Source: Colwellia polaris (GTDB lineage: Bacteria; Pseudomonadota; Gammaproteobacteria; Enterobacterales; Alteromonadaceae). Taken from it: a DNA stretch of 64,000 bases. Shown piece by piece: positions 1 to 64,000 of the stretch. The notes beneath the pieces are model-generated. The model was given only the letters and a program-made list of their open reading frames with translations. It made no database searches and was not told the DNA's origin. The stretch lies in assembly GCF_002104515.1 (NCBI RefSeq), contig NZ_NBOE01000005.1:186001-250000 (forward strand), in the 5' to 3' direction. How positions within the stretch are numbered: the first letter of the stretch is position 1; each line of letters starts with the position of its first letter. Made by a program: the position numbers and the translations under genes.

Positions 1-701
1 ACCCGGCAATTTTAAAGCGTGCTTCAAGTATCGCCCAATATTTTGATGCCGTAATTATCACTACACAGTTGTTGCAGTCTCAAGGCCCTGGTAGTTATGA
101 AGTTGACGGCAACACTATTGAAGTTAGCGAACGTAAACTAAAAGAACGTCTTTTCTTAGCAATATGCTCTGTTAATGCCCTAGAAGCGATTCGTTTTTAT
201 GTTAGCTTTGCCTGTTCATTCGCCTTCGCTGAACGTGAGTTATTAGAAGGTAATGCAAAAATTATTAAACTGATTGCTCGTGATGAAGCCTTGCACTTAA
301 CGGGTACTCAACACATGTTAAATAACTGGATGTCAGGCAGAGACGATCCAGAAATGCAAGAAATTGCCACTACGTTACGTGAAGAAGGCAAACAAATATT
401 CATGGACGTGGTAGATCAAGAAAAAGAATGGGCTGATTACCTATTTAAAGATGGCTCTATGATCGGTCTTAACGCTGCAATTTTAAAACAATATATCGAA
501 TACATCAGTAATCAGCGTTTGGCTGCAATTGGTTTCGATGCTCCATACGACGTGAAAAGTAACCCATTGCCTTGGATGAATTCATATTTGGTTAGTGATA
601 ACGTGCAAGTTGCTCCTCAAGAAACTGAAATTTCAAGCTACCTAGTTGGACAAGTTGACTCGTCTGTATCTAGCGATGATTTTGACGACTTCGATTTATA
701 G
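1..701 (+). CDS. nrdB: Ribonucleoside-diphosphate reductase class Ia, beta subunit (5'-truncated)
   Basis: The small subunit of aerobic ribonucleotide reductase carries the diferric-tyrosyl radical used by NrdA to make dNTPs. The reading frame (frame 3) is open to the left edge, so about 233 C-terminal residues of a protein of about 376 are present. Visible family signatures are the helix [30 protein letters not shown], and [12 protein letters not shown], which holds a Glu and a His iron ligand (E238 and H241 in E. coli numbering). The acidic tail starting [10 protein letters not shown] is the peptide that docks on NrdA. The in-frame TTG at 69 is internal and is not the start. yfaE follows after 5 bp, the usual nrdAB-yfaE order. 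Confidence 0.97.
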
Positions 702-706
702 TATTT

Positions 707-961
707 ATGTCTTTTAGTATAACCATCGAGGAACAAGAAATAACGTTTCTCGATGAAGATAAAAATATATTGAACACCCTAGAAAGAAAAAATATAGAAT
801 CACATTTTCATTGCCGAGATGGTTTTTGTGGTGCATGTCGTTGTACCTTAAAAAAAGGCACAGTTGAGTACCACGAATACCCACTCGCTTTTATCGGCGA
901 CAATGAAATTCTCACCTGCTGCTCCTACCCTACTTCTGATATTGAATTGGTTATTGAATAA
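707..961 (+). CDS. yfaE: 2Fe-2S ferredoxin YfaE, NrdB cofactor maintenance
   Basis: An 84-residue plant-type [2Fe-2S] ferredoxin. The cluster-binding pattern C-x4-C-x2-C is visible in HCRDGFCGACRC (about residues 36-46), and the distal cysteine is in TCCSYP (about residue 71). In E. coli YfaE supplies electrons to regenerate the diferric-tyrosyl radical of NrdB. Position supports the same role: the ATG lies 5 bp after the nrdB stop on the same strand, so the two are probably one transcript. The gene ends 120 bp before a strong hairpin. Confidence 0.93.
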   Translation: MSFSITIEEQEITFLDEDKNILNTLERKNIESHFHCRDGFCGACRCTLKKGTVEYHEYPLAFIGDNEILTCCSYPTSDIELVIE

Positions 962-1081
962 TTCACATTATCCCATGCTCAATTAACATCATTGAACATT
1001 CATTTAACAAGTCACGTTATTAACGTTAACAATGTTAAATACCGCCGATAAAAACCTAAGATAAAAATATTTACACATAAA

Positions 1082-1107
1082 AAAAGCAGCGTATTAACGC
1101 TGCTTTT
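1082..1107. terminator. Bidirectional rho-independent terminator between yfaE and deoA
   Basis: A perfect 11-bp stem (1082-1092 with 1097-1107) has a 4-nt ATTA loop. It has A-runs on one side and T-runs on the other, so it can end both the converging nrdB-yfaE and cdd-deoA transcripts. Confidence 0.85.
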
Positions 1108-1135
1108 GGCTATAACCGACTGTTTATTTAATAAG

Positions 1136-2452
1136 TTAGCCTGTAATAGTTTGATAGATAACAGGTACTTGATCAGCTTGCTTCTCACCAATATCTAAAG
1201 CGGCTAAATACTGCTGACTTGCTCTAAGCGCTGCATCTTCATCTTTAGCATGAACGCGTGCTAACACATCGCCACGATTTACTAGGGTGCCGGTAGGTAA
1301 TACACGGTCAAAGCCAACCGTATGATCAATTTGCTGACCATTGGCTGTACGGCCACCTTTCAAACCTACAACCGCTAAACCAATATCACGAGTTTGCATG
1401 CCATTAATGTAACCATGATCTGAAGCAATAATATCTTGAACGTAGTTTGCACGTTCCATCGAGCGCCATGGATCTTCCATAAAGTCGCTTGGCCCACCTA
1501 ATGCGTGGATCATTTTGTTGAACTTTTCAGCAGCAGCACCAGAAGATAATGCATGGTTAATTTTTGTTAAAGCTTGCTCTTCGTTGTCAGCAACTTTAGC
1601 ACTTACTAACATGGCTTTAGCTAATGAAACAACAACAGCATGTAAACGAGGCTCACGTAACGAGCCGTTTAAGTATTTAACGGTTTCAGCCATTTCTAAA
1701 GCATTACCTGCAGTAGCACCTAATACTTGGTTCATGTCAGTAATAATTGCTTGTGTTGGCACACCAGCGCCATTAGCAACATTAACAATACTTTGTGCTA
1801 AGGCTTTAGCATCGTCAATATTTGACATCATGGCACCATTACCAACTTTTACATCCATCACTAAGCTATCAAGCCCTGCTGCTAGCTTTTTAGATAAAAT
1901 AGAAGCTGTGATTAATGGAATAGATTCTACCGTCGCAGTAATATCACGAATACCGTATAAACGTTTATCTGCTGGCGCTAAATTATCGGTTTGCGAAATA
2001 ATCGCCATACCTAAATCTTTTACAATCCCTTTAAATTCAGCAATACTTGGCTGAACATTAAAGCCTGCAATACTTTCTAATTTATCGGCTGTTCCGCCAG
2101 TATGGCCTAAGCCACGACCTGCAATCATAGGTACGTAAGCACCACAAGCTGCAACAATAGCCGCTAGCATAAAGCTCACTTTATCGCCCACACCACCTGT
2201 TGAATGCTTATCAACCACTGGACCATCTAATTCAGGCCAAGATAATACATCGCCTGATTGTTTCATCGCCATGGTGAAGTCAATAATTTCACGTGTTTCC
2301 ATACCTTGTTGGAAAATCGCCATGGCCATTGAGCCAGCTTGAGCATCATTAAAATCTTTTGTTACTAGGCCATCTACAAAGCTTTGAATTTGTTCTTTAG
2401 ACAGCGAGCCACCATTACGTTTGGTGCGAATAATTTCTTGAGGTAATAACAT
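1136..2452 (-). CDS. deoA: Thymidine phosphorylase
   Basis: Phosphorolyses thymidine (and deoxyuridine) to the free base and 2-deoxyribose-1-phosphate in the cytoplasm. The 438-residue length matches E. coli DeoA (440). The N-terminal helical domain and KHSTGGVGDKVS precede the family signature AGRGLGHTGGTADKLES (about residues 108-125). It starts 12 bp downstream of the cdd stop with an AAGGA ribosome-binding site, so cdd-deoA is an operon. Its product feeds DeoB and DeoC, encoded near 56-60 kb. The released thymine is an effector of E. coli RutR; a RutR-type box stands at the head of this operon. Pyrimidine-nucleoside phosphorylase Pdp is the only close alternative, and length favours DeoA. 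Confidence 0.96.
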   Translation of the reverse strand: MLLPQEIIRTKRNGGSLSKEQIQSFVDGLVTKDFNDAQAGSMAMAIFQQGMETREIIDFTMAMKQSGDVLSWPELDGPVVDKHSTGGVGDKVSFMLAAIVAACGAYVPMIAGRGLGHTGGTADKLESIAGFNVQPSIAEFKGIVKDLGMAIISQTDNLAPADKRLYGIRDITATVESIPLITASILSKKLAAGLDSLVMDVKVGNGAMMSNIDDAKALAQSIVNVANGAGVPTQAIITDMNQVLGATAGNALEMAETVKYLNGSLREPRLHAVVVSLAKAMLVSAKVADNEEQALTKINHALSSGAAAEKFNKMIHALGGPSDFMEDPWRSMERANYVQDIIASDHGYINGMQTRDIGLAVVGLKGGRTANGQQIDHTVGFDRVLPTGTLVNRGDVLARVHAKDEDAALRASQQYLAALDIGEKQADQVPVIYQTITG

Positions 2453-2464
2453 TAACTAGAGTCC

Positions 2465-2884
2465 TTATATTTCCAGTAAATCTTTAGGTGTAAAAGCATC
2501 TGGTAATAGTTCGTTAACTGTCCATTGCTTTTTATCATTATTATGGTTAACAGCCATCACGAGTGCGTCAGGTGCTAAAAACTCAACAATAACTTGTCGA
2601 CAAGCACCACATGGTGGCGTTAATTTTTCTTGATTGGTATAAATAACTATCGCTGAAAACGACTTCTCACCTGAGATAACGCCTTGTGCTAAACAATTGC
2701 GTTCAGCACAAACCGTTAAGCCGTATGAGGCATTTTCAACATTACAGCCTTTAACTACCTTGCCATTAGCTGTTAACGCAGCAGCACCCACATGAAAGTT
2801 GCTATAGGGCGCATAGGCATTTTCAAAGCCTTCTTTTGCAGCATTAACGAGTGTTAATAATTTATTTTCTTCTATCTTCATCAT
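2465..2884 (-). CDS. cdd: Cytidine deaminase, short tetrameric type
   Basis: Deaminates cytidine and deoxycytidine to uridine and deoxyuridine, supplying DeoA. Zinc and catalytic motifs are clear: VCAERN (Cys plus catalytic Glu) and PCGACRQ (two Cys ligands). At about 139 residues this is the three-cysteine tetrameric class, not the 294-residue E. coli type. I take the ATG-ATG start (2884 or 2881), which has AAAGG about 8 nt upstream. The frame extends to a TTG at 2914, but that TTG is itself the first triplet of a RutR-type operator, so the longer start is unlikely. First gene of the cdd-deoA operon. Confidence 0.95.
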   Translation of the reverse strand: MMKIEENKLLTLVNAAKEGFENAYAPYSNFHVGAAALTANGKVVKGCNVENASYGLTVCAERNCLAQGVISGEKSFSAIVIYTNQEKLTPPCGACRQVIVEFLAPDALVMAVNHNNDKKQWTVNELLPDAFTPKDLLEI

Positions 2885-2898
2885 TAAAAAGCCTTTAT

Positions 2899-2914
2899 CT
2901 GACCATGTGGTCAA
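2899..2914. promoter_or_regulatory. RutR-type operator upstream of cdd-deoA
   Basis: CTGACCATGTGGTCAA matches 13 of the 14 defined positions of the E. coli RutR box TTGACCA-N2-TGGTCAA. It ends 15 bp before the cdd ATG. A possible -10 element (TAGAAT, minus strand, 2925-2920) places the predicted transcription start about at the box, a classic repressor position. A RutR-like TetR protein is encoded 4 kb away. Confidence 0.75.
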
Positions 2915-3017
2915 CTTATATTCTATCCTAGTAAATCACTAGAGGAAAAGCAACCTATATAATCAATAATTACGGGCTATGATGTGCCAATAAACAATTT
3001 CCAATACCGTGAAAATA

Positions 3018-3045
3018 AAAAAGCCAACATAACTGTTGGCTTTTT
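3018..3045 (-). terminator. Rho-independent terminator after the TonB receptor gene
   Basis: A 12-bp stem (3018-3029 with 3034-3045) has a TAAC loop and A/T runs at both ends. It lies 24 bp beyond the receptor stop and separates that gene from the cdd-deoA operon. Confidence 0.85.
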
Positions 3046-3068
3046 AAAAAGGTATTACTTAGTAGATA

Positions 3069-6000
3069 TTAGAAAGTGTATTTAACACCAATCTTCATAC
3101 TCCAAGTAGACTCTCTATCTTGGAATCTAGCTGGTGTCTCACCTTCACTAACATTTGCAGATTCATAAACGTATTGACCCGCATCGTTGATACTATAATC
3201 TAATATCTCTGTTGCTGATTGACCAAATGGTAATTGGTAAACACGTGCAGCACCTTCATCAAAAATAGCTAGCGCATTTTTAATGTCGATATAGAATAAA
3301 CCTTTATGACCTTCTAAGAAACCTGGGATTTCTTGTTCAAAACGTAAGTCCATAGTCGTTGTCCATGGCGCAGTATAGTCGTTCTTACCAAGGTAGCCGC
3401 CATCAGAGCTAATACCAGCCGTTGCTAATTCAGCCATAATTTCGTCGTAGCTTAAACCGTTAGCAAAATCAACCGCACCATCGCTAGCACTTGTTGGAAT
3501 GTAAGGTAAATTAGCTGTAGTAAGATCTAACTCGCCAGATAAACCAGTACGGTTATTGTAGCCTAGCAAGTAGCTAAATGGACGACCTGATTTGCGTTCC
3601 CAGAACATGTGCATGCCAGTGTTGTAACCTTCAAACATTTCAGTGTTATATGAAAGGTTGAACGTTAAACGATGCTTAACTTGGTAAGCTGACGTACCAA
3701 TAGTTGGGTTCTCAGGATCTATAACTGGGTTAAAGTTGTATGCCGTATTTGAAGAAGTACCGGTTGCATCTACACGATTACGAATAGTTGAATGCGTGTA
3801 TGAAAAGTTTGCTTTAAAGCCATTTTTCCAATTTTTAGCTACTGATAATGTCTCAATCATTGTATGACCGCCAGATGTATTAGTTAATAATACATCTCGT
3901 GCATCTCTATCAGCGTCAGCAAAAGTATAAATTGGACGACCTTCAACAGTTAAACCGCCATTTCCTTTTGAAGTATCTAAAGTACGAGAAAGATCAGACC
4001 ATGCCATATCTTTCTGAATATCTTTATAAAGAATTTCACCACTTATGCGCCAGTCATCACCTAGTCCGATATCACTTAAATCAGCAACGTAATCAGCTGC
4101 TAAGCTATACTGCCATGTTGTAGGAACTTCGAAGTTTGGATCAATTGCGTCAATATTTGAATTTGGTCCACCTAACTCAGATTGAGCAATTTGATCTTGT
4201 GCATGTTGTGGAATACCACTTGGATCAGCATTTTGTAAGAAAGTATTAGCGGCTATATCATCACCGAAGCTTCGATATAATGCGATTCTTGAGCCATCAT
4301 TTGTAAATGCATTAGAGATAAATACATTTGGTCGGCCGCCACTAAATAAGCCAGCACCACCACGAATGGTTAAATCATCAGTTGCAGTCCATGTAAAGCC
4401 TAGACGAGGTAATAACACATCTAAACCATCAAGGTTTTCATTGTTTGAAAAACCATAACGATCATAAAAACTTTGGTTAAAGTTAGGAGCATCATCATTT
4501 ACAGTTAATTCATAACGTAAGCCATAAGTTACGTTAAGTGAGTCATTAACATCCCAGCTATCTTCAATGTATAATGCATGGTTACCAAGGGCAAATTCAG
4601 CGGCTGCATCATCACGGTTTAAGCTTGGGTTATTTTGGTATTCAAACCAATCAGCTTGACCTGCTTCAAAGTCATCTATGCTATCGAAATACCATGAACC
4701 TAAGTAATGTTGCATGAAAATGTTATAAACTTCTACTTCTTCGTATTCCCAACCAAAAGAAATAGCATGATCTTCGTATAAGTATTCACCACTTGCACGG
4801 AATTGGAAAGTTTCATTAGTTAGTTCATTTGCATGACGACTGTCATCAGAACCTAACATAATTTCGCCACCGTTTACGGTGTCAATTTTAACTTCACCAA
4901 ACTCATAACCACCAAGTGAAACTTGTCCGTTAACAGATTCTTTTTTTGAAACTTTAATTTCTGTTGAGAAATCTTCAGTCCAGTAAGAGAATAATTGAGC
5001 AACGTAAGTATCAAATTCATTCGAACGGTTATACCAATGAGAAGAAAGGTATAAATCATCTGAATTACCAGAGCCTTGGTTACCCGCACTGTTACTAGAA
5101 CCGTGTGAATAGGTAAAGGTTGCACGATGATCTTCGTTGATGTTCCAGTCTAGTTTCAATGAGTACTTTTCATCTTCTAGTGGAATAGAATCGTCCCAGC
5201 TTCCAGCATCATAGCCATATTTGTCACTAGCAATGTTAATTACACGATCAACTTCAGCTTGAGATACTTGAGTAACTTCATTAGCAACACCAGATCCTAA
5301 AGGACCTTTGTCAACAGAACTTGGTGATTCAAAAGTTTCGTAAGATGCGAAGAAAAATAGTTTATCTTTAATGATCGGACCGCCAAACGTAGCACCCCAA
5401 GTTTCTTCATCAAATTTTAAATCAATTTTGTCGCCATCGTCTGTTTCAGGAGTACCAGCCCAAGCATCTTTTGCTTGTTCTATAAACATAGAACCATGGA
5501 ATTCATTTGTACCTGATTTTGTAACAACGCTTACTTTACCACCAGAAAAACCGCCTTCTTTAGCGGTAAATGGTGCAATGGCAACACTGATTTGATCAAT
5601 TGAATCAAAAGAGATTGGTGAACGTTCTGTAGGGTAACCATTACCGGCTAAACCAAAATCATCATTAAGGTTTACACCATCAACAGCCAAACTGTTATAT
5701 CTTGGGTTACTACCCGCTAGAGATAAAGTATTGCCATCATTACCAACAACAGCCATTGGGTTTTGACGAACAATGTCTTTCAAGTCACGGTTGAAAGCAG
5801 CTGATTTAGTTAAATCGTCGCCACTAAATACACTAGATGAACCTTTTGACGGGTCAAAGAATGTTGAAGAACCTGTAACAGCAATACGTTCAATATTAAC
5901 ATCGTCTAAAACTTCATTAAGACGGAATACATCGCCTAACGAGATATAAATACCTTCTAATTTTTTATCAGCATAAATATCAGAGTCAATCGTTACCGTG

Positions 6001-6245
6001 TATGGACCACCAACACGAAGACCTTGTGCAGAGAAGTTACCCGTATCGTTAACTTTTAAAGTTTTACGAGTACCTGAAGGCTCATGAACTATGGTAATCG
6101 TTGCATCTGTAACTACATTACCGCTTGCAGTTAAGATATTGCCACGAATTGACGATGACGTATCATCAGCCATAGCTGATGTTGACAACCCTAACGCAAG
6201 TACAACTGCGCCAGTAATGCGTGAGAGACGATGAGTTTTCATCAT
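3069..6245 (-). CDS. TonB-dependent receptor, Oar-like with carboxypeptidase-regulatory domain
   Basis: An outer-membrane active transporter of 1058 residues. A Sec signal peptide (MKTHRLSRITGAVVLALGLS, ending at AMA, about residue 26) is followed by a CarboxypepD_reg-like beta-sandwich (about 30-110), a plug domain (about 125-245, with SGGKVSVVTKSGTNEFHG) and a long beta-barrel ending in the aromatic residue F (MKIGVKYTF). This build is the Oar/TonB group common in Alteromonadales. The substrate cannot be read from sequence. Neighbours argue for nucleosides, nucleotides or DNA fragments: cdd-deoA lie downstream, and the divergent RutR-like regulator, a secreted nuclease-family protein and an alkaline phosphatase lie upstream. 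ATG-ATG start with AAGGA upstream. Single-gene transcript bounded by a terminator. Confidence 0.9.
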   Translation of the reverse strand: MMKTHRLSRITGAVVLALGLSTSAMADDTSSSIRGNILTASGNVVTDATITIVHEPSGTRKTLKVNDTGNFSAQGLRVGGPYTVTIDSDIYADKKLEGIYISLGDVFRLNEVLDDVNIERIAVTGSSTFFDPSKGSSSVFSGDDLTKSAAFNRDLKDIVRQNPMAVVGNDGNTLSLAGSNPRYNSLAVDGVNLNDDFGLAGNGYPTERSPISFDSIDQISVAIAPFTAKEGGFSGGKVSVVTKSGTNEFHGSMFIEQAKDAWAGTPETDDGDKIDLKFDEETWGATFGGPIIKDKLFFFASYETFESPSSVDKGPLGSGVANEVTQVSQAEVDRVINIASDKYGYDAGSWDDSIPLEDEKYSLKLDWNINEDHRATFTYSHGSSNSAGNQGSGNSDDLYLSSHWYNRSNEFDTYVAQLFSYWTEDFSTEIKVSKKESVNGQVSLGGYEFGEVKIDTVNGGEIMLGSDDSRHANELTNETFQFRASGEYLYEDHAISFGWEYEEVEVYNIFMQHYLGSWYFDSIDDFEAGQADWFEYQNNPSLNRDDAAAEFALGNHALYIEDSWDVNDSLNVTYGLRYELTVNDDAPNFNQSFYDRYGFSNNENLDGLDVLLPRLGFTWTATDDLTIRGGAGLFSGGRPNVFISNAFTNDGSRIALYRSFGDDIAANTFLQNADPSGIPQHAQDQIAQSELGGPNSNIDAIDPNFEVPTTWQYSLAADYVADLSDIGLGDDWRISGEILYKDIQKDMAWSDLSRTLDTSKGNGGLTVEGRPIYTFADADRDARDVLLTNTSGGHTMIETLSVAKNWKNGFKANFSYTHSTIRNRVDATGTSSNTAYNFNPVIDPENPTIGTSAYQVKHRLTFNLSYNTEMFEGYNTGMHMFWERKSGRPFSYLLGYNNRTGLSGELDLTTANLPYIPTSASDGAVDFANGLSYDEIMAELATAGISSDGGYLGKNDYTAPWTTTMDLRFEQEIPGFLEGHKGLFYIDIKNALAIFDEGAARVYQLPFGQSATEILDYSINDAGQYVYESANVSEGETPARFQDRESTWSMKIGVKYTF

Positions 6246-6918
6246 AATATTCCTTGGTATAAGTTAGTGTTTTGTTTTGTAAATATTTTATTAAAATGTT
6301 TTTTAAAGTTTTACTTAGCTAATTATTCATCTTTTTATTGTTTTATAAGCTTCTGCATGTGAAATTAAAACAGAGTTTTATTACATTTTCATTACAAAAT
6401 TTTACACCTATTTGTTTAAAAATTTACATTTTACAAACAAATAAAATACAAAAACACAGAGGCACCTAATAAACACTTCAATAACAATAACTTAAACAAT
6501 CAATTTAAACATAACAAAAAAACACTTATAACCATAAACTGCTCATTAGACATTGATTATAACAAAAAATGATAAAAACATACCGTTTGGTCAAGATAAA
6601 ATAAAGTATGATTTTAGCTCTATTTTTTAAGGGCTGTATTAGTGTAAAGAATATAACCATGACAAAAAATGAAATTATAAGTAGGTATATTTTCTTGTGA
6701 AATCCTACAAAACGTATTAAAACAGTGCCTTAAATATGTATTTAAATTAAACTGACCAAGAACTGTCGAGCCTGGCTATATTACTTGAGAATAATCAACC
6801 CGATTAATTGGCAACACATATAGCAAGATTACGCTAAGGTTCGTATGGACCGAATAAGTGTAATATTGGCTTAATAGAATTACGTTAACAAAAATATAAT
6901 TATAAAAAGGTTAATCAC
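6246..6918. promoter_or_regulatory. 673-bp divergent regulatory region between TonB receptor and rutR-like gene
   Basis: No gene is visible. The stretch is very AT-rich and must hold promoters for both flanking genes. It contains a degenerate RutR-type box at 6579-6594, a TGACCA half-site at 6753-6758, and a separate GGTTCGTATGGACC pseudo-palindrome at about 6838-6852, close to the regulator start. Its length is unusual for such a compact region. Confidence 0.5.
6579..6594. promoter_or_regulatory. Degenerate RutR-type operator
   Basis: CATACCGTTTGGTCAA has a perfect right half (TGGTCAA) and a poor left half, 10 of 14 defined positions of the RutR box. It lies about midway between the divergent TonB receptor and the rutR-like gene. 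Weak alone; supported by the two near-perfect boxes elsewhere in the window. Confidence 0.4.
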
Positions 6919-7551
6919 GTGAGTAACAATAACAGCAATGAAAAGCAAGGAAGCATTCGCGCTAGAAGTGAGGCTATAATTTTAAAGGCCGCCCAAAAAG
7001 AGTTCATATTACAGGGCTTTAAAGGTGCTACCGTTCAGTCTATAGCCGATAACGCAGGGCTACCTAAAGCTAATGTTTTGTATTACTTCAAAAATAAAGA
7101 AAATATATACCATGCTGTATTACAGTTAACACTTGATACTTGGGACCAAGGTATCGGTGAACTTGATGTTGAGGACGGCCCTGTTGTTGCTATTGAAAAG
7201 TTTATTGCCTCTAAAGTTAAAATGTCTTTCGAACATCCAGAAGCCTCTAAAATTTATGCAATGGAGATTATTCAAGGCGCCTTGCACTTAAAAGAGTTTG
7301 CACGTACGTACCTTCGTCAATGGGTTCGTGAAAAAGCGAAAGTATTTCAAGTATGGATTGATAGTGGCGAAATGAAAGATATTGATCCCGTAAAGCTTAT
7401 TTTTTTAATTTGGTCTTCAACTCAACATTATGCCGATTTTGAACAACAGATATTAACGATAATGAATCGCGCTGATTATGAAGAAGATGATATGACTCAA
7501 GTAACACAATTTTTAACTGACTTTATATTGCGTGGTTGCGGGTTAAAGTAG
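6919..7551 (+). CDS. TetR-family regulator, RutR-like (pyrimidine-responsive)
   Basis: A 210-residue TetR protein. The N-terminal helix-turn-helix is ILKAAQKEFILQGFKGATV...IADNAGLPKANVLYYFKNKENIY (about 20-66). The C-terminal ligand domain carries IYAMEIIQGA and LIFLIWSSTQHYADFEQQ, nearly identical in pattern to E. coli RutR, which binds uracil or thymine and represses or activates pyrimidine genes. The sequence match is by recall, not alignment. GTG start. The next gene begins 8 bp after its stop, so it probably heads an operon with the nuclease-family gene and perhaps the phosphatase. RutR-type boxes at 2899 and 57329 suggest its targets. No rut operon is visible here, so it would control nucleoside use instead. 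Confidence 0.85.
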   Translation: MSNNNSNEKQGSIRARSEAIILKAAQKEFILQGFKGATVQSIADNAGLPKANVLYYFKNKENIYHAVLQLTLDTWDQGIGELDVEDGPVVAIEKFIASKVKMSFEHPEASKIYAMEIIQGALHLKEFARTYLRQWVREKAKVFQVWIDSGEMKDIDPVKLIFLIWSSTQHYADFEQQILTIMNRADYEEDDMTQVTQFLTDFILRGCGLK

Positions 7552-7559
7552 GAACTTTG

Positions 7560-8762
7560 ATGAAATTATTTACATTTTTATTAACAACGTCCTTATTAAT
7601 AAGCCCAGGGATAGTAATGGCAGAAAGAATCAGCAAAACAACATCTTCCATACGTATTGCCACTTTCAATGTGAGTATGGAAGCTTTAAATTATCTCCCC
7701 TCTGAATTAGGTAGAGAAGCTAAACCTACGGGTAAAGAATTAGCGCAAGCATTGAAACAAAACCATCAACAAATTAGAAATATTGCTGAAATAATCCAAC
7801 GCGTAAATCCTGATATAATTTTGTTAAATGAATTTGACTCAAATGATAAAACTCATCAATCATTGAAGCTTTTTTTAAGTGAATATTTAGCAAAGAGCCA
7901 GCAAGGTGAGAACGCTATAAACTTCCCTTACTTTTATCAAGGGCCTGTCAACACCGGTGTTGCATCAGGTTTTGATTTAAATAATGACAACAAAATAGGA
8001 GAATTACCCAGCGATGCCTTCGGTTATGGACTTTTTCCCGGACACTTTGGTATGGCATTATTATCTAAGTATCCAATAGTAGAAGATAAAATAAGAACAT
8101 TTCAGCTATTTAAATGGCGAGATATGCCTAATGCCATGATGCCTATCGATCCAGAAACAAAAGCACCATGGTTTAATGAAAAAGCCTGGAACAACTATCG
8201 CCTATCTTCTAAATCTCACTGGGATATTCCTTTAAATGTTAACGGAGAAGAGTTGCATATTTTAGCAAGCCACCCCACTCCACCCGTGTTTGACGGACCT
8301 GAAGATCGCAACGGAAAAAGAAACTTTGATGAAATACGTTTTTGGATTGATTACTTAACCCCAAGTGCCGCCAGCTATATTTACGACGACAAAACCCAAT
8401 ATGGTGGCCTTAGCGAAAATAAAGCCTTTGTTATCTTAGGCGATTTAAATGCTGATGCTGTCGATGGAGATGCGATTAAATCTGGTATTCAAAGCTTAAT
8501 TTCCCATGCACGTGTCAATGATCCTACACCTTTTAGTGAAGGCGGAAAACTTCACAAAAAGGACAACCCTAACGCAAAATATCACACAGCCTATTGGGGC
8601 ATGCGTGCCGATTACGTATTACCTGCTAAACAGCAACTACAGGTCATTAACTCGGGTATTTTTTGGCCCACAGTCAAAGAAGCTGAGTTTAGATTAATTA
8701 AAGACCGTGCTGCTTCATCAGATCACCGACTAGTTTGGGTCGATGTAGCATTTAAAGAATAA
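7560..8762 (+). CDS. Secreted endonuclease/exonuclease/phosphatase (EEP) family protein
   Basis: A 400-residue protein of the metal-dependent EEP (DNase I-like) fold. The start at 7560 has AGGA upstream and gives a signal peptide, MKLFTFLLTTSLLISPGI, ending near VMA. EEP motifs in order: IATFNVS near the mature N-terminus, NEFD (metal-binding Glu, about residue 88), LGDLNAD (about 296-302) and SDHRLVWVD at the C-terminus (catalytic Asp-His pair). Family members include extracellular nucleases, phosphodiesterases and sphingomyelinases. The DeoA/Cdd/RutR setting and adjacent alkaline phosphatase favour DNA, RNA or nucleotide hydrolysis outside the cytoplasm. Exact substrate unknown. Confidence 0.82.
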   Translation: MKLFTFLLTTSLLISPGIVMAERISKTTSSIRIATFNVSMEALNYLPSELGREAKPTGKELAQALKQNHQQIRNIAEIIQRVNPDIILLNEFDSNDKTHQSLKLFLSEYLAKSQQGENAINFPYFYQGPVNTGVASGFDLNNDNKIGELPSDAFGYGLFPGHFGMALLSKYPIVEDKIRTFQLFKWRDMPNAMMPIDPETKAPWFNEKAWNNYRLSSKSHWDIPLNVNGEELHILASHPTPPVFDGPEDRNGKRNFDEIRFWIDYLTPSAASYIYDDKTQYGGLSENKAFVILGDLNADAVDGDAIKSGIQSLISHARVNDPTPFSEGGKLHKKDNPNAKYHTAYWGMRADYVLPAKQQLQVINSGIFWPTVKEAEFRLIKDRAASSDHRLVWVDVAFKE

Positions 8763-8775
8763 ATTTATGAACAAA

Positions 8776-8798
8776 CAACAGCTTAACTTAAGCTGTTG
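8776..8798 (+). repeat. Short perfect hairpin between nuclease-family and phosphatase genes
   Basis: A 9-bp stem, CAACAGCTT (8776-8784) with AAGCTGTTG (8790-8798), has a 5-nt loop. No T-run follows, so a strong terminator is unlikely; an RNA-processing or attenuating hairpin is possible. It covers an upstream TTG that could be mistaken for the start of the phosphatase. Confidence 0.6.
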
Positions 8799-8837
8799 CA
8801 CTTACCTTTTACCCTTATAAAGTTAGCGGATATCAAT

Positions 8838-10268
8838 ATGAAAAAATTCATTCCAAGCTTATTAACCAGTTTGTTAATCATGTCTTGTAGTCAACTTCAA
8901 GCGGCACCAACCAAATTAAACACCAGCGCGGCAGATAATATGCCCAAGAATATTATCATGGTTGTCGGTGATGGCATGGGACCAGCTTTTACCACAGCTT
9001 ATCGTTATTATAACGACAACCCAAATACTCCTGAAATTGAAAAAACTGTGTTTGATCGCAATTTCACAGGTACCAGTAGCACCCACCCTGATCCTGAATC
9101 TGGCTATATTACCGACTCAGCAGCAAGCGCTACAGCGTTATCTACCGGCATAAAAACTTACAATAATTCGATAGGCTTAGATATAAACAGATTGCCGGTT
9201 GAAACCGTTTTAGAATATGCAAAAAAACAAGGCAAGAAAACCGGCGTTGTTGTTACCGTACAAATAAATCACGCAACTCCTGCTTCGTACTTAGCTCATA
9301 ACGAACATCGTTATAACTATAACGCTATCGCTGACAGCTATATTGATGACGGTATAAAAGCAGATCTATATTTAGGTGGCGGCTGGAAATATTTTATCCG
9401 TAAAGATAGAAACTTAGTTGACGAGTTTATTGGTTCTGGTTTTCATTACATCGATAAATATAGCGAAATAGACTCTATTCCTAACGATAAGCCGGTATTA
9501 GGGTTATTTGATAAAACCAATTTACCTTGGGCATTAGACGATACCAACAAACACCGTTTATCAATGATGACCAAAGCAGCTACCAAGCAATTAGAAAACA
9601 AGCATGGTTATTTCATGCTAGTTGAAGGAAGCCAAGTAGATTACGCCGGACACGCGCGAGATATTGCTGCGGCAATGGCAGAAATGGACGACTTAGCAAA
9701 AACCATTGAATACCTTGAAACTTATGTAGCAGATAACCCAGATACATTAGTAGTGATCACGGCAGACCATAGTACTGGTGGTTTAACTATTGGTAAAAAA
9801 ACAGCACGCACAGACCCAAACATTAATAGTAAATACTTGTGGCGACCTGAATTTATTAGAGCCATGACTATGTCACCACAAACAATGGCGAGTAAGTTTG
9901 TTGAAAATGATTTAAGCATAGAAAAAATTAATGAATTCATGACTTTTGATATTACCGAAGCTGACTTAGCTAACTTAAAAGCAGCAAAGGTTATCGACCT
10001 AGATATTATGACGCAATTCAACCAATTATCTGCTGCCGAGAAAAAGGGCAAAAGAGCGCCAAGAGCTTATCAATCTGTACTTAACGTAATGACCAAAATC
10101 ATTGATATAAAAACGAATACTGGCTGGGGATCAATTAGCCCATCAGGAACGCATACTGGCGTTGATGTCCCCGTATTCGCTTTTGGTAAAGGTAGTGAAA
10201 ACTTCAATGGCTTTCAAGATAACACCGATATTGCTAAGAAAATATTTACCTTGCTAGGTAAGAAATAA
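8838..10268 (+). CDS. Alkaline phosphatase, secreted
   Basis: A PhoA-superfamily phosphomonoesterase of 476 residues. The ATG at 8838 gives a signal sequence MKKFIPSLLTSLLIMSCSQ; the Cys suggests a lipoprotein, although the lipobox (IMSC) is imperfect. Catalytic features: VGDGMG (metal Asp), ITDSAASATALSTG with the nucleophile Ser (about residue 95), VEGSQVDYAGHA, ITADHSTGGLT and GTHTGVDVP (metal His). It would strip phosphate from nucleotides released by the upstream nuclease-family protein so that nucleosides can be imported. It sits 75 bp behind that gene on the same strand. No convincing Pho box was seen upstream, which points away from simple phosphate-starvation control. Confidence 0.9.
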   Translation: MKKFIPSLLTSLLIMSCSQLQAAPTKLNTSAADNMPKNIIMVVGDGMGPAFTTAYRYYNDNPNTPEIEKTVFDRNFTGTSSTHPDPESGYITDSAASATALSTGIKTYNNSIGLDINRLPVETVLEYAKKQGKKTGVVVTVQINHATPASYLAHNEHRYNYNAIADSYIDDGIKADLYLGGGWKYFIRKDRNLVDEFIGSGFHYIDKYSEIDSIPNDKPVLGLFDKTNLPWALDDTNKHRLSMMTKAATKQLENKHGYFMLVEGSQVDYAGHARDIAAAMAEMDDLAKTIEYLETYVADNPDTLVVITADHSTGGLTIGKKTARTDPNINSKYLWRPEFIRAMTMSPQTMASKFVENDLSIEKINEFMTFDITEADLANLKAAKVIDLDIMTQFNQLSAAEKKGKRAPRAYQSVLNVMTKIIDIKTNTGWGSISPSGTHTGVDVPVFAFGKGSENFNGFQDNTDIAKKIFTLLGKK

Positions 10269-10362
10269 CTTAGTATTCGTTAGCCATAGGCAGCCAAAAT
10301 GCATGATTTTTTAATACAGTTATATAGAAATTAATCATTAAACGCTAATATTGAATCAAGTT

Positions 10363-10393
10363 AAAAACGTCGAGTAATTCACTCGGCGTTTTT
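10363..10393 (+). terminator. Rho-independent terminator after the alkaline phosphatase gene
   Basis: A 13-bp stem with one G-U pair (10363-10375 with 10381-10393) and loop AATTC is followed by a T-rich tail. It ends the rutR-nuclease-phosphatase transcript. Confidence 0.85.
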
Positions 10394-10543
10394 GTTTATT
10401 AAGCTTAAATGATTAAAGCTTAAATGATTAACCTTAAACGACTTACCACACAATAAGTCAAATCTATAAAGCCAAATATTAAACATAATAGCTATCAACA
10501 GCTCAACGCCTAAATTTCTCACTGAAATTCAGAGTATAAAAAG

Positions 10544-10572
10544 CCATCATCAATTTCACACTTTGATGATGG
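10544..10572 (-). terminator. Rho-independent terminator of minCDE
   Basis: On the minus strand a 10-bp stem (CCATCATCAA with TTGATGATGG) is followed at once by CTTTTT. It lies about 90 bp downstream of the minE stop. Confidence 0.75.
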
Positions 10573-10661
10573 AATGATGGCTAGCAGGATTTCGAAATTA
10601 AGCTTTTCTTTTAAAGCAGATAAACTAACAAAAAATAGTGAGTTACCAGCTTGCATAAGCC

Positions 10662-10937
10662 TTAATCTTTATTGAGCTCATCATGCAATTCAATATTAAG
10701 CTCTAAAACGTTTAAATCGCCTTCTTTTTTATCAAGATTTATCGAGAAACTTTCATCTGATACTTTAATATATTTACGTAAAACCTTCAGAATATCTTCG
10801 GTGAGTTGCGGTAAATAATCAGGCTGCTTATTACGGCTATTACGTTCGTGAGCAACAATAATTTGCAGACGTTCTTTAGCCTTAGAAGCTGTTGTTACCT
10901 GCTTTTCTTTTTTAAAAAAATAATCAAGCAATGCCAT
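10662..10937 (-). CDS. minE: Cell division topological specificity factor MinE
   Basis: Stimulates MinD ATPase and drives Min oscillation so that the Z ring forms at mid-cell. The 91-residue product starts MALLDYFFKKEKQ and has the MinD-contact segment AKERLQIIVAHERN (about 19-32), then the beta-rich topological domain ending NVLELNIELHDE. The start at 10937 is fixed by a very strong GGAGG 6 nt upstream and lies 1 bp after the minD stop. Longer in-frame starts inside minD are not credible. Last gene of minC-minD-minE. Confidence 0.97.
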   Translation of the reverse strand: MALLDYFFKKEKQVTTASKAKERLQIIVAHERNSRNKQPDYLPQLTEDILKVLRKYIKVSDESFSINLDKKEGDLNVLELNIELHDELNKD

Positions 10938-10938
10938 G

Positions 10939-11748
10939 TTAACCTCCAAATAAACGACTAAGAATGCCTTTTTTCTCGGCTTGTATAAATCTAAATTCAA
11001 CCTCTTCGCCAAGTAAACGTTCAATAACGTCCTGGTAGGCTTTACCTGCATCGCTTTCAGTATCTAAAATTACCGGTTCACCGGCATTTGATGCTTTAAG
11101 TACCGCTTGGGATTCAGGTATAACACCTAGTAAAGGTATTGAAAGAATATCTTTAACATCTTCTACGCTGAGCATCTCACCTTCTTCTACACGTTTTGGT
11201 GAGTAACGTGTTAGTAATAGGTGTTCTTTTATTGGCTCTAAACCAAGTTCTGCTCGGCGAGAGCGACTAGCTAACATACCTAAAATACGATCAGAGTCAC
11301 GTACTGAAGAAACTTCAGGATTGGTAGTTACAATGGCTTCGTCAGCGTAATACAGAGCCATCATAGCACCTGCTTCTATACCTGCAGGCGAGTCACAGAC
11401 AATAAAATCGTAGCTTTTACCTAGCTCTTCAAGCACTTTACCCACATTTTCTTTATTTAATGCATCTTTATCACGTGTTTGCGAGGCAGGTAATATTGAC
11501 AGGCTGCTAACACGTTTATCTTTAATCAACGCTTGATTTAATGTTGCTTCACCATTGATAACATTGACAAAATCATAAACAACACGACGTTCGCACCCCA
11601 TGATTAAGTCAAGATTTCGTAATCCAATATCAAAATCAATTAAAACAACTTTATGACCCTTCAACGCAAGGCCAAGGCCAATAGCAGCACTTGAGGTAGT
11701 TTTACCCACACCGCCCTTTCCTGATGTAACAACTATTATTCGTGCCAT
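10939..11748 (-). CDS. minD: Septum site-determining ATPase MinD
   Basis: Membrane-cycling ParA-type ATPase that carries MinC to the poles. The 269 residues begin ARIIVVTSGKGGVGKTT with the deviant Walker A motif (residues 10-18), then IDFDIGLRNLD and VCDSPAGIE (Walker B, about 120). The C-terminal amphipathic membrane-targeting helix is KKGILSRLFGG. Located between minC (34 bp upstream) and minE (1 bp downstream) on the same strand. Confidence 0.98.
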   Translation of the reverse strand: MARIIVVTSGKGGVGKTTSSAAIGLGLALKGHKVVLIDFDIGLRNLDLIMGCERRVVYDFVNVINGEATLNQALIKDKRVSSLSILPASQTRDKDALNKENVGKVLEELGKSYDFIVCDSPAGIEAGAMMALYYADEAIVTTNPEVSSVRDSDRILGMLASRSRRAELGLEPIKEHLLLTRYSPKRVEEGEMLSVEDVKDILSIPLLGVIPESQAVLKASNAGEPVILDTESDAGKAYQDVIERLLGEEVEFRFIQAEKKGILSRLFGG

Positions 11749-11782
11749 AGACCGAATATCCTTTATAAGTTAAATGTTAAAG

Positions 11783-12517
11783 TTAAATAAGTTTTGACGA
11801 CGTTAATTCGCTGTCAGTCAAATGAATATATACAGGTGAGCCCCAGTGCGCTTCCATTGACTCACTAAGCCAATAGTTGCCATTAATAGAAACCAACTCT
11901 GCTTCAAGATTTTGGCAATATATTTGTGCTTTATGATGACCTTTAGCACCTGCAATTGCTCTGCCGCGTAGCGAACCGTAGATATGTATATTACCATCGG
12001 CGATCACTTCAGCGCCGGCTGAGACTGAACCAATAATGACAAGGTTTTGCTCTTTCGCATAAAGCTGCTGGCCAGAACGAATTTGCCCTCGATGAACTTT
12101 ATCGGTATATAAATGACAAGTTGTTGCTGGAGTTGTTGAACCTGTTTGTGATGCTGAACTTTGTTTAGCTGCAGTATCTTTAACTAGCGTACTTTTATCA
12201 GCAGCGCTAGCCTTAGCAGTGTTAACAAAAGAAAAACCTAGTTGGCGAATAACTTGACGTTGTTCTTTTTCAATCGCACCTGTAAAACCAACAAAGATAA
12301 AATTAAACTCTTCTATTAAGGCTTTTACTGCTTGATAATCAATTAAGCCTGCTACTTGTTCAATACTGACTACAACAGGAACTAAATGAAAGAAATCAGG
12401 GGCTTGTGCTACTTTTTTTGTTAAATCAGCACGAATATGGGCTAACATGGATGTTTTTAGATGTAAAACAGATAGGGTAAAACTTGACCCTTTAAATTCA
12501 ATACTGGCATCAGCCAT
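11783..12517 (-). CDS. minC: Septum site-determining protein MinC
   Basis: FtsZ polymerisation inhibitor recruited by MinD. The 244 residues comprise an N-terminal FtsZ-inhibiting domain (about 1-110), a linker rich in Ala/Ser/Thr (about 115-145) and a C-terminal beta-helix with HRGQIRSGQQLYAK, DGNIHIYGSLRGRAIAGAKG and a terminal segment. The RGRA turn binds MinD. First gene of the min operon; its promoter must lie in the 174 bp upstream, which also hold a large inverted repeat. Confidence 0.96.
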   Translation of the reverse strand: MADASIEFKGSSFTLSVLHLKTSMLAHIRADLTKKVAQAPDFFHLVPVVVSIEQVAGLIDYQAVKALIEEFNFIFVGFTGAIEKEQRQVIRQLGFSFVNTAKASAADKSTLVKDTAAKQSSASQTGSTTPATTCHLYTDKVHRGQIRSGQQLYAKEQNLVIIGSVSAGAEVIADGNIHIYGSLRGRAIAGAKGHHKAQIYCQNLEAELVSINGNYWLSESMEAHWGSPVYIHLTDSELTSSKLI

Positions 12518-12615
12518 AATGAAGTTATTCCTAAATGAAGCAACAATCTGTGTTTAGACACTCATTATTTACAATGATAATATCTACATTGATAATATTT
12601 ACAAAGTGTTGCCAA

Positions 12616-12651
12616 TATTACCGTTATCTTAACTAACCGATAACGGTAATA
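12616..12651 (-). terminator. Large inverted repeat between zapA and minC
   Basis: A perfect 13-bp stem (12616-12628 with 12639-12651) with a 10-nt loop sits 41 bp beyond the zapA stop. No T-run follows on either strand, so it may be a weak or Rho-aided terminator, or an operator for minC. It is the only structure visible in the gap. Confidence 0.45.
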
Positions 12652-12691
12652 CTAATAAATGAAACATTGCTAATCCAAGCTATTAATAAAC

Positions 12692-12988
12692 TTACTTATT
12701 TACTTGGCTTAAACTATTTTTTAAAGTCGAAATTAAAGCAGCTTGCCCATCTTGAATACAATTAACTTTATTATTTGCTACAAGTAGTGAATAACTTAAA
12801 TTAATTGACGCAACTAATAATGTACGCTCATTGGTAGCCATACCTTTTTGTTGCTTGATATCATCACATATAACAGCCAGGTTAGCCGCAGCCTGCTTAA
12901 AATCTTCTGCTTGCTCTGCTGAACAAGAAAACTTGTGCTGCTTGCCCATAATTTCAACGTTGATACCGATAGGGTCTTCAGCAAACAT
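12692..12988 (-). CDS. zapA: Cell division protein ZapA
   Basis: Binds FtsZ and cross-links protofilaments in the Z ring. The 98 residues start with the beta-hairpin region PIGINVEIMGKQHKFSC, contain LLVASINLSYSLL in the dimerising helix, and end in a coiled coil. Its ATG overlaps the last base of the upstream coiled-coil gene, so the pair is translationally coupled. In many gammaproteobacteria zapA precedes 6S RNA and fau; here min genes follow instead. Confidence 0.9.
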   Translation of the reverse strand: MFAEDPIGINVEIMGKQHKFSCSAEQAEDFKQAAANLAVICDDIKQQKGMATNERTLLVASINLSYSLLVANNKVNCIQDGQAALISTLKNSLSQVNK

Positions 12989-13218
12989 TAACTAAGCTCT
13001 TCTACACTTTGTAATTTGTCTAAAATGCTTGTTACAGCATTGCTGGTTTGCTTCTGCTTTTCTTCACTTTCAAGTACTTCGAGTTGCAACATTTCATTTT
13101 CATCAGCCAATAATGACTTTTGCTGCTCTAAAGTTGCCACTTGGCTTTTTAGTAAGGTATTTTTCTCAATGATCTGTTCAATCAGTTGTTCGAGTTGAGG
13201 GAGAGTATTTTCTAACAT
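12988..13218 (-). CDS. Small coiled-coil protein, TIGR02449-like, zapA partner
   Basis: A 76-residue, almost wholly coiled-coil protein with long Glu/Gln/Leu heptads (LPQLEQLIEQIIEKNTLL, then LLADENEMLQLEVLE) and no membrane segment. It resembles the TIGR02449 family, small proteins usually encoded just upstream of zapA; ZapB is a structural analogue. One-base overlap with zapA implies a shared role at the Z ring, but function is inferred from position only. Family call by recall, moderate certainty. Confidence 0.75.
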   Translation of the reverse strand: MLENTLPQLEQLIEQIIEKNTLLKSQVATLEQQKSLLADENEMLQLEVLESEEKQKQTSNAVTSILDKLQSVEELS

Positions 13219-13632
13219 AAGGCGCTCTTGTTAACTGTATAAATAAAAGCGCAAACTTAATCTAAACTGAGACAAAATGCTACTGTTTAACAAGATTTAA
13301 AGCTGAATTTATGTAACAAATATTAACGACAAGCCAAATGAACACACAGAGTATAAAAAACAAACATTTATAACAAAAAACATACAGTTAATTTAACTTT
13401 ACATAGCAGTGGCTGTAACGGTTTATAATCTGTTAACTCGGCTATAAAAATCAATTAATTAACCTTAAGTAGTGTTTAGCCATATAAAGCTACAGTAACA
13501 ACAAAAGAGTTTTTTGTCCTATCTAGGTAATATAATCTATTCGCGAGTCATTACGTTAAAATCTAGCTTGTGATAATTGAGTATAATAGCTAATATCAAC
13601 ATAGTTAATAGCCATAAATGGATAGCATCACT
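13219..13632. other. Intergenic region between coiled-coil gene and solute-binding gene
   Basis: About 410 bp of AT-rich sequence with no supported gene. A TATAAT -10-like hexamer at 13582-13587 is well placed for the downstream solute-binding gene. No 6S RNA or tRNA fold was recognised. Confidence 0.4.
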
Positions 13633-14418
13633 ATGAAGAATAAGGTCAGTCTATCGGTACTAATGCTTTTCTCAATCTTATTCAGCATGACGAGTGCAGC
13701 AGAAAAGTTAACGGTAGTTTTTGGTGAAAAGTTAGCACCTTGGGTTTTAGCTGATACCGATGAAGGAATTATCATCGATATATTAAAAGCCACACTTACC
13801 CCCTTAGGATATGAAATTCAACCGTTATACATGCCTTATGCGCGACGAACACATGCTTATAAATACGGTAATGTAGATGCAGTTTCTGATATGAATTTGA
13901 ATACGATTAACCAACACAATTTAAAAGGTTACTTCTCAGATAATGCTTATGCTTATGAAAATTTTGCTTTTAGTTTGCATAAAAATAAATTTAATTTTAC
14001 CCAAATAGAAGATCTTAAAAACCATAGTTTACTTTCGTGGCAAGATGCTGCAATTCATTTAGGTGAAGCATACGCGAAAATGGTGAATAGTCATGACAGT
14101 TATAGCGAGACCTTTGATCAATTAGTACAAGTTAAAATGCTTTATTTAGACAAATTTGACGTTGTACAAATGGATGCGAATATTTTTGATTACTATCGAG
14201 TGCAGATAATAAATGATGGCAAAATAAATGCCACTCAACAAGTTGACCGTTTTGGGCTATTTGGTGAAAGTCCGAATGGTTTTTTATTTAAATCAGAAGC
14301 GTTACGAAACAAATTTAATACGCAGCTACTACGCATAAAGAAGTCAGGTGAATACCAGAAAATATTTGATCGTTACTTAACTACCGGTAACACTGGTACG
14401 GAAAAGATAAAAAATTAA
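13633..14418 (+). CDS. Periplasmic solute-binding protein, family 3-like
   Basis: A secreted protein of about 262 residues with signal peptide MKNKVSLSVLMLFSILFSMTS ending near AA. The mature part follows the bacterial extracellular solute-binding protein 3 pattern: LTVVFGEKLAPWV, EGIIIDILKATLTPLGYEI, PYARRTHAYKYGNVDAV. It lacks ABC permease or ATPase neighbours, so it is an orphan sensor- or polar amino acid-type binding protein of the kind frequent in Shewanella and Colwellia. An ATG at 13618 would add five residues; 13633 gives the more typical signal peptide. Ligand unknown. Confidence 0.75.
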   Translation: MKNKVSLSVLMLFSILFSMTSAAEKLTVVFGEKLAPWVLADTDEGIIIDILKATLTPLGYEIQPLYMPYARRTHAYKYGNVDAVSDMNLNTINQHNLKGYFSDNAYAYENFAFSLHKNKFNFTQIEDLKNHSLLSWQDAAIHLGEAYAKMVNSHDSYSETFDQLVQVKMLYLDKFDVVQMDANIFDYYRVQIINDGKINATQQVDRFGLFGESPNGFLFKSEALRNKFNTQLLRIKKSGEYQKIFDRYLTTGNTGTEKIKN

Positions 14419-14591
14419 ATCACTTAATTTGTACTCAAGCTAGAGTTAATTTCTTTCAGCTAATCAATAACGTAAATTTTAAAGTTTATTTTGCATTTAG
14501 ATTTTAATAAGTCATGCATCAGTAAAAATAACACATACCATAAATAATCTAACTAGCAACAAAGTCATGCTAGACACAAAATATATTATCC

Positions 14592-14617
14592 CCTTATTAA
14601 GCCACCCATAATAACTT
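14592..14617 (-). repeat. Inverted copy of the REP-like motif at the left end of the RAYT element
   Basis: The reverse complement of this stretch is an extended match (AGTTATTATGGGTGG then CTTAATAAG, about 24 nt) to the motif repeated downstream of the transposase. It stands in opposite orientation, about 60-85 bp before the transposase start. This marks the probable left boundary of the element. Confidence 0.75.
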
Positions 14618-14675
14618 GTTCATATTTTTATGAGTAAACTACACTTAGTTCACAATTCTAAATGTGGTGTTTATT

Positions 14676-15656
14676 ATGCCTAAACCTCGTTCTCAACAAA
14701 TCAGTTTAACAGACACGCCGAATTATCATATTTGCAGTCGCACCGTTCGCAAGGCCTTTTTATGCGGTGTTGATAAAGAAACCGGCGTTAGTTATGAGCA
14801 CAGGCGTAGCTGGATTGAAAAGCGTATATTTCAATTAGCTCAGGTGTTTGCCATTGATATTTGTGCTCATGCTGTGATGAATAATCACTTACACCTCGTT
14901 CTTCATGTTGAAAGTGAACAAGTGGAAAACTGGACAACATTAGAGGTGCTTACTCGTTGGCATAAGTTGTTTAAAGGTACCCACCTCACTGTTAAATTTC
15001 AACAAGAACAACCGTTAACGCAGTTCGAATTGGAAATGGTTGAAGACACAGTACAGGTGTATAAACAGCGCCTCATCGATATCAGTTGGTTTATGCGCTC
15101 TTTAAATGAGCCTATTGCCAGGCAAGCCAATAAAGAAGATAAGTGTACTGGCCACTTCTGGGAAGGACGTTTTAAATCTCAAGCCCTGCTTGATGACGCT
15201 GCATTACTGTCTTGTATGGCTTATGTAGATTTAAATCCTGTCCGTGCCGGTATTGCCCCAACGCCTGAGCAGTCAAGCTTTACCAGTATTCAACTGCGTA
15301 TCAAAGCAGCGATTAAAGGAGAGCAACCTAAAGCCTTATTACCTTTCACTGACAATGAACATCAAGAAAAAACTGCAGGCATTTCTTTTAGCTTAAAAGA
15401 TTACTTAACACTTGTTGATGAAACTGGGCGCGTGATGAGAGAAGATAAACGCGGCGCTATCAATGCTAAAACGGCTGAAATACTATCAAGACTCCACATC
15501 AGCGATGAGAGCTGGTTAAAACTCACCACCAACTTTGAAGGTATGTTCACTGGCGCGGTAGGTACTGCAGAGCATTTGTGTGAATTTACAGAGCAGGTTG
15601 GTTTAAAGCGAGCTCATGGTATCGCCAATGCTCAGGCTTGTTTGAATAGCGCTTAG
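14676..15656 (+). CDS. REP-associated tyrosine transposase (RAYT, Y1/IS200-like)
   Basis: A 326-residue HUH-type single-strand DNA transposase. N-terminal Y1_Tnp domain: DTPNYHICSRTVRKAFL, then CAHAVMNNHLHLVLH, which holds the metal-binding His-x-His (about residues 69-75). Next comes GHFWEGRFKSQALLDD with SCMAYVDLNPVRAGI, diagnostic of the RAYT branch, and a family-typical C-terminal extension. I prefer ATG 14676 over an upstream GTG at 14664. Flanked by an inverted REP-like motif on the left and nine direct copies on the right, so it is probably the enzyme that mobilised them. Looks intact. Confidence 0.88.
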   Translation: MPKPRSQQISLTDTPNYHICSRTVRKAFLCGVDKETGVSYEHRRSWIEKRIFQLAQVFAIDICAHAVMNNHLHLVLHVESEQVENWTTLEVLTRWHKLFKGTHLTVKFQQEQPLTQFELEMVEDTVQVYKQRLIDISWFMRSLNEPIARQANKEDKCTGHFWEGRFKSQALLDDAALLSCMAYVDLNPVRAGIAPTPEQSSFTSIQLRIKAAIKGEQPKALLPFTDNEHQEKTAGISFSLKDYLTLVDETGRVMREDKRGAINAKTAEILSRLHISDESWLKLTTNFEGMFTGAVGTAEHLCEFTEQVGLKRAHGIANAQACLNSA

Positions 15657-15689
15657 CCAACTAACTCAGTTCAATAACAAAAAATACGG

Positions 15690-15743
15690 TTTTCTGAGGA
15701 TGACATTAAAAGCTTGCCTGAAATTCAGCAGATGCTCAGAAAA
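15690..15743 (+). repeat. Hairpin at the 3' end of the RAYT element
   Basis: TTTTCTGAG (15690-15698) pairs perfectly with CTCAGAAAA (15735-15743), with an inner CTGAA/TTCAG hairpin. It overlaps the start of the 155-bp repeat. It may act as transposase recognition structure or as the transcript terminator. Confidence 0.5.
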
Positions 15744-16018
15744 CTCTGCAAATAGACAACATACTCCTCATTTACTTACTGAATAGTCCTACTAAAGCAA
15801 AAGTAATCTTCCCTTTCTTTGTTCGGTTATTTTATACAGTTATTATGGGTGGCTTAATAAGTTAAAGCTTGCCTGAAATTCAGCAGATGCTCAGAAAACT
15901 CTGCAAATAGACAACATACTCCTCATTTACTTACTGAGTAGCCCTACTAAAGCAAAAGTAATCTTCCCTTTCTTTGTTCGGTTATTTTATACAGTTATTA
16001 TGAGTGGCTTAATAAGTT
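15709..16018 (+). repeat. 155-bp tandem duplication
   Basis: Two near-identical units, 15709-15863 and 15864-16018, each begin AAAGCTTGCCTG and end with the GGGTGG...AATAAGTT motif. Only a few substitutions separate them (GAATAGTCC/GAGTAGCCC; GGGTGG/GAGTGG). A third, 5'-truncated and more diverged copy runs 16165-16283. Confidence 0.92.
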
Positions 16019-16342
16019 GGGTGGCTTAATAAGTTTTGCTATGTTCGGTTATTTTATATAGTTATTATGGGTGGCTTAATAAGTTTTGCTTTCTTTGTTT
16101 GGTTATTTTATACAGTTATTATGGGTGGCTTAATAAGTTGTTAATTTGGGTGGCTTAATAAGTTGCTGCAAATAGACAACATATCCCTCAGTTACATACT
16201 GAATAGTCCTACTAAAGCAAAAGTAATCTTCCCTTTCTTTGTTCGGTTATTTTATACAGTTATTATGGGTGGCTTGATAAGCTATTGTTATGGGTGGCTT
16301 AATAAGTTGTTAATAAGTTGAATATGGGTGGCTTAATAAGTT
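15847..16342 (+). repeat. Array of nine direct copies of a 17-nt REP-like motif
   Basis: GGGTGGCTTAATAAGTT occurs at 15847, 16002 (one mismatch), 16019, 16069, 16123, 16148, 16267 (two mismatches), 16292 and 16326. Five copies carry the same upstream 35-40 nt (TTCGGTTATTTTATACAGTTATTAT type). The spacing is irregular, so this is not a CRISPR. The array lies between the RAYT gene and the PEP-CTERM gene, and no gene is visible in it. Confidence 0.9.
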
Positions 16343-16371
16343 GATAAGTTGGGACGAGACATAAGTTGGTT

Positions 16372-16403
16372 AAAAAGCACCAGATGCGCTCATGATGCTT
16401 TTT
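16372..16403 (-). terminator. Rho-independent terminator of the PEP-CTERM gene
   Basis: AAAAAGCACC (16372-16381) pairs with GATGCTTTTT (16394-16403) with one G-U pair. It lies just beyond the stop of the minus-strand gene, with T-runs at both ends. Confidence 0.75.
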
Positions 16404-16434
16404 ATTATGATAAGGAAAATTAATCGCTTATTAA

Positions 16435-17466
16435 TTACCTATTCACTCTACGAGAGATTAAACCAAAAATCGCTAATGTAAACATCGCGATAGTGGATGG
16501 TTCAGGTACCTGTGCAGTCGAAGGTGCTGCACTTAAGGAGCTGGTAAACATTACGTTGCTCTCCTCTTGCGTCAAGCCTTGCACTGCTAAACGACTGGTT
16601 GCGGTATTGCTTGCATCAACAAAACCACCATTTAAGCCAAAAGCCTGTACTTGTCCGTAAAGAAAAAACTGGTCTCCCGTATTAACATTAAAACTTACAC
16701 TAAGTGAACTGGTATAAGGATTATCCGCTGTTGCTGCAATAATTGGTTGACCTACACTACCAAAATACCCTGAAGCAAGCTCAGTACCATAATCTAGTGG
16801 AAACGTTTGGTTACTATCAAACAACATGTCAGTTGCTGCGCCAAACCATAAACTAAAAATATAATCGTGAAAATCTGCTGTGTCAGGATCATTCCAGGTA
16901 CCACCAGAATTGAAAAAATCAAAATCCATGGTGTATTCAAGAGTCTGGCCTTCGCCTGACCAAAGGTACTCTGTTGCAGCAAAACCATTAACAGAGTTAC
17001 GTTCGAAACTAGCTGAATCAGACTTTACTTTAATTTGAGGCAAACCGAGGTTGTTTTCATCTAAAATAACATTTGCATAATATTTTCCGTCATTATCCCC
17101 CATCGTGACTAGGCTACGACCTGTCTGCCTTATTATTTCCACCCCACCAACTTCCTCATCAGTAAAAGCTACACCTTCAGGCATATCTGGAAATGGAGAA
17201 TCACTCCTAACTGTGCCATCATTATTGTAGATGGCTCGCTGATTGCCACCGTTAAAGTGACACATTAGTTGTGTTGTTGCTTCCCTGTCGTATAACAACT
17301 CAACAATGGTTTTCCAATTACTGATATAATTTGGATCCTGTAAGCCCGGACATGTTCTTTGATGCGTATCGACAGATGTATGTTGAGTAACTAAGCCCGC
17401 ATTGGCGATACTATTGACTGATAAAAATAAACTAAATATTGTAAGTTTTAACGCTGTATTTTTCAT
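16435..17466 (-). CDS. PEP-CTERM sorting domain protein
   Basis: A 343-residue exported protein with signal peptide MKNTALKLTIFSLFLSVNSI ending at ANA. The C-terminal tripartite sorting signal is VPEPSTIAMFTLAIFGLISRR: PEP motif, hydrophobic helix, basic tail. Such proteins are recognised by an exosortase (EpsH/XrtA type) and delivered to the surface, often with exopolysaccharide; no exosortase gene is in this window. The middle is beta-rich with no catalytic motif recognised. The ATG at 17466 has AAGGA 7 nt upstream and is preferred to a TTG two codons earlier. Function unknown. Confidence 0.85.
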   Translation of the reverse strand: MKNTALKLTIFSLFLSVNSIANAGLVTQHTSVDTHQRTCPGLQDPNYISNWKTIVELLYDREATTQLMCHFNGGNQRAIYNNDGTVRSDSPFPDMPEGVAFTDEEVGGVEIIRQTGRSLVTMGDNDGKYYANVILDENNLGLPQIKVKSDSASFERNSVNGFAATEYLWSGEGQTLEYTMDFDFFNSGGTWNDPDTADFHDYIFSLWFGAATDMLFDSNQTFPLDYGTELASGYFGSVGQPIIAATADNPYTSSLSVSFNVNTGDQFFLYGQVQAFGLNGGFVDASNTATSRLAVQGLTQEESNVMFTSSLSAAPSTAQVPEPSTIAMFTLAIFGLISRRVNR

Positions 17467-17709
17467 TTGCAAATCCTTTTAAGTACTTGTTGAACAAAGT
17501 CAAACAAAAACAGTTAGATTAATAATTATTATAATAAGCAACGCCTTTACGCATAAAACATACCAATTAAATATACTCTAATTAAATCATGTACATCAAG
17601 AATTCAAAGTATAATTAAATTACCGTTGGCTCTAAGGCTGTAAAATAATCGGACACTTTAATGCAGGAGTATCGATAAAACATGTATATAGCTTTTCTCA
17701 AGGCGAAAA

Positions 17710-17735
17710 AAAATCCAATACATGTATTGGATTTT
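17710..17735 (-). terminator. Rho-independent terminator of serS
   Basis: A perfect palindrome, 11-bp stem AAAATCCAATA/TATTGGATTTT around CATG, lies 26 bp beyond the serS stop with T-rich flanks. Confidence 0.85.
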
Positions 17736-17760
17736 AATAAAACGCTAAATCAAGCTGACA

Positions 17761-19047
<1,287 letters not shown>

Positions 19048-19067
19048 TCACGTGTTTTCTTTGTTAT

Positions 19068-19469
19068 TTACTTGTTAAAAATAGATACAATATACATGCC
19101 TAATGCTGCTGCAATAATGCAAAAGCCAACATTAAGTAAAATGTTTATTGTTGCTTTAAATATGTCACCTTGCTGAATTAATAACAAGGTATCTAATGAG
19201 AAGGTTGAGAAAGTGGTAAATGCGCCTAAAAAGCCAATACCAATAAGTGTTCGATAAACACTTACTTCAATCACACCTTGTTCAATTAACCCATAAAGTG
19301 CTCCCATGATCAGGGATCCGGAAATATTAACCGCCAACGTCGCAAAAGGGAATCCTTTTCCGAGCCAATTTAGAATTAATTGTGAAATATAAAATCTAAG
19401 ACTCGCACCAAAGGCACCGCCTAAGGCAACAAATAGGTATAAAGTGAAGTTACTGAAGGTATTAGTCAT
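19068..19469 (-). CDS. crcB: Fluoride ion channel CrcB/Fluc
   Basis: A small four-helix membrane protein (about 133 residues) that exports fluoride as a dual-topology dimer. Signatures: [11 protein letters not shown] near the N-terminus, [21 protein letters not shown], and [15 protein letters not shown] with the Phe-box and Na+-site residues. The ATG at 19469 overlaps the rarA end by 8 bp, indicating translational coupling; a GTG at 19484 is an alternative. No fluoride riboswitch can precede it because it is embedded in the operon. Its insertion between rarA and serS differs from E. coli. Confidence 0.92.
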
Positions 19470-20817
19470 ATCGACGTTGGTCACTTTGTTGATTTAACTG
19501 GTTTAAATAATTGAGTTTTTCACGCAGTTGTTTTTCAAGTCCGCGATCCGTAGGTTGATAAAGCATGGTTTGGGCGATTTCTTCTGGAAAATAATTTTCA
19601 CCCGCAGCAAAGCCCCCTACTTCATTGTGCGCATAACGATATTCATCTCCATGCCCTAGCTCTTTTGTAATCGCGCTAGTAGAGTTTTTCAAATGTAATG
19701 GCACATCAAGATCACTGGTTTCTTTTGCTAAAGCCTTTGCTTGAGAAAATGCCATATAAACTGCATTACTTTTTGGCGCCAGTGCCATATAAACTGTAGC
19801 TTGAGCTATTGCTCGCTCCCCTTCGCTGGGGCCAACTCGTTGAAATGTATCCCAAGCATTAATCGCTAATTGCATGGCACGTGGGTCTGCATTACCAATA
19901 TCTTCACTCGCTATGGCGAGTAGGCGTCGAGCGACATAAAGTGCATCACCGCCGCCGGTAAGAATACGGGCATACCAATAAAGTGCAGCATCGGGATCCG
20001 AGCCTCTAACCGATTTATGAAAAGCACTAATGAGGTCGTAAAATGCATCGCCGCCTTTATCGTAAAGGGCTATTTTATTACCAGCAACTTGGATCAATTG
20101 CTCTTTAGTCAAGACTTGTTGGTTGTTTTCAACCTGAGTAATTTCTAAACAGTTTTCAAATAAATTGAGTAATCTTCGGGCATCGCCGTTAGCTAATGCA
20201 ATAAGTTGTTTCTTGGTTTCTTGATCAATAACAATTTCAAGCTGAGTACTCTTTTGTTGATAACTAATGGCTCGCGCTAATACATTACTTAAGTTTTGTT
20301 CACTCAATTTTTTTAAGGTATAAACACGGGCACGTGAAAGTATCGCTTGGTTTAATTCAAAGGCTGGGTTTTCAGTGGTCGCGCCGATAAATATAATAGT
20401 GCCGTCTTCTATGTGCGGTAAAAATGCATCTTGTTGGCTTTTATTGAAACGATGCACTTCATCAACGAAAAGCACCGTTCGGCGTTGCTGATGTGTCGCG
20501 CGATTTTTCGCGTTTTCAATCGCTTGGCGAATATCTTTAATACCTGAAGTTACGGCAGAAACACGTTCTATATCGGCATTGGCATGGTTCGCAATAATTT
20601 CAGCAATCGTCGTTTTGCCGGTACCTGGTGGCCCCCAAAAAATAATAGAGTGCACTTTGCCTTGTTCAATCGCTAAAGGTAATGGCATACCTTTAGCCAA
20701 AATATGCTCTTGGCCTTCATACTCTGCCAGTGATTTCGGCCTCAATTTAGCCGCTAAGGGTTTAAAGCGGTCATCTTCAGCAAACTCTAGGTCGAGTGAG
20801 CCATTAGCGTTGGTCAT
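19462..20817 (-). CDS. rarA: Replication-associated recombination protein A (MgsA/RarA)
   Basis: Clamp-loader-like AAA+ ATPase acting at stalled forks and on ssDNA ends, related to eukaryotic WRNIP1. The 451 residues contain [14 protein letters not shown] (Walker A, about 55-68), [23 protein letters not shown] (Walker B) and [12 protein letters not shown] (sensor 1), then the tetramerisation domain with [16 protein letters not shown]-type sequence. Overlaps lolA upstream by 14 bp and crcB downstream. Confidence 0.96.
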
Positions 20818-21625
20818 CTAAATAAACACCTTCGGGGACGGTAAACTGGAATATACTCTGCTTAGGTTTAGTATTGCTTTGCTCAAGCGTTATTACACTG
20901 AGTTGGCCAGTTGCGTCTAAAATATTGAAGCTTGAAAGTTCAATGCTGTTTTCCACATTAGCAAAACTGAGCTCTAAACTTTTAACACGCGCATTTTCAT
21001 TCGTTGCGGTAACCAAGTAACGATTGTCTGTTAATTGACTTACGGTGTAATCTTGCCAAAGTTGTTCATTATTACTGGTAATAAGTAATATGGGTGTATT
21101 GGCAATAGCACTCTCTAAGGTATAAACACTAACTTGCTCAACAAAAGGATCATAAAACCATAAATTTTCGCCATCTGAAACGATTAATGACTCGTCTGGC
21201 ATAACAGTTTGCCAATGCACTAAATTAGGTTTACTGACCGAAATAAGACCATTACCTTGCTGTAATTCATTACCTGCTTCGTCAAATATAACTTGAGTAA
21301 AACTTGCACTAAAAAAATCAATCTTAGCTAATTTAGCCATTAATTCACTTTTATAAGTATTTGATTTTTCCATAGCATTAACAGCAACATGCTGGTTATT
21401 TTGTTTATCGAGCATTTGATTATCAGCACGATTTTCACTGACATTTGCTGTTACTGACTTTTGTAAGTCTATTTTATTAGCCGCTTTAACTTTATTTTCA
21501 ATCACCTGTGAGGTCTTAAGTTCAAAGTCATCATGACTTAGCGCTAAGCTCGACGCTGAAAGTACAGCACTGCACAGAGTTGCTATGGCAGCGCCATTTT
21601 TTATAAGTTTACTTTTACTTTGCAT
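20804..21625 (-). CDS. lolA: Outer-membrane lipoprotein chaperone LolA, with N-terminal extension
   Basis: Periplasmic carrier that takes lipoproteins from LolCDE to LolB. The C-terminal 190 residues look like Lol[57 protein letters not shown]. The protein is 273 residues, whereas E. coli LolA is 203. After a signal sequence ([20 protein letters not shown] to about residue 30) comes an extra stretch of about 60 residues, polar and Asn/Lys/Gln-rich, probably disordered. Start 2 bp from the ftsK stop; overlaps rarA by 14 bp. The setting ftsK-lolA-rarA confirms identity. Confidence 0.93.
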
Positions 21626-21626
21626 A

Positions 21627-24170
21627 TTAATTGTCCTTAACGGGTGGTGGCGCTAAAACTTCTCGCGCACCATTGTTACCTGGTCTGCTTACGACACCGT
21701 GCGATTCCATTTGTTCAACAATACGTGCAGAGCGGTTGTAACCAATTCTAAATTTTCTTTGGATACTAGAAATTGAAACACGACGACTTTCTGTAATAAA
21801 GGCTAGGGCTTCGTCGTATAAGGTATCAATTTCTTCTTCACTGTCAGCGTCTGCTTGTTCACCAGGTAGCAAAATATCTTGTTCAGAATCGCCTGAAAGT
21901 ATTTCTTCGATATAATTAGGTTCAGCTCGCGATTTCCAGTCATTTACAACGGCATGTACTTCGTGATCATCAACAAAAGCACCGTGAACACGAATAGGCA
22001 CCGCTTCACCAGGTGGTAAATAAAACATATCACCCATACCAAGTAATTGGTCTGCACCTTGTTGATCAAGAATAATACGAGACTCAATTCGTGACTGCAC
22101 TCTAAGCGCCATACGGGTTGGAATATTCGCCTTAATTAAACCAGTAATAACATCGGCTGAAGGACGTTGAGTTGCTAATATCAAATGAATTCCCGCAGCA
22201 CGCGCTTTTTGAGCGATACGTGCAATAAGCTCCTCAACTTTTTTACCCACTATCATCATCATGTCAGCAAATTCGTCAACAATAATAACAATCGAAGGTA
22301 GTTTTTCTAATGTCGGAGGTGTTTGTGTAAATGCGTCACTAGGTTGCCATAATGGATCTATAAGAGGTTCTCCGGCTTCAATAGCAGCGGCAACTTTATC
22401 ATTGTAACCTTTCAAATTACGAACGCCTAACTTTGACATTAATTGATAACGTCGCTCCATTTCACCAACACACCAACGCAAGGCATTAGCCGCTTCTTTC
22501 ATATCGGTTACAACTTCAGATAAAAGGTGGGGTATACCATCATAAACCGATAATTCTACTTGTTTAGGATCAATCATTATCATGCGGACATCTTCAGGAG
22601 AAGATTTATACAAAATACTGACAATCATGGTATTAACCGCCACTGACTTACCTGAGCCCGTAGTACCCGCTACAAGTAAATGAGGCATTTTAGCTAGGTC
22701 GGCAATCACCGGTTGACCTGAAATATCGCTGCCAATGGCCATGGCTAAATTTGATTTAGACTTGGCAAATTTTTCGCAAGATATTACATCAGCAAAAAAT
22801 ACTGTTTCTCGGTGTTTGTTAGGTAATTCAATCCCAATAACGGATTTACCTTCAATAACTTCAACAACCCTGACACTTTTAGCAGATAAAGAACGTGCTA
22901 AATCTTTAGATAGATTGGTTATTTTGCTCGCTTTAACACCTGGTGCTAAGTTTAGTTCAAAGCGAGTAATTACTGGACCAGGGAATACACCAACAACTTC
23001 AGCCTTTATGCCAAACTCCAATAGTTTAGCTTCAACTAAGCGAGAAACCATATCGAGTTGTTCTTGATCTATTGGATTTTCTACTTTGTCTTTGCGGTCT
23101 AATAAATCTAAAGATGGCATATCAGTATAGTTAGGCTCATCGGGTTTATCTTTTTCTAGTTGTTGATAAATTTTGTCATGTAATGTTGTTGGCTCTTCTA
23201 TGACAATTTTTTCGACTGGCTCAAAAGCTGCAGCAATTTCATCATCACTAACATGCTCTTGCACATTCATAGCAAGCGGTTCACCCATTAATTCGTCTAT
23301 ATCAACGTAAGGTTCATTTTCTCGATAATTATAAGCACTGTCATCTTTACTTTTTGCGATCAAACTTTCATGTTGCGTATCGCTGATGGCTTCCATTGCC
23401 TCTTTAATTTCATCAGACTCTTTTTCAAAAGCGATGTAATGATCAGTGGAATTATCGTTTATTGCTGCTTTATTATCGCTATTGGATATGTCATCGGTTT
23501 GTTCAGTATTTAAGGCTGAAGCTTTGTCTGAAGGTTTCTCAGGACTGGTATCTAAATGATGTTTAATTAAAGAAGGTATAGTTAAGCTATATTCAATAGC
23601 ATTAATGGTTAACTCCCCTACTTTATCAATAGCTTTAAGCAACGAAATGCCGGTTAATAAAACAAAACCTGAACCACAAAATGTCACAAATAATAATGTG
23701 CTACCAACAAATGAAAAATATGGAATAAGAGAATTGCTTAATACATCACCTAAAATACCACCGGCAGAAAAATAAAATACGTCGTCAAAGTTCATGCTAG
23801 CTATTGAGGTTATGCCAATATAAAACAAAATAAAGCCAATAAACTTTAAGCCTAAAGTTAAATAATCTAAACGGATTAATTGATGATATTTTTGAAATAA
23901 TAGCCAACCTGTTATTGCGATAACAAAAGGTAAACTATATGCAATTAAGCCAAATAAATTTAACAATAAGTCTGATAAATAAGCACCAACCGCGCCGCCT
24001 AAATTGCGAACAGGGTTTTGATAGCCAGTTTGAGACCAACCGGGATCTGCGGGATCGAAACTAAATAATGCTAGCATGATAAACATAGCAAAAACGCAAG
24101 ACACTAAAAGTCCGGCTTCAAGCAGGCGTTGAACGCCATTTAACTTTGGAGATGGAGAAGACAAGAGCAC
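21627..24170 (-). CDS. ftsK: DNA translocase FtsK
   Basis: Septum-anchored motor that pumps chromosome ends and activates XerCD at dif. The 847 residues have an N-terminal membrane domain with four or five helices (about 20-185), a short acidic linker (about 190-370, against about 600 in E. coli), and the RecA-like motor with Walker A AGTTGSGKSVAVN (about 500) and IVIIVDEFADMMM (Walker B). The C-terminal winged-helix gamma domain, RRVSISSIQRKFRIGYNRSA, reads KOPS. It begins an operon that continues into lolA 1 bp later. Length is similar to SpoIIIE-type translocases, but position and gamma domain fit FtsK. Confidence 0.97.
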   Translation of the reverse strand: MLLSSPSPKLNGVQRLLEAGLLVSCVFAMFIMLALFSFDPADPGWSQTGYQNPVRNLGGAVGAYLSDLLLNLFGLIAYSLPFVIAITGWLLFQKYHQLIRLDYLTLGLKFIGFILFYIGITSIASMNFDDVFYFSAGGILGDVLSNSLIPYFSFVGSTLLFVTFCGSGFVLLTGISLLKAIDKVGELTINAIEYSLTIPSLIKHHLDTSPEKPSDKASALNTEQTDDISNSDNKAAINDNSTDHYIAFEKESDEIKEAMEAISDTQHESLIAKSKDDSAYNYRENEPYVDIDELMGEPLAMNVQEHVSDDEIAAAFEPVEKIVIEEPTTLHDKIYQQLEKDKPDEPNYTDMPSLDLLDRKDKVENPIDQEQLDMVSRLVEAKLLEFGIKAEVVGVFPGPVITRFELNLAPGVKASKITNLSKDLARSLSAKSVRVVEVIEGKSVIGIELPNKHRETVFFADVISCEKFAKSKSNLAMAIGSDISGQPVIADLAKMPHLLVAGTTGSGKSVAVNTMIVSILYKSSPEDVRMIMIDPKQVELSVYDGIPHLLSEVVTDMKEAANALRWCVGEMERRYQLMSKLGVRNLKGYNDKVAAAIEAGEPLIDPLWQPSDAFTQTPPTLEKLPSIVIIVDEFADMMMIVGKKVEELIARIAQKARAAGIHLILATQRPSADVITGLIKANIPTRMALRVQSRIESRIILDQQGADQLLGMGDMFYLPPGEAVPIRVHGAFVDDHEVHAVVNDWKSRAEPNYIEEILSGDSEQDILLPGEQADADSEEEIDTLYDEALAFITESRRVSISSIQRKFRIGYNRSARIVEQMESHGVVSRPGNNGAREVLAPPPVKDN

Positions 24171-24265
24171 ACTCTTCTGAAAATTATCATTATAATAGTG
24201 CTAAAATACCAAACATTAGCGATGAATAAAACGTAATACCGAATATTTACTGTGAATAAAGCTTT

Positions 24266-24748
24266 TTAGCGCTTTATAGGTAAATTATTTGAAGATTTCA
24301 CTTCTTCCATAACAACATAAGTTCTACTTTCACTGACTGCTGGTAATCTTAATAAAGTATCACCGAGTAATTCACGATAAGCGGCCATATCTGCAACACG
24401 GGTTTTAAGTAAAAAATCAAAATTACCTGACACTAAATGGCACTCTTGAATAACGTCTAATTCGTGCACTGCTTTAGAAAAGTCGTCAAACACATCAGGG
24501 CTGGTTTTCGTTAAGGTAATTTCAACAATAACCAATAATGCAGCATCTAATTTTTTGGGGTTTAAAATAGCTTGATAACCTACAATAAATTTGTCGTTTT
24601 CTAAACGTTTTACCCTTTCAAGGCAAGGAGTAGCACTTAAGCCGACTCTTTTTGAAAGTTCAATATTAGATAAACGTCCATTTTTTTGTAACTCAAACAA
24701 GATATTTTTATCAATTCTATCTATTTTTTTTGCCACCGAAGAATTCAT
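24266..24748 (-). CDS. lrp: Leucine-responsive regulatory protein family regulator
   Basis: An AsnC/Lrp-type transcription factor of 160 residues from the ATG at 24748 (MNSSVAKKIDRIDKNIL). The N-terminal helix-turn-helix is LSNIELSKRVGLSATPCLERVKRLE (about 27-51); the C-terminal RAM ligand domain has ECHLVSGNFDFLLKTRV. The extra N-terminal residues of the longer frame start at an unusual codon and are not family-like. It is transcribed divergently from alanine dehydrogenase with about 120 bp between, the usual arrangement for Lrp/AldR control of ald. Position next to ftsK matches E. coli lrp. Confidence 0.93.
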   Translation of the reverse strand: MNSSVAKKIDRIDKNILFELQKNGRLSNIELSKRVGLSATPCLERVKRLENDKFIVGYQAILNPKKLDAALLVIVEITLTKTSPDVFDDFSKAVHELDVIQECHLVSGNFDFLLKTRVADMAAYRELLGDTLLRLPAVSESRTYVVMEEVKSSNNLPIKR

Positions 24749-24871
24749 ACATAATCCACTAGTAAAATACTTATTTACAGGATTATATCCTAACATTGTA
24801 TAAATAACGACACGTTAATTCGAGATAAAGCCACTATACTAGTGCCATATTTTACAACAGAGATAGAAACT

Positions 24872-25993
24872 ATGATTATCGGTGTACCTAAAGAAATAAA
24901 AAACCACGAGTACCGTATTGGCTTAACTCCTGCAGGCGTTAAAGAACTAGTTGTTAATGGCCATGACGTTATCGTTGAAAACAATGGTGGTGCAGCAATC
25001 GGCTTCGAAAATGAGCAATACATTACAGCCGGTGCAAAAATTATCGATACAGCAGCAGAAATTTTTGCTACTGCGGATATGATCATCAAAGTGAAAGAGC
25101 CTCAACCAAATGAATGTAAAATGCTTCGCCCTGGCCAAGTACTTTTTACTTACTTACATTTAGCGCCAGATCCAAAGCAAACCGAACTGCTTATCGCTTC
25201 TGGCGCAACTTGTATTGCGTACGAAACGGTTACACAAAATGGTGGCGGTTTACCACTTTTAGCACCTATGTCTGAAGTTGCTGGTCGTATGTCAATTCAA
25301 GCAGGTGCACATGCACTTGAGAAAGCTCAAGGCGGTTTAGGTGCTTTACTCGGTGGTGTTCCAGGTGTTGCCCCTGCAAAAGTTCTTATTGTTGGTGGTG
25401 GTGTTGTTGGTACTCAAGCAGCACGTATGGCTGTTGGAATGGGCGCTGATGTTACTATTTTAGATCGTTCATTACCGCGTTTGCGCCAGTTAGACACAGA
25501 GTTTGATGGTCGTCTTAAAACAGTATATTCAACTGCTGATGCTATGGACCAACTTATTGTTGAAGCTGACTTAGTGATTGGTGCAGTATTAATTCCAGGT
25601 GCAGCTGCACCTAAATTAGTAACAGCTCAACATATTAAAATGATGAAAAAAGGCGCTGTTATTGTTGATGTTGCGATTGACCAAGGCGGCTGTTTTGAAA
25701 CATCTAAAGCAACTACGCATCAAGAGCCTACTTACGTAGTGGATGATGTTGTGCATTACTGTGTAGCTAATATGCCAGGTGGTGTTGCAAGAACATCTAC
25801 AATGGCATTAACCAACGCGACTATGCCATTTACAGTTACACTAGCCAACAAAGGTGCTAAGCAAGCATTGCTTGACGACGCGCACTTAATGGCCGGTTTG
25901 AATGTATTAGGCGGTAAAATAACTTACAAACCAGTTGCTGATGTACTTGGTTATGAATACGTTGCACCAGAAGTAGCAATAGCGACTCTGTAA
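24872..25993 (+). CDS. ald: Alanine dehydrogenase
   Basis: Reversibly converts L-alanine and NAD+ to pyruvate, ammonia and NADH. Starting at ATG 24872 (MIIGVPKEIKNHEYRIGLTP) the product has 373 residues, the family norm. N-terminal AlaDh/PNT domain contains KVKEPQ (substrate Lys) and the Rossmann motif LIVGGGVVGTQAARMAVGMGADV (about 170-192). NMPGGVARTSTMALTNAT near the C-terminus is typical. Divergent from lrp, which probably regulates it by alanine or leucine. In E. coli trxB adjoins lrp directly; here ald has been inserted between them. Confidence 0.96.
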   Translation: MIIGVPKEIKNHEYRIGLTPAGVKELVVNGHDVIVENNGGAAIGFENEQYITAGAKIIDTAAEIFATADMIIKVKEPQPNECKMLRPGQVLFTYLHLAPDPKQTELLIASGATCIAYETVTQNGGGLPLLAPMSEVAGRMSIQAGAHALEKAQGGLGALLGGVPGVAPAKVLIVGGGVVGTQAARMAVGMGADVTILDRSLPRLRQLDTEFDGRLKTVYSTADAMDQLIVEADLVIGAVLIPGAAAPKLVTAQHIKMMKKGAVIVDVAIDQGGCFETSKATTHQEPTYVVDDVVHYCVANMPGGVARTSTMALTNATMPFTVTLANKGAKQALLDDAHLMAGLNVLGGKITYKPVADVLGYEYVAPEVAIATL

Positions 25994-26013
25994 TTTGTAA
26001 CAATAAAAGTTTT

Positions 26014-26038
26014 AAAGCCGCTTATATTAAGCGGCTTT
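26014..26038 (+). terminator. Rho-independent terminator of ald
   Basis: An 11-bp stem AAAGCCGCTTA/TAAGCGGCTTT with a 3-nt loop and T-rich tail lies 20 bp beyond the ald stop. Confidence 0.88.
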
Positions 26039-26215
26039 TGTGTTTATTAAGCGTTTAACTTAACAGAAAAATACAAAGCAAAAGGTAGATTTGTAAAAAT
26101 AGCCTTGCAGATTTGTGAAATAAATTATTATTTATAATTATTTCTTTGTTGCTCTCTTGAGATAATCACTTAGAATCCCAACTATTAAGACATTAACATA
26201 TTTATTTTGGAGTAG

Positions 26216-27178
<963 letters not shown>

Positions 27179-27181
27179 GCA

Positions 27182-27892
27182 ATGACTCGAGCTATTCCTT
27201 GGATAACTTCGAATAGCTCGACTTTCCCCGATTTATCTACCGCTTTAAACGAGCCCAACGGCTTACTCGCTTTCGGTGATGACCTATCTGCTGAACGAGT
27301 TTATCAAGCCTACCAAAATGGTATATTTCCCTGGTTTAGTGATGGTGAGCCCGTTATGTGGTGGAGTCCTGATCCACGTGGCATTATCAACATTTCACAA
27401 CTTGTTATTAATAAAACCTTAAAGAAAGTAATTAAAAGAAACACTTTTACCGTCACAATAAATAAAGACTTTAATCAAGTTATTGCACTATGTGCTGATG
27501 CCCCCTTTCGTCAAGAAGAGACTTGGATTGTTGACCCTATGATAGCGGCTTATAAGTTATTGCATAAACAAGGTAAAGCACACTCGATTGAAGTATGGCA
27601 TAACGAGCAATTAGTTGGCGGATTATATGGCGTAGCCGTTAATGGTTATTTCTCTGGTGAATCTATGTTTTACCGACAAAGTAATGCGTCAAAAATAGCA
27701 CTTGTATATTTAGCTGAATTACTTAAATCAATTAATGTTGAATTTATAGATTGCCAAATGTTGAACCCTTTTTTAGCTAACATGGGTTGCATTGAAGTTA
27801 CAAGAGAGCAGTTTTTGCAATACCAAAGTACTGCAAAAAAAATAATTCCACCGATAAATTTTTGGCAAACAAAAACCCTTGCTTATATCTAA
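27182..27892 (+). CDS. aat: Leucyl/phenylalanyl-tRNA-protein transferase
   Basis: Adds Leu or Phe from aminoacyl-tRNA to proteins with N-terminal Lys or Arg, creating N-degrons read by ClpS. The 236 residues carry the family motifs GLLAFGDDLSAERVYQAYQNG (about 28-48), GIFPWFSDGEPVMWWSPDPRG, and VGGLYGVAVNGYFSGESMF followed by SKIAL. It directly follows trxB. Other N-degron components, bpt, clpS and clpA, lie within 6 kb. Confidence 0.97.
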   Translation: MTRAIPWITSNSSTFPDLSTALNEPNGLLAFGDDLSAERVYQAYQNGIFPWFSDGEPVMWWSPDPRGIINISQLVINKTLKKVIKRNTFTVTINKDFNQVIALCADAPFRQEETWIVDPMIAAYKLLHKQGKAHSIEVWHNEQLVGGLYGVAVNGYFSGESMFYRQSNASKIALVYLAELLKSINVEFIDCQMLNPFLANMGCIEVTREQFLQYQSTAKKIIPPINFWQTKTLAYI

Positions 27893-28066
27893 CAGATAAA
27901 AGCTAAATAGCTTACTAGTATTCAGTTCCAAGACATTAACATACCAATAAAATAATCAATTTATACAATATAAAAATTACGCTAGTAATAATAGCGCTAG
28001 CCAAATATTGAATTTATAAGTAGGCATAATTGTTGAAATTTGCTAATAATGATAATTGATATTTAA

Positions 28067-29191
28067 TTGCTTCGTTATGGTGAAAGTTTGCGTAAAAATA
28101 CAACTTGGTTAATGATAATAGTCATTACACTCTATTCAAATTATGCGCTTTCATACAATATTAGTAATATTGAACAAAAACTTAACCACCAAATTTCTAT
28201 AAATCCAAAAGCTGTATTTTATGAAATAGAGTCTTTATTAGTTGACCCTGAGCTCAACGTAAATTTAAAAGCGATATTGATGGTACTGCAATCAGAAGTC
28301 GCTTACTTTATTGACCAACCAGAACATATTCTAAAATATTCGAGAGCAGCTTTAGCAACCGGTTTATTAACTGATACCTGGCATGCAAGAGTACTTATTA
28401 GTCAATCCAGAGGTTATTTTCAACGCGGACAGTTTAATGAGTTCTATGCAACCGCTAATATGGCAGTAATTAAAACCGAGCAATATAACTTATCGACTTA
28501 CAAAATTTCGGCACTGGTAGAGAGAGCTTATGCAAATAATTTATTGGGAAATAACGATCAAGCGATAAAAGATTTAGCCCTCGCCATAAAATATTTAGAA
28601 TTAATGCCCAATGTTTTTGATAAAGCCATTATTTTAGAAAGGTTTAGTGCTGTAAATAAAAGGCTAGGCAACATAAAAGTTGCACTGAAATATCAACATC
28701 AAGCAAATATAATATATGAAAAAATAGATACCCCACATTACTTATCTATTGGTTATTATAACCTTGCTAGAATTTATCAAGCAATAGAAAACTGGCAAGA
28801 TGCCAGTGTATGGATGTTAAAGTCTTACCGACAAGCATTAAAAGATAAAAACAAGCTCAATCAAGCATTTTCATTGTCTAGGTTGTCAGAGTATCAAAAT
28901 AATCTTGGGAACATAAAAGAGGCCAATAAATACCTGAATGAAGCTATTATTGCTGCAGATTTAAGTGCATCTGAAAGAGTTAAAATACATGTACGTAAAA
29001 ATATGGCAAAAATATTAGCGCAAAATAAAGCATTTATTGAATGTAAAACCTTACTATTAGAAACCATTACACTTGCCGAAACCTACCAAATGGAACGAGA
29101 TAAAATCGAATTAATGCAAATGTTAGCTGAAACGTATTTTAGCCTTGGCGACTTTGAGTCAGCATATATAACGTTAAAATCAGCAAAATAA
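28067..29191 (+). CDS. Exported TPR-repeat protein of unknown function
   Basis: A 374-residue helical protein. The N-terminus (RKNTTWLMIIVITLYSNYAL) looks like a signal peptide or anchor, so it acts in the periplasm. The rest is tetratricopeptide-like: NLLGNNDQAIKDLALAIKYLE, RLGNIKVALKYQHQANIIYE, NLGNIKEANKYLNEAIIAA and SLGDFESAYITLKSA give at least four to six repeats. Similar N-terminal regions occur in Alteromonadales GGDEF proteins, but no GGDEF domain follows. The start is uncertain (TTG 28067 or ATG 28112). It sits between the leucyltransferase genes aat and bpt. Function not recognised. Confidence 0.7.
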   Translation: MLRYGESLRKNTTWLMIIVITLYSNYALSYNISNIEQKLNHQISINPKAVFYEIESLLVDPELNVNLKAILMVLQSEVAYFIDQPEHILKYSRAALATGLLTDTWHARVLISQSRGYFQRGQFNEFYATANMAVIKTEQYNLSTYKISALVERAYANNLLGNNDQAIKDLALAIKYLELMPNVFDKAIILERFSAVNKRLGNIKVALKYQHQANIIYEKIDTPHYLSIGYYNLARIYQAIENWQDASVWMLKSYRQALKDKNKLNQAFSLSRLSEYQNNLGNIKEANKYLNEAIIAADLSASERVKIHVRKNMAKILAQNKAFIECKTLLLETITLAETYQMERDKIELMQMLAETYFSLGDFESAYITLKSAK

Positions 29192-29262
29192 TCTTAAAAC
29201 ATGCAACATTTATATCATGCAGGCCTTAAGTTTTACTTTAAAGTTTGCGAGAAAAAACATCT

Positions 29263-29964
29263 ATGAATAATAATTATAAACTTGGCATTACAAAACCTTT
29301 TCCTTGCAATTACTTACCCGAACAAGAAGAACGATTGTTAATTGCGGTTGATGAAAACCTACATAACAGGGACCATTATGGTTGGCTTATGCAACAAGGT
29401 TTTCGTCGCAGCGGTGATGATATTTATCGGCCTCATTGTGTTGCTTGCCAAGCATGTAAATCTTTACGTGTTCTAGTACAGGAGTTTATTCCATCGAAAA
29501 GTCAAAAGCGTATTCTAAAGCGCAATCAACATTTTAAAATTTTGTTAAGTCAGGTGGTAAAAGCAAGCTACTATCCGCTTTATGAACGATATATTAACAC
29601 TGTGCATCAAGACGGTAGTATGTTCCCAGCCTCTGAAGAACAATTTAAAAGCTTTACCCAAAACAATATTACTGAGCAGTGCTACATCGAAATTTGGCAT
29701 AATGATGTTTTAATCAGTGTTGCAGTAACCGATGACATACCAAACGCCCTTTCAGCTGTTTATACTTTTTATGATCCCGACTATAAAAGCTATGGTTTAG
29801 GTGTTTATTCGATACTAAAACAAATTGAAATCGCTGCTCAACAGAATCGACAGTTTCTCTACCTTGGCTACCAAATAGAAACATGCAGTAAAATGAATTA
29901 TAAAGACCGCTATAAAGCACATCAAATATTAGTAGAAAATCAATGGCAAACGGTAAATAAATAA
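29263..29964 (+). CDS. bpt: Aspartate/glutamate leucyltransferase
   Basis: Arginyltransferase-family enzyme that attaches Leu to proteins with N-terminal Asp or Glu, the bacterial counterpart of ATE1. The 233 residues from ATG 29263 have the N-terminal Cys-rich region with [12 protein letters not shown] and [12 protein letters not shown] (about 58-69), then the GNAT-like domain with [21 protein letters not shown] and [18 protein letters not shown]. The TTG at 29245 would extend it by six residues without clear gain. It feeds the same ClpS-ClpAP route as Aat. Followed after about 85 bp by infA. Confidence 0.95.
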
Positions 29965-30267
<303 letters not shown>

Positions 30268-30286
30268 ATATTTCAAGTTTTAGTTT

Positions 30287-30317
30287 TAAAAGCGCTTTTG
30301 CTTAACAAAGCGTTTTT
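30287..30317 (+). terminator. Terminator hairpin after infA
   Basis: CGCTTT pairs with AAAGCG around a short loop and is followed by seven T. A bulged G interrupts the lower stem. Confidence 0.65.
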
Positions 30318-30354
30318 TTATAACTAAAATTTTTGTTATTGCCAATTTAAAAAC

Positions 30355-30380
30355 AAAAAACCGAGCTTGCTCGGTTTTTT
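30355..30380. terminator. Second, stronger bidirectional terminator after infA
   Basis: AAAAAACCGAG pairs with CTCGGTTTTTT around CTTG. It has T-runs on both strands, so it can also stop leftward readthrough from clpA. Confidence 0.85.
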
Positions 30381-30436
30381 TATATCTGAAAATAAAGATA
30401 TGTTAAATATAAGTTGTCAGCATTAGCTATCAAAAA

Positions 30437-30468
30437 AACACATAAATGCTCTTAAACATTTATGTGTT
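30437..30468 (-). terminator. Rho-independent terminator of clpSA
   Basis: A 12-bp stem (30437-30448 with 30457-30468) is followed on the minus strand by a run of seven T, 15 bp beyond the clpA stop. Confidence 0.85.
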
Positions 30469-30483
30469 AAATTTAGCTAAACA

Positions 30484-32739
30484 TTAGTGTTCGACTAACT
30501 CTTTCTTCGATTCATAGTTAATAACGAGTTTGTCTTTCTTAACCGCAACCTTTGCTACTCCACCTTGCGTTAACTCACCAAACAAGAGTTCATTAGCTAA
30601 TGGTTTTTTCAAATGCTCTTGAATCAATCTTGCCATTGGACGTGCACCCATAGCTTTATCGTAACCCTTATTAGCCATCCATTTTTTAGCATCTTTGGTG
30701 ACTTCTAACGATACACCCTTCTCGTCAAGTTGGACTTGCAGCTCAACAATAAATTTATCTACAACTTGTTGAATAACCTCATCACCCAAATGGTTAAACC
30801 AAACAATATTATCTAAGCGATTTCGAAACTCAGGTGAAAATACTTTGTTTATTTCTTCCATAGCGTCAAGAGTATTATCTTGCTGTTTAAAGCCAATAGA
30901 TTGCTTAACAGTATGCGCAACACCCGCATTAGTTGTTAACACTAAAATAATATTTCTAAAATCAGCTTTACGGCCGTTATTATCAGTTAACGTACCGTGA
31001 TCCATCACTTGTAGTAGAATGTTGTAAACGTCTTCATGTGCTTTTTCTATTTCGTCTAACAACACAACAGCATGCGGGTTTTTAATCACTGCATCTGTTA
31101 ATAAGCCACCTTGTTCATAACCCACGTAACCTGGAGGAGCACCGATTAAACGACTAACGGCATGTTTTTCCATATACTCAGACATATCATAACGCAGTAA
31201 CTCTACACCTAAGACTTTTGCGAGTTGTTGAGTAACCTCTGTTTTACCAACGCCTGTTGGACCAGCAAATATAAAAGAGCCTATTGGTTTGTGTTCATTA
31301 CCTAAGCCCGCTCGAGATAAACGAATAACAGAAGATAACTCATCAATTGCATGATCTTGGCCAAAAACAACCAATTTTAAATTACGGTCAAGCGTTTTTA
31401 AACTATCGACTTCTGTAGAAGATACCGACTTTTCAGGGATACGTGCCATTTTAGCGACGATATTCTCGATATCGGTATTATTGATGGTTTTTTTACGTTT
31501 GGATACCGGCACTAATTGCTGACGAGCACCCGCCTCATCAATTACATCAATAGCTTTGTCAGGTAAAAATCTATCGTTAATATATTTTGCAGAGAGTTGC
31601 GCGGCAGCTCTCAAGGCATTATTAGAGTATTTAACGCCATGATGGCTTTCGTACTTTTCTTTTAAGCCATGTAAAATTTTTGTTGTATCGTCAACACTAG
31701 GTTCAACAACATCAATTTTTTGGAAACGACGAGCTAAGGCACGATCTTTTTCGAATATACTTTGGTATTCTTGATACGTTGTTGACCCCATGCATCGAAG
31801 CTTTCCTGATGACAGTAACGGTTTGATTAAGTTTGAGGCATCAAGCATACCGCCAGAGGCAGCACCAGCGCCTATAATAGTATGAATTTCATCAATAAAG
31901 AGAATTGCATTGCCGTCTTGTTCAAGTTCTTTTAACAACGCTTTAAAGCGTTTTTCAAAATCACCGCGGTATTTAGTGCCAGCCAACAATGCGCCCATAT
32001 CTAAAGAGTATATAGTCGCATCTTTTAGAAACTCAGGTGCTTTATCTGAAACAAGTAAGTTTGCTAAGCCTTCAGCTATAGCCGTTTTACCAACGCCTGC
32101 TTCACCGACAAATAAAGGATTATTTTTTCTGCGGCGACTCAACACTTGTAAGGTTCGTTCTAATTCATTATCGCGCCCCACTAGCGGATCTATATTCCCC
32201 TTTAAGGCTAATTCGTTTAGGTTTGTAGAGAAATTATCAATAGTACGTGGTTCTTCTTCACCAGCAGGAGCTTGAGACTCACCACTATTTATCCCTTCTT
32301 GTTCAACCTTTGCGATACCATGAGAGATAAAATTAACAATATCTAAACGGGTAATGTCAGATTTTTTAAGGAAATAAGCTGCTTGAGATTCTTGCTCACT
32401 AAATATTGCTACAAGTACATTTGCCCCATTTACTTCACTTTTACCTGACGATTGCACATGAAAAACAGCACGCTGTAAAACTCGTTGAAAACCAAGCGTT
32501 GGTTGAGTTTCACGTTCAGCTTCTCCAGCAGGAATAACTGGGGTTGTATCAGCAATAAATGCTAATAACTCTTTTTTTAAATTTTCGATATCCGCGCCGC
32601 ATGCTTTTAAAGCATCAATAGATGAAGGATTGTCTAACAATGCCAACAATAAGTGTTCAACCGTCATAAATTCATGGCGAGACTCTTTAGCCTGACGAAA
32701 AGCCATATTTAACGATACTTCTAAATCTTTATTCAGCAT
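30484..32739 (-). CDS. clpA: ATP-dependent Clp protease ATP-binding subunit ClpA
   Basis: Hexameric AAA+ unfoldase of ClpAP. The 751 residues (E. coli 758) contain the N-terminal double Clp-N repeat that binds ClpS (about 1-145), first AAA+ module with GEAGVGKTAIAEG (about 211), second with FAGPTGVGKTEVTQQLA (about 492), and the ClpP-docking IGF loop (KQSIGFKQQ, about 610). It follows clpS by 28 bp. Together with Aat, Bpt and ClpS it completes the N-degron pathway in one locus. Confidence 0.97.
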   Translation of the reverse strand: MLNKDLEVSLNMAFRQAKESRHEFMTVEHLLLALLDNPSSIDALKACGADIENLKKELLAFIADTTPVIPAGEAERETQPTLGFQRVLQRAVFHVQSSGKSEVNGANVLVAIFSEQESQAAYFLKKSDITRLDIVNFISHGIAKVEQEGINSGESQAPAGEEEPRTIDNFSTNLNELALKGNIDPLVGRDNELERTLQVLSRRRKNNPLFVGEAGVGKTAIAEGLANLLVSDKAPEFLKDATIYSLDMGALLAGTKYRGDFEKRFKALLKELEQDGNAILFIDEIHTIIGAGAASGGMLDASNLIKPLLSSGKLRCMGSTTYQEYQSIFEKDRALARRFQKIDVVEPSVDDTTKILHGLKEKYESHHGVKYSNNALRAAAQLSAKYINDRFLPDKAIDVIDEAGARQQLVPVSKRKKTINNTDIENIVAKMARIPEKSVSSTEVDSLKTLDRNLKLVVFGQDHAIDELSSVIRLSRAGLGNEHKPIGSFIFAGPTGVGKTEVTQQLAKVLGVELLRYDMSEYMEKHAVSRLIGAPPGYVGYEQGGLLTDAVIKNPHAVVLLDEIEKAHEDVYNILLQVMDHGTLTDNNGRKADFRNIILVLTTNAGVAHTVKQSIGFKQQDNTLDAMEEINKVFSPEFRNRLDNIVWFNHLGDEVIQQVVDKFIVELQVQLDEKGVSLEVTKDAKKWMANKGYDKAMGARPMARLIQEHLKKPLANELLFGELTQGGVAKVAVKKDKLVINYESKKELVEH

Positions 32740-32767
32740 AGGTTGCTCCCATTAAAATCTTGCGTAA

Positions 32768-33088
32768 TTACGCTTTTTCCATAGTACATTTAAGCGGGTG
32801 TTCATTACTCGTTGCGTAACTTAGCACTTGATCAACTTTAGTTTCTGCTACTTCAGCTGTAAAGGTACCACAACGTCCCTTCCCTTTATAATGAATCGCT
32901 AACATCACATCTGTTGCTTGTTCTGAATCCATATTAAAAAATCTACATAACACATCGATAACGAAATCCATCGGTGTGTAGTCATCATTTAAAAGCACAA
33001 CTGTATACATTGGGGGTTTATCAAATTTTTCAATAACCTCGTCATCAAGAACTGTTTGGTCACCTATTAATTCTTTCCATTTACTCAT
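32768..33088 (-). CDS. clpS: ClpA adaptor ClpS, N-recognin
   Basis: Binds N-terminal Leu, Phe, Trp or Tyr and hands substrates to ClpA. The 106 residues contain [23 protein letters not shown] (about 25-47, including the NDDYTPM pocket Asn-Asp and the gating Met) and [15 protein letters not shown] with the pocket His. The flexible N-terminal arm is present. Directly upstream of clpA and divergent from the cold-shock gene, as in E. coli cspD/clpS. Confidence 0.97.
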
Positions 33089-33252
33089 AATTCTATATTA
33101 GTCTGTCAGTTAAATTTTGCTTGAGATTTAAAAAATAATAACTAAAAAATGAAATTATGTTACTTAACACTTGACTATTTTTAATTATTATCTACGATTT
33201 ACTTTAATGGCTATTTTTTAGTCATCTTGTGTAAATAATGATGCTTTAGATA

Positions 33253-33270
33253 ATGCTTTGTGGAAAGCAT
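33253..33270 (+). repeat. Small hairpin in the 5' region of the cold-shock gene
   Basis: ATGCTTT/AAAGCAT around GTGG lies about 35 bp before the start codon. It could be part of a structured cold-shock leader; this is only suggestive. Confidence 0.35.
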
Positions 33271-33306
33271 ACCTAATTACCGATGAATTTAGAAGGATGT
33301 TGATGT

Positions 33307-33534
33307 ATGGCTCACGGTACAGTTAAATGGTTTAATAATGCGAAAGGTTTTGGTTTTATTCGTCCAGAGGATGGTGGTGAAGATATTTTCGCTCATTATT
33401 CAACAATTCAAATGGAAGGATACCGTACGTTAAAAGCGGGTCAAGATGTTAATTACGAGTTAAATGCTGGCCCAAAAGGCGATCACGCTGCAAGTATTAC
33501 TCCATCAGAAATAGAATCAGACTCAGACAATTAA
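33307..33534 (+). CDS. cspD: Cold-shock domain protein CspD-like
   Basis: A 75-residue single-stranded nucleic-acid-binding OB-fold protein. RNP1 is KGFGFI and RNP2 is DIFAHY; the acidic tail IESDSDN extends past the core as in CspD. The symbol rests on length (E. coli CspD 74) and on the conserved divergent position beside clpS-clpA. E. coli CspD inhibits replication in stationary phase; a general cold-shock role is equally possible here. AGGATG upstream provides the ribosome-binding site. Confidence 0.88.
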   Translation: MAHGTVKWFNNAKGFGFIRPEDGGEDIFAHYSTIQMEGYRTLKAGQDVNYELNAGPKGDHAASITPSEIESDSDN

Positions 33535-33558
33535 TAAGATACTGAGAATAGTAAAAAT

Positions 33559-33586
33559 AAAAACACAGCTATTTAGCTGTGTTTTT
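33559..33586. terminator. Bidirectional terminator between cspD and icd
   Basis: A 12-bp stem AAAAACACAGCT/AGCTGTGTTTTT with loop ATTT has T-runs on both strands. It serves both converging genes. Confidence 0.88.
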
Positions 33587-33671
33587 TTATATTTAACGAA
33601 CTTTATTTACCTTAAAAATCATGATAAATAAATTAGCACTTAAATGCTGCTACGTATTACATATTATCAGT

Positions 33672-34922
33672 TTACATATTATTAATAATACAATCGCCAA
33701 ATTCAGAACAAGTGACTAAGGTCGCATTATCCATTAAACGTTCAAAATCATACGTCACTGTTTTCGCATTGATAGCACCAGACATGCCCTTTAACAGTAA
33801 GTTAGCCGCTTCAGTCCACCCCATATGTCTTAACATCATTTCAGCAGATAATATAACTGAACCTGGGTTTACTTTATTTAGACCCGCATATTTAGGTGCT
33901 GTGCCATGAGTAGCTTCAAAAATCGCCACATCATCATTTAAATTAGCGCCAGGTGCGATACCAATACCGCCTACTTGTGCTGCTAAAGCATCTGATAAAT
34001 AGTCACCGTTTAAATTCAACGTTGCAATAACACTATATTCTGCCGGACGTAATAAAATTTGTTGCAGCATAGCATCAGCAATTACATCTTTGATGATAAT
34101 TTCTTTGCCTGTTTTAGGGTTTTTAAGCGTACACCAAGGACCGCCATTCATTAAATCAGCACCGAACTCTTCTCTGGCTAATTCATAACCCCACTCTTTG
34201 AAGGCACCTTCAGTAAACTTCATGATGTTGCCTTTGTGCACTAAAGTAACTGACTCACGATCATTATCTATAGCGTACTGAATAGCTTTACGCACTAATC
34301 TTTGGGTACCTTCTTTAGAAACAGGTTTAATACCAATACCACAATTCTCTTGGAAGCGAATTTTTGTAACACCCATTTCTTCAGTTAAAAATTTGATCAT
34401 CTTGTTAGCTTGATCTGTACCTGCTTGGTATTCAATACCTGCGTATATGTCTTCAGAGTTTTCTCTAAAAATAACCATATCTACTTCGCTAGGCTTCTTT
34501 ACTGGGCTTGGAACACCGGTAAACCATTGCACTGGTCGTTGACATACATATAAATCAAGAATCTGCCTTAAAGCAACGTTTAAAGAACGCATACCACCAC
34601 CAACAGGGGTTGTAAGCGGACCTTTTATGCCCACTTTATATTCTTTGAACATGTCTAAAGTTTCATCAGGCAACCAAGTTTCAGAATCATACATTTGCGT
34701 TGCTTTTTCACCGGCATAAACTTCCATCCAATGAATTTTCTTTTCACTGCCGTAAGCTTTAGCTACTGCAGCATCAACAACTTTCATCATAGGTGGGGTA
34801 ACATCGACACCTATTCCATCGCCTTCGATAAATGGGATAATTGGGTTATTAGGTACTTTTAACAAACCTTGTTCTGAGGTGATTTTAGCGCCTGCACTAG
34901 GAATAATTACATGGTTCGACAT
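33672..34922 (-). CDS. icd: Isocitrate dehydrogenase, NADP-dependent dimeric type
   Basis: TCA-cycle enzyme of 416 residues (E. coli 416). Signatures: [11 protein letters not shown] near the N-terminus, [10 protein letters not shown] (the Ser of this segment is phosphorylated by AceK in E. coli), [14 protein letters not shown] (about 160-173), and [20 protein letters not shown] (nucleotide-binding region, about 335). It stands downstream of the monomeric isozyme gene but behind that gene's own terminator, so the two are separately transcribed. Confidence 0.97.
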
Positions 34923-35148
34923 ACGAGTTCTCCTAAATTTACTAATAAAAATAGCCGTTTGCTAGTTTCTTTTCCCTTAAACTAATAGAAAAAGCGCAGC
35001 GACACTAATACTGAAATCATGATGTTTAGTATAACTGCTATGAATGATTAAACCGTTGCTTTAATTTAATTGCAAACTTTTATAGGAAATAAATGGGTTT
35101 ATTTTCATATCACCCTTTGTATAAGAGCTTAAATTTCAGACAAAAAAA

Positions 35149-35168
35149 AGCTAGGCAATTGCCTAGCT
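35149..35168 (-). terminator. Rho-independent terminator of the monomeric idh gene
   Basis: AGCTAGGC/GCCTAGCT around AATT is followed on the minus strand by eight T. It lies about 38 bp beyond the stop and isolates idh from icd. Confidence 0.85.
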
Positions 35169-35206
35169 CTTGACTAACTTATGTTTAATTTATGCTTTAA
35201 AAATAA

Positions 35207-37438
<2,232 letters not shown>

Positions 37439-37608
37439 TTAAAATCCTTTGCTGATTTGCCATATATCGATAAAATGAATACACATTCAATGACGAATAA
37501 TTATTCATTTTATCGATAAAAAATATTTTCGCGCGCATAATATAGGAATTCAAAGCGCATTAAAATAGATGAATTATTTTCTAACAAAATTTTATAGAGT
37601 TAATATTT

Positions 37609-38226
37609 GTGACAATAAAACAAAATCAAAAGCTTACGGCTAAATATAAGCGAAAACCGCAAAAGGTACGACCAGTTGACTTTAGCCCTGAAATTGTACT
37701 TTTTAACAAACCCTTTGACGTACTATGCCAATTTACTGATGATCAAAATAGAAATACCCTTAAAGATTATGTTGATGTAAAGGATGTTTATGCGGCAGGA
37801 CGCTTAGACAGAGATAGCGAAGGATTACTGCTACTAACCAACGACGGTAAGCTTCAGCATAAATTAGCTAATCCTAGCCAAAAAACCAGCAAAGTGTATT
37901 GGGCACAAGTTGAAGGTGCCCCGACTGAAGATGATCTTATTGCCTTTAGGCAAGGTTTAAATCTTAAAGATGGACTCACTAAGCCAGCAAAAGTTAGCAT
38001 AATTACAGAGCCCAATATTTGGCCTCGAGTACCAGCCATTCGAGAGCGTGCTGCTATTCCTACCACTTGGCTAGAAATAACTTTACAGGAAGGGAAAAAC
38101 AGACAAGTTAGAAGAATGACCGCCCATATTGGCTTTCCTACTTTAAGATTAATCCGCTACAGCATAGGAAAATGGACTTTAGATGGTATTAACAATGGTG
38201 AATATAAGAGAGTAAAACATGAATGA
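37609..38226 (+). CDS. rluE: 23S rRNA pseudouridine synthase RluE-type
   Basis: RsuA/RluB-family pseudouridine synthase; E. coli RluE modifies U2457 of 23S rRNA. The 205 residues lack an S4 domain and contain VLFNKPFDVLCQF, AAGRLDRDSEGLLLLTNDG with the catalytic Asp (about residue 66), and LQEGKNRQVRRMTAHIGFPTLRL. GTG start. It overlaps nudJ by 8 bp. The run rluE-nudJ-mnmA-hflD-purB beside icd reproduces the E. coli order exactly and supports the specific name. Confidence 0.93.
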   Translation: MTIKQNQKLTAKYKRKPQKVRPVDFSPEIVLFNKPFDVLCQFTDDQNRNTLKDYVDVKDVYAAGRLDRDSEGLLLLTNDGKLQHKLANPSQKTSKVYWAQVEGAPTEDDLIAFRQGLNLKDGLTKPAKVSIITEPNIWPRVPAIRERAAIPTTWLEITLQEGKNRQVRRMTAHIGFPTLRLIRYSIGKWTLDGINNGEYKRVKHE

Positions 38227-38698
38227 TTTAACTTCAAACCCTCATGGCAGCGCGCAATTTAAGCCTAATACTACCGTTGCCGTTGTCGTTGTTTGCCAAG
38301 GTAAGTTTTTATTAGTAGAGGAGATTGAAAATGGACGTACGGTTTATAATCAACCCGCTGGCCATCTAGAAGCTAATGAAAACTTAGTTGACGCGGCAAT
38401 ACGAGAGCTTGAAGAAGAAACGGGATTAGTTAGCTCTGTAGATTACCTCAGTGGTATTTACTATTATTTTCGAGCGTCTTTATCGCTATATTATTTACGA
38501 TTTTGCTTTGTTATTGAGCGTGACTGTTTTGAACCATGCAAACCACAAGATACTGAAATTCTTGCATGTCATTGGTTAACATATGATGAAATTAAAGCAA
38601 AATCTGCTCAATTACGCAGTTCATTAGTGCTTGAATGCATCGAAGACTACCTTAGCGGCAAAAAAATTCCATTAAGTCACCTAAAATCTAATCTTTAA
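38219..38698 (+). CDS. nudJ: Nudix phosphatase NudJ
   Basis: A Nudix hydrolase of 159 residues. The Nudix box GHLEANENLVDAAIRELEEETG (about 48-69, shown as the pattern Gx5Ex7REx2EExG) is intact. E. coli NudJ hydrolyses nucleoside tri- and diphosphates and thiamin pyrophosphate precursor. The start codon lies within the end of rluE, so translation is coupled. mnmA follows after 64 bp. Confidence 0.93.
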   Translation: MNDLTSNPHGSAQFKPNTTVAVVVVCQGKFLLVEEIENGRTVYNQPAGHLEANENLVDAAIRELEEETGLVSSVDYLSGIYYYFRASLSLYYLRFCFVIERDCFEPCKPQDTEILACHWLTYDEIKAKSAQLRSSLVLECIEDYLSGKKIPLSHLKSNL

Positions 38699-38762
38699 TC
38701 TATCATCACGCTGAATGACCATGCTATAATTTCGCGCCATTTTCCATAGAAATATAGTTGTC

Positions 38763-39908
38763 ATGACCTCTAACGAACATGTAAATCTAAACTCAACTGC
38801 GCCAAACGAGAAATTACCTAAAGACACGAAAGTTATCGTGGGTATGTCGGGTGGTGTTGACTCATCTGTTTCTGCTTATTTATTAATTGAACAAGGCTAC
38901 CAAGTTGAAGGCTTGTTCATGAAAAACTGGGAAGAAGATGATAATGACGAGTATTGTGCCGCTGCTGAAGACTTAGCAGATGCAGAAAATGTTTGTAAGA
39001 AACTCGGTATTAAACTTCACACTATTAATTTTGCTACCGAATATTGGGATAACGTGTTTGAGTATTTCCTTGCTGAATATAAAGCAGGAAGAACACCTAA
39101 CCCTGATATTATGTGTAATAAAGAAATTAAATTTAAAGCGTTTCTTGAATTTGCCTGTGAAGATTTAGGCGCTGATTACATTGCTACAGGGCATTACGTT
39201 CAACGTGAATATTGTAATGGCAAATGGCAAATGCACCGAGGTTTGGACAGCAATAAAGATCAAAGCTATTTTCTATACACATTAAGTCATCAGCAAGTCG
39301 GCAGAACATTATTTCCTGTTGGACATATTGAGAAACCAGAAGTACGTGCTATTGCTGAAAAAGCAGACTTGATCACGCACAATAAAAAAGACAGCACCGG
39401 CATATGTTTTATTGGTGAGCGTAAATTTAAAGATTTCTTAGGTAAATACTTACCGGCACAGCCAGGCGTTATTGAAACACCTGAAGGTGAAGCTATTGGT
39501 GAACACGACGGTTTAATGTATCACACCTTAGGTCAGCGTAAAGGTTTACGTATTGGCGGACTTGCAAATGCCGGTGAAGCGCCATGGTATGTGGTTGATA
39601 AAGATCTTGAGCGTAACGTATTAATTGTTGGTCAAGGACACGACCACCCTCGCCTATTTTCTAAAGGCTTAATTGCTAATCAATTACACTTAGTTGATCG
39701 CGTTGACTTAACAACACCGATTAGTTGCACAGTTAAAACCCGCTATCGCCAAGAAGATGTTGCCTGTAACTTATCACCTATGGCAAATGGTGAATACTTA
39801 GTGATGTTTTCAGAGTCACAAAGCTCAGTAACACCAGGACAATCTGTGGTGTTTTATCAAGATAATATTTGCCTTGGTGGCGGTATTATTAATTCCCTGA
39901 TTCGCTAA
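38763..39908 (+). CDS. mnmA: tRNA-specific 2-thiouridylase MnmA
   Basis: Adenylates and thiolates U34 of tRNA-Lys, -Glu and -Gln. The 381 residues contain the PP-loop [18 protein letters not shown] (about 25-42), [12 protein letters not shown] with the first catalytic Cys (about 115), [15 protein letters not shown] with the second Cys (about 213), and a C-terminal beta domain. The first 20 residues are a little longer than in E. coli. A tight operon with hflD 12 bp downstream. Confidence 0.97.
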
Positions 39909-39920
39909 TAAAAGATATTC

Positions 39921-40544
39921 ATGAATAATTTAGAAAAACAAACAATTACCTTAGCAGCAGTATGTCAAACTGCCGTGTTAGTGCAGAACATAGCGCGCAC
40001 TGGTGCAGTGGAAGAATCAGAGCTTGGTATTATGCTCAACAGTATTATGGTGACTTCTCCTGACAATATTTTAGACGTTTATAGTAACGATATTGCGCAT
40101 TTAAAATCTGGATTAAAAGCTTTAATAGAGCAATTAGGTAATCAAACAAAAGAAAAAGATCCAGAATTAACCCGTTATGTTGTTAGCTTATTAGGCTTAG
40201 AAAGACGCTTAGCCAATAAAAAAGGTCAGTTAGCACTTTTAGGTGGCCGTATTGAACAAAGCCAACGTCAATTAGCACACTACGATATTACCAGCGAAAC
40301 ACTTGTTGCTAGTTTAGCTAGTATTTACAGCGACTTACTCAGTCCAATTGGTACACCAATACAAGTTGCTGGCGAACCAAGCTTACTAAAGCAGCAAACT
40401 AACCAACATAAAATTCGGGCGCTATTACTCGCCGGTATCCGTTCAAGTGTGTTATGGCGTCAAGTCGGTGGTAAACGTAGAAATATACTCTTTGGTCGCA
40501 CAAAAATGGTCGCGTGCGCCAAACAATTACTTAAAGAAATTTAA
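39921..40544 (+). CDS. hflD: High-frequency lysogenization protein HflD homologue
   Basis: A peripheral-membrane, mostly helical protein of 207 residues between mnmA and purB, its standard place. Sequence features: TLAAVCQTAVLVQNIARTG near the N-terminus, LGLERRLANKKGQLALLGGRIEQSQRQLAHYD (central helix) and ILFGRTKMVACAKQLLKEI at the end. In E. coli HflD modulates phage lambda CII; its cellular job is not settled. 21 bp to purB. Confidence 0.93.
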   Translation: MNNLEKQTITLAAVCQTAVLVQNIARTGAVEESELGIMLNSIMVTSPDNILDVYSNDIAHLKSGLKALIEQLGNQTKEKDPELTRYVVSLLGLERRLANKKGQLALLGGRIEQSQRQLAHYDITSETLVASLASIYSDLLSPIGTPIQVAGEPSLLKQQTNQHKIRALLLAGIRSSVLWRQVGGKRRNILFGRTKMVACAKQLLKEI

Positions 40545-40550
40545 ATATAA

Positions 40551-41936
<1,386 letters not shown>

Positions 41937-41973
41937 GCTCATTACAATAAAATAAGCTTAAAAAGTTAATAAT

Positions 41974-41997
41974 AAAGGGATCCGCTAGGCTCCCTTT
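41974..41997 (+). terminator. Rho-independent terminator of the rluE-purB operon
   Basis: AAAGGGA pairs with TCCCTTT around a 10-nt loop, followed by TTG. It lies 38 bp beyond purB. Confidence 0.75.
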
Positions 41998-42127
41998 TTG
42001 TTATTTGCTCTTTAGTTATTGACTATTGAGTTATTTACTATTCAAAACAATCAATAGTACCGACATTGTAAGCATGTTTATTTTAGTATTTACATTGCGC
42101 TATTACTGTTGATTATAAGGGTTAAAA

Positions 42128-43282
42128 ATGAATTTAGAATCGTTAAATTGGGGAGATTTATCTCCAGAAATATTTCTTAAAGAGTACTGGCAAAAAAAAC
42201 CTTTGCTGATCAAACAAGCCTTTTCAAACTTTGAAGATACAATTTCTGCAGATGAATTAGCCGGATTAGCGATGGAGGCTGAAATTGAGTCTCGCATTAT
42301 CAGTGTTGATAATAATGACAATTGGCAGGTTGATCATGGTCCATTTGAAGATTTCTCTCAATACGGTGAATCTTATTGGACTTTATTAGTGCAAGCAGTC
42401 AACAACTGGTCTCGACCAACAGATGCCCTGTTAAAGCCATTTTCGTTTATACCTAACTGGCGAATAGACGATGTCATGGTAAGTTTTTCAACGCCAAATG
42501 GCGGTGTTGGTGCACATTTAGATCAGTACGATGTATTTATTGTTCAAGGTAGTGGAAAAAGACATTGGCAAGTGGGCGCACCTGACAACACTTTAACCAA
42601 CCTGTTACCCCATGCAGATCTGAAACAAGTTTCTGAGTTTACGCCTGTTATTGATGAAATTACCCAAGCCGGAGATTTACTTTATATTCCACCTAATCAT
42701 CCGCATAAAGGCATATCAATTGAAAATTCAGTCAACTTCTCTATTGGTTTCCAAGCGCCTTCTAGCCAAGATTTATGGTCAAATTTTGCTGATAAACTGA
42801 TTGATAATAACTTAGGCGAAGAAAGGTTTAGTGATCCAGATAGAGCGTTAACGAATACAAGTTACCTCATTACACCAAAAGATAAGCAACAACTAAAAGC
42901 ATTTATGTTGCAGCAGCTTGAACAAGAGTCATTTTACGAACAGTTTATCGGGCAATATTTAACCCAAGGTCATCATGCCATGGAAATATTAATACCGGTT
43001 GAAGATATAGATGAAAGTAAACTCAACGATATATTATCTGAACCCGAAATTAGTTTTATGCCGGTTTCAGGTTTAAAAGTGGCACTAATTAATGATGAAC
43101 AAACAACACTATTTATCAATGGTGAGAGCTTTTTACTTGATAACCAAACTCTTCCATTGGGTGAGAAATTAGCACAACAACAAGCGTTAAGTACTCATGA
43201 AGTTAAAAATCTCGCAATTTGTTTGAAAAACAAACAATTGTTAACTAGTGTATTAAATAAGGGCTATTGGTATATAGATTAA
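42128..43282 (+). CDS. roxA: Ribosomal protein uL16 arginine 3-hydroxylase RoxA/YcfD
   Basis: A Fe(II)/2-oxoglutarate-dependent JmjC/cupin oxygenase that hydroxylates Arg81 of ribosomal protein uL16 in E. coli. The 384 residues contain EYWQKKPLLIKQAF near the N-terminus, the iron facial triad in VGAHLDQYDVFIVQ (His-x-Asp, about 134-136) and PPNHPHKGIS (distal His, about 195), plus the ROXA winged-helix C-terminal domain. In E. coli roxA also lies close to purB, separated by phoPQ, which are missing here. The adjoining GNAT gene starts 3 bp after the stop. Confidence 0.93.
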   Translation: MNLESLNWGDLSPEIFLKEYWQKKPLLIKQAFSNFEDTISADELAGLAMEAEIESRIISVDNNDNWQVDHGPFEDFSQYGESYWTLLVQAVNNWSRPTDALLKPFSFIPNWRIDDVMVSFSTPNGGVGAHLDQYDVFIVQGSGKRHWQVGAPDNTLTNLLPHADLKQVSEFTPVIDEITQAGDLLYIPPNHPHKGISIENSVNFSIGFQAPSSQDLWSNFADKLIDNNLGEERFSDPDRALTNTSYLITPKDKQQLKAFMLQQLEQESFYEQFIGQYLTQGHHAMEILIPVEDIDESKLNDILSEPEISFMPVSGLKVALINDEQTTLFINGESFLLDNQTLPLGEKLAQQQALSTHEVKNLAICLKNKQLLTSVLNKGYWYID

Positions 43283-43285
43283 AAA

Positions 43286-43747
43286 ATGTCATACACAGTT
43301 AGTAGAGTACAGTGGGAGCAAGCAGCCCCACTTTTAAAAAATGTCAGAGAGCAGGTATTTGTTTATGAATGGCGAATACCTAAGAAAATTGAGTTTGATC
43401 GAAAAGATTACTTTGCTAATCATGTACTGGCTTGTCACGATAAAACCCAAGAGCCCATTGGCACAGGGCGAATTTTATCAAGCGGAGAAATTAGTCGTAT
43501 TGCCGTGTTAAAAGACTGTCGTAAAGATCAAGTGGATAAAATTATCTTAGAAAAGCTTTTTACCATAGCGAAGGAAATGGAGTTAAAAGAAATATTTATT
43601 TATAGCCCTTTAGAGATTATCGATTATTTTCGTCAATATAATTTTAATACAACCGGGGCAGTTTTTATGGAGGCTGGCATGCCTAAACAAAAAATGACTT
43701 GTCTTTTGGAACAAGTCACTCCAGCGAAGTATTATCTAAGCCATTAA
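43286..43747 (+). CDS. GNAT-family acetyltransferase
   Basis: A 153-residue N-acetyltransferase-like protein resembling the YjcF/ElaA-type single-domain GNATs. VREQVFVYEWRIPKKIEFD lies near the N-terminus, followed by EPIGTGRILSSGEISRIAVLKDCRK (beta4 and the acetyl-CoA region, about 57-80), although the canonical Q/RxxGxG/A loop is degenerate (CRKDQVD). That leaves activity in doubt. It starts 3 bp after roxA, suggesting co-expression. Substrate unknown. Confidence 0.8.
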   Translation: MSYTVSRVQWEQAAPLLKNVREQVFVYEWRIPKKIEFDRKDYFANHVLACHDKTQEPIGTGRILSSGEISRIAVLKDCRKDQVDKIILEKLFTIAKEMELKEIFIYSPLEIIDYFRQYNFNTTGAVFMEAGMPKQKMTCLLEQVTPAKYYLSH

Positions 43748-43762
43748 ATTGACTTAGATAAT
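43731..43762. terminator. Hairpin between the GNAT gene and the convergent DUF4826 gene
   Basis: ATTATCTAAG pairs with CTTAGATAAT over a 12-nt loop, overlapping the GNAT stop codon. No strong T-run follows, so termination is uncertain. Confidence 0.45.
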
Positions 43763-43787
43763 CACCAACATTTATTACAATGGACTG

Positions 43788-44189
43788 TTAAGCCCATACA
43801 TCATCTTTAGCATAAAGTTGATAAAGACCTTCGGCCTTAGACATTAATAATTTCGCATAATCAACTTGTTCTTGAGAATCACTTTTTAAAAGGCCATCTG
43901 CTTGTATTTGCCATTTAAAAGTAAAGTGACGTAAAACATTACGTGCTGATTCATTTTCTTCTAAAACGAGGTGATCTGTAGGTAAATCTCCGCTAATAAC
44001 CCACACTTTAGTTTTGTCGATTAAATTAATTTTCCAAACCGCCATTAATGGAATTAAATAACGGCTTTCTGTATCTGCTACGCTCTCAGTGACCAAGCCT
44101 TTTTGCGCTAGATACTTAGTAGCTTTTAAATATTGTTCGCGAACCCAAGCTTGTTGTTCGTCTTGAGTCATTTCTAATTTTTTTGTCAT
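43788..44189 (-). CDS. DUF4826-like conserved protein
   Basis: A 133-residue cytoplasmic protein without signal peptide or membrane helix. The N-terminus EQQAWVREQYLKATKYLAQKG and the middle VWVISGDLPTDHLVLE with ARNVLRHFTFKWQIQA resemble the Alteromonadales family DUF4826; this family call is from memory. Charged, mixed alpha/beta, no catalytic motif seen. Convergent with the GNAT gene and divergent from the leucine dehydrogenase-like gene. Function unknown. Confidence 0.7.
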   Translation of the reverse strand: MTKKLEMTQDEQQAWVREQYLKATKYLAQKGLVTESVADTESRYLIPLMAVWKINLIDKTKVWVISGDLPTDHLVLEENESARNVLRHFTFKWQIQADGLLKSDSQEQVDYAKLLMSKAEGLYQLYAKDDVWA

Positions 44190-44396
44190 ATTTATGGTCT
44201 TTTTATTGTTTATATTAATAAGTTATTAACATTAAGAAAGTTTGTATGAATTAGTTCACAGCAAAGTACAAATTTATTCGCAGCTTCAGTAGCGAAGCAA
44301 TTGCCTAAATGGTATTGTGCGCAGCGAATTATTACAACCCTAGTTTAAGTAAAAAATAATACTTAAACTATTTTCAAATCATTGGAGATTTCGATA

Positions 44397-45440
44397 GTGG
44401 CCGTTTTTGATTTAGTAGATTTTGATAACCACGAGCAAGTTGTATACTGTAGTGACGACGCATCAGGACTTAAAGCTATCATAGCTGTTCATAGTACCGC
44501 ATTAGGCCCTGCTGCCGGTGGGTGTCGTTTTTGGGATTATGCAAGCGATGAAGCCGCTCTTAAAGATGTATTACGTTTATCTAAAGGCATGACATATAAA
44601 AATGCTATGGCCGGCTTAAAGCTTGGCGGTGGTAAAGGCGTTATTATTGGTGATGCCAAAACATTAAAATCAGACGCATTATTTAAAGCCTTCGGCCATG
44701 CGGTTAATAATTTAAATGGCCGTTACTACACTGCAGAAGATATTAATATCACAACAGGTGATATGGCAATTGTTAATCAAAGCACTGCGTTCGTTTCAGG
44801 ACTTGAAGGTAAAAGTGGTAACCCTGGTCCTTTTACTGCTTTAGGTACTTTTTTAGGCATTAAAGCAGCCGTTAAGTTTAAGTTAGGAAAGGACGAATTA
44901 ACGGGCATTAAAGTAGCCGTTCAAGGCTTAGGTAGCGTAGGTTATTCACTTTGTGAAAAATTACATGCTGCAGGTGCAGAATTGATCGTAACTGATATTA
45001 ACCCAGTCGCTTTAGATAGAGCAGCAAAAGAGCTAAATGCTACTGTTGTTGGTTTAGATGAAATCTATAGCCAAGATGTTGATGTGTACTCTCCTTGTGC
45101 ACTTGGTGCATCTATTAATGATGAAACAATCGTGCAATTGAAAGCAAGTATTATCGCGGGTTGTGCAAATAACCAATTAGCAGAATCACGTCATGACAAA
45201 GCTTTACTTGAAAAAGGTATTTTGTACGCACCTGATTATGTTATCAATGCTGGTGGTATTATTAATGTGGCATTAGAGATTTATCCTGAACCTTATTGTG
45301 CGAAAAGTGCAACAAAGTTAGTAGAGAATATCTATAACACTTTGATGACTGTTTTTGAAACAGCAAAGACTAACAATATGCCCACCGGCTTTATTGCAGA
45401 TGAAATGGCGCGTAATATTATCGCTGCAGGTGCTAAGTAA
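44397..45440 (+). CDS. Leucine dehydrogenase-like Glu/Leu/Phe/Val dehydrogenase
   Basis: Oxidative deaminase of branched-chain amino acids, 347 residues, the leucine dehydrogenase size. Substrate region: GPAAGGCRFWDY and KNAMAGLKLGGGKGVI, with the two catalytic Lys. NAD+ Rossmann motif: VAVQGLGSVGYSLCEKLHAAGAEL (about 175-198). I choose GTG 44397 because GGAG stands 9 nt upstream; the TTG at 44382 overlaps that ribosome-binding site. Alternative names are valine or phenylalanine dehydrogenase. The gene ends just before a heptanucleotide tandem repeat. Confidence 0.9.
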   Translation: MAVFDLVDFDNHEQVVYCSDDASGLKAIIAVHSTALGPAAGGCRFWDYASDEAALKDVLRLSKGMTYKNAMAGLKLGGGKGVIIGDAKTLKSDALFKAFGHAVNNLNGRYYTAEDINITTGDMAIVNQSTAFVSGLEGKSGNPGPFTALGTFLGIKAAVKFKLGKDELTGIKVAVQGLGSVGYSLCEKLHAAGAELIVTDINPVALDRAAKELNATVVGLDEIYSQDVDVYSPCALGASINDETIVQLKASIIAGCANNQLAESRHDKALLEKGILYAPDYVINAGGIINVALEIYPEPYCAKSATKLVENIYNTLMTVFETAKTNNMPTGFIADEMARNIIAAGAK

Positions 45441-45444
45441 GTAT

Positions 45445-45509
45445 AGCTATCAGCTATCAGCTATCAGCTATCAGCTATCAGCTATCAGCTATCAGCTATC
45501 AGCTATCAG
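45445..45509 (+). repeat. Heptanucleotide tandem repeat, nine perfect copies
   Basis: AGCTATC is repeated nine times without error from 45445 to 45507, followed by AG. It begins 4 bp after the dehydrogenase stop and ends about 25 bp before its terminator, so it forms part of the 3' untranslated region. Unit length is not a multiple of three and no frame uses it. Confidence 0.95.
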
Positions 45510-45532
45510 TATTAAAACTGACCTAGAAAAAT

Positions 45533-45557
45533 AAAAAAGCACCTAAGGTGCTTTTTT
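45533..45557. terminator. Bidirectional terminator between the leucine dehydrogenase-like gene and ydiJ
   Basis: An 11-bp stem AAAAAAGCACC/GGTGCTTTTTT with a 3-nt loop has A/T runs on both sides, between converging genes. Confidence 0.88.
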
Positions 45558-45589
45558 TGTTTTAAAGAGGTGTGACTTTACCTGAAGTT

Positions 45590-48500
45590 TTATAACTCAT
45601 TTAGCAAAGCTTGCACCGGGTGTAGTGTAACTTTGTTATCTAAGCGTTTTATCTGGCTTCTACACGAATAACCGGTAACTAAAATTTGCGCTGAGGCTAA
45701 TTGTACTACTTTATCCTGCCAGCTCATTTTATAAAGCGAGGTAGAGTTATCAAGATTCACTTTTTCATGGCCATATGTACCAGCCATGCCACAGCAACCT
45801 AAAGAGGTATTAGATAAATTTAAACCAAAATGTTTGAAAATCTTTACCCACTGCCCTTCACTGCCAGCTAAGGCAGTCTTTTCAGTACAATGGGCAAATA
45901 GTTTATAAGCTATGCTACTAGCGCTTTGTACTGTAATTACAGGACTAACGTTGTTATCTATGAGTGTTATCAGCCACTCATGAGCCAATTTAACTTCAAA
46001 ATCACCACGATATTCCCCTAATGCTTGCTTGTATTCATCTCTAAAACATAAGGCTAATGAAGCGTCTAAACCTACCATAGGTATATCAAGTTGGTGTACT
46101 TCATTTAAAAACTCCGCCGTGTTTTTAGCTGTTTTAGCAAATTTAGCTAAAAAACCTTTTACATGCTGCGGTTTACCATTGGGTTTGAAAGGTAAAAGTA
46201 TTGGGTCGAACCCTAGCTTTCTAGCTAATAACATAAAATCTTCAACAACCTTTGCATCATAAAATGATGTAAACGGATCTTGCACAATTAATAGCGTTTT
46301 TGCACGTTTATCTGCGGTCATACTCTTCAATGCTGATAAATCAAAAGGGGTAAATTTATGCTGAGCTATTCTTTGTGTTAAAGTCGGGATTGATAATAAA
46401 GGCGTATCAACATAACCAATAGAGACTTGCGATAATTTATCGTAAATACTTGAAGCTAAAACACTGTTGACTAGTTTTGGTGTTTTAGCCATCAAAGGTG
46501 TCATCCACTCTACATTCGCCACTAAATGATCTTTTAATGGTCTAAAATAACGAGTGTGATATAGGTTAATAAAACGCGCTCTAAAATCTGGCACATCAAC
46601 CTTAACTGGGCATTGGCTCGCACAAGCTTTACACGCTAAACATCCTTGCATTGCTTCCATAACTTCATGGGAGAAGTCATCTGCATCATCGCGATTTAAA
46701 ACGTTAGTTAAACGGTTTTTCACCTTATCTAATAGACTTTTAACGGACCAGTTTTGAATATTTTGCTCCATAACAAGCACATCAACACCTTTAGTCTCTA
46801 ATAAGCGTAACCACTCACGCATCAAGCCAGCCCTACCTTTCGGAGACTGCCTTCGGTCACGCGTTACCTTGCTGGAAGGACACATAGGGCTATCAAGGTC
46901 ATAATTGAAACACAAACCGTTACCGTTGCAATCGAGCGCTGAATTAAAGGAAGTTTTTACCTTAGTAGGGATTTGTCTGTCATAAAAACCGCGTTTTTTA
47001 TCATCGACAGAAACTAGTTTTTCTGTCGAAAGATAAGGCGTACAAATTTTACCTGGGTTCATTTTGTTTAGTGGGTCAAAAGCGGCTTTAATTTTTCTTA
47101 ACTCAAGAAATAATGTTTCGCCAAAAAACTCTGGACCGTATTCGCTGCGGTAACCTTTACCATGTTCACCCCACATTAACCCGCCATATTTAGCCGTTAA
47201 CGCCACCACTTTATCTGAAATATCTCTCAGTAAAACTTCTTGTTCAGGGTCACACATATCGAGTGCTGGTCGCACGTGTAAAACTCCGGCATCCACATGA
47301 CCGAACATACCGTAGTGCAAACCATAGCCATCGAGCAATGCTCTAAATTCTACTATGTAATCGGCTAAGTTTTCAGGTGGCACAGCAGTGTCTTCAGCAA
47401 ATGCTAGCGGTTTTTGGCTGCCTTTGGTGTTGCCCAACAAGCCTACTGCTTTCTTACGCATAGTATACAATTTACCTATGCTGGTAAGATCAGATGTTAC
47501 TTGATAACCAATAACGCCGGTTTTATTGGCAATATCTTTATCAAGCTCTGCACATAAAGCAGAAACTTGGTCGGCAACACTTTCAATACTTTCGCCGTTG
47601 TATTCCACCATGTTGATACCGTCCATAACGGCACCATCAACATCTTGCAGCATATCACTGACTAATTGCCACACAATATCCTGTTTTGCTAAATTAAGTA
47701 CTGTACTGTCTATTGTTTCAACAGAAGTTGCTTTCGCTTCTACTAAGCTTGGAGAGTGGCGTAGTGCTGAATCAAAGCTGTCATATTTAATATTAATTAA
47801 CGTTTTAGCATTCGCAATAGGCGTTAAGTTCAGTTTAGCTTCACAAACAAAGGCTAACGAGCCTTCTGAGCCAGTAATAATACGACTTAAGTCAACCATA
47901 GACATGTCATGATTGAATACGTTTTCTAAGTCGTAGCCTGTTAAAAATCGATTTAAGCGCGGAAATTTTTCTAAAATCTGTACGCGATTATCAACACATG
48001 AGTTAAGTACTTGTTGCATTAATTTTGCTTCTGTACCCTCCTGCTGAGCAAGTAATTGTGCTTGTTCCATGCTTTGAGGTTTTGTTTGCAGTATTTCACC
48101 GTTTGCCAAAACACTTTCTAATGCTAAAACATGATCAGAGGTTTTACCGTAAACTAATGATCCTTGACCTGAGGCATCCGTGTTGATCATTCCCCCCACA
48201 GTGGCGCGGTTACTGGTTGATAAGTCAGGCGAGAAGAAAAAACCATAAGGTCTTAAATAATCATTGAGTTGATCTTTAATAACACCCGCTTCAACACGTA
48301 CCCAGTTTTCTTGAACATTAATCTCTAAAATACGGTTCATGTATTTTGATAAGTCGATAACAATACCTGGGGTCAGGCTTTGTCCATTAGTCCCGGTGCC
48401 GCCACCACGTGCACTAAATTTAATGCCGTTGAATTTATCTTCGCTGCCGAGCAAAGTAATAATTTGAATATCTGATTTGTTACGAGGATGCAGTACTAAT

Positions 48501-48658
48501 TGAGGAAGTTGTTGATAAATACTGTTATCAGTGGCATGCGCTAATCGAGCACTGTACTGGAAATTTATATCACCTGAGAACGATTTAGTCGCCAATATTT
48601 CGGCAAACTCTTGATATAATGGAGAAACTAACTCTTGAGGACTTAAGCGAGGTAACAT
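45590..48658 (-). CDS. ydiJ: FAD/Fe-S D-2-hydroxyglutarate dehydrogenase, YdiJ type
   Basis: A 1022-residue fused oxidoreductase, the size of E. coli YdiJ (1018). Domain order: FAD-binding type 4 (about 45-280; GGGTGTNGQSLTPG and GGMINTDASGQGS), FAD-oxidase C-terminal domain (to about 545; HVDAGVLHVRPALD), 4Fe-4S segment with CLACKACASQCPVKVD (about 670) and a CCG/heterodisulfide-reductase-like region (SLGCCGMAGTYGHEK, about 954). E. coli YdiJ oxidises D-2-hydroxyglutarate. It lies downstream of ppsA, in the same general neighbourhood as in E. coli. Confidence 0.92.
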   Translation of the reverse strand: MLPRLSPQELVSPLYQEFAEILATKSFSGDINFQYSARLAHATDNSIYQQLPQLVLHPRNKSDIQIITLLGSEDKFNGIKFSARGGGTGTNGQSLTPGIVIDLSKYMNRILEINVQENWVRVEAGVIKDQLNDYLRPYGFFFSPDLSTSNRATVGGMINTDASGQGSLVYGKTSDHVLALESVLANGEILQTKPQSMEQAQLLAQQEGTEAKLMQQVLNSCVDNRVQILEKFPRLNRFLTGYDLENVFNHDMSMVDLSRIITGSEGSLAFVCEAKLNLTPIANAKTLINIKYDSFDSALRHSPSLVEAKATSVETIDSTVLNLAKQDIVWQLVSDMLQDVDGAVMDGINMVEYNGESIESVADQVSALCAELDKDIANKTGVIGYQVTSDLTSIGKLYTMRKKAVGLLGNTKGSQKPLAFAEDTAVPPENLADYIVEFRALLDGYGLHYGMFGHVDAGVLHVRPALDMCDPEQEVLLRDISDKVVALTAKYGGLMWGEHGKGYRSEYGPEFFGETLFLELRKIKAAFDPLNKMNPGKICTPYLSTEKLVSVDDKKRGFYDRQIPTKVKTSFNSALDCNGNGLCFNYDLDSPMCPSSKVTRDRRQSPKGRAGLMREWLRLLETKGVDVLVMEQNIQNWSVKSLLDKVKNRLTNVLNRDDADDFSHEVMEAMQGCLACKACASQCPVKVDVPDFRARFINLYHTRYFRPLKDHLVANVEWMTPLMAKTPKLVNSVLASSIYDKLSQVSIGYVDTPLLSIPTLTQRIAQHKFTPFDLSALKSMTADKRAKTLLIVQDPFTSFYDAKVVEDFMLLARKLGFDPILLPFKPNGKPQHVKGFLAKFAKTAKNTAEFLNEVHQLDIPMVGLDASLALCFRDEYKQALGEYRGDFEVKLAHEWLITLIDNNVSPVITVQSASSIAYKLFAHCTEKTALAGSEGQWVKIFKHFGLNLSNTSLGCCGMAGTYGHEKVNLDNSTSLYKMSWQDKVVQLASAQILVTGYSCRSQIKRLDNKVTLHPVQALLNEL

Positions 48659-48734
48659 GGATAAAAGTCTATTAACAATATTATGTGAAAAATATTATAT
48701 CATGAGACTTTGTTAATTTAATCGTTTTACAACA

Positions 48735-48796
48735 AAAGCCTAAGAACTTTTTTGTCATTGTAATCACAAGTAATAACAAACAAGTACTTAGGCTTT
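48735..48796 (-). terminator. Long inverted repeat downstream of ppsA
   Basis: AAAGCCTAAGAACTT (48735-48749) pairs with AAGTACTTAGGCTTT (48782-48796) with one mismatch and a 32-nt loop. It is placed just beyond the ppsA stop. A terminator or RNA-stabilising structure is likely, but the loop is long. Confidence 0.5.
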
Positions 48797-48838
48797 AATA
48801 AGGTCATAATTTACTTTCAACCGATTAAGGTTAATTTA

Positions 48839-51238
48839 TTATGATTTTTTGTGTTGCTCTGCTAAATATAACCATGTTGGCAATACGGTATCTGGGTTTA
48901 GTGATAAGCTTTCAATGCCTTTTTCAACTAACCAAGCGGCAAAGTCTTCGTGATCAGATGGGCCTTGACCACAAATTCCTACGTATTTACCACGCGCCTT
49001 ACAGGCTTTAATGGCCATTTCTAGTAAAATTTTGATTGCTGGGTCGCGTTCGTCAAACAAATGCGCCACTAAACCTGAATCTCGGTCTAAACCTAACGTA
49101 AGCTGTGTTAAGTCATTAGAACCAATTGAAAAACCATCAAAGTAATCTAAGAATTGATCAGCCAGTAAAGCGTTCGAAGGTAATTCACACATCATAATAA
49201 TACGTAAACCATTTTCACCGCGTTTTAAGCCATGCTCTGCAAGAATCTCAATAACAGCAGCCGCTTCGTCGAGTGTACGTACGAATGGGATCATGATCTC
49301 AACATGGGTCATATCCATATCGTTACGCACGCGTTTAATCGCCTCACACTCAAGAGCAAAACAATCTCTAAAGTCTTTAGAGATATAACGAGAAGCACCA
49401 CGATAACCAATCATCGGGTTTTCTTCTTCTGGTTCGAAATTGTCACCGCCAACTAAATTAGCGTACTCATTTGATTTAAAATCAGACATGCGCACAATAA
49501 CTTTTTCAGGGGCATATGCTGCGGCTAAGGTAGAAATACCTTCGGTTAGCTTGGCAATATAAAACTCTACAGGGTTATCGTAACCCGCAATTATATCGCG
49601 AATTTCATCTTGTAAATCGGCTGATTGCTCATCAAAATTTAATAAAGCTTTAGGATGAACACCAATCATTTTGTTAATAATAAATTCTAAACGTGCTAAT
49701 CCAATACCAGCATGTGGTAAACGAGCAAAAGCGAATGCGCGATCTGGGTTACCTACGTTCATCATTATTTTTAAAGGTAAGTCAGGCATTGCGTCGACTT
49801 CTGATGTGGTAACAGTGAAGTCTAATTTACCTTGGTAAATGAAACCGGTATCTCCTTCAGCACAAGAAACTGTTACGTCATCGCCTGTAGCAATTTTTGA
49901 TGTTGCATCACCACAACCAACAACCGCAGGAATACCCATTTCACGAGCGATAATGGCAGCATGACATGTTCTTCCACCACGGTTAGTGACAATAGCAGAA
50001 GCACGTTTCATAATTGGCTCCCAATCTGGGTCGGTCATATCCGTAACTAAAACATCGCCTGGTAAAATTTTATCCATTTCAGCTAGCGATGATAATACTT
50101 TTGCCTGACCACTACCTATTTTATGACCAATAGAGCGCCCTTCACAGATAATATCTGCCGTTGCTTGTAATTGAAATTGCTCCATTACATTAGCATTTTC
50201 ACGACTTTTAACTGTTTCTGGACGTGCTTGTACTATATATAGTTTACCGTCTAGGCCATCTTTAGCCCATTCAATATCCATTGCTCGGCCATAATGCTTT
50301 TCAATGATAACCGCTTGCTTGGCGAGTTCTTCAACCTCTTTATCATTAAGTGAAAAGGTATCAGATTGTGCTTGGTCGATATCGACAATTTCAACTTGCT
50401 TGCCATGTTCTTCGTTAGCAGCGTAAATCATTTTAATGGCTTTACTACCAATATTACGGCGTACAACTGCAGGTTTTCCTTTAGCTAACGTTGGCTTATG
50501 AACATAAAATTCATCTGGGTTAACGGCACCCTGCACAACCATTTCACCTAAACCATAGCTTGAAGTAACAAATACCACATCTTCAAAACCAGATTCAGTA
50601 TCGATAGAGAACATAACGCCACTTGATGAAATATCACTGCGAACCATACGTTGAATGCCAGCGGAAAGCGCAACACCGCGGTGGTCGTAGCCTTGATGTA
50701 CACGGTAAGAAATAGCACGGTCGTTAAAAAGAGAGGCAAAAACGTGTTTAATCGCTACCATTACAGCATCGAGTCCACGAACGTTTAGAAAGGTTTCTTG
50801 CTGGCCAGCGAAAGAAGCGTCTGGCATATCTTCAGCGGTTGCAGATGAACGAACAGCAAATGAGGCATCATCAGCAAAACCACCTGCAAGCTTAGCGTAA
50901 GCTTGTTCAATATCGCTTTGCATATCAGGTAGGAATGGGGTATCGATAATCCATTGACGAATTTTTGCACCGCATTCAGCTAAAGCATTTACATCACTGA
51001 CATCTAAATCATCAAGCAACCGATAAATTTTATCGTTTACACCACTTTGTTCTAGAAATTCATTAAAAGCAAACGAGGTAGTTGCAAAGCCACCAGGCAC
51101 TTGCACACCCACATTCGAAAGATTGGAAATCATTTCACCCAATGATGCATTTTTACCGCCAACACGGTCAACATCATTCATTCCTAAATCTTCATACCAA
51201 AGCACGTATTCTTGCACGACAACATCTCCACTAGACAT
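48839..51238 (-). CDS. ppsA: Phosphoenolpyruvate synthase
   Basis: Converts pyruvate, ATP and water to PEP, AMP and phosphate for gluconeogenesis. The 799 residues (E. coli 792) contain the ATP-grasp N-terminal domain ([34 protein letters not shown]), the swivelling phosphohistidine domain with [16 protein letters not shown] (catalytic His, about 425) and the TIM-barrel PEP domain ending with [19 protein letters not shown]. Divergent from ppsR, its bifunctional kinase/phosphorylase. Confidence 0.98.
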
Positions 51239-51423
51239 AATAAAATTTAAGAAAGCTATCTATCAAAAATATGCTAAAAATATCTTTCTTAACGCTTTTA
51301 TCTATTTTTGTACTAATAAGTGGTTTATTTCATGCCACAGACATTTTACACTGCTAACCTTGAAACTAAAGTACTATTTAAATATTTTCACCTTTCATTT
51401 CAGAATAATATATAGGATAAAAA

Positions 51424-52233
51424 ATGCGGGCAGCTTTTTATATTTCGGACGGCACAGCAATAACATCTGAAGTTTTTGGTCATGCACTGTTATCTCTTTT
51501 TCCTATGGAGTTTGAGCATGACACTATTTCTTTTGTTGAAACAAAAGAAAAAGCAATTGAAGCATGTAAACGTATTAATAAAGCAGCCAAGCGAACCGGT
51601 ATGCCGCCTTTAGTATTCCATACCTTTGTTAATCCAGATATTAGAGAAATTATTGACGGCTGTGATGGGGTTATTTATAACTTCCTCGAGCACTTTATTG
51701 CCCCACTTGAAGAAAAGTTGGGTATTAAAGCAAAACCTAAAGCCCATAGAACCCATAGTATTCATGAAAACAGTTATGATTATCGTATCGACGCGGTTAA
51801 CTACTCGTTAGCTAATGACGATGGCTCAAATGTTACTAACTATGAGCATGCCGATGTTATCCTCGTTGGTGTTTCTCGCTCTGGTAAAACACCAACAGCG
51901 CTTTATTTAGCACTGCAATATGGTATTAAAGCAGCAAATTACCCTTTTACCGATGATGACATGGACGAATTAAAAATACCGTCGTTTTTAAAAATGCATA
52001 AAAAGAAAATATTTGGCTTAACAATAGACGCAGAAAGACTTGTCGATATTCGCGATGGCAGAATGGCAAATACAAAGTACTCTTCTGCTCGCCAATGTCG
52101 GATGGAAATACGAGAAGTTGAAAAGCTCTATAAACAAGAAAAAATTCCCTTCCTAAATACGACTAAACTGTCTGTTGAAGAAATAACGGCTAAAATACTA
52201 TCAGAAACCGGTCTTCAGCGTTATAAATATTAA
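51424..52233 (+). CDS. ppsR: PEP synthase regulatory protein (kinase/pyrophosphorylase)
   Basis: ADP-dependent kinase and Pi-dependent phosphorylase that switches PpsA off and on by modifying a Thr near the catalytic His. The 269-residue DUF299 protein begins RAAFYISDGTAITSEVFGHAL and has the P-loop VGVSRSGKTPTALYLA (about 148-163) and a C-terminal SSARQCRMEIREVE. It is transcribed divergently from ppsA with 185 bp between; AGGATAA precedes the ATG. The pair plus aroH mirrors E. coli. Confidence 0.96.
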   Translation: MRAAFYISDGTAITSEVFGHALLSLFPMEFEHDTISFVETKEKAIEACKRINKAAKRTGMPPLVFHTFVNPDIREIIDGCDGVIYNFLEHFIAPLEEKLGIKAKPKAHRTHSIHENSYDYRIDAVNYSLANDDGSNVTNYEHADVILVGVSRSGKTPTALYLALQYGIKAANYPFTDDDMDELKIPSFLKMHKKKIFGLTIDAERLVDIRDGRMANTKYSSARQCRMEIREVEKLYKQEKIPFLNTTKLSVEEITAKILSETGLQRYKY

Positions 52234-52302
52234 CTTATAACAATTTAGTTTCATTAATTCTTCGAAAGCGGTTCACATAATTGCTTATATTCGTTATGTT
52301 AG

Positions 52303-52320
52303 CGCGATAATATTATTGCG
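52303..52320. promoter_or_regulatory. Near-perfect 18-bp palindrome upstream of aroH
   Basis: CGCGATAATATTATTGCG is symmetric apart from one G-T pair and ends 41 bp before the aroH start. It could be an operator. It does not match the TrpR or TyrR consensus as I know them, so no regulator is named. Confidence 0.4.
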
Positions 52321-52360
52321 CTGCATCAATATATGCAGGCTAACCAGCATTTGAAAGAAC

Positions 52361-53410
52361 ATGACTATAAAAACAGATGAATTTAGAACCACATTAATTG
52401 ATAATTTAGTTTCGCCTGCTGAACTTGCAGAGCAAATACCGCTTGACGACGACACCGCCAATTTCATCATTAAAAGCCGTAAAGAAATTGAAGCCATCAT
52501 TAAAGGCGACGACAAACGTTTATTGGTTATTATTGGCCCTTGCTCAATACATGACACTGAAGCGGCCATTGACTACGCAAAAAAATTAAAAGTACTGCAA
52601 GAAAAGTATGCCAGCGAATTACTGATAGTCATGCGAGTATATTTTGAAAAGCCTCGTACCACTGTCGGTTGGAAAGGTTTAATCAGTGATCCTGATCTAG
52701 ACAAATCATTTAAGGTTGCTAAAGGTTTAAATTTAGCCCGCAATTTATTAATGGAAATTAATAAATTAGGTTTAGCTGCCGGAACTGAATTTTTAGATAT
52801 GGTAACTGGCCAGTATATTTCAGATTTGATCAGTTGGGGGGCTATTGGTGCGCGTACAACAGAAAGCCAAGTTCATAGAGAATTAGCTTCTGCGCTTTCA
52901 TGCCCTGTTGGTTTTAAAAATGGTACTGACGGTAACATTCAAATAGCCGTTGACGCTATAAAAGCTTCTAGCGTTCCACACGTGCTTTATTCACCTGATA
53001 AAAGCGGCCAAATGTGTATTTATCAAACACATGGTAATCCATACGCACACGTAATTTTACGAGGTGGTAAAGAGCCAAACTATCAAGAAAAGTATATTAC
53101 ACAGACCTGTGAGACATTAGATAAAGCAGGTTTACCTGAGAAAGTAATGATTGATTGCAGTCATGGCAATAGTTATAAAGATCATAACAAACAAATTGAC
53201 GTTGCAAATTCATTAGCTGAGCAAATAACAACAGGTAATCAATCTATATTTGGTGTAATGATTGAAAGCTTTATGGTTGCAGGAAATCAAAAAGTTGTAC
53301 CAAATGAGCCATTAGTTTATGGTCAAAGTATTACCGATGCATGTATCAATTTAGATACCAGCGAAGACATACTAACGGTTTTAGCTAATGCAATTAAAAC
53401 CAGAGTGTAA
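52361..53410 (+). CDS. aroH: 3-deoxy-7-phosphoheptulonate synthase, AroH-like
   Basis: First step of the shikimate pathway (PEP plus erythrose-4-phosphate). The 349 residues show LVIIGPCSIHD (about 50-60), YFEKPRTTVGWKGLISDP (metal and substrate loop, about 90-107), SWGAIGARTTESQVHRELASAL and GFKNGTDG. Start TDEFRTTLIDNLVSPAELA and overall resemblance favour the Trp-sensitive AroH isozyme, as does the ppsR neighbour. Feedback specificity cannot be proven from sequence. The stop codon lies inside a 13-bp triplication. Confidence 0.92.
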   Translation: MTIKTDEFRTTLIDNLVSPAELAEQIPLDDDTANFIIKSRKEIEAIIKGDDKRLLVIIGPCSIHDTEAAIDYAKKLKVLQEKYASELLIVMRVYFEKPRTTVGWKGLISDPDLDKSFKVAKGLNLARNLLMEINKLGLAAGTEFLDMVTGQYISDLISWGAIGARTTESQVHRELASALSCPVGFKNGTDGNIQIAVDAIKASSVPHVLYSPDKSGQMCIYQTHGNPYAHVILRGGKEPNYQEKYITQTCETLDKAGLPEKVMIDCSHGNSYKDHNKQIDVANSLAEQITTGNQSIFGVMIESFMVAGNQKVVPNEPLVYGQSITDACINLDTSEDILTVLANAIKTRV

Positions 53411-53434
53411 AACCAGAATGTAAAACCAGAGTGT
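53396..53434 (+). repeat. 13-bp tandem triplication across the aroH stop codon
   Basis: AAAACCAGAGTGT is repeated three times (53396, 53409, 53422; one substitution in the middle copy). The first copy encodes the last residues of AroH (KTRV) and the second copy supplies the stop. Confidence 0.92.
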
Positions 53435-53498
53435 AATAGCAGTAAAACTCAAGATTGGCATTTCTGGGGAGTCGGCTTTAATCTAAGCTACCTTATTT

Positions 53499-53560
53499 AA
53501 CCTGAACTCTGGATAATGCGTACTTGATACGCAAGTTGCTGCTTATCCAGAATTCAGGTT
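53499..53560. repeat. Inverted repeat with 18-bp arms, MITE/REP-like
   Basis: AACCTGAACTCTGGATAA (53499-53516) pairs with TTATCCAGAATTCAGGTT (53543-53560), one mismatch. The 26-nt centre holds a smaller GCGTA/TACGC hairpin (53518-53531). There is no T-run and a proper terminator follows 40 bp later, so this looks like a small mobile or REP-type element. Confidence 0.7.
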
Positions 53561-53598
53561 ATTTAATGTGATGCTCTGAAACTTAAATTCAAACAATA

Positions 53599-53633
53599 AA
53601 AAAACCGGATATCAAATTGATAGCCGGTTTTTT
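53599..53633. terminator. Bidirectional terminator between aroH and the TonB receptor gene
   Basis: AAAAAACCGG pairs with CCGGTTTTTT; an inner TATCAA/TTGATA extends the hairpin. T-runs occur on both strands between converging genes. Confidence 0.85.
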
Positions 53634-53684
53634 ATTTTTAACGTATTGTTAAAACAAAACTAATCAATAACAAAAAGCTCGTTA

Positions 53685-55949
53685 TTAAAAGAAGTTCGCT
53701 TTAAATTCAACACCCCAGAAACGAGGTTCGTTAACATAACCTGTTAAGTTATTGAAATCGATCGCACCAGTAAGTTGCTCTTCATCAGTAATATTACGAC
53801 CAAATACAGCCACTTCATATTCAGCGCCGTCGGTGTACCATTCGTACCCAACACGTATACCGCCTTCTAGTAAGCCATCGCCAGTAAACTCTGTTGACTC
53901 ATATAAGAAGAAGTTAACTTCACTACGGTAAGACCAATCTGTGTAAATATAAAGTTCACCATCAGCAATTTCTTTAGTCCAACGAGCAGCAAAGTTTGAA
54001 ATCCACTCTGGAGATTGCGGTAGTGAGTTACCATCGATTAACGCTAAACCGTCACCATTTAGTGGTGAAGTTACTGTACAACCACCGCCACAACCTGGCA
54101 CAGCTACATTTTTATCTTGTAATTCTGTATGGTTATAACTAACGCTTGCTGTTAATACTAAATCGTCTGTAACAAAGTATTCTGAGTCAAGTTCAAAACC
54201 GTAACCAACTGACTTATCAGCATTAAGTAAACTTGCTACGTTACCAGTACCACCAACAGCTGTTAATTGTTGGTCATTCACAACATAGTAGTAAACCGAG
54301 CCATCAACACGTGCGGTATTTTCTAAAAATACTGATTTAAAACCAGTTTCTACAGAGTCAACAGTTTCAGAATCAGCTGTTGTTGAGTTAGCTGAGAATA
54401 ATAAACTACGTCCCTGGATACTTGGCGCACGGTAACCACGAGCTAAACGTGCATAAACGTTAGTTTCATCATTTAATTTGTAGCTAGCACTTAAGTCACC
54501 ACTGACTTGTGAATCTTGTACATTGTTACTTTCAGTAAAGCTTGGTGCGCCAAATGGAGATTGAACTAATTCGCCATCCCAATCACGTTTGTCGTCTGAA
54601 TAACGTAAACCACCGTTAATCGTTAACTTATCTGAAACTTCATAATCAAGTGATGCAAAAACTGCCCACGCCGAAGTTTCCATTTTTTGGATAGCAATAC
54701 CGTTTTGTGCACCACCACCTAAAGTATCAAAACTTAAGTTGTTAATCGTTAAGTCTTCATCAAAAAGGAAATAACCAAATTGATAATCAAACTTACCTAA
54801 GTCATTACTCGCGATACGTATTTCTTGAGTAATTTGTTTGTGATCTGGCATTCTTGCGCCAGTTTCTGATGGGAATGGAATAAAACCAGGTCCCATTTCA
54901 GGTAAGAAAGAAGCACCGTAGCCACCATCAATATCACCAACTGAAAACATTTCAGCAGACTCATAACCAGTAACAGAGGTTAGTGTGTGATCGCCCATGT
55001 CATATTCAAGCCTTAAACTAGCACCTTTCATATCAACCGTTTGGTTGTTACGAGAAGCAGCATCATGAAATACAGTTTCACGATCAAAGTCATCAACTAA
55101 TTCATTAGTGCCCGGCTTGATGATATTTGCTCTAAAAACACGAGCATCAGCTTCTGCATCACGAAAATGATAGTTAAACAATGCAGAGAATTCATCACTT
55201 GGTTCCCATAACAATTGTAAGCGACCAGCAGTTTCACTGTAGCCACCTAGTTGGTCTTCAGCTTCAAAACCAGGTGCTTTGTTATCTATCCAATCATCAC
55301 GATCTTGTTGTAATAATGCAACTCGAGCTGATAATGTATCGGTTAAACTACCACCTACTGCTACACGTAAATCAGTGGTATCAAAACTACCGTATGAAGC
55401 AGAAACACTTGCGTCAAAATCTTGTGTTGGCTTTTTCGATTGAACTTTAACAATACCAGCGGGAGTATTACGTCCAAACAATGTTCCTTGAGGACCACGT
55501 AAAACTTCAACGCGCTCAATGTCAAACATTGGCATACCTTTAGTTAAGGCATTTTCTAAAACAACATCATCGTATATTAACGATACTGGTTGTGAGGCTA
55601 GTAGATCAAAATCTGTGTTGCCTAAACCACGAATATAAAATCTAGGGAATGTACGACCAAAAGAAGATTCAATGAGTAAGCTTGGTACTTTAGCTGAAAG
55701 TGCTCTAACATCCATACCAGATGAACCTAAAACCTCTAATTTTTTAGGGGTAAGTGCTGATACAGAAATTGGAACTTCTTTGATATTTTCTGTACGCTTA
55801 CGAGCGGTAACTTCTATAACTTCAACGCCAACAACATCAGCGTTTTTAGCACTTTCTTCTGCTAATGCTGATGTTGAAACACCTGCAGCAGATGCTAAAA
55901 TAGCCGCATTTACGCATAGTGCGAGCGACGTCTTCTTAAAAACATTCAT
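53685..55949 (-). CDS. TonB-dependent receptor
   Basis: An outer-membrane receptor of 754 residues from the ATG at 55949, which has GGGAGA 8 nt upstream; the TTG at 55964 is part of that ribosome-binding region. A signal peptide ends at SALA (about residue 30). A TonB-box-like VEVIEVTARKR is followed by the plug (VPISVSAL, FPRFYIRGLGN, RVEVLRGPQGTLFGRNTPAG) and a barrel ending GVEFKANFF. The fold is the classical siderophore/vitamin type, but it lies 93 bp behind deoB on the same strand and beside udk and nupC. A nucleoside or related substrate is plausible, not shown. Confidence 0.88.
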   Translation of the reverse strand: MNVFKKTSLALCVNAAILASAAGVSTSALAEESAKNADVVGVEVIEVTARKRTENIKEVPISVSALTPKKLEVLGSSGMDVRALSAKVPSLLIESSFGRTFPRFYIRGLGNTDFDLLASQPVSLIYDDVVLENALTKGMPMFDIERVEVLRGPQGTLFGRNTPAGIVKVQSKKPTQDFDASVSASYGSFDTTDLRVAVGGSLTDTLSARVALLQQDRDDWIDNKAPGFEAEDQLGGYSETAGRLQLLWEPSDEFSALFNYHFRDAEADARVFRANIIKPGTNELVDDFDRETVFHDAASRNNQTVDMKGASLRLEYDMGDHTLTSVTGYESAEMFSVGDIDGGYGASFLPEMGPGFIPFPSETGARMPDHKQITQEIRIASNDLGKFDYQFGYFLFDEDLTINNLSFDTLGGGAQNGIAIQKMETSAWAVFASLDYEVSDKLTINGGLRYSDDKRDWDGELVQSPFGAPSFTESNNVQDSQVSGDLSASYKLNDETNVYARLARGYRAPSIQGRSLLFSANSTTADSETVDSVETGFKSVFLENTARVDGSVYYYVVNDQQLTAVGGTGNVASLLNADKSVGYGFELDSEYFVTDDLVLTASVSYNHTELQDKNVAVPGCGGGCTVTSPLNGDGLALIDGNSLPQSPEWISNFAARWTKEIADGELYIYTDWSYRSEVNFFLYESTEFTGDGLLEGGIRVGYEWYTDGAEYEVAVFGRNITDEEQLTGAIDFNNLTGYVNEPRFWGVEFKANFF

Positions 55950-56042
55950 GTAGTACTCTCCCAAGAACTGTTTATGTTTTGTGTAAAATTTATTTTTCTC
56001 ATTTTACTGTATGTTATCAGTAAAGTGGTTAACTTTTAATTG

Positions 56043-57254
56043 TTATAAATCAAGATCAGATAAAAAACTAGTACCATAAGGCATTTTATCTAATGAAAAT
56101 AAATCTGCGATAGTTTGACCGATATCAGCAAAAGTACCGCGCTCGCCGATATTAACAGATCGTACCTGTTTGTGAAATGCTATTACAGGGACATATTCAC
56201 GCGTATGATCGTTACCCGGCCACGTTGGGTCACAGCCATGATCCGCGGTTAAAAACAATACATCGTCATCGTTCATGGCTGAGATAATTTCAGGCATACG
56301 TTTGTCAAAGTTTTCAAGTGCTAATGCATAACCAACGGGATCACGACGGTGACCGTAGTCTTGGTCAAAGTTAACCAGGTTAGTAAAGATTAAACTCTTG
56401 TCTTGTGCGCTATTTATATGAGTAATTGTGGCATCTACAAGTGCGTCTATACCCGTTGCTTTGGTTTTTTCACTGATACCTTGATGGGCATAAATATCGG
56501 CAATTTTACCAACGCTAATCACATGGCCACCCGCTTGTGTAAATGCATCTAGCACTGTAGGTGATGGCGGTAGAATAGAATAGTCACGTCTGTTACCTGT
56601 ACGGGTAAAATCTGCAGGACTGCTGCCTACAAAAGGACGAGCGATTACACGACCAACATTCATATCGGCAAGTAATTCACGAACTGTTTCACAGTATTTA
56701 TAAAGGTTATCTAAGCCAAAATGCTCTTCGTGTGCAGCAACTTGAAACACACTATCTGCTGATGTGTAACAAATAGGCAAGCCTGATTTAATATGCTCTT
56801 CACCGAGTTTATTAATAATGTCAGTACCTGAAGCATGACAATCACCTAAAATACCTTTATAACCTGTAGCTAGGTTAATTTTATCAATAAGGTCAACAGG
56901 AAAAGCATTACCTTCCTTAGGGAAGTAATCCCAATCAAAAAGTACAGGAACACACATCATTTCCCAATGACCACTAGGTGTATCTTTACCGGTACTTAAT
57001 TCTGCAGCATAACCATAGGCGCCCTGCTCAGGTTTTTGCTCTTCTACAGGAAACTCGCTCTTACCAGCTTCAAATGCCGCTTGAACTAAACCCATTTTAG
57101 CTAAATTAGGCACGCTGATTTTACGTTTTTCGTGTTGATAGAAGTATCGCGATAAATTAGCAAAAGTATTGGCATTAATACCGCCAAAATTTGCTGCATC
57201 AGGTGCATGACCCACGCCAAAGCTATCGATTACTAAAACTATTGCTCTTGCCAT
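56043..57254 (-). CDS. deoB: Phosphopentomutase
   Basis: Interconverts (deoxy)ribose-1-phosphate and 5-phosphate, linking DeoA to DeoC. The 403 residues (E. coli 407) have alkaline-phosphatase-superfamily metal sites: VIDSFGVGHAPDA at the N-terminus, GKDTPSGHWEMM with the phosphorylated Thr (about 92), DYGHRRDPVGYA and LTADHGCDPTWPGNDHTREYVP. A RutR-type box and possible promoter lie 75-90 bp upstream. Expression may continue into the TonB receptor gene downstream. Confidence 0.97.
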   Translation of the reverse strand: MARAIVLVIDSFGVGHAPDAANFGGINANTFANLSRYFYQHEKRKISVPNLAKMGLVQAAFEAGKSEFPVEEQKPEQGAYGYAAELSTGKDTPSGHWEMMCVPVLFDWDYFPKEGNAFPVDLIDKINLATGYKGILGDCHASGTDIINKLGEEHIKSGLPICYTSADSVFQVAAHEEHFGLDNLYKYCETVRELLADMNVGRVIARPFVGSSPADFTRTGNRRDYSILPPSPTVLDAFTQAGGHVISVGKIADIYAHQGISEKTKATGIDALVDATITHINSAQDKSLIFTNLVNFDQDYGHRRDPVGYALALENFDKRMPEIISAMNDDDVLFLTADHGCDPTWPGNDHTREYVPVIAFHKQVRSVNIGERGTFADIGQTIADLFSLDKMPYGTSFLSDLDL

Positions 57255-57316
57255 TTTGATTTCCTGTCTTTAATTTACGTATTTTAACAAATTTTAAAAA
57301 TTTATCCTCGTAAATA

Positions 57317-57344
57317 TTAATAAATTTCATGACCAATTGGTCAA
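57317..57344 (-). promoter_or_regulatory. Candidate deoB promoter overlapping the RutR-type box
   Basis: On the minus strand TTGACC (57344-57339) can act as -35 and TATTAA (57322-57317) as -10 with a 16-bp spacer. The -35 lies inside the palindromic box, so repressor binding would block RNA polymerase. Prediction by eye. Confidence 0.45.
57329..57344. promoter_or_regulatory. RutR-type operator between deoB and udk
   Basis: ATGACCAATTGGTCAA matches 13 of 14 defined positions of TTGACCA-N2-TGGTCAA. It lies 75 bp upstream of deoB and about 200 bp upstream of udk, and so could control both. It is nearly the same sequence as the box before cdd, 54 kb away. Confidence 0.75.
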
Positions 57345-57544
57345 CATGTGATACTTTACCAAGCTATAAATTATAGACAACAGATATTTTGTAAATATTT
57401 AACGCAGAGTTATTGCTTTTGCTTAAATTTTAATGAATTTCAGATAAATTAGTCCATAATATGAGTGCGGTGAGTTGTTCTCAGTCACATCGCAAATAAT
57501 AATTACTTAACATTTTGTTAATCATATTTTTAAGGCTCTCTGTT

Positions 57545-58189
57545 TTGCAAATCAATAAACCGACAATTATCGCGGTAACCGGCGCTTCTGCATCTGGAAA
57601 ATCACTTTATGCGCAAACAATTTACGATGAATTGTTACCTGAATTAGGATCGAGTGGCATTGCCATTATCAAAGAAGATTCTTACTACAATAGTCAATCA
57701 CATTTATCGATGGAAGAACGTGTAAAAACTAACTATGACCACCCTAGTGCATTTGAACATAGTCTACTTTCAAAACACTTAACACAGTTAAGCAATGGCG
57801 AAAGTGTAGATATACCCACTTATTGCTATAAAACCCATACCCGTTTACCTGAAACAATTCATTTAGATCCCACACCTATAATTTTAATCGAAGGTATTCT
57901 TTTATTTTCGGATAAAGAGCTAAGAGATAAATTCGATATTAAAATTTATATAGATACTCCGCTTGATATTTGTCTTGTGCGAAGAATTAACAGAGATACT
58001 GTCGAGCGTTCACGAAGCGTAGCGTCAATTACAGAACAATATTTAACGACTGTTCGACCTATGTATCGCCAACATATTGAGCCCAATAAGCCTTTCGCTG
58101 ATATCGTCGTTACACGTGGCGGGAAAAATAGAATGGCCATTGAAATGCTAAAAGCAAAAATACGTCAGTTAATGAATAAACGCGTATAA
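57545..58189 (+). CDS. udk: Uridine kinase
   Basis: Phosphorylates uridine and cytidine to UMP and CMP. A TTG start at 57545 gives 214 residues (E. coli 213): TIIAVTGASASGKSLYAQTIYDEL carries the P-loop (about 6-29), followed by KEDSYYNSQSHLSMEERVKTNYDHPSAF (substrate pocket) and RRINRDTVERSRS (lid). The frame extends to 57515, but those residues are hydrophobic and atypical; AAGG lies 10 nt before the TTG. First gene of the rightward nucleoside block udk-nupC-deoC-tdk. Confidence 0.92.
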   Translation: MQINKPTIIAVTGASASGKSLYAQTIYDELLPELGSSGIAIIKEDSYYNSQSHLSMEERVKTNYDHPSAFEHSLLSKHLTQLSNGESVDIPTYCYKTHTRLPETIHLDPTPIILIEGILLFSDKELRDKFDIKIYIDTPLDICLVRRINRDTVERSRSVASITEQYLTTVRPMYRQHIEPNKPFADIVVTRGGKNRMAIEMLKAKIRQLMNKRV

Positions 58190-58268
58190 CGCTATAAAAA
58201 TTTAAAATTAACTTAAATATAATTTAAATAAATATAATAACGATAACAAAGTAATTTATGAGGTAATT

Positions 58269-59513
58269 ATGGAATTAGGTGCTCTTCGAGGAGTCTTTGG
58301 TATTTTCGCTTTATTAGCATTAGCATTTTTCTTATCAAAAGATCGCAGTGCAATAAATTGGCGAACCGTGGGTTTTGCTTTTTCATTACAGATTATATTA
58401 GGTGCTTTTGTACTTTACGTGCCTTTTGGTAAAGACATGTTGGGCTCGGTTACTAATGGTGTACAACAAGTTATTAATAGTGCTGAGGCTGGTATAAGCT
58501 TTTTATTCGGTGGTTTAGGCACCGATGCCATGTTTGAAAATGGTGTTGGCTTTGTTTTCGCGATTCGAGTATTACCGGTAATTATTTTTTTCTCATCCTT
58601 GATTGCTGTACTTTATTATCTAAATATAATGCAATGGGTAGTAAAAATTATTGGTGGCGGATTACAAAAACTATTAAAAACATCTAAGCCTGAATCACTT
58701 TCTGCGACCGCTAATATTTTTGTAGGTCAAACAGAAGCCCCGCTAGTTATTCGCCCATACATTTCAAAAATGAGTCAATCTGAACTTTTTGCTATTATGG
58801 TGGGTGGTTTAGCATCCGTTGCAGGTTCGATTTTAGCCGGTTATGCAGGCCTAGGGGTTAAACTTGAATATCTTATAGCCGCTTCTTTTATGGCAGCTCC
58901 GGGTGGTTTACTTATGGCTAAAATACTCTTACCTGAAACAGAAGAAATCAATAATGATTATAGTGATGTTGAGTTAGCTGAAGCAGGCGATAAACCCGCC
59001 AATGTAATCGATGCAGCTGCAACGGGCGCCGCTTCAGGTTTAAAGCTTGCAGTGAACGTTGGTGCCATGCTACTTGCCTTTATTGCTATTATTGCGTTAC
59101 TTAACTCTATGGTTTCTGGCTTTGGTAATTTACTAGGGTTTGAAGGCATCACCATTGAATGGTTGCTTGGCTATATTTTTGCGCCGTTTGCTTTCCTTAT
59201 TGGTGTTCCTTTTGAAGAAATGCTTCAAGCAGGTAGTTTTATTGGGCAAAAAATTGTTGTTAATGAATTCTTCGCTTATGTTAACTTTGTTGAAATAAAA
59301 GAAACACTTTCTCCAACAACTCAAGCTATCGTAACCTTCGCTTTATGTGGTTTTGCTAACTTATCATCTATTGCTATTTTACTTGGTGGTATAGGTTCAA
59401 TGGCGCCGAATCGCCGTCCTGATATTGCACGTTTAGGCATGAAAGCAATGCTTGCGGCTACTATGGCTAACTTAATGAGTGCTGCTATTGCTGGCGTATT
59501 CGTCAGTTTATAA
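58269..59513 (+). CDS. nupC: Concentrative nucleoside transporter NupC
   Basis: Inner-membrane cation-coupled nucleoside importer of the CNT family, 414 residues with about eight to ten membrane helices. Signature segments: FVGQTEAPLVIRPYISKMSQSELFAIMVGGLASVAGSILAGY (about 155-196, helix-hairpin and substrate site), GVPFEEMLQAGSFIGQKIVVNEFFAY (about 315-340) and ALCGFANLSSIAILLGGIG. It is 79 bp behind udk. It supplies the cytoplasmic Cdd, DeoA, Udk and Tdk enzymes. Confidence 0.96.
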   Translation: MELGALRGVFGIFALLALAFFLSKDRSAINWRTVGFAFSLQIILGAFVLYVPFGKDMLGSVTNGVQQVINSAEAGISFLFGGLGTDAMFENGVGFVFAIRVLPVIIFFSSLIAVLYYLNIMQWVVKIIGGGLQKLLKTSKPESLSATANIFVGQTEAPLVIRPYISKMSQSELFAIMVGGLASVAGSILAGYAGLGVKLEYLIAASFMAAPGGLLMAKILLPETEEINNDYSDVELAEAGDKPANVIDAAATGAASGLKLAVNVGAMLLAFIAIIALLNSMVSGFGNLLGFEGITIEWLLGYIFAPFAFLIGVPFEEMLQAGSFIGQKIVVNEFFAYVNFVEIKETLSPTTQAIVTFALCGFANLSSIAILLGGIGSMAPNRRPDIARLGMKAMLAATMANLMSAAIAGVFVSL

Positions 59514-59537
59514 CTTAAAGCATTAACATTATAATTT

Positions 59538-59564
59538 AACAGCCTAGTTTTTCGCTAGGCTGTT
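59538..59564 (+). terminator. Hairpin between nupC and deoC
   Basis: AACAGCCTAG pairs with CTAGGCTGTT over a 7-nt loop. The downstream tail is only moderately T-rich, so partial termination that tunes deoC-tdk levels is likely. Confidence 0.6.
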
Positions 59565-59598
59565 CCTATTCTAAATCAAAAAACTACAGAGAAACATC

Positions 59599-60372
59599 AT
59601 GAGTACATTAGAAAGTTACGCACAACGTGCATTGCATATGATGGATTTAACCAGTTTAACCGACATTGAAACTGCTGAAGATATTATAAAACTTTGTAAA
59701 ACAGCTAAAACTACCTGTGGCAATACCGCCGCTATTTGCATTTACCCTCGCTTTGTTCCATTAGCAAAAAAAATATTAGCGTTGCAAGGTACGCCTGAGA
59801 TTAAAATAGCGACAGTGACAAACTTTCCTCACGGAAACGATGACGTAACTATAGCCGTTGCTGAAACAAAAGCCGCGATAGCCTACGGTGCTGATGAAGT
59901 TGACGTGGTATTCCCGTATAAAGCCTTAATGAATGGCGATGAAAAAATCGGTTTTGACCTTGTTAAAGCCTGTAAACAAGTTTGTGGTAAAAACACGCTA
60001 TTAAAGGTTATTATTGAAACTGGTGAGCTTAAAACTGACGAACTTATTACCCAAGCCAGCGAGATTTGTATTGCTGCAGGTGCTGATTTCATCAAAACAT
60101 CAACCGGCAAAGTGGCAACAAATGCGACACCAAAAGCTGCTGAGTTAATGTTAAAGGCCATTAAAAATAAAAATACACAGGTTGGATTCAAACCCGCCGG
60201 TGGTGTAAAGAATGCCGAAGATGCTAAGATTTACCTTGACTTGGCGAGTGATATTTTAGGCACAGATTGGGCTACTAAGAGCCACTTTCGCTTTGGTGCC
60301 AGTAGTTTACTGACTAACTTACTAAATACTTTAGGCGCGAGTGCTGAAGTAGCAAATCCTTTGAGTTATTAA
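59599..60372 (+). CDS. deoC: Deoxyribose-phosphate aldolase
   Basis: Class I aldolase splitting 2-deoxyribose-5-phosphate into acetaldehyde and glyceraldehyde-3-phosphate, the last step of deoxynucleoside catabolism. The 257 residues contain [28 protein letters not shown] (Schiff-base-assisting region, about 135-146) and [17 protein letters not shown] with the catalytic Lys (about 167), then [11 protein letters not shown]. coli DeoC is 259 residues. Placed between nupC and tdk. Confidence 0.97.
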
Positions 60373-60444
60373 TTGATATTAAAATTAATAAAAACATAAA
60401 TAACATAAACAATTAAACTCCCATAATTAGGACATTATTGAGCA

Positions 60445-61032
60445 ATGGCACAATTATACTTTTATTATTCAACTATGAACGCCGGCAAGTCGACTCATTT
60501 ATTACAATCTTCTTATAACTACCAAGAACGAGGCTTAGATACTTTGTTATTTACGGCACAAATTGACGATAGGTTTGCTAAGGGTAAAGTGTCATCAAGA
60601 CTAGGTATTCATGCCGACGCGCTACTTTTCGATGATAATACCGATATATTCAGCCAGGTAAAGCAGCAAGTTGGTCAACGTAAAATTGCTTGTATCTTAA
60701 TCGATGAAGCGCAATTTTTAACTAAACTACAAGTAAAAGAATTAACCGACATTGTTGATGAATTGAAAGTGCCGGTATTAGCATACGGTATTCGCACTGA
60801 TTTTCTCGGTGAGACTTTTAAAGGCAGTGCGGCATTATTAGCTTGGGCTGATAAGTTAGTCGAATTAAAAACAATTTGTCATTGTGGTAAAAAAGCCAAC
60901 TTTGTTATGCGTTGCGATGAAAATGGTCAAGCGGTACAAGGCGGAGAACAAATTGAGGTGGGTGGTAATGAACGTTACGAATCTTTATGTCGTAAACATT
61001 TCAAAGCACAAGTTTGGAATATGTCTGTTTAA
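60445..61032 (+). CDS. tdk: Thymidine kinase
   Basis: Phosphorylates thymidine to dTMP (salvage). The 195-residue type II enzyme begins [24 protein letters not shown] (P-loop MNAGKS, about 11-17), then [16 protein letters not shown] (Walker B and catalytic Glu, about 88) and the zinc lasso [12 protein letters not shown] with a later Cys. It competes with DeoA for thymidine, so salvage and catabolism are encoded together. Last gene of the block. Confidence 0.97.
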
Positions 61033-61061
61033 ATCCTATTAATTGAACTAATACAAATAAA

Positions 61062-61085
61062 AAAGGAATGCGCTAACATTCCTTT
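61062..61085. terminator. Rho-independent terminator after tdk
   Basis: AAAGGAATG pairs with CATTCCTTT over a 6-nt loop, 30 bp beyond tdk and 50 bp beyond the stop of the converging OmpA-fusion gene. Confidence 0.75.
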
Positions 61086-61134
61086 AAATATTATTAAAAC
61101 TGATGTTTAACGGTAATAATTAGAAAATTTCGTT

Positions 61135-62286
61135 TTAATGCCCTTCAATAACCACTTCGACTCTGCGGTTGTTATATCGACCCGCTTCAGTTTCATTGGT
61201 GTCGATAGGTTTAAGTTCACCATAACCTATTACCGTAATAGCAGATTCAGGTAAATTGCTAGATTGCATAAGAGTTTTTGCAACTATGTTTGCTCTTGAT
61301 TCTGACAATGGTTGGTTTGATGTTTGTTTACCACGCCAGTCTGTATGCCCCTCAAGTGTTAAGTTAACTTCGTTATATAACGTTAATTGCTGGGTTATTT
61401 CATCAATTTTTTGCTTATACTCGCTACTGATAGCTGTAGAGTTATTATCAAACTGAATGATAAATTTTTGTGTTACCGGACAGCCTTTTATATTAACAAC
61501 TAAGCCTTTAGCGGTATTTTTACATTGATCTTCTTGGTTCAGAACTCCATCAGCATCTGAATCTGGATTGTTAACTGGTATAATAGTCGTCTGTGCTTTG
61601 GGTGCTGTTTTTGACATTGATTCAGAATTTGATTTAACCTTCGGTTTAAGTTTGGTAATTGAGCGAGATAAACTTTTCGCTCGCTTAACTGTTTTACTTT
61701 CACCGAAGAACTTGCTGATAGTTAACCCTAGATAAATCGCATCTTTATCATAGCTGTCAACTTCAAACCGTGTCATCCAACTATCATTAAACCGCCACTG
61801 AACTCCGCCGCCGAATACAAACTGGCTACTATTAAGTTGATCATGGTATTGTTCAAAGTTACTACTGGAGTCTATCAATGAAACCCCTGCCCTGATAAAA
61901 GCATTCCATTCACTCCCTACTGGCATAAACCAATAACCGGCTTGTGCAGCAATCCCTGTATACTCGACTTTCAAAGTGTCTATAATATTTGGATTAGAAT
62001 TATTTAAACGCGCTTCACCTAAGTCGCTATAACTCAACTCAGCAAACCAATGGTCGTTAAATGCATAACCACCATAAAGTTTATAAGAACTGCCATTATT
62101 ATCGAAGACTTTCCAGCCGGAGTCATTTTCATTAGGATCAAGAAACGACATACCAAGTGAGCCTGAGAGGTACCAGCACCCCTCATCCTCTAGGTTTTGA
62201 CAATTTTTCTCAGCTTGACTAGAAAAACTCATCGATATCAATAAAGCTATTGCCATGAATTGGCGTTTCCTACGCATTACTACCAT
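61135..62286 (-). other. Possible internal translation start for a separate OmpA-like porin within the fusion frame
   Basis: An in-frame ATG at 62286 would make a 383-residue protein with a textbook Sec signal peptide (MVVMRRKRQFMAIALLISMS, ending FSSQA), an OmpA-type barrel and an OmpA C-terminal domain. GGAGGA (minus strand, 62301-62296) stands about 10 nt before this ATG. The residues just upstream look like the tail of a GlyGly-CTERM-type anchor. Either two proteins come from one frame, or two formerly separate genes have fused. Confidence 0.5.
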
Positions 62287-64000
62287 GAATAACATTCCTC
62301 CAATAATTAAAAATCCACTACTACCTGCACCTTTCAACGTTGACTCAACTTTACGAGGTTCCTGTAAGTTATCGTTGATACCATCATTGTTAAAGTCACC
62401 ATTTTCTTGGCTGTCTGATATGCCATCGCCATCACTATCAAGATCTTTATAATTCGGTATTCCATCTCCATCTGAATCTATATCACCCTCTACGTTATCG
62501 CTTATCCCATCACCATCACTGTCAAGGTCTCGGAAATTTGCTATACCGTCACCATCTATATCAATCAAGTCAAGTGCGTTGTCATCAATGCCATCAAGGT
62601 TCGCATCATTGCCAAGGGTAAAGTCAACATCAATAGCATCATCAATACCATCATTGTCACTGTCTACTCCACTAAGTTGCGCAAGTACTTGTTCTTGTGA
62701 ATCGTTTATACCATCAGAATCAGAATCTAAGTCAAGGTAATCAGGTATACCGTCATTATCAGTATCTGCGATAACAAATATATCATCTATACCATCACCA
62801 TCATTATCTATACCCCCAGTAGTATCTACATCATAGGCATCATCGATACCATCGCCGTCTGAATCCAGACCTGTAGGTGCAGGTCTATCTGCTTCAAATG
62901 CATCTGGTAGTCCATCATTATCACTATCAACATCTAAATAGTCTGGTATTCCATCACCGTCACTATCGCCTACGCCTTCAACTATATCTGCGATGCCATC
63001 ATTATCGTCATCTTTGTCAACATGTGATGGTATTCCGTCCCCATCATCATCTGTGCCAGGGCTAGTGCCTCGACCACCTGGGTTAGCGTCGTAGCTGTCA
63101 TAAATCCCATCACCGTCAATATCATCTGCAGGGTCAATCATGCCATCGTTATTTACATCTAAGCCAGAACCCGGTGTGCCAATAATGTCAAAAACACCAT
63201 CATTATTACTGTCTAGGTCGCGATAATCAGGTGTTCCATCACCATCTGTATCTATTGGGCTTATGACTAACACATTAGGATCATCAGCAAAGCCATCACC
63301 ATTTTCGTCAGTAACACCAGCTTCTTGAGTATCTAACAGGCCATCGTTATCGCTGTCTAGATCATGCATATCTATAATACCGTCTCCATCAGTATCCGTT
63401 AAATTGATATCATCATCTATACCGTCGTTATTAACGTCCATGCCTCCGGTAAAGTCGATATCAAATGCATCATCAATACCATCCATATCGGCGTCAACAC
63501 CACTAACATCGGCTTCAACACCATCGCTAATACCATCGTTATCGCTGTCTAGGTCTAAGTAGTCGGCAATCCCGTCACCATCAGTATCAGTGAAGGTAAG
63601 TAAGGCATCATCAATACCATCACCGTCAGCATCAAAACCGCCTGTAACATCAACATCAAAGACGTCATCAATACCATCACCATCAGAATCAGCACCACCA
63701 GTTGCATCTACATCATATTGATCAGCAATACCGTCTGAGTCTGAATCGATTGCACTTAGCTGCGACTCTACAACATCTGGAACACCGTCATTATCGCTAT
63801 CTACATCAATATAATCAGCTACACCATCATTATCAGAGTCTGTTGGTAATACATCATCATCAATACCATCACCGTTAGTGTCTACACCACCAGTTTGGTC
63901 GACATCGAAGCTGTCATCTATGCCATCGCCATCAGTGTCGACTCCACTATTACCTGCTTCAAAACCATCGACAATGCCATCATTATCAGAGTCGGTATCT
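61135..64000 (-). CDS. Asp-rich calcium-type repeat protein fused to an OmpA-like outer-membrane module (5' end outside window)
   Basis: The minus-strand frame is open from the TAA at 61135 to the right edge, at least 954 residues; an internal ATG at 63486 is not the start. The first 550 or so visible residues are thrombospondin type 3/Ca-binding repeats (DSDNDGI, DTDGDGI, GIDD, YLDLDSD) in super-blocks of about 60-85 residues. Then comes a sorting-signal-like stretch GAGSSGFLIIGGMLFMVVMRR, then at once a signal-peptide-like MAIALLISMSFSSQA, an eight-strand OmpA-type barrel (about 170 residues), a linker, one more Ca repeat (NPDSDADGVLNQEDQC) and an OmpA C-terminal peptidoglycan-binding domain (LEGHTDWRGK, SESRANIVAKTL, RYNNRRVEVVI). 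Confidence 0.85.
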   Translation of the reverse strand, partial: DTDSDNDGIVDGFEAGNSGVDTDGDGIDDSFDVDQTGGVDTNGDGIDDDVLPTDSDNDGVADYIDVDSDNDGVPDVVESQLSAIDSDSDGIADQYDVDATGGADSDGDGIDDVFDVDVTGGFDADGDGIDDALLTFTDTDGDGIADYLDLDSDNDGISDGVEADVSGVDADMDGIDDAFDIDFTGGMDVNNDGIDDDINLTDTDGDGIIDMHDLDSDNDGLLDTQEAGVTDENGDGFADDPNVLVISPIDTDGDGTPDYRDLDSNNDGVFDIIGTPGSGLDVNNDGMIDPADDIDGDGIYDSYDANPGGRGTSPGTDDDGDGIPSHVDKDDDNDGIADIVEGVGDSDGDGIPDYLDVDSDNDGLPDAFEADRPAPTGLDSDGDGIDDAYDVDTTGGIDNDGDGIDDIFVIADTDNDGIPDYLDLDSDSDGINDSQEQVLAQLSGVDSDNDGIDDAIDVDFTLGNDANLDGIDDNALDLIDIDGDGIANFRDLDSDGDGISDNVEGDIDSDGDGIPNYKDLDSDGDGISDSQENGDFNNDGINDNLQEPRKVESTLKGAGSSGFLIIGGMLFMVVMRRKRQFMAIALLISMSFSSQAEKNCQNLEDEGCWYLSGSLGMSFLDPNENDSGWKVFDNNGSSYKLYGGYAFNDHWFAELSYSDLGEARLNNSNPNIIDTLKVEYTGIAAQAGYWFMPVGSEWNAFIRAGVSLIDSSSNFEQYHDQLNSSQFVFGGGVQWRFNDSWMTRFEVDSYDKDAIYLGLTISKFFGESKTVKRAKSLSRSITKLKPKVKSNSESMSKTAPKAQTTIIPVNNPDSDADGVLNQEDQCKNTAKGLVVNIKGCPVTQKFIIQFDNNSTAISSEYKQKIDEITQQLTLYNEVNLTLEGHTDWRGKQTSNQPLSESRANIVAKTLMQSSNLPESAITVIGYGELKPIDTNETEAGRYNNRRVEVVIEGH

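Follow-up and report, generated by a model that had tools for sequence, protein, structure and literature searches.

A RutR-Family Regulator That Appears to Co-Induce DNA-Cutting and DNA- and Nucleoside-Consuming Genes in a Marine Bacterium

Genes and Candidate Operators of the Window

The window analysed here, a stretch of 64,000 nucleotides from Colwellia polaris, contains the gene of a TetR-type regulator accompanied by genes for a TonB-type receptor, an EEP-fold protein, an alkaline phosphatase family protein and the enzymes of nucleoside catabolism (Table 1). The cdd, deoA, receptor, EEP and phosphatase genes, which a preliminary description had recognized next to the regulator, were borne out by domain matches, the EEP protein possessing in addition a signal-like N-terminus. 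The N, E, DxN and SDH residues of the latter, a pattern which we take to be catalytic in EEP enzymes, are conserved across 66 rows. Against the ExeM/NucH model the protein scores 18.6 bits, far under the cut-off of 300, and a sequence search of the PDB yielded no match; its AlphaFold model has a pLDDT of 78, and a fold search returned 4ruw, nocturnin, TDP2 and sphingomyelinases, with a TM to the query of 0.35-0.49 in the 50 rows listed. The EEP protein can be regarded as a candidate nuclease or phosphodiesterase, the fold matches spanning enzymes of mixed substrate. At locus L244, an alkaline phosphatase domain is fused to an EEP domain.

Table 1. Genes and predicted operators of the window, with their positions and the matches that identify them.
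Feature	Position	Strand	Remarks
deoA, thymidine phosphorylase	1136..2452	-	TIGR02643 592 bits (cut-off 570.7)
cdd, cytidine deaminase	2465..2884	-	NF004064 153.7 bits (cut-off 74)
RutR-type operator (predicted), CTGACCATGTGGTCAA	2899..2914		1 mismatch of 14; ends 14 bp before cdd ATG at 2884
TonB-dependent receptor	3069..6245	-	PF07715, PF25183, PF13620; plug, carboxypeptidase-like and barrel domains
Degenerate operator (predicted)	6579..6594		4 mismatches; in conserved footprint between TonB receptor and regulator
RutR-family TetR repressor (predicted)	6919..7551	+	210 aa, GTG start; PF00440 + PF08362
EEP-fold phosphodiesterase/nuclease (predicted), secreted-looking	7560..8762	+	PF03372; 8 bp after the regulator's stop codon
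Alkaline phosphatase family protein	8838..10268	+	PF00245 291.6 bits
deoB, phosphopentomutase	56043..57254	-	NF003766 549 bits
RutR-type operator (predicted), ATGACCAATTGGTCAA	57329..57344		1 mismatch (13/14); between divergent deoB and udk-nupC-deoC-tdk
udk, uridine kinase	57515..58189	+	NF004018 293 bits
nupC, nucleoside transporter	58269..59513	+	TIGR00804 468 bits
deoC, deoxyribose-phosphate aldolase	59599..60372	+	TIGR00126 248 bits
tdk, thymidine kinase	60445..61032	+	NF003300 305 bits

The letters TTGACCANNTGGTCAA are those which we assume to define the RutR-type operator. The 13/14 match to this box that had been claimed at the head of cdd-deoA was found at 2899-2914 (CTGACCATGTGGTCAA). 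Eight sites with at most three mismatches occur in the window, compared to 3.1 in shuffled sequences, a count of eight being reached by 5 of 100 shuffles. At up to two mismatches, the whole genome contains 24 sites and a reversed control 23, and loose matches therefore carry no meaning. With at most one mismatch, the 4.43 Mb of the genome contain only two sites, 2899-2914 and 57329-57344, and the exact 12-base core likewise occurs twice, at these same two sites, with no occurrence in the control. A loose match at 3219, located within the reading frame of the TonB receptor, was dropped as a probable coding coincidence or constraint. The genes surrounding the two-mismatch boxes of the genome, listed by eye, revealed no theme apart from exeM.

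No sigma-70-like promoter was recognized at the cdd site, where promoter scans gave nothing usable. The second operator is situated 74 bp upstream of the deoB start codon and some 170 bp ahead of the start annotated for udk, a location which, like the positive though indirect action of E. coli RutR at carAB (PMC10891134), could suit an activator or a dual regulator at some targets. At cdd, however, where 14 bp separate the end of the operator from the start codon, blockage by the bound protein is to be expected, and we consider anything other than a simple repressor improbable.

The Regulator and Its Place in the RutR Family

With 155.8 bits against PF08362 (cut-off 25) and 43.7 bits against PF00440 (TetR_N; cut-off 24), the regulator is a member of the RutR family, broadly defined. 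Its top three PDB sequence matches are all named RutR, with 3loc in the leading position (E 5e-36), and STQHYADF is aligned in the match to RutR, in agreement with the ligand domain of the E. coli RutR type previously attributed to the protein. STQHYADF was rejected as a RutR-specific marker, since it also occurs in the purine-cluster paralogue of the same genome. The narrow TIGR03613 RutR model yields 168.7 bits, under an equivalog cut-off of 368 that was passed in none of the 229 class genomes sampled, and the identity to E. coli RutR amounts to 33-34%.

In a tree built from 55 chosen rows, E. coli RutR pairs with L172 (97/95) on a long branch and the protein of the window falls in a different clade (100/98), which branches among RutR-family paralogues, several of them adjoining purine-catabolism genes. 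The alignment and tree proposed in the preliminary description thus place the protein inside the RutR family, with no grouping among unrelated TetR families, but not beside E. coli RutR; neither its score nor its position in the tree makes it an orthologue of RutR. Its nearest neighbours outside the clade, up to 50% identical, are RutR-like paralogues located by purine genes (xdhAB, puuD, guaD) in Alteromonadaceae and Hahella. Several of these share the box beside xdhA, but they differ from the protein of the window by their purine-degradation neighbours and by a Tyr retained at position 97, as in 28 of the 29 other family members.

With respect to the residues that contact DNA and uracil in E. 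coli RutR, as given in PMC10891134, the protein retains K50 and K60 (equivalent to K52 and K62 of E. coli) together with W75, W165, Q169 and Q177, and four of the five uracil contacts (W77, Y97, W167, Q171 and Q179 in E. coli) are identical. The exception is Y97, replaced by F95; in E. coli RutR this tyrosine holds the water bridging to uracil. Among the 70 distinct proteins of the clade, K52/K62 are kept in 70/70, W77 in 70/70, W167 in 67/70, and Q171 and Q179 in 69/70 each, whereas position 97 is occupied by Phe in 64 and by Ile in 6. Since the replacement extends to all distinct members, the ligand of these regulators may be retuned relative to that of E. coli RutR, and uracil sensing may be altered. 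What the protein shares with E. coli RutR (TIGR03613; PDB 3loc, 4jyk and 6z1b) consists of the TetR architecture with a PF08362 ligand domain, the same 16-bp palindrome, to which binding is here predicted, the DNA-contacting Lys pair and the Trp/Trp/Gln/Gln set around uracil; the differences reside in Tyr97, the clade, the score under the RutR model cut-off, the lack of any rut genes found, and a regulon devoted to nucleosides and DNA breakdown.

Conservation of the Operator and Extent of the Predicted Regulon

Among the relatives, the close ones of which are not independent and whose named loci (L) and genomes (G) partly overlap, a box with at most three mismatches precedes cdd at 49 of the 52 loci with an orthologue of the regulator (all but L069, L072 and L073), the figure for cdd in genomes devoid of the orthologue being 1 of 22. 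The sole boxed control, L216, indicates that a box can exist before cdd without the orthologue. The spacer between deoB and udk contains a box of at most two mismatches in 17/17 cases, whereas internal control spacers searched at up to three mismatches gave 0/29 (EEP-phosphatase), 0/32 (deoC-tdk) and 2/36 (tdk/deoA). Between the TonB receptor and the regulator, the best box has three mismatches or fewer in 46/59 spacers, against a high reversed control of 13/59, and the footprint was aligned in all 11 sequences compared (window and 10 close relatives). The box also stays with its genes when these are displaced: the deoB-tdk block is about 45 kb from the regulator in the genome of the window and about 500 kb in G163, while in 36 relatives' loci tdk adjoins deoA. 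The same palindrome, with three mismatches, occurs in the E. coli rutA-rutR spacer.

Exact-core sites precede cdd, deoB/udk, pgi, add or exeM in 23 out of 23 cases from eight genomes of the genus. A further 20 genomes that carry the orthologue were selected for two or more such sites; by hand classification, 55/66 of their sites adjoin related genes and 11/66 have no evident link. The mean number of sites reaches 2.09 in the 58 genomes with the orthologue (reversed control 0.28), 13 of which lack any site, and 0.45 in 92 genomes without orthologue or paralogue (control 0.32). To the question raised earlier, whether the palindrome is equally common away from nucleoside genes, these scans answer in the negative. 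The hypothesis that these palindromes have arisen by chance in AT-rich DNA between genes, which the loose counts of the genome and its reversed control might encourage, is contradicted by the exact-core counts, by position and conservation, and by the dependence on the orthologue observed at cdd, so that its probability is practically negligible.

Another possibility is that the boxes are read by a RutR-family paralogue encoded beside purine-catabolism genes (G000:C27:5696-6301), the local TetR protein having other targets. This paralogue shares genome and family with the regulator, and at several loci of other genera, where a paralogue of this kind accompanies a purine cluster, xdhA has the same box next to it. 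However, Arg replaces Lys at the position of K52 in the own-genome paralogue, and the surrounding cluster of 16 kb (L098) is devoid of any box of two mismatches or fewer. The exact-core box is found in 0/6 distinct Arg-type loci examined, as opposed to a box of at most one mismatch in 7/9 Lys-type purine loci, four of which (L099-L102) were chosen because a box lay near. As the cdd box, moreover, tracks the local orthologue, a reader other than the regulator of the window seems very improbable.

The predicted regulon probably extends beyond the window to exeM, a gene of the extracellular-nuclease family, and, in relatives, to endonuclease I, deoD, tkt and the EEP-phosphatase fusion. Seven of the eight genus genomes possess an exeM-type gene whose open frame spans about 1350 codons, each time with an upstream box of at most three mismatches, even though two of these genes are only 49-57% identical to the query. 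The first 1075 residues of the G007 copy score 360 bits against NF033681 (cut-off 300 for ExeM/NucH); the exeM of the window genome, 87% identical to this copy, is unlinked to the regulator and has a candidate operator with three mismatches at -114. In this genome, the latter site and the four-mismatch one at the TonB receptor/rutR spacer are weak as operators. A second site, about 200 bp inside exeM in all five close orthologues, was dropped as a coding constraint, since it encodes V-T-K-W-S in the copy of the window genome. Two Colwellia (L065 and L071) possess a second copy of the regulator alongside a TonB receptor, tkt, endonuclease I and deoD, according to domains scanned for L065; a two-mismatch box precedes tkt and endonuclease I in both, and the deoD box has three mismatches in L065 and two in L071. 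A pgi box was found in six of the eight genus genomes, the exceptions being G163 and the genome of the window, for which pgi is not claimed as a target, and an add box in G091 only.

Base Catabolism, Ligand and Proposed Function

A search for RutA, run without a positive control, gave no match in the 10 genomes searched, that of the window included, and a dihydropyrimidinase query gave only a 52-residue match in the latter (G000) as opposed to full-length matches in G101 and G040. By the searches made, the target would therefore be nucleoside and DNA feeding rather than base catabolism. Within the limits of these searches, the earlier assertion that the rut pathway is not under the regulator's control is valid for this genome; it is less general elsewhere, as three genomes of other genera have the box before dihydropyrimidinase/PreT genes, identified from scanned domains for L255 and from matching N-termini for the other two, with 91% identity as well for G040.

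The nature of the ligand leaves some room for a general nucleoside or purine sensor responding to a nucleoside, a purine base or deoxyribose phosphate. Such a ligand would fit the branching of the clade among paralogues, several of which lie beside purine-catabolism genes, the loss of Y97 throughout the clade, and the purine genes add and deoD found near boxes in some relatives. Conversely, no fewer than 67/70 members retain each of the two Trp and two Gln residues by which the E. coli protein holds uracil, the majority of the boxes occur at pyrimidine genes, and those at dihydropyrimidinase/PreT genes point in the same direction. A ligand other than a free pyrimidine base is thus possible, if rather unlikely.

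The reading that we prefer, with a probability of roughly 75%, is that the regulator, as a repressor of the RutR family, controls a regulon for feeding on nucleic acids. The control of nucleoside and nucleic-acid scavenging by a RutR-like regulator, as first proposed, finds support in the family, the conservation of the sites and the content of the regulon, which, with the operators themselves and the apparent lack of base catabolism, are the parts based on sequence. Repression, the ligand, co-transcription and what the TonB, EEP and phosphatase proteins act on are inferred. In the absence of ligand, a dimer of the repressor would be bound to operators of the TTGACCANNTGGTCAA type ahead of cdd-deoA, in the spacer that separates deoB from udk-nupC-deoC-tdk, upstream of exeM, which is unlinked, and in the interval from the TonB receptor to the regulator's own gene, where it would thereby govern the rutR-EEP-phosphatase unit. 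During the breakdown of pyrimidine nucleosides, Cdd and DeoA would release uracil and thymine, which the cell seemingly could not degrade by the Rut or the reductive pathway; one of these bases, or a close analogue, would fill the pocket, the repressor would leave the DNA, and secretion, uptake and catabolism would be switched on together.

Thymine is the base that marks DNA. A more speculative proposal, which we hold as doubtful, is that the whole clade serves as a sensor of DNA as food, its pocket, deprived of the water-holding tyrosine (Tyr97 to Phe/Ile), being retuned, perhaps to thymine, and driving a single programme that would begin with secreted DNases, continue with uptake and the cleavage of nucleosides, and end in the entry of pentose into central metabolism (pgi, tkt and tal in relatives).

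The extracellular-DNA pathway of Vibrio cholerae (Dns, Xds, OmpK, periplasmic phosphatases, NupC) follows the same logical chain, from secreted nucleases through outer-membrane passage and phosphatases to NupC, and the ExeM of Shewanella is called an Xds homologue. In Vibrio cholerae, PhoB is described as inducing xds and HapR as repressing dns (PMC6746945), and at least two regulators, unrelated to one another, are reported to govern the pathway, whereas in the genome of the window a single local TetR-type candidate operator marks both nuclease and catabolic genes. The predicted nucleoside regulators DeoR* and PnuR of Shewanella, described as largely hypothetical in PMC3223726, would similarly govern nucleoside phosphorylases and transporters at the local level, in a related order of bacteria, but they belong to the Crp family instead of the TetR/RutR group. 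Leyn et al. 2016 predicted RutR regulons comparatively for 68 genomes from 13 taxa; the regulons are large and the motif changes from taxon to taxon, and the accessible text describes the RutR regulog as pyrimidine catabolism (PMC5343134), as opposed to the nucleoside and DNA feeding suggested here. A search of the open literature, to which the RegPrecise target lists were external, found no paper describing this nucleoside/DNA regulon.

Extracellular DNA represents a sizeable marine pool of carbon, nitrogen and phosphorus. From its sequence, this marine bacterium appears to use one cousin of RutR to co-induce the genes that cut DNA and those that consume DNA and nucleosides. The pattern of the candidate operators suggests a route by which the RutR family may have passed between bases, purines and nucleosides with its DNA site kept. 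If the proposal is true, a single operator would offer, in Colwelliaceae, a handle on the whole set of DNA-feeding genes, including TonB receptors and EEP-phosphatase enzymes.

Palindromic boxes at the nucleoside genes

Both RutR-type palindromes named in the preliminary description, the predicted operators of the TetR regulator, occur in the window with one mismatch out of 14 each (see table). The second one is located between deoB and the udk-nupC-deoC-tdk genes, a position not previously spelled out. They represent the only sites with at most one mismatch in the whole genome; at up to two mismatches, 24 sites occur versus 23 for the reversed pattern used as a control, so that only the strong sites are informative.

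The search for related loci yielded 80 loci, including 67 (L016-L082) assigned by title or similarity to the Colwelliaceae and near kin, plus L086. Their usual order consists of deoB, a box, udk-nupC-deoC-tdk, deoA-cdd, a box, the TonB receptor, and then the regulator followed by the EEP protein and the phosphatase; tdk adjoins deoA in 36 of these loci. The deoB to tdk block is separated from the regulator by about 45 kb in the window and about 500 kb in one relative (G163), each part retaining its own box. Upstream of cdd (-250 to +60), a box with at most three mismatches occurs in 49/52 loci with an orthologue of the regulator versus 1/22 regions from orthologue-free genomes, the reversed pattern being found in 2/52 and 1/22, respectively; the sole boxed control (L216) belongs to G043, whose genome has a match at the level of a paralogue. 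The deoB-udk spacer contains a box with at most two mismatches in 17/17 cases, and three control spacers of the same loci gave 0/29, 0/32 and 2/36 at up to three mismatches. In the spacer between the TonB receptor and the regulator, a footprint is conserved in 11/11 sequences (the window and 10 close relatives) and a box with at most three mismatches occurs in 46/59 loci, a weaker result since the reversed control reaches 13/59.

A second TonB-receptor-like protein, recognized by eye, directly adjoins deoB near the nucleoside box of the window, and some other genera have a different TonB receptor next to the udk box (loci L259, L261, L271, L274 and L288). The window also encodes a large aspartate-repeat-rich protein which, from its translation, ends in an OmpA-like domain.

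Features of the window (window positions)
Feature	Position	Remark
Box at cdd-deoA	2899-2914	1 mismatch
TonB receptor	3069-6245	
Receptor/regulator footprint	6579-6594	4 mismatches
Regulator (TetR, RutR family)	6919-7551	
EEP protein	7560-8762	
Alkaline phosphatase	8838-10268	
Second TonB-receptor-like protein	53685-55964	
deoB	56043-57254	
Box between deoB and udk	57329-57344	1 mismatch
Aspartate-repeat-rich protein	61135-63486	

Content of the predicted regulon across genomes

In eight genomes of the genus, all 23 exact matches to the 12-base core TGACCANNTGGTCA lie upstream of cdd (8), deoB/udk (8), pgi (5), add (1) or exeM (1), versus a single site for the reversed control. Twenty genomes from 10 other genera, all possessing an orthologue and chosen for at least two sites, contain 66 exact-core sites versus 5 for the reversed control. 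According to a classification by hand, 40/66 occur at cdd, deoA, deoB or udk, counting second copies, and a further 15 at the regulator or its TonB-receptor spacer, deoD, add, EEP proteins, a weak exeM-like gene and dihydropyrimidinase/PreT, two of them lying within the add reading frame and one 446 bp from deoD. The other 11, devoid of a clear link, include sites upstream of chemotaxis receptors (two genomes) and one site by an alginate lyase. Among 196 family genomes, exact sites average 2.09 per genome with the orthologue (n=58, 13 of them without any exact site), 1.33 with a paralogue only (n=46) and 0.45 with neither (n=92), the reversed-control means being 0.28, 0.20 and 0.32, respectively.

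The chemotaxis-receptor boxes occur about 200 bp before a methyl-accepting receptor in two genomes of one genus (L270 2553 in G061, identified by scan; L273 2486 in G013, by likeness), and may either point to chemotaxis towards nucleobases or have arisen by chance. A box with at most two mismatches precedes pgi (glucose-6-phosphate isomerase) in 6/8 genus genomes (L154-L158, L160) and is absent from the own genome and G163. The own genome also harbors an extra pgi-like copy (G000:C12:316716-318335), fragmented and with internal stops; intact copies occur elsewhere.

Extracellular DNA and the fate of pyrimidine bases

Seven of the eight genus genomes contain an ExeM-type gene, its open frame spanning about 1350 codons, and two of the seven genes are just 49-57% identical to the query; residues 1-1075 of the G007 copy score 360 bits against an NCBIfam cut-off of 300. 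A box with at most three mismatches is found some 85 to 160 bp upstream in 7/7, the own-genome site, CTTACCAAGTGGTCAG, showing three. The Shewanella ExeM is described as breaking down both DNA and RNA (PMC6085458). In two Colwellia loci (L065, L071), a second regulator copy is grouped with a TonB receptor, transketolase, endonuclease I and deoD; both loci have two-mismatch boxes before transketolase and before endonuclease I, and the deoD box, about 100 bp upstream, has three mismatches in L065 and two in L071. In G135 (L244 2675-5001), a single secreted-looking protein consists of an EEP domain fused to an alkaline phosphatase, adjoins a nupC-like gene and is preceded at 117 bp by an exact-core box; this fusion supports a probable joint function for the neighbouring EEP protein and phosphatase of the window.

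The earlier proposal that the rut pathway is not the target agrees with the searches: the E. coli RutA query gave no match in 10/10 genomes, in a search run without a positive control, and a dihydropyrimidinase query gave full-length matches in G101 and G040 but, in the own genome, no more than a match of 52 residues. Uracil and thymine produced by Cdd and DeoA thus seem to escape degradation by both routes. In other loci (L116 8348-19682 from G120, L117 1286-17001 from G149), a RutR-like gene adjoins a cluster, which in L116 comprises a luciferase-like monooxygenase, a cytosine/purine/uracil-type permease, an amidohydrolase, an M20 peptidase-family protein and genes resembling, by eye, those of F420 biosynthesis; it is perhaps an F420-dependent route of pyrimidine breakdown. 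Next to it, cdd-deoA of L116 has a box with one mismatch.

The regulator and its proposed mode of action

The window genome is Colwellia/Cognaticolwellia-like, the closest named regulator proteins being 93% identical. The RutR-like nature ascribed to the regulator holds: both expected Pfam domains are matched and the best solved relatives are RutR structures; its score lies far under the RutR equivalog cut-off. A tree built from 55 chosen rows recovers the nucleoside clade as a single group (100/99), nested in a larger set that also comprises Hahella, Alteromonas and other paralogues; some of these paralogues, several in number, adjoin purine-catabolism genes (a label based, for L087 and L103, on weak guaD-like matches of 24-27%); E. 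coli RutR is placed elsewhere on a long branch. The DNA-contacting lysines of E. coli (K52, K62) are retained in 70/70 distinct clade proteins. Five residues surround uracil in E. coli RutR, as described in PMC10891134: W77, Y97, W167, Q171 and Q179. The clade keeps W77 in 70, W167 in 67, Q171 in 69 and Q179 in 69 of the 70 proteins, one row being incomplete; position 97 is occupied by Phe (64) or Ile (6), versus Tyr in 28/29 family members outside the clade and Met in one.

The own genome encodes a second RutR-family member, located within a purine cluster; Arg takes the place of K52 in this protein, and the 16 kb scanned there contain no box with at most two mismatches. Unlike this Colwellia paralogue, in which Arg replaces the base-contacting Lys, purine-cluster paralogues of other genera lie near a box almost identical to that of the nucleoside regulator (L099 9084, L100 8809, L107 9455, L113 11926).

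The same chain, made up of Dns, Xds, OmpK, phosphatases and NupC, is described in Vibrio cholerae, where PhoB induces xds and HapR represses dns (PMC6746945). The predicted Shewanella nucleoside regulators, DeoR* and PnuR, are reported as Crp-family proteins (PMC3223726), whereas the window regulator is a TetR protein of the RutR family. Leyn et al. (2016) report predicted RutR regulons of pyrimidine catabolism across 68 genomes (PMC5343134), and part of the nucleoside/DNA regulon may already be in RegPrecise.

The predicted cdd operator ends 14 bp upstream of the start codon, a position that would suit a blocking repressor. Besides uracil, thymine is also a ligand of E. coli RutR. According to PMC10891134, uracil impairs the DNA binding of that protein. 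Most likely, the window regulator acts as a repressor and is released from its operators by a pyrimidine base, or an analogue of one, derived from nucleosides; we infer the direction of control, the ligand and the co-transcription. The breakdown of nucleosides would free this base or analogue and the repressor would leave its operators, resulting in product induction of a regulon devoted to feeding on DNA and nucleosides.
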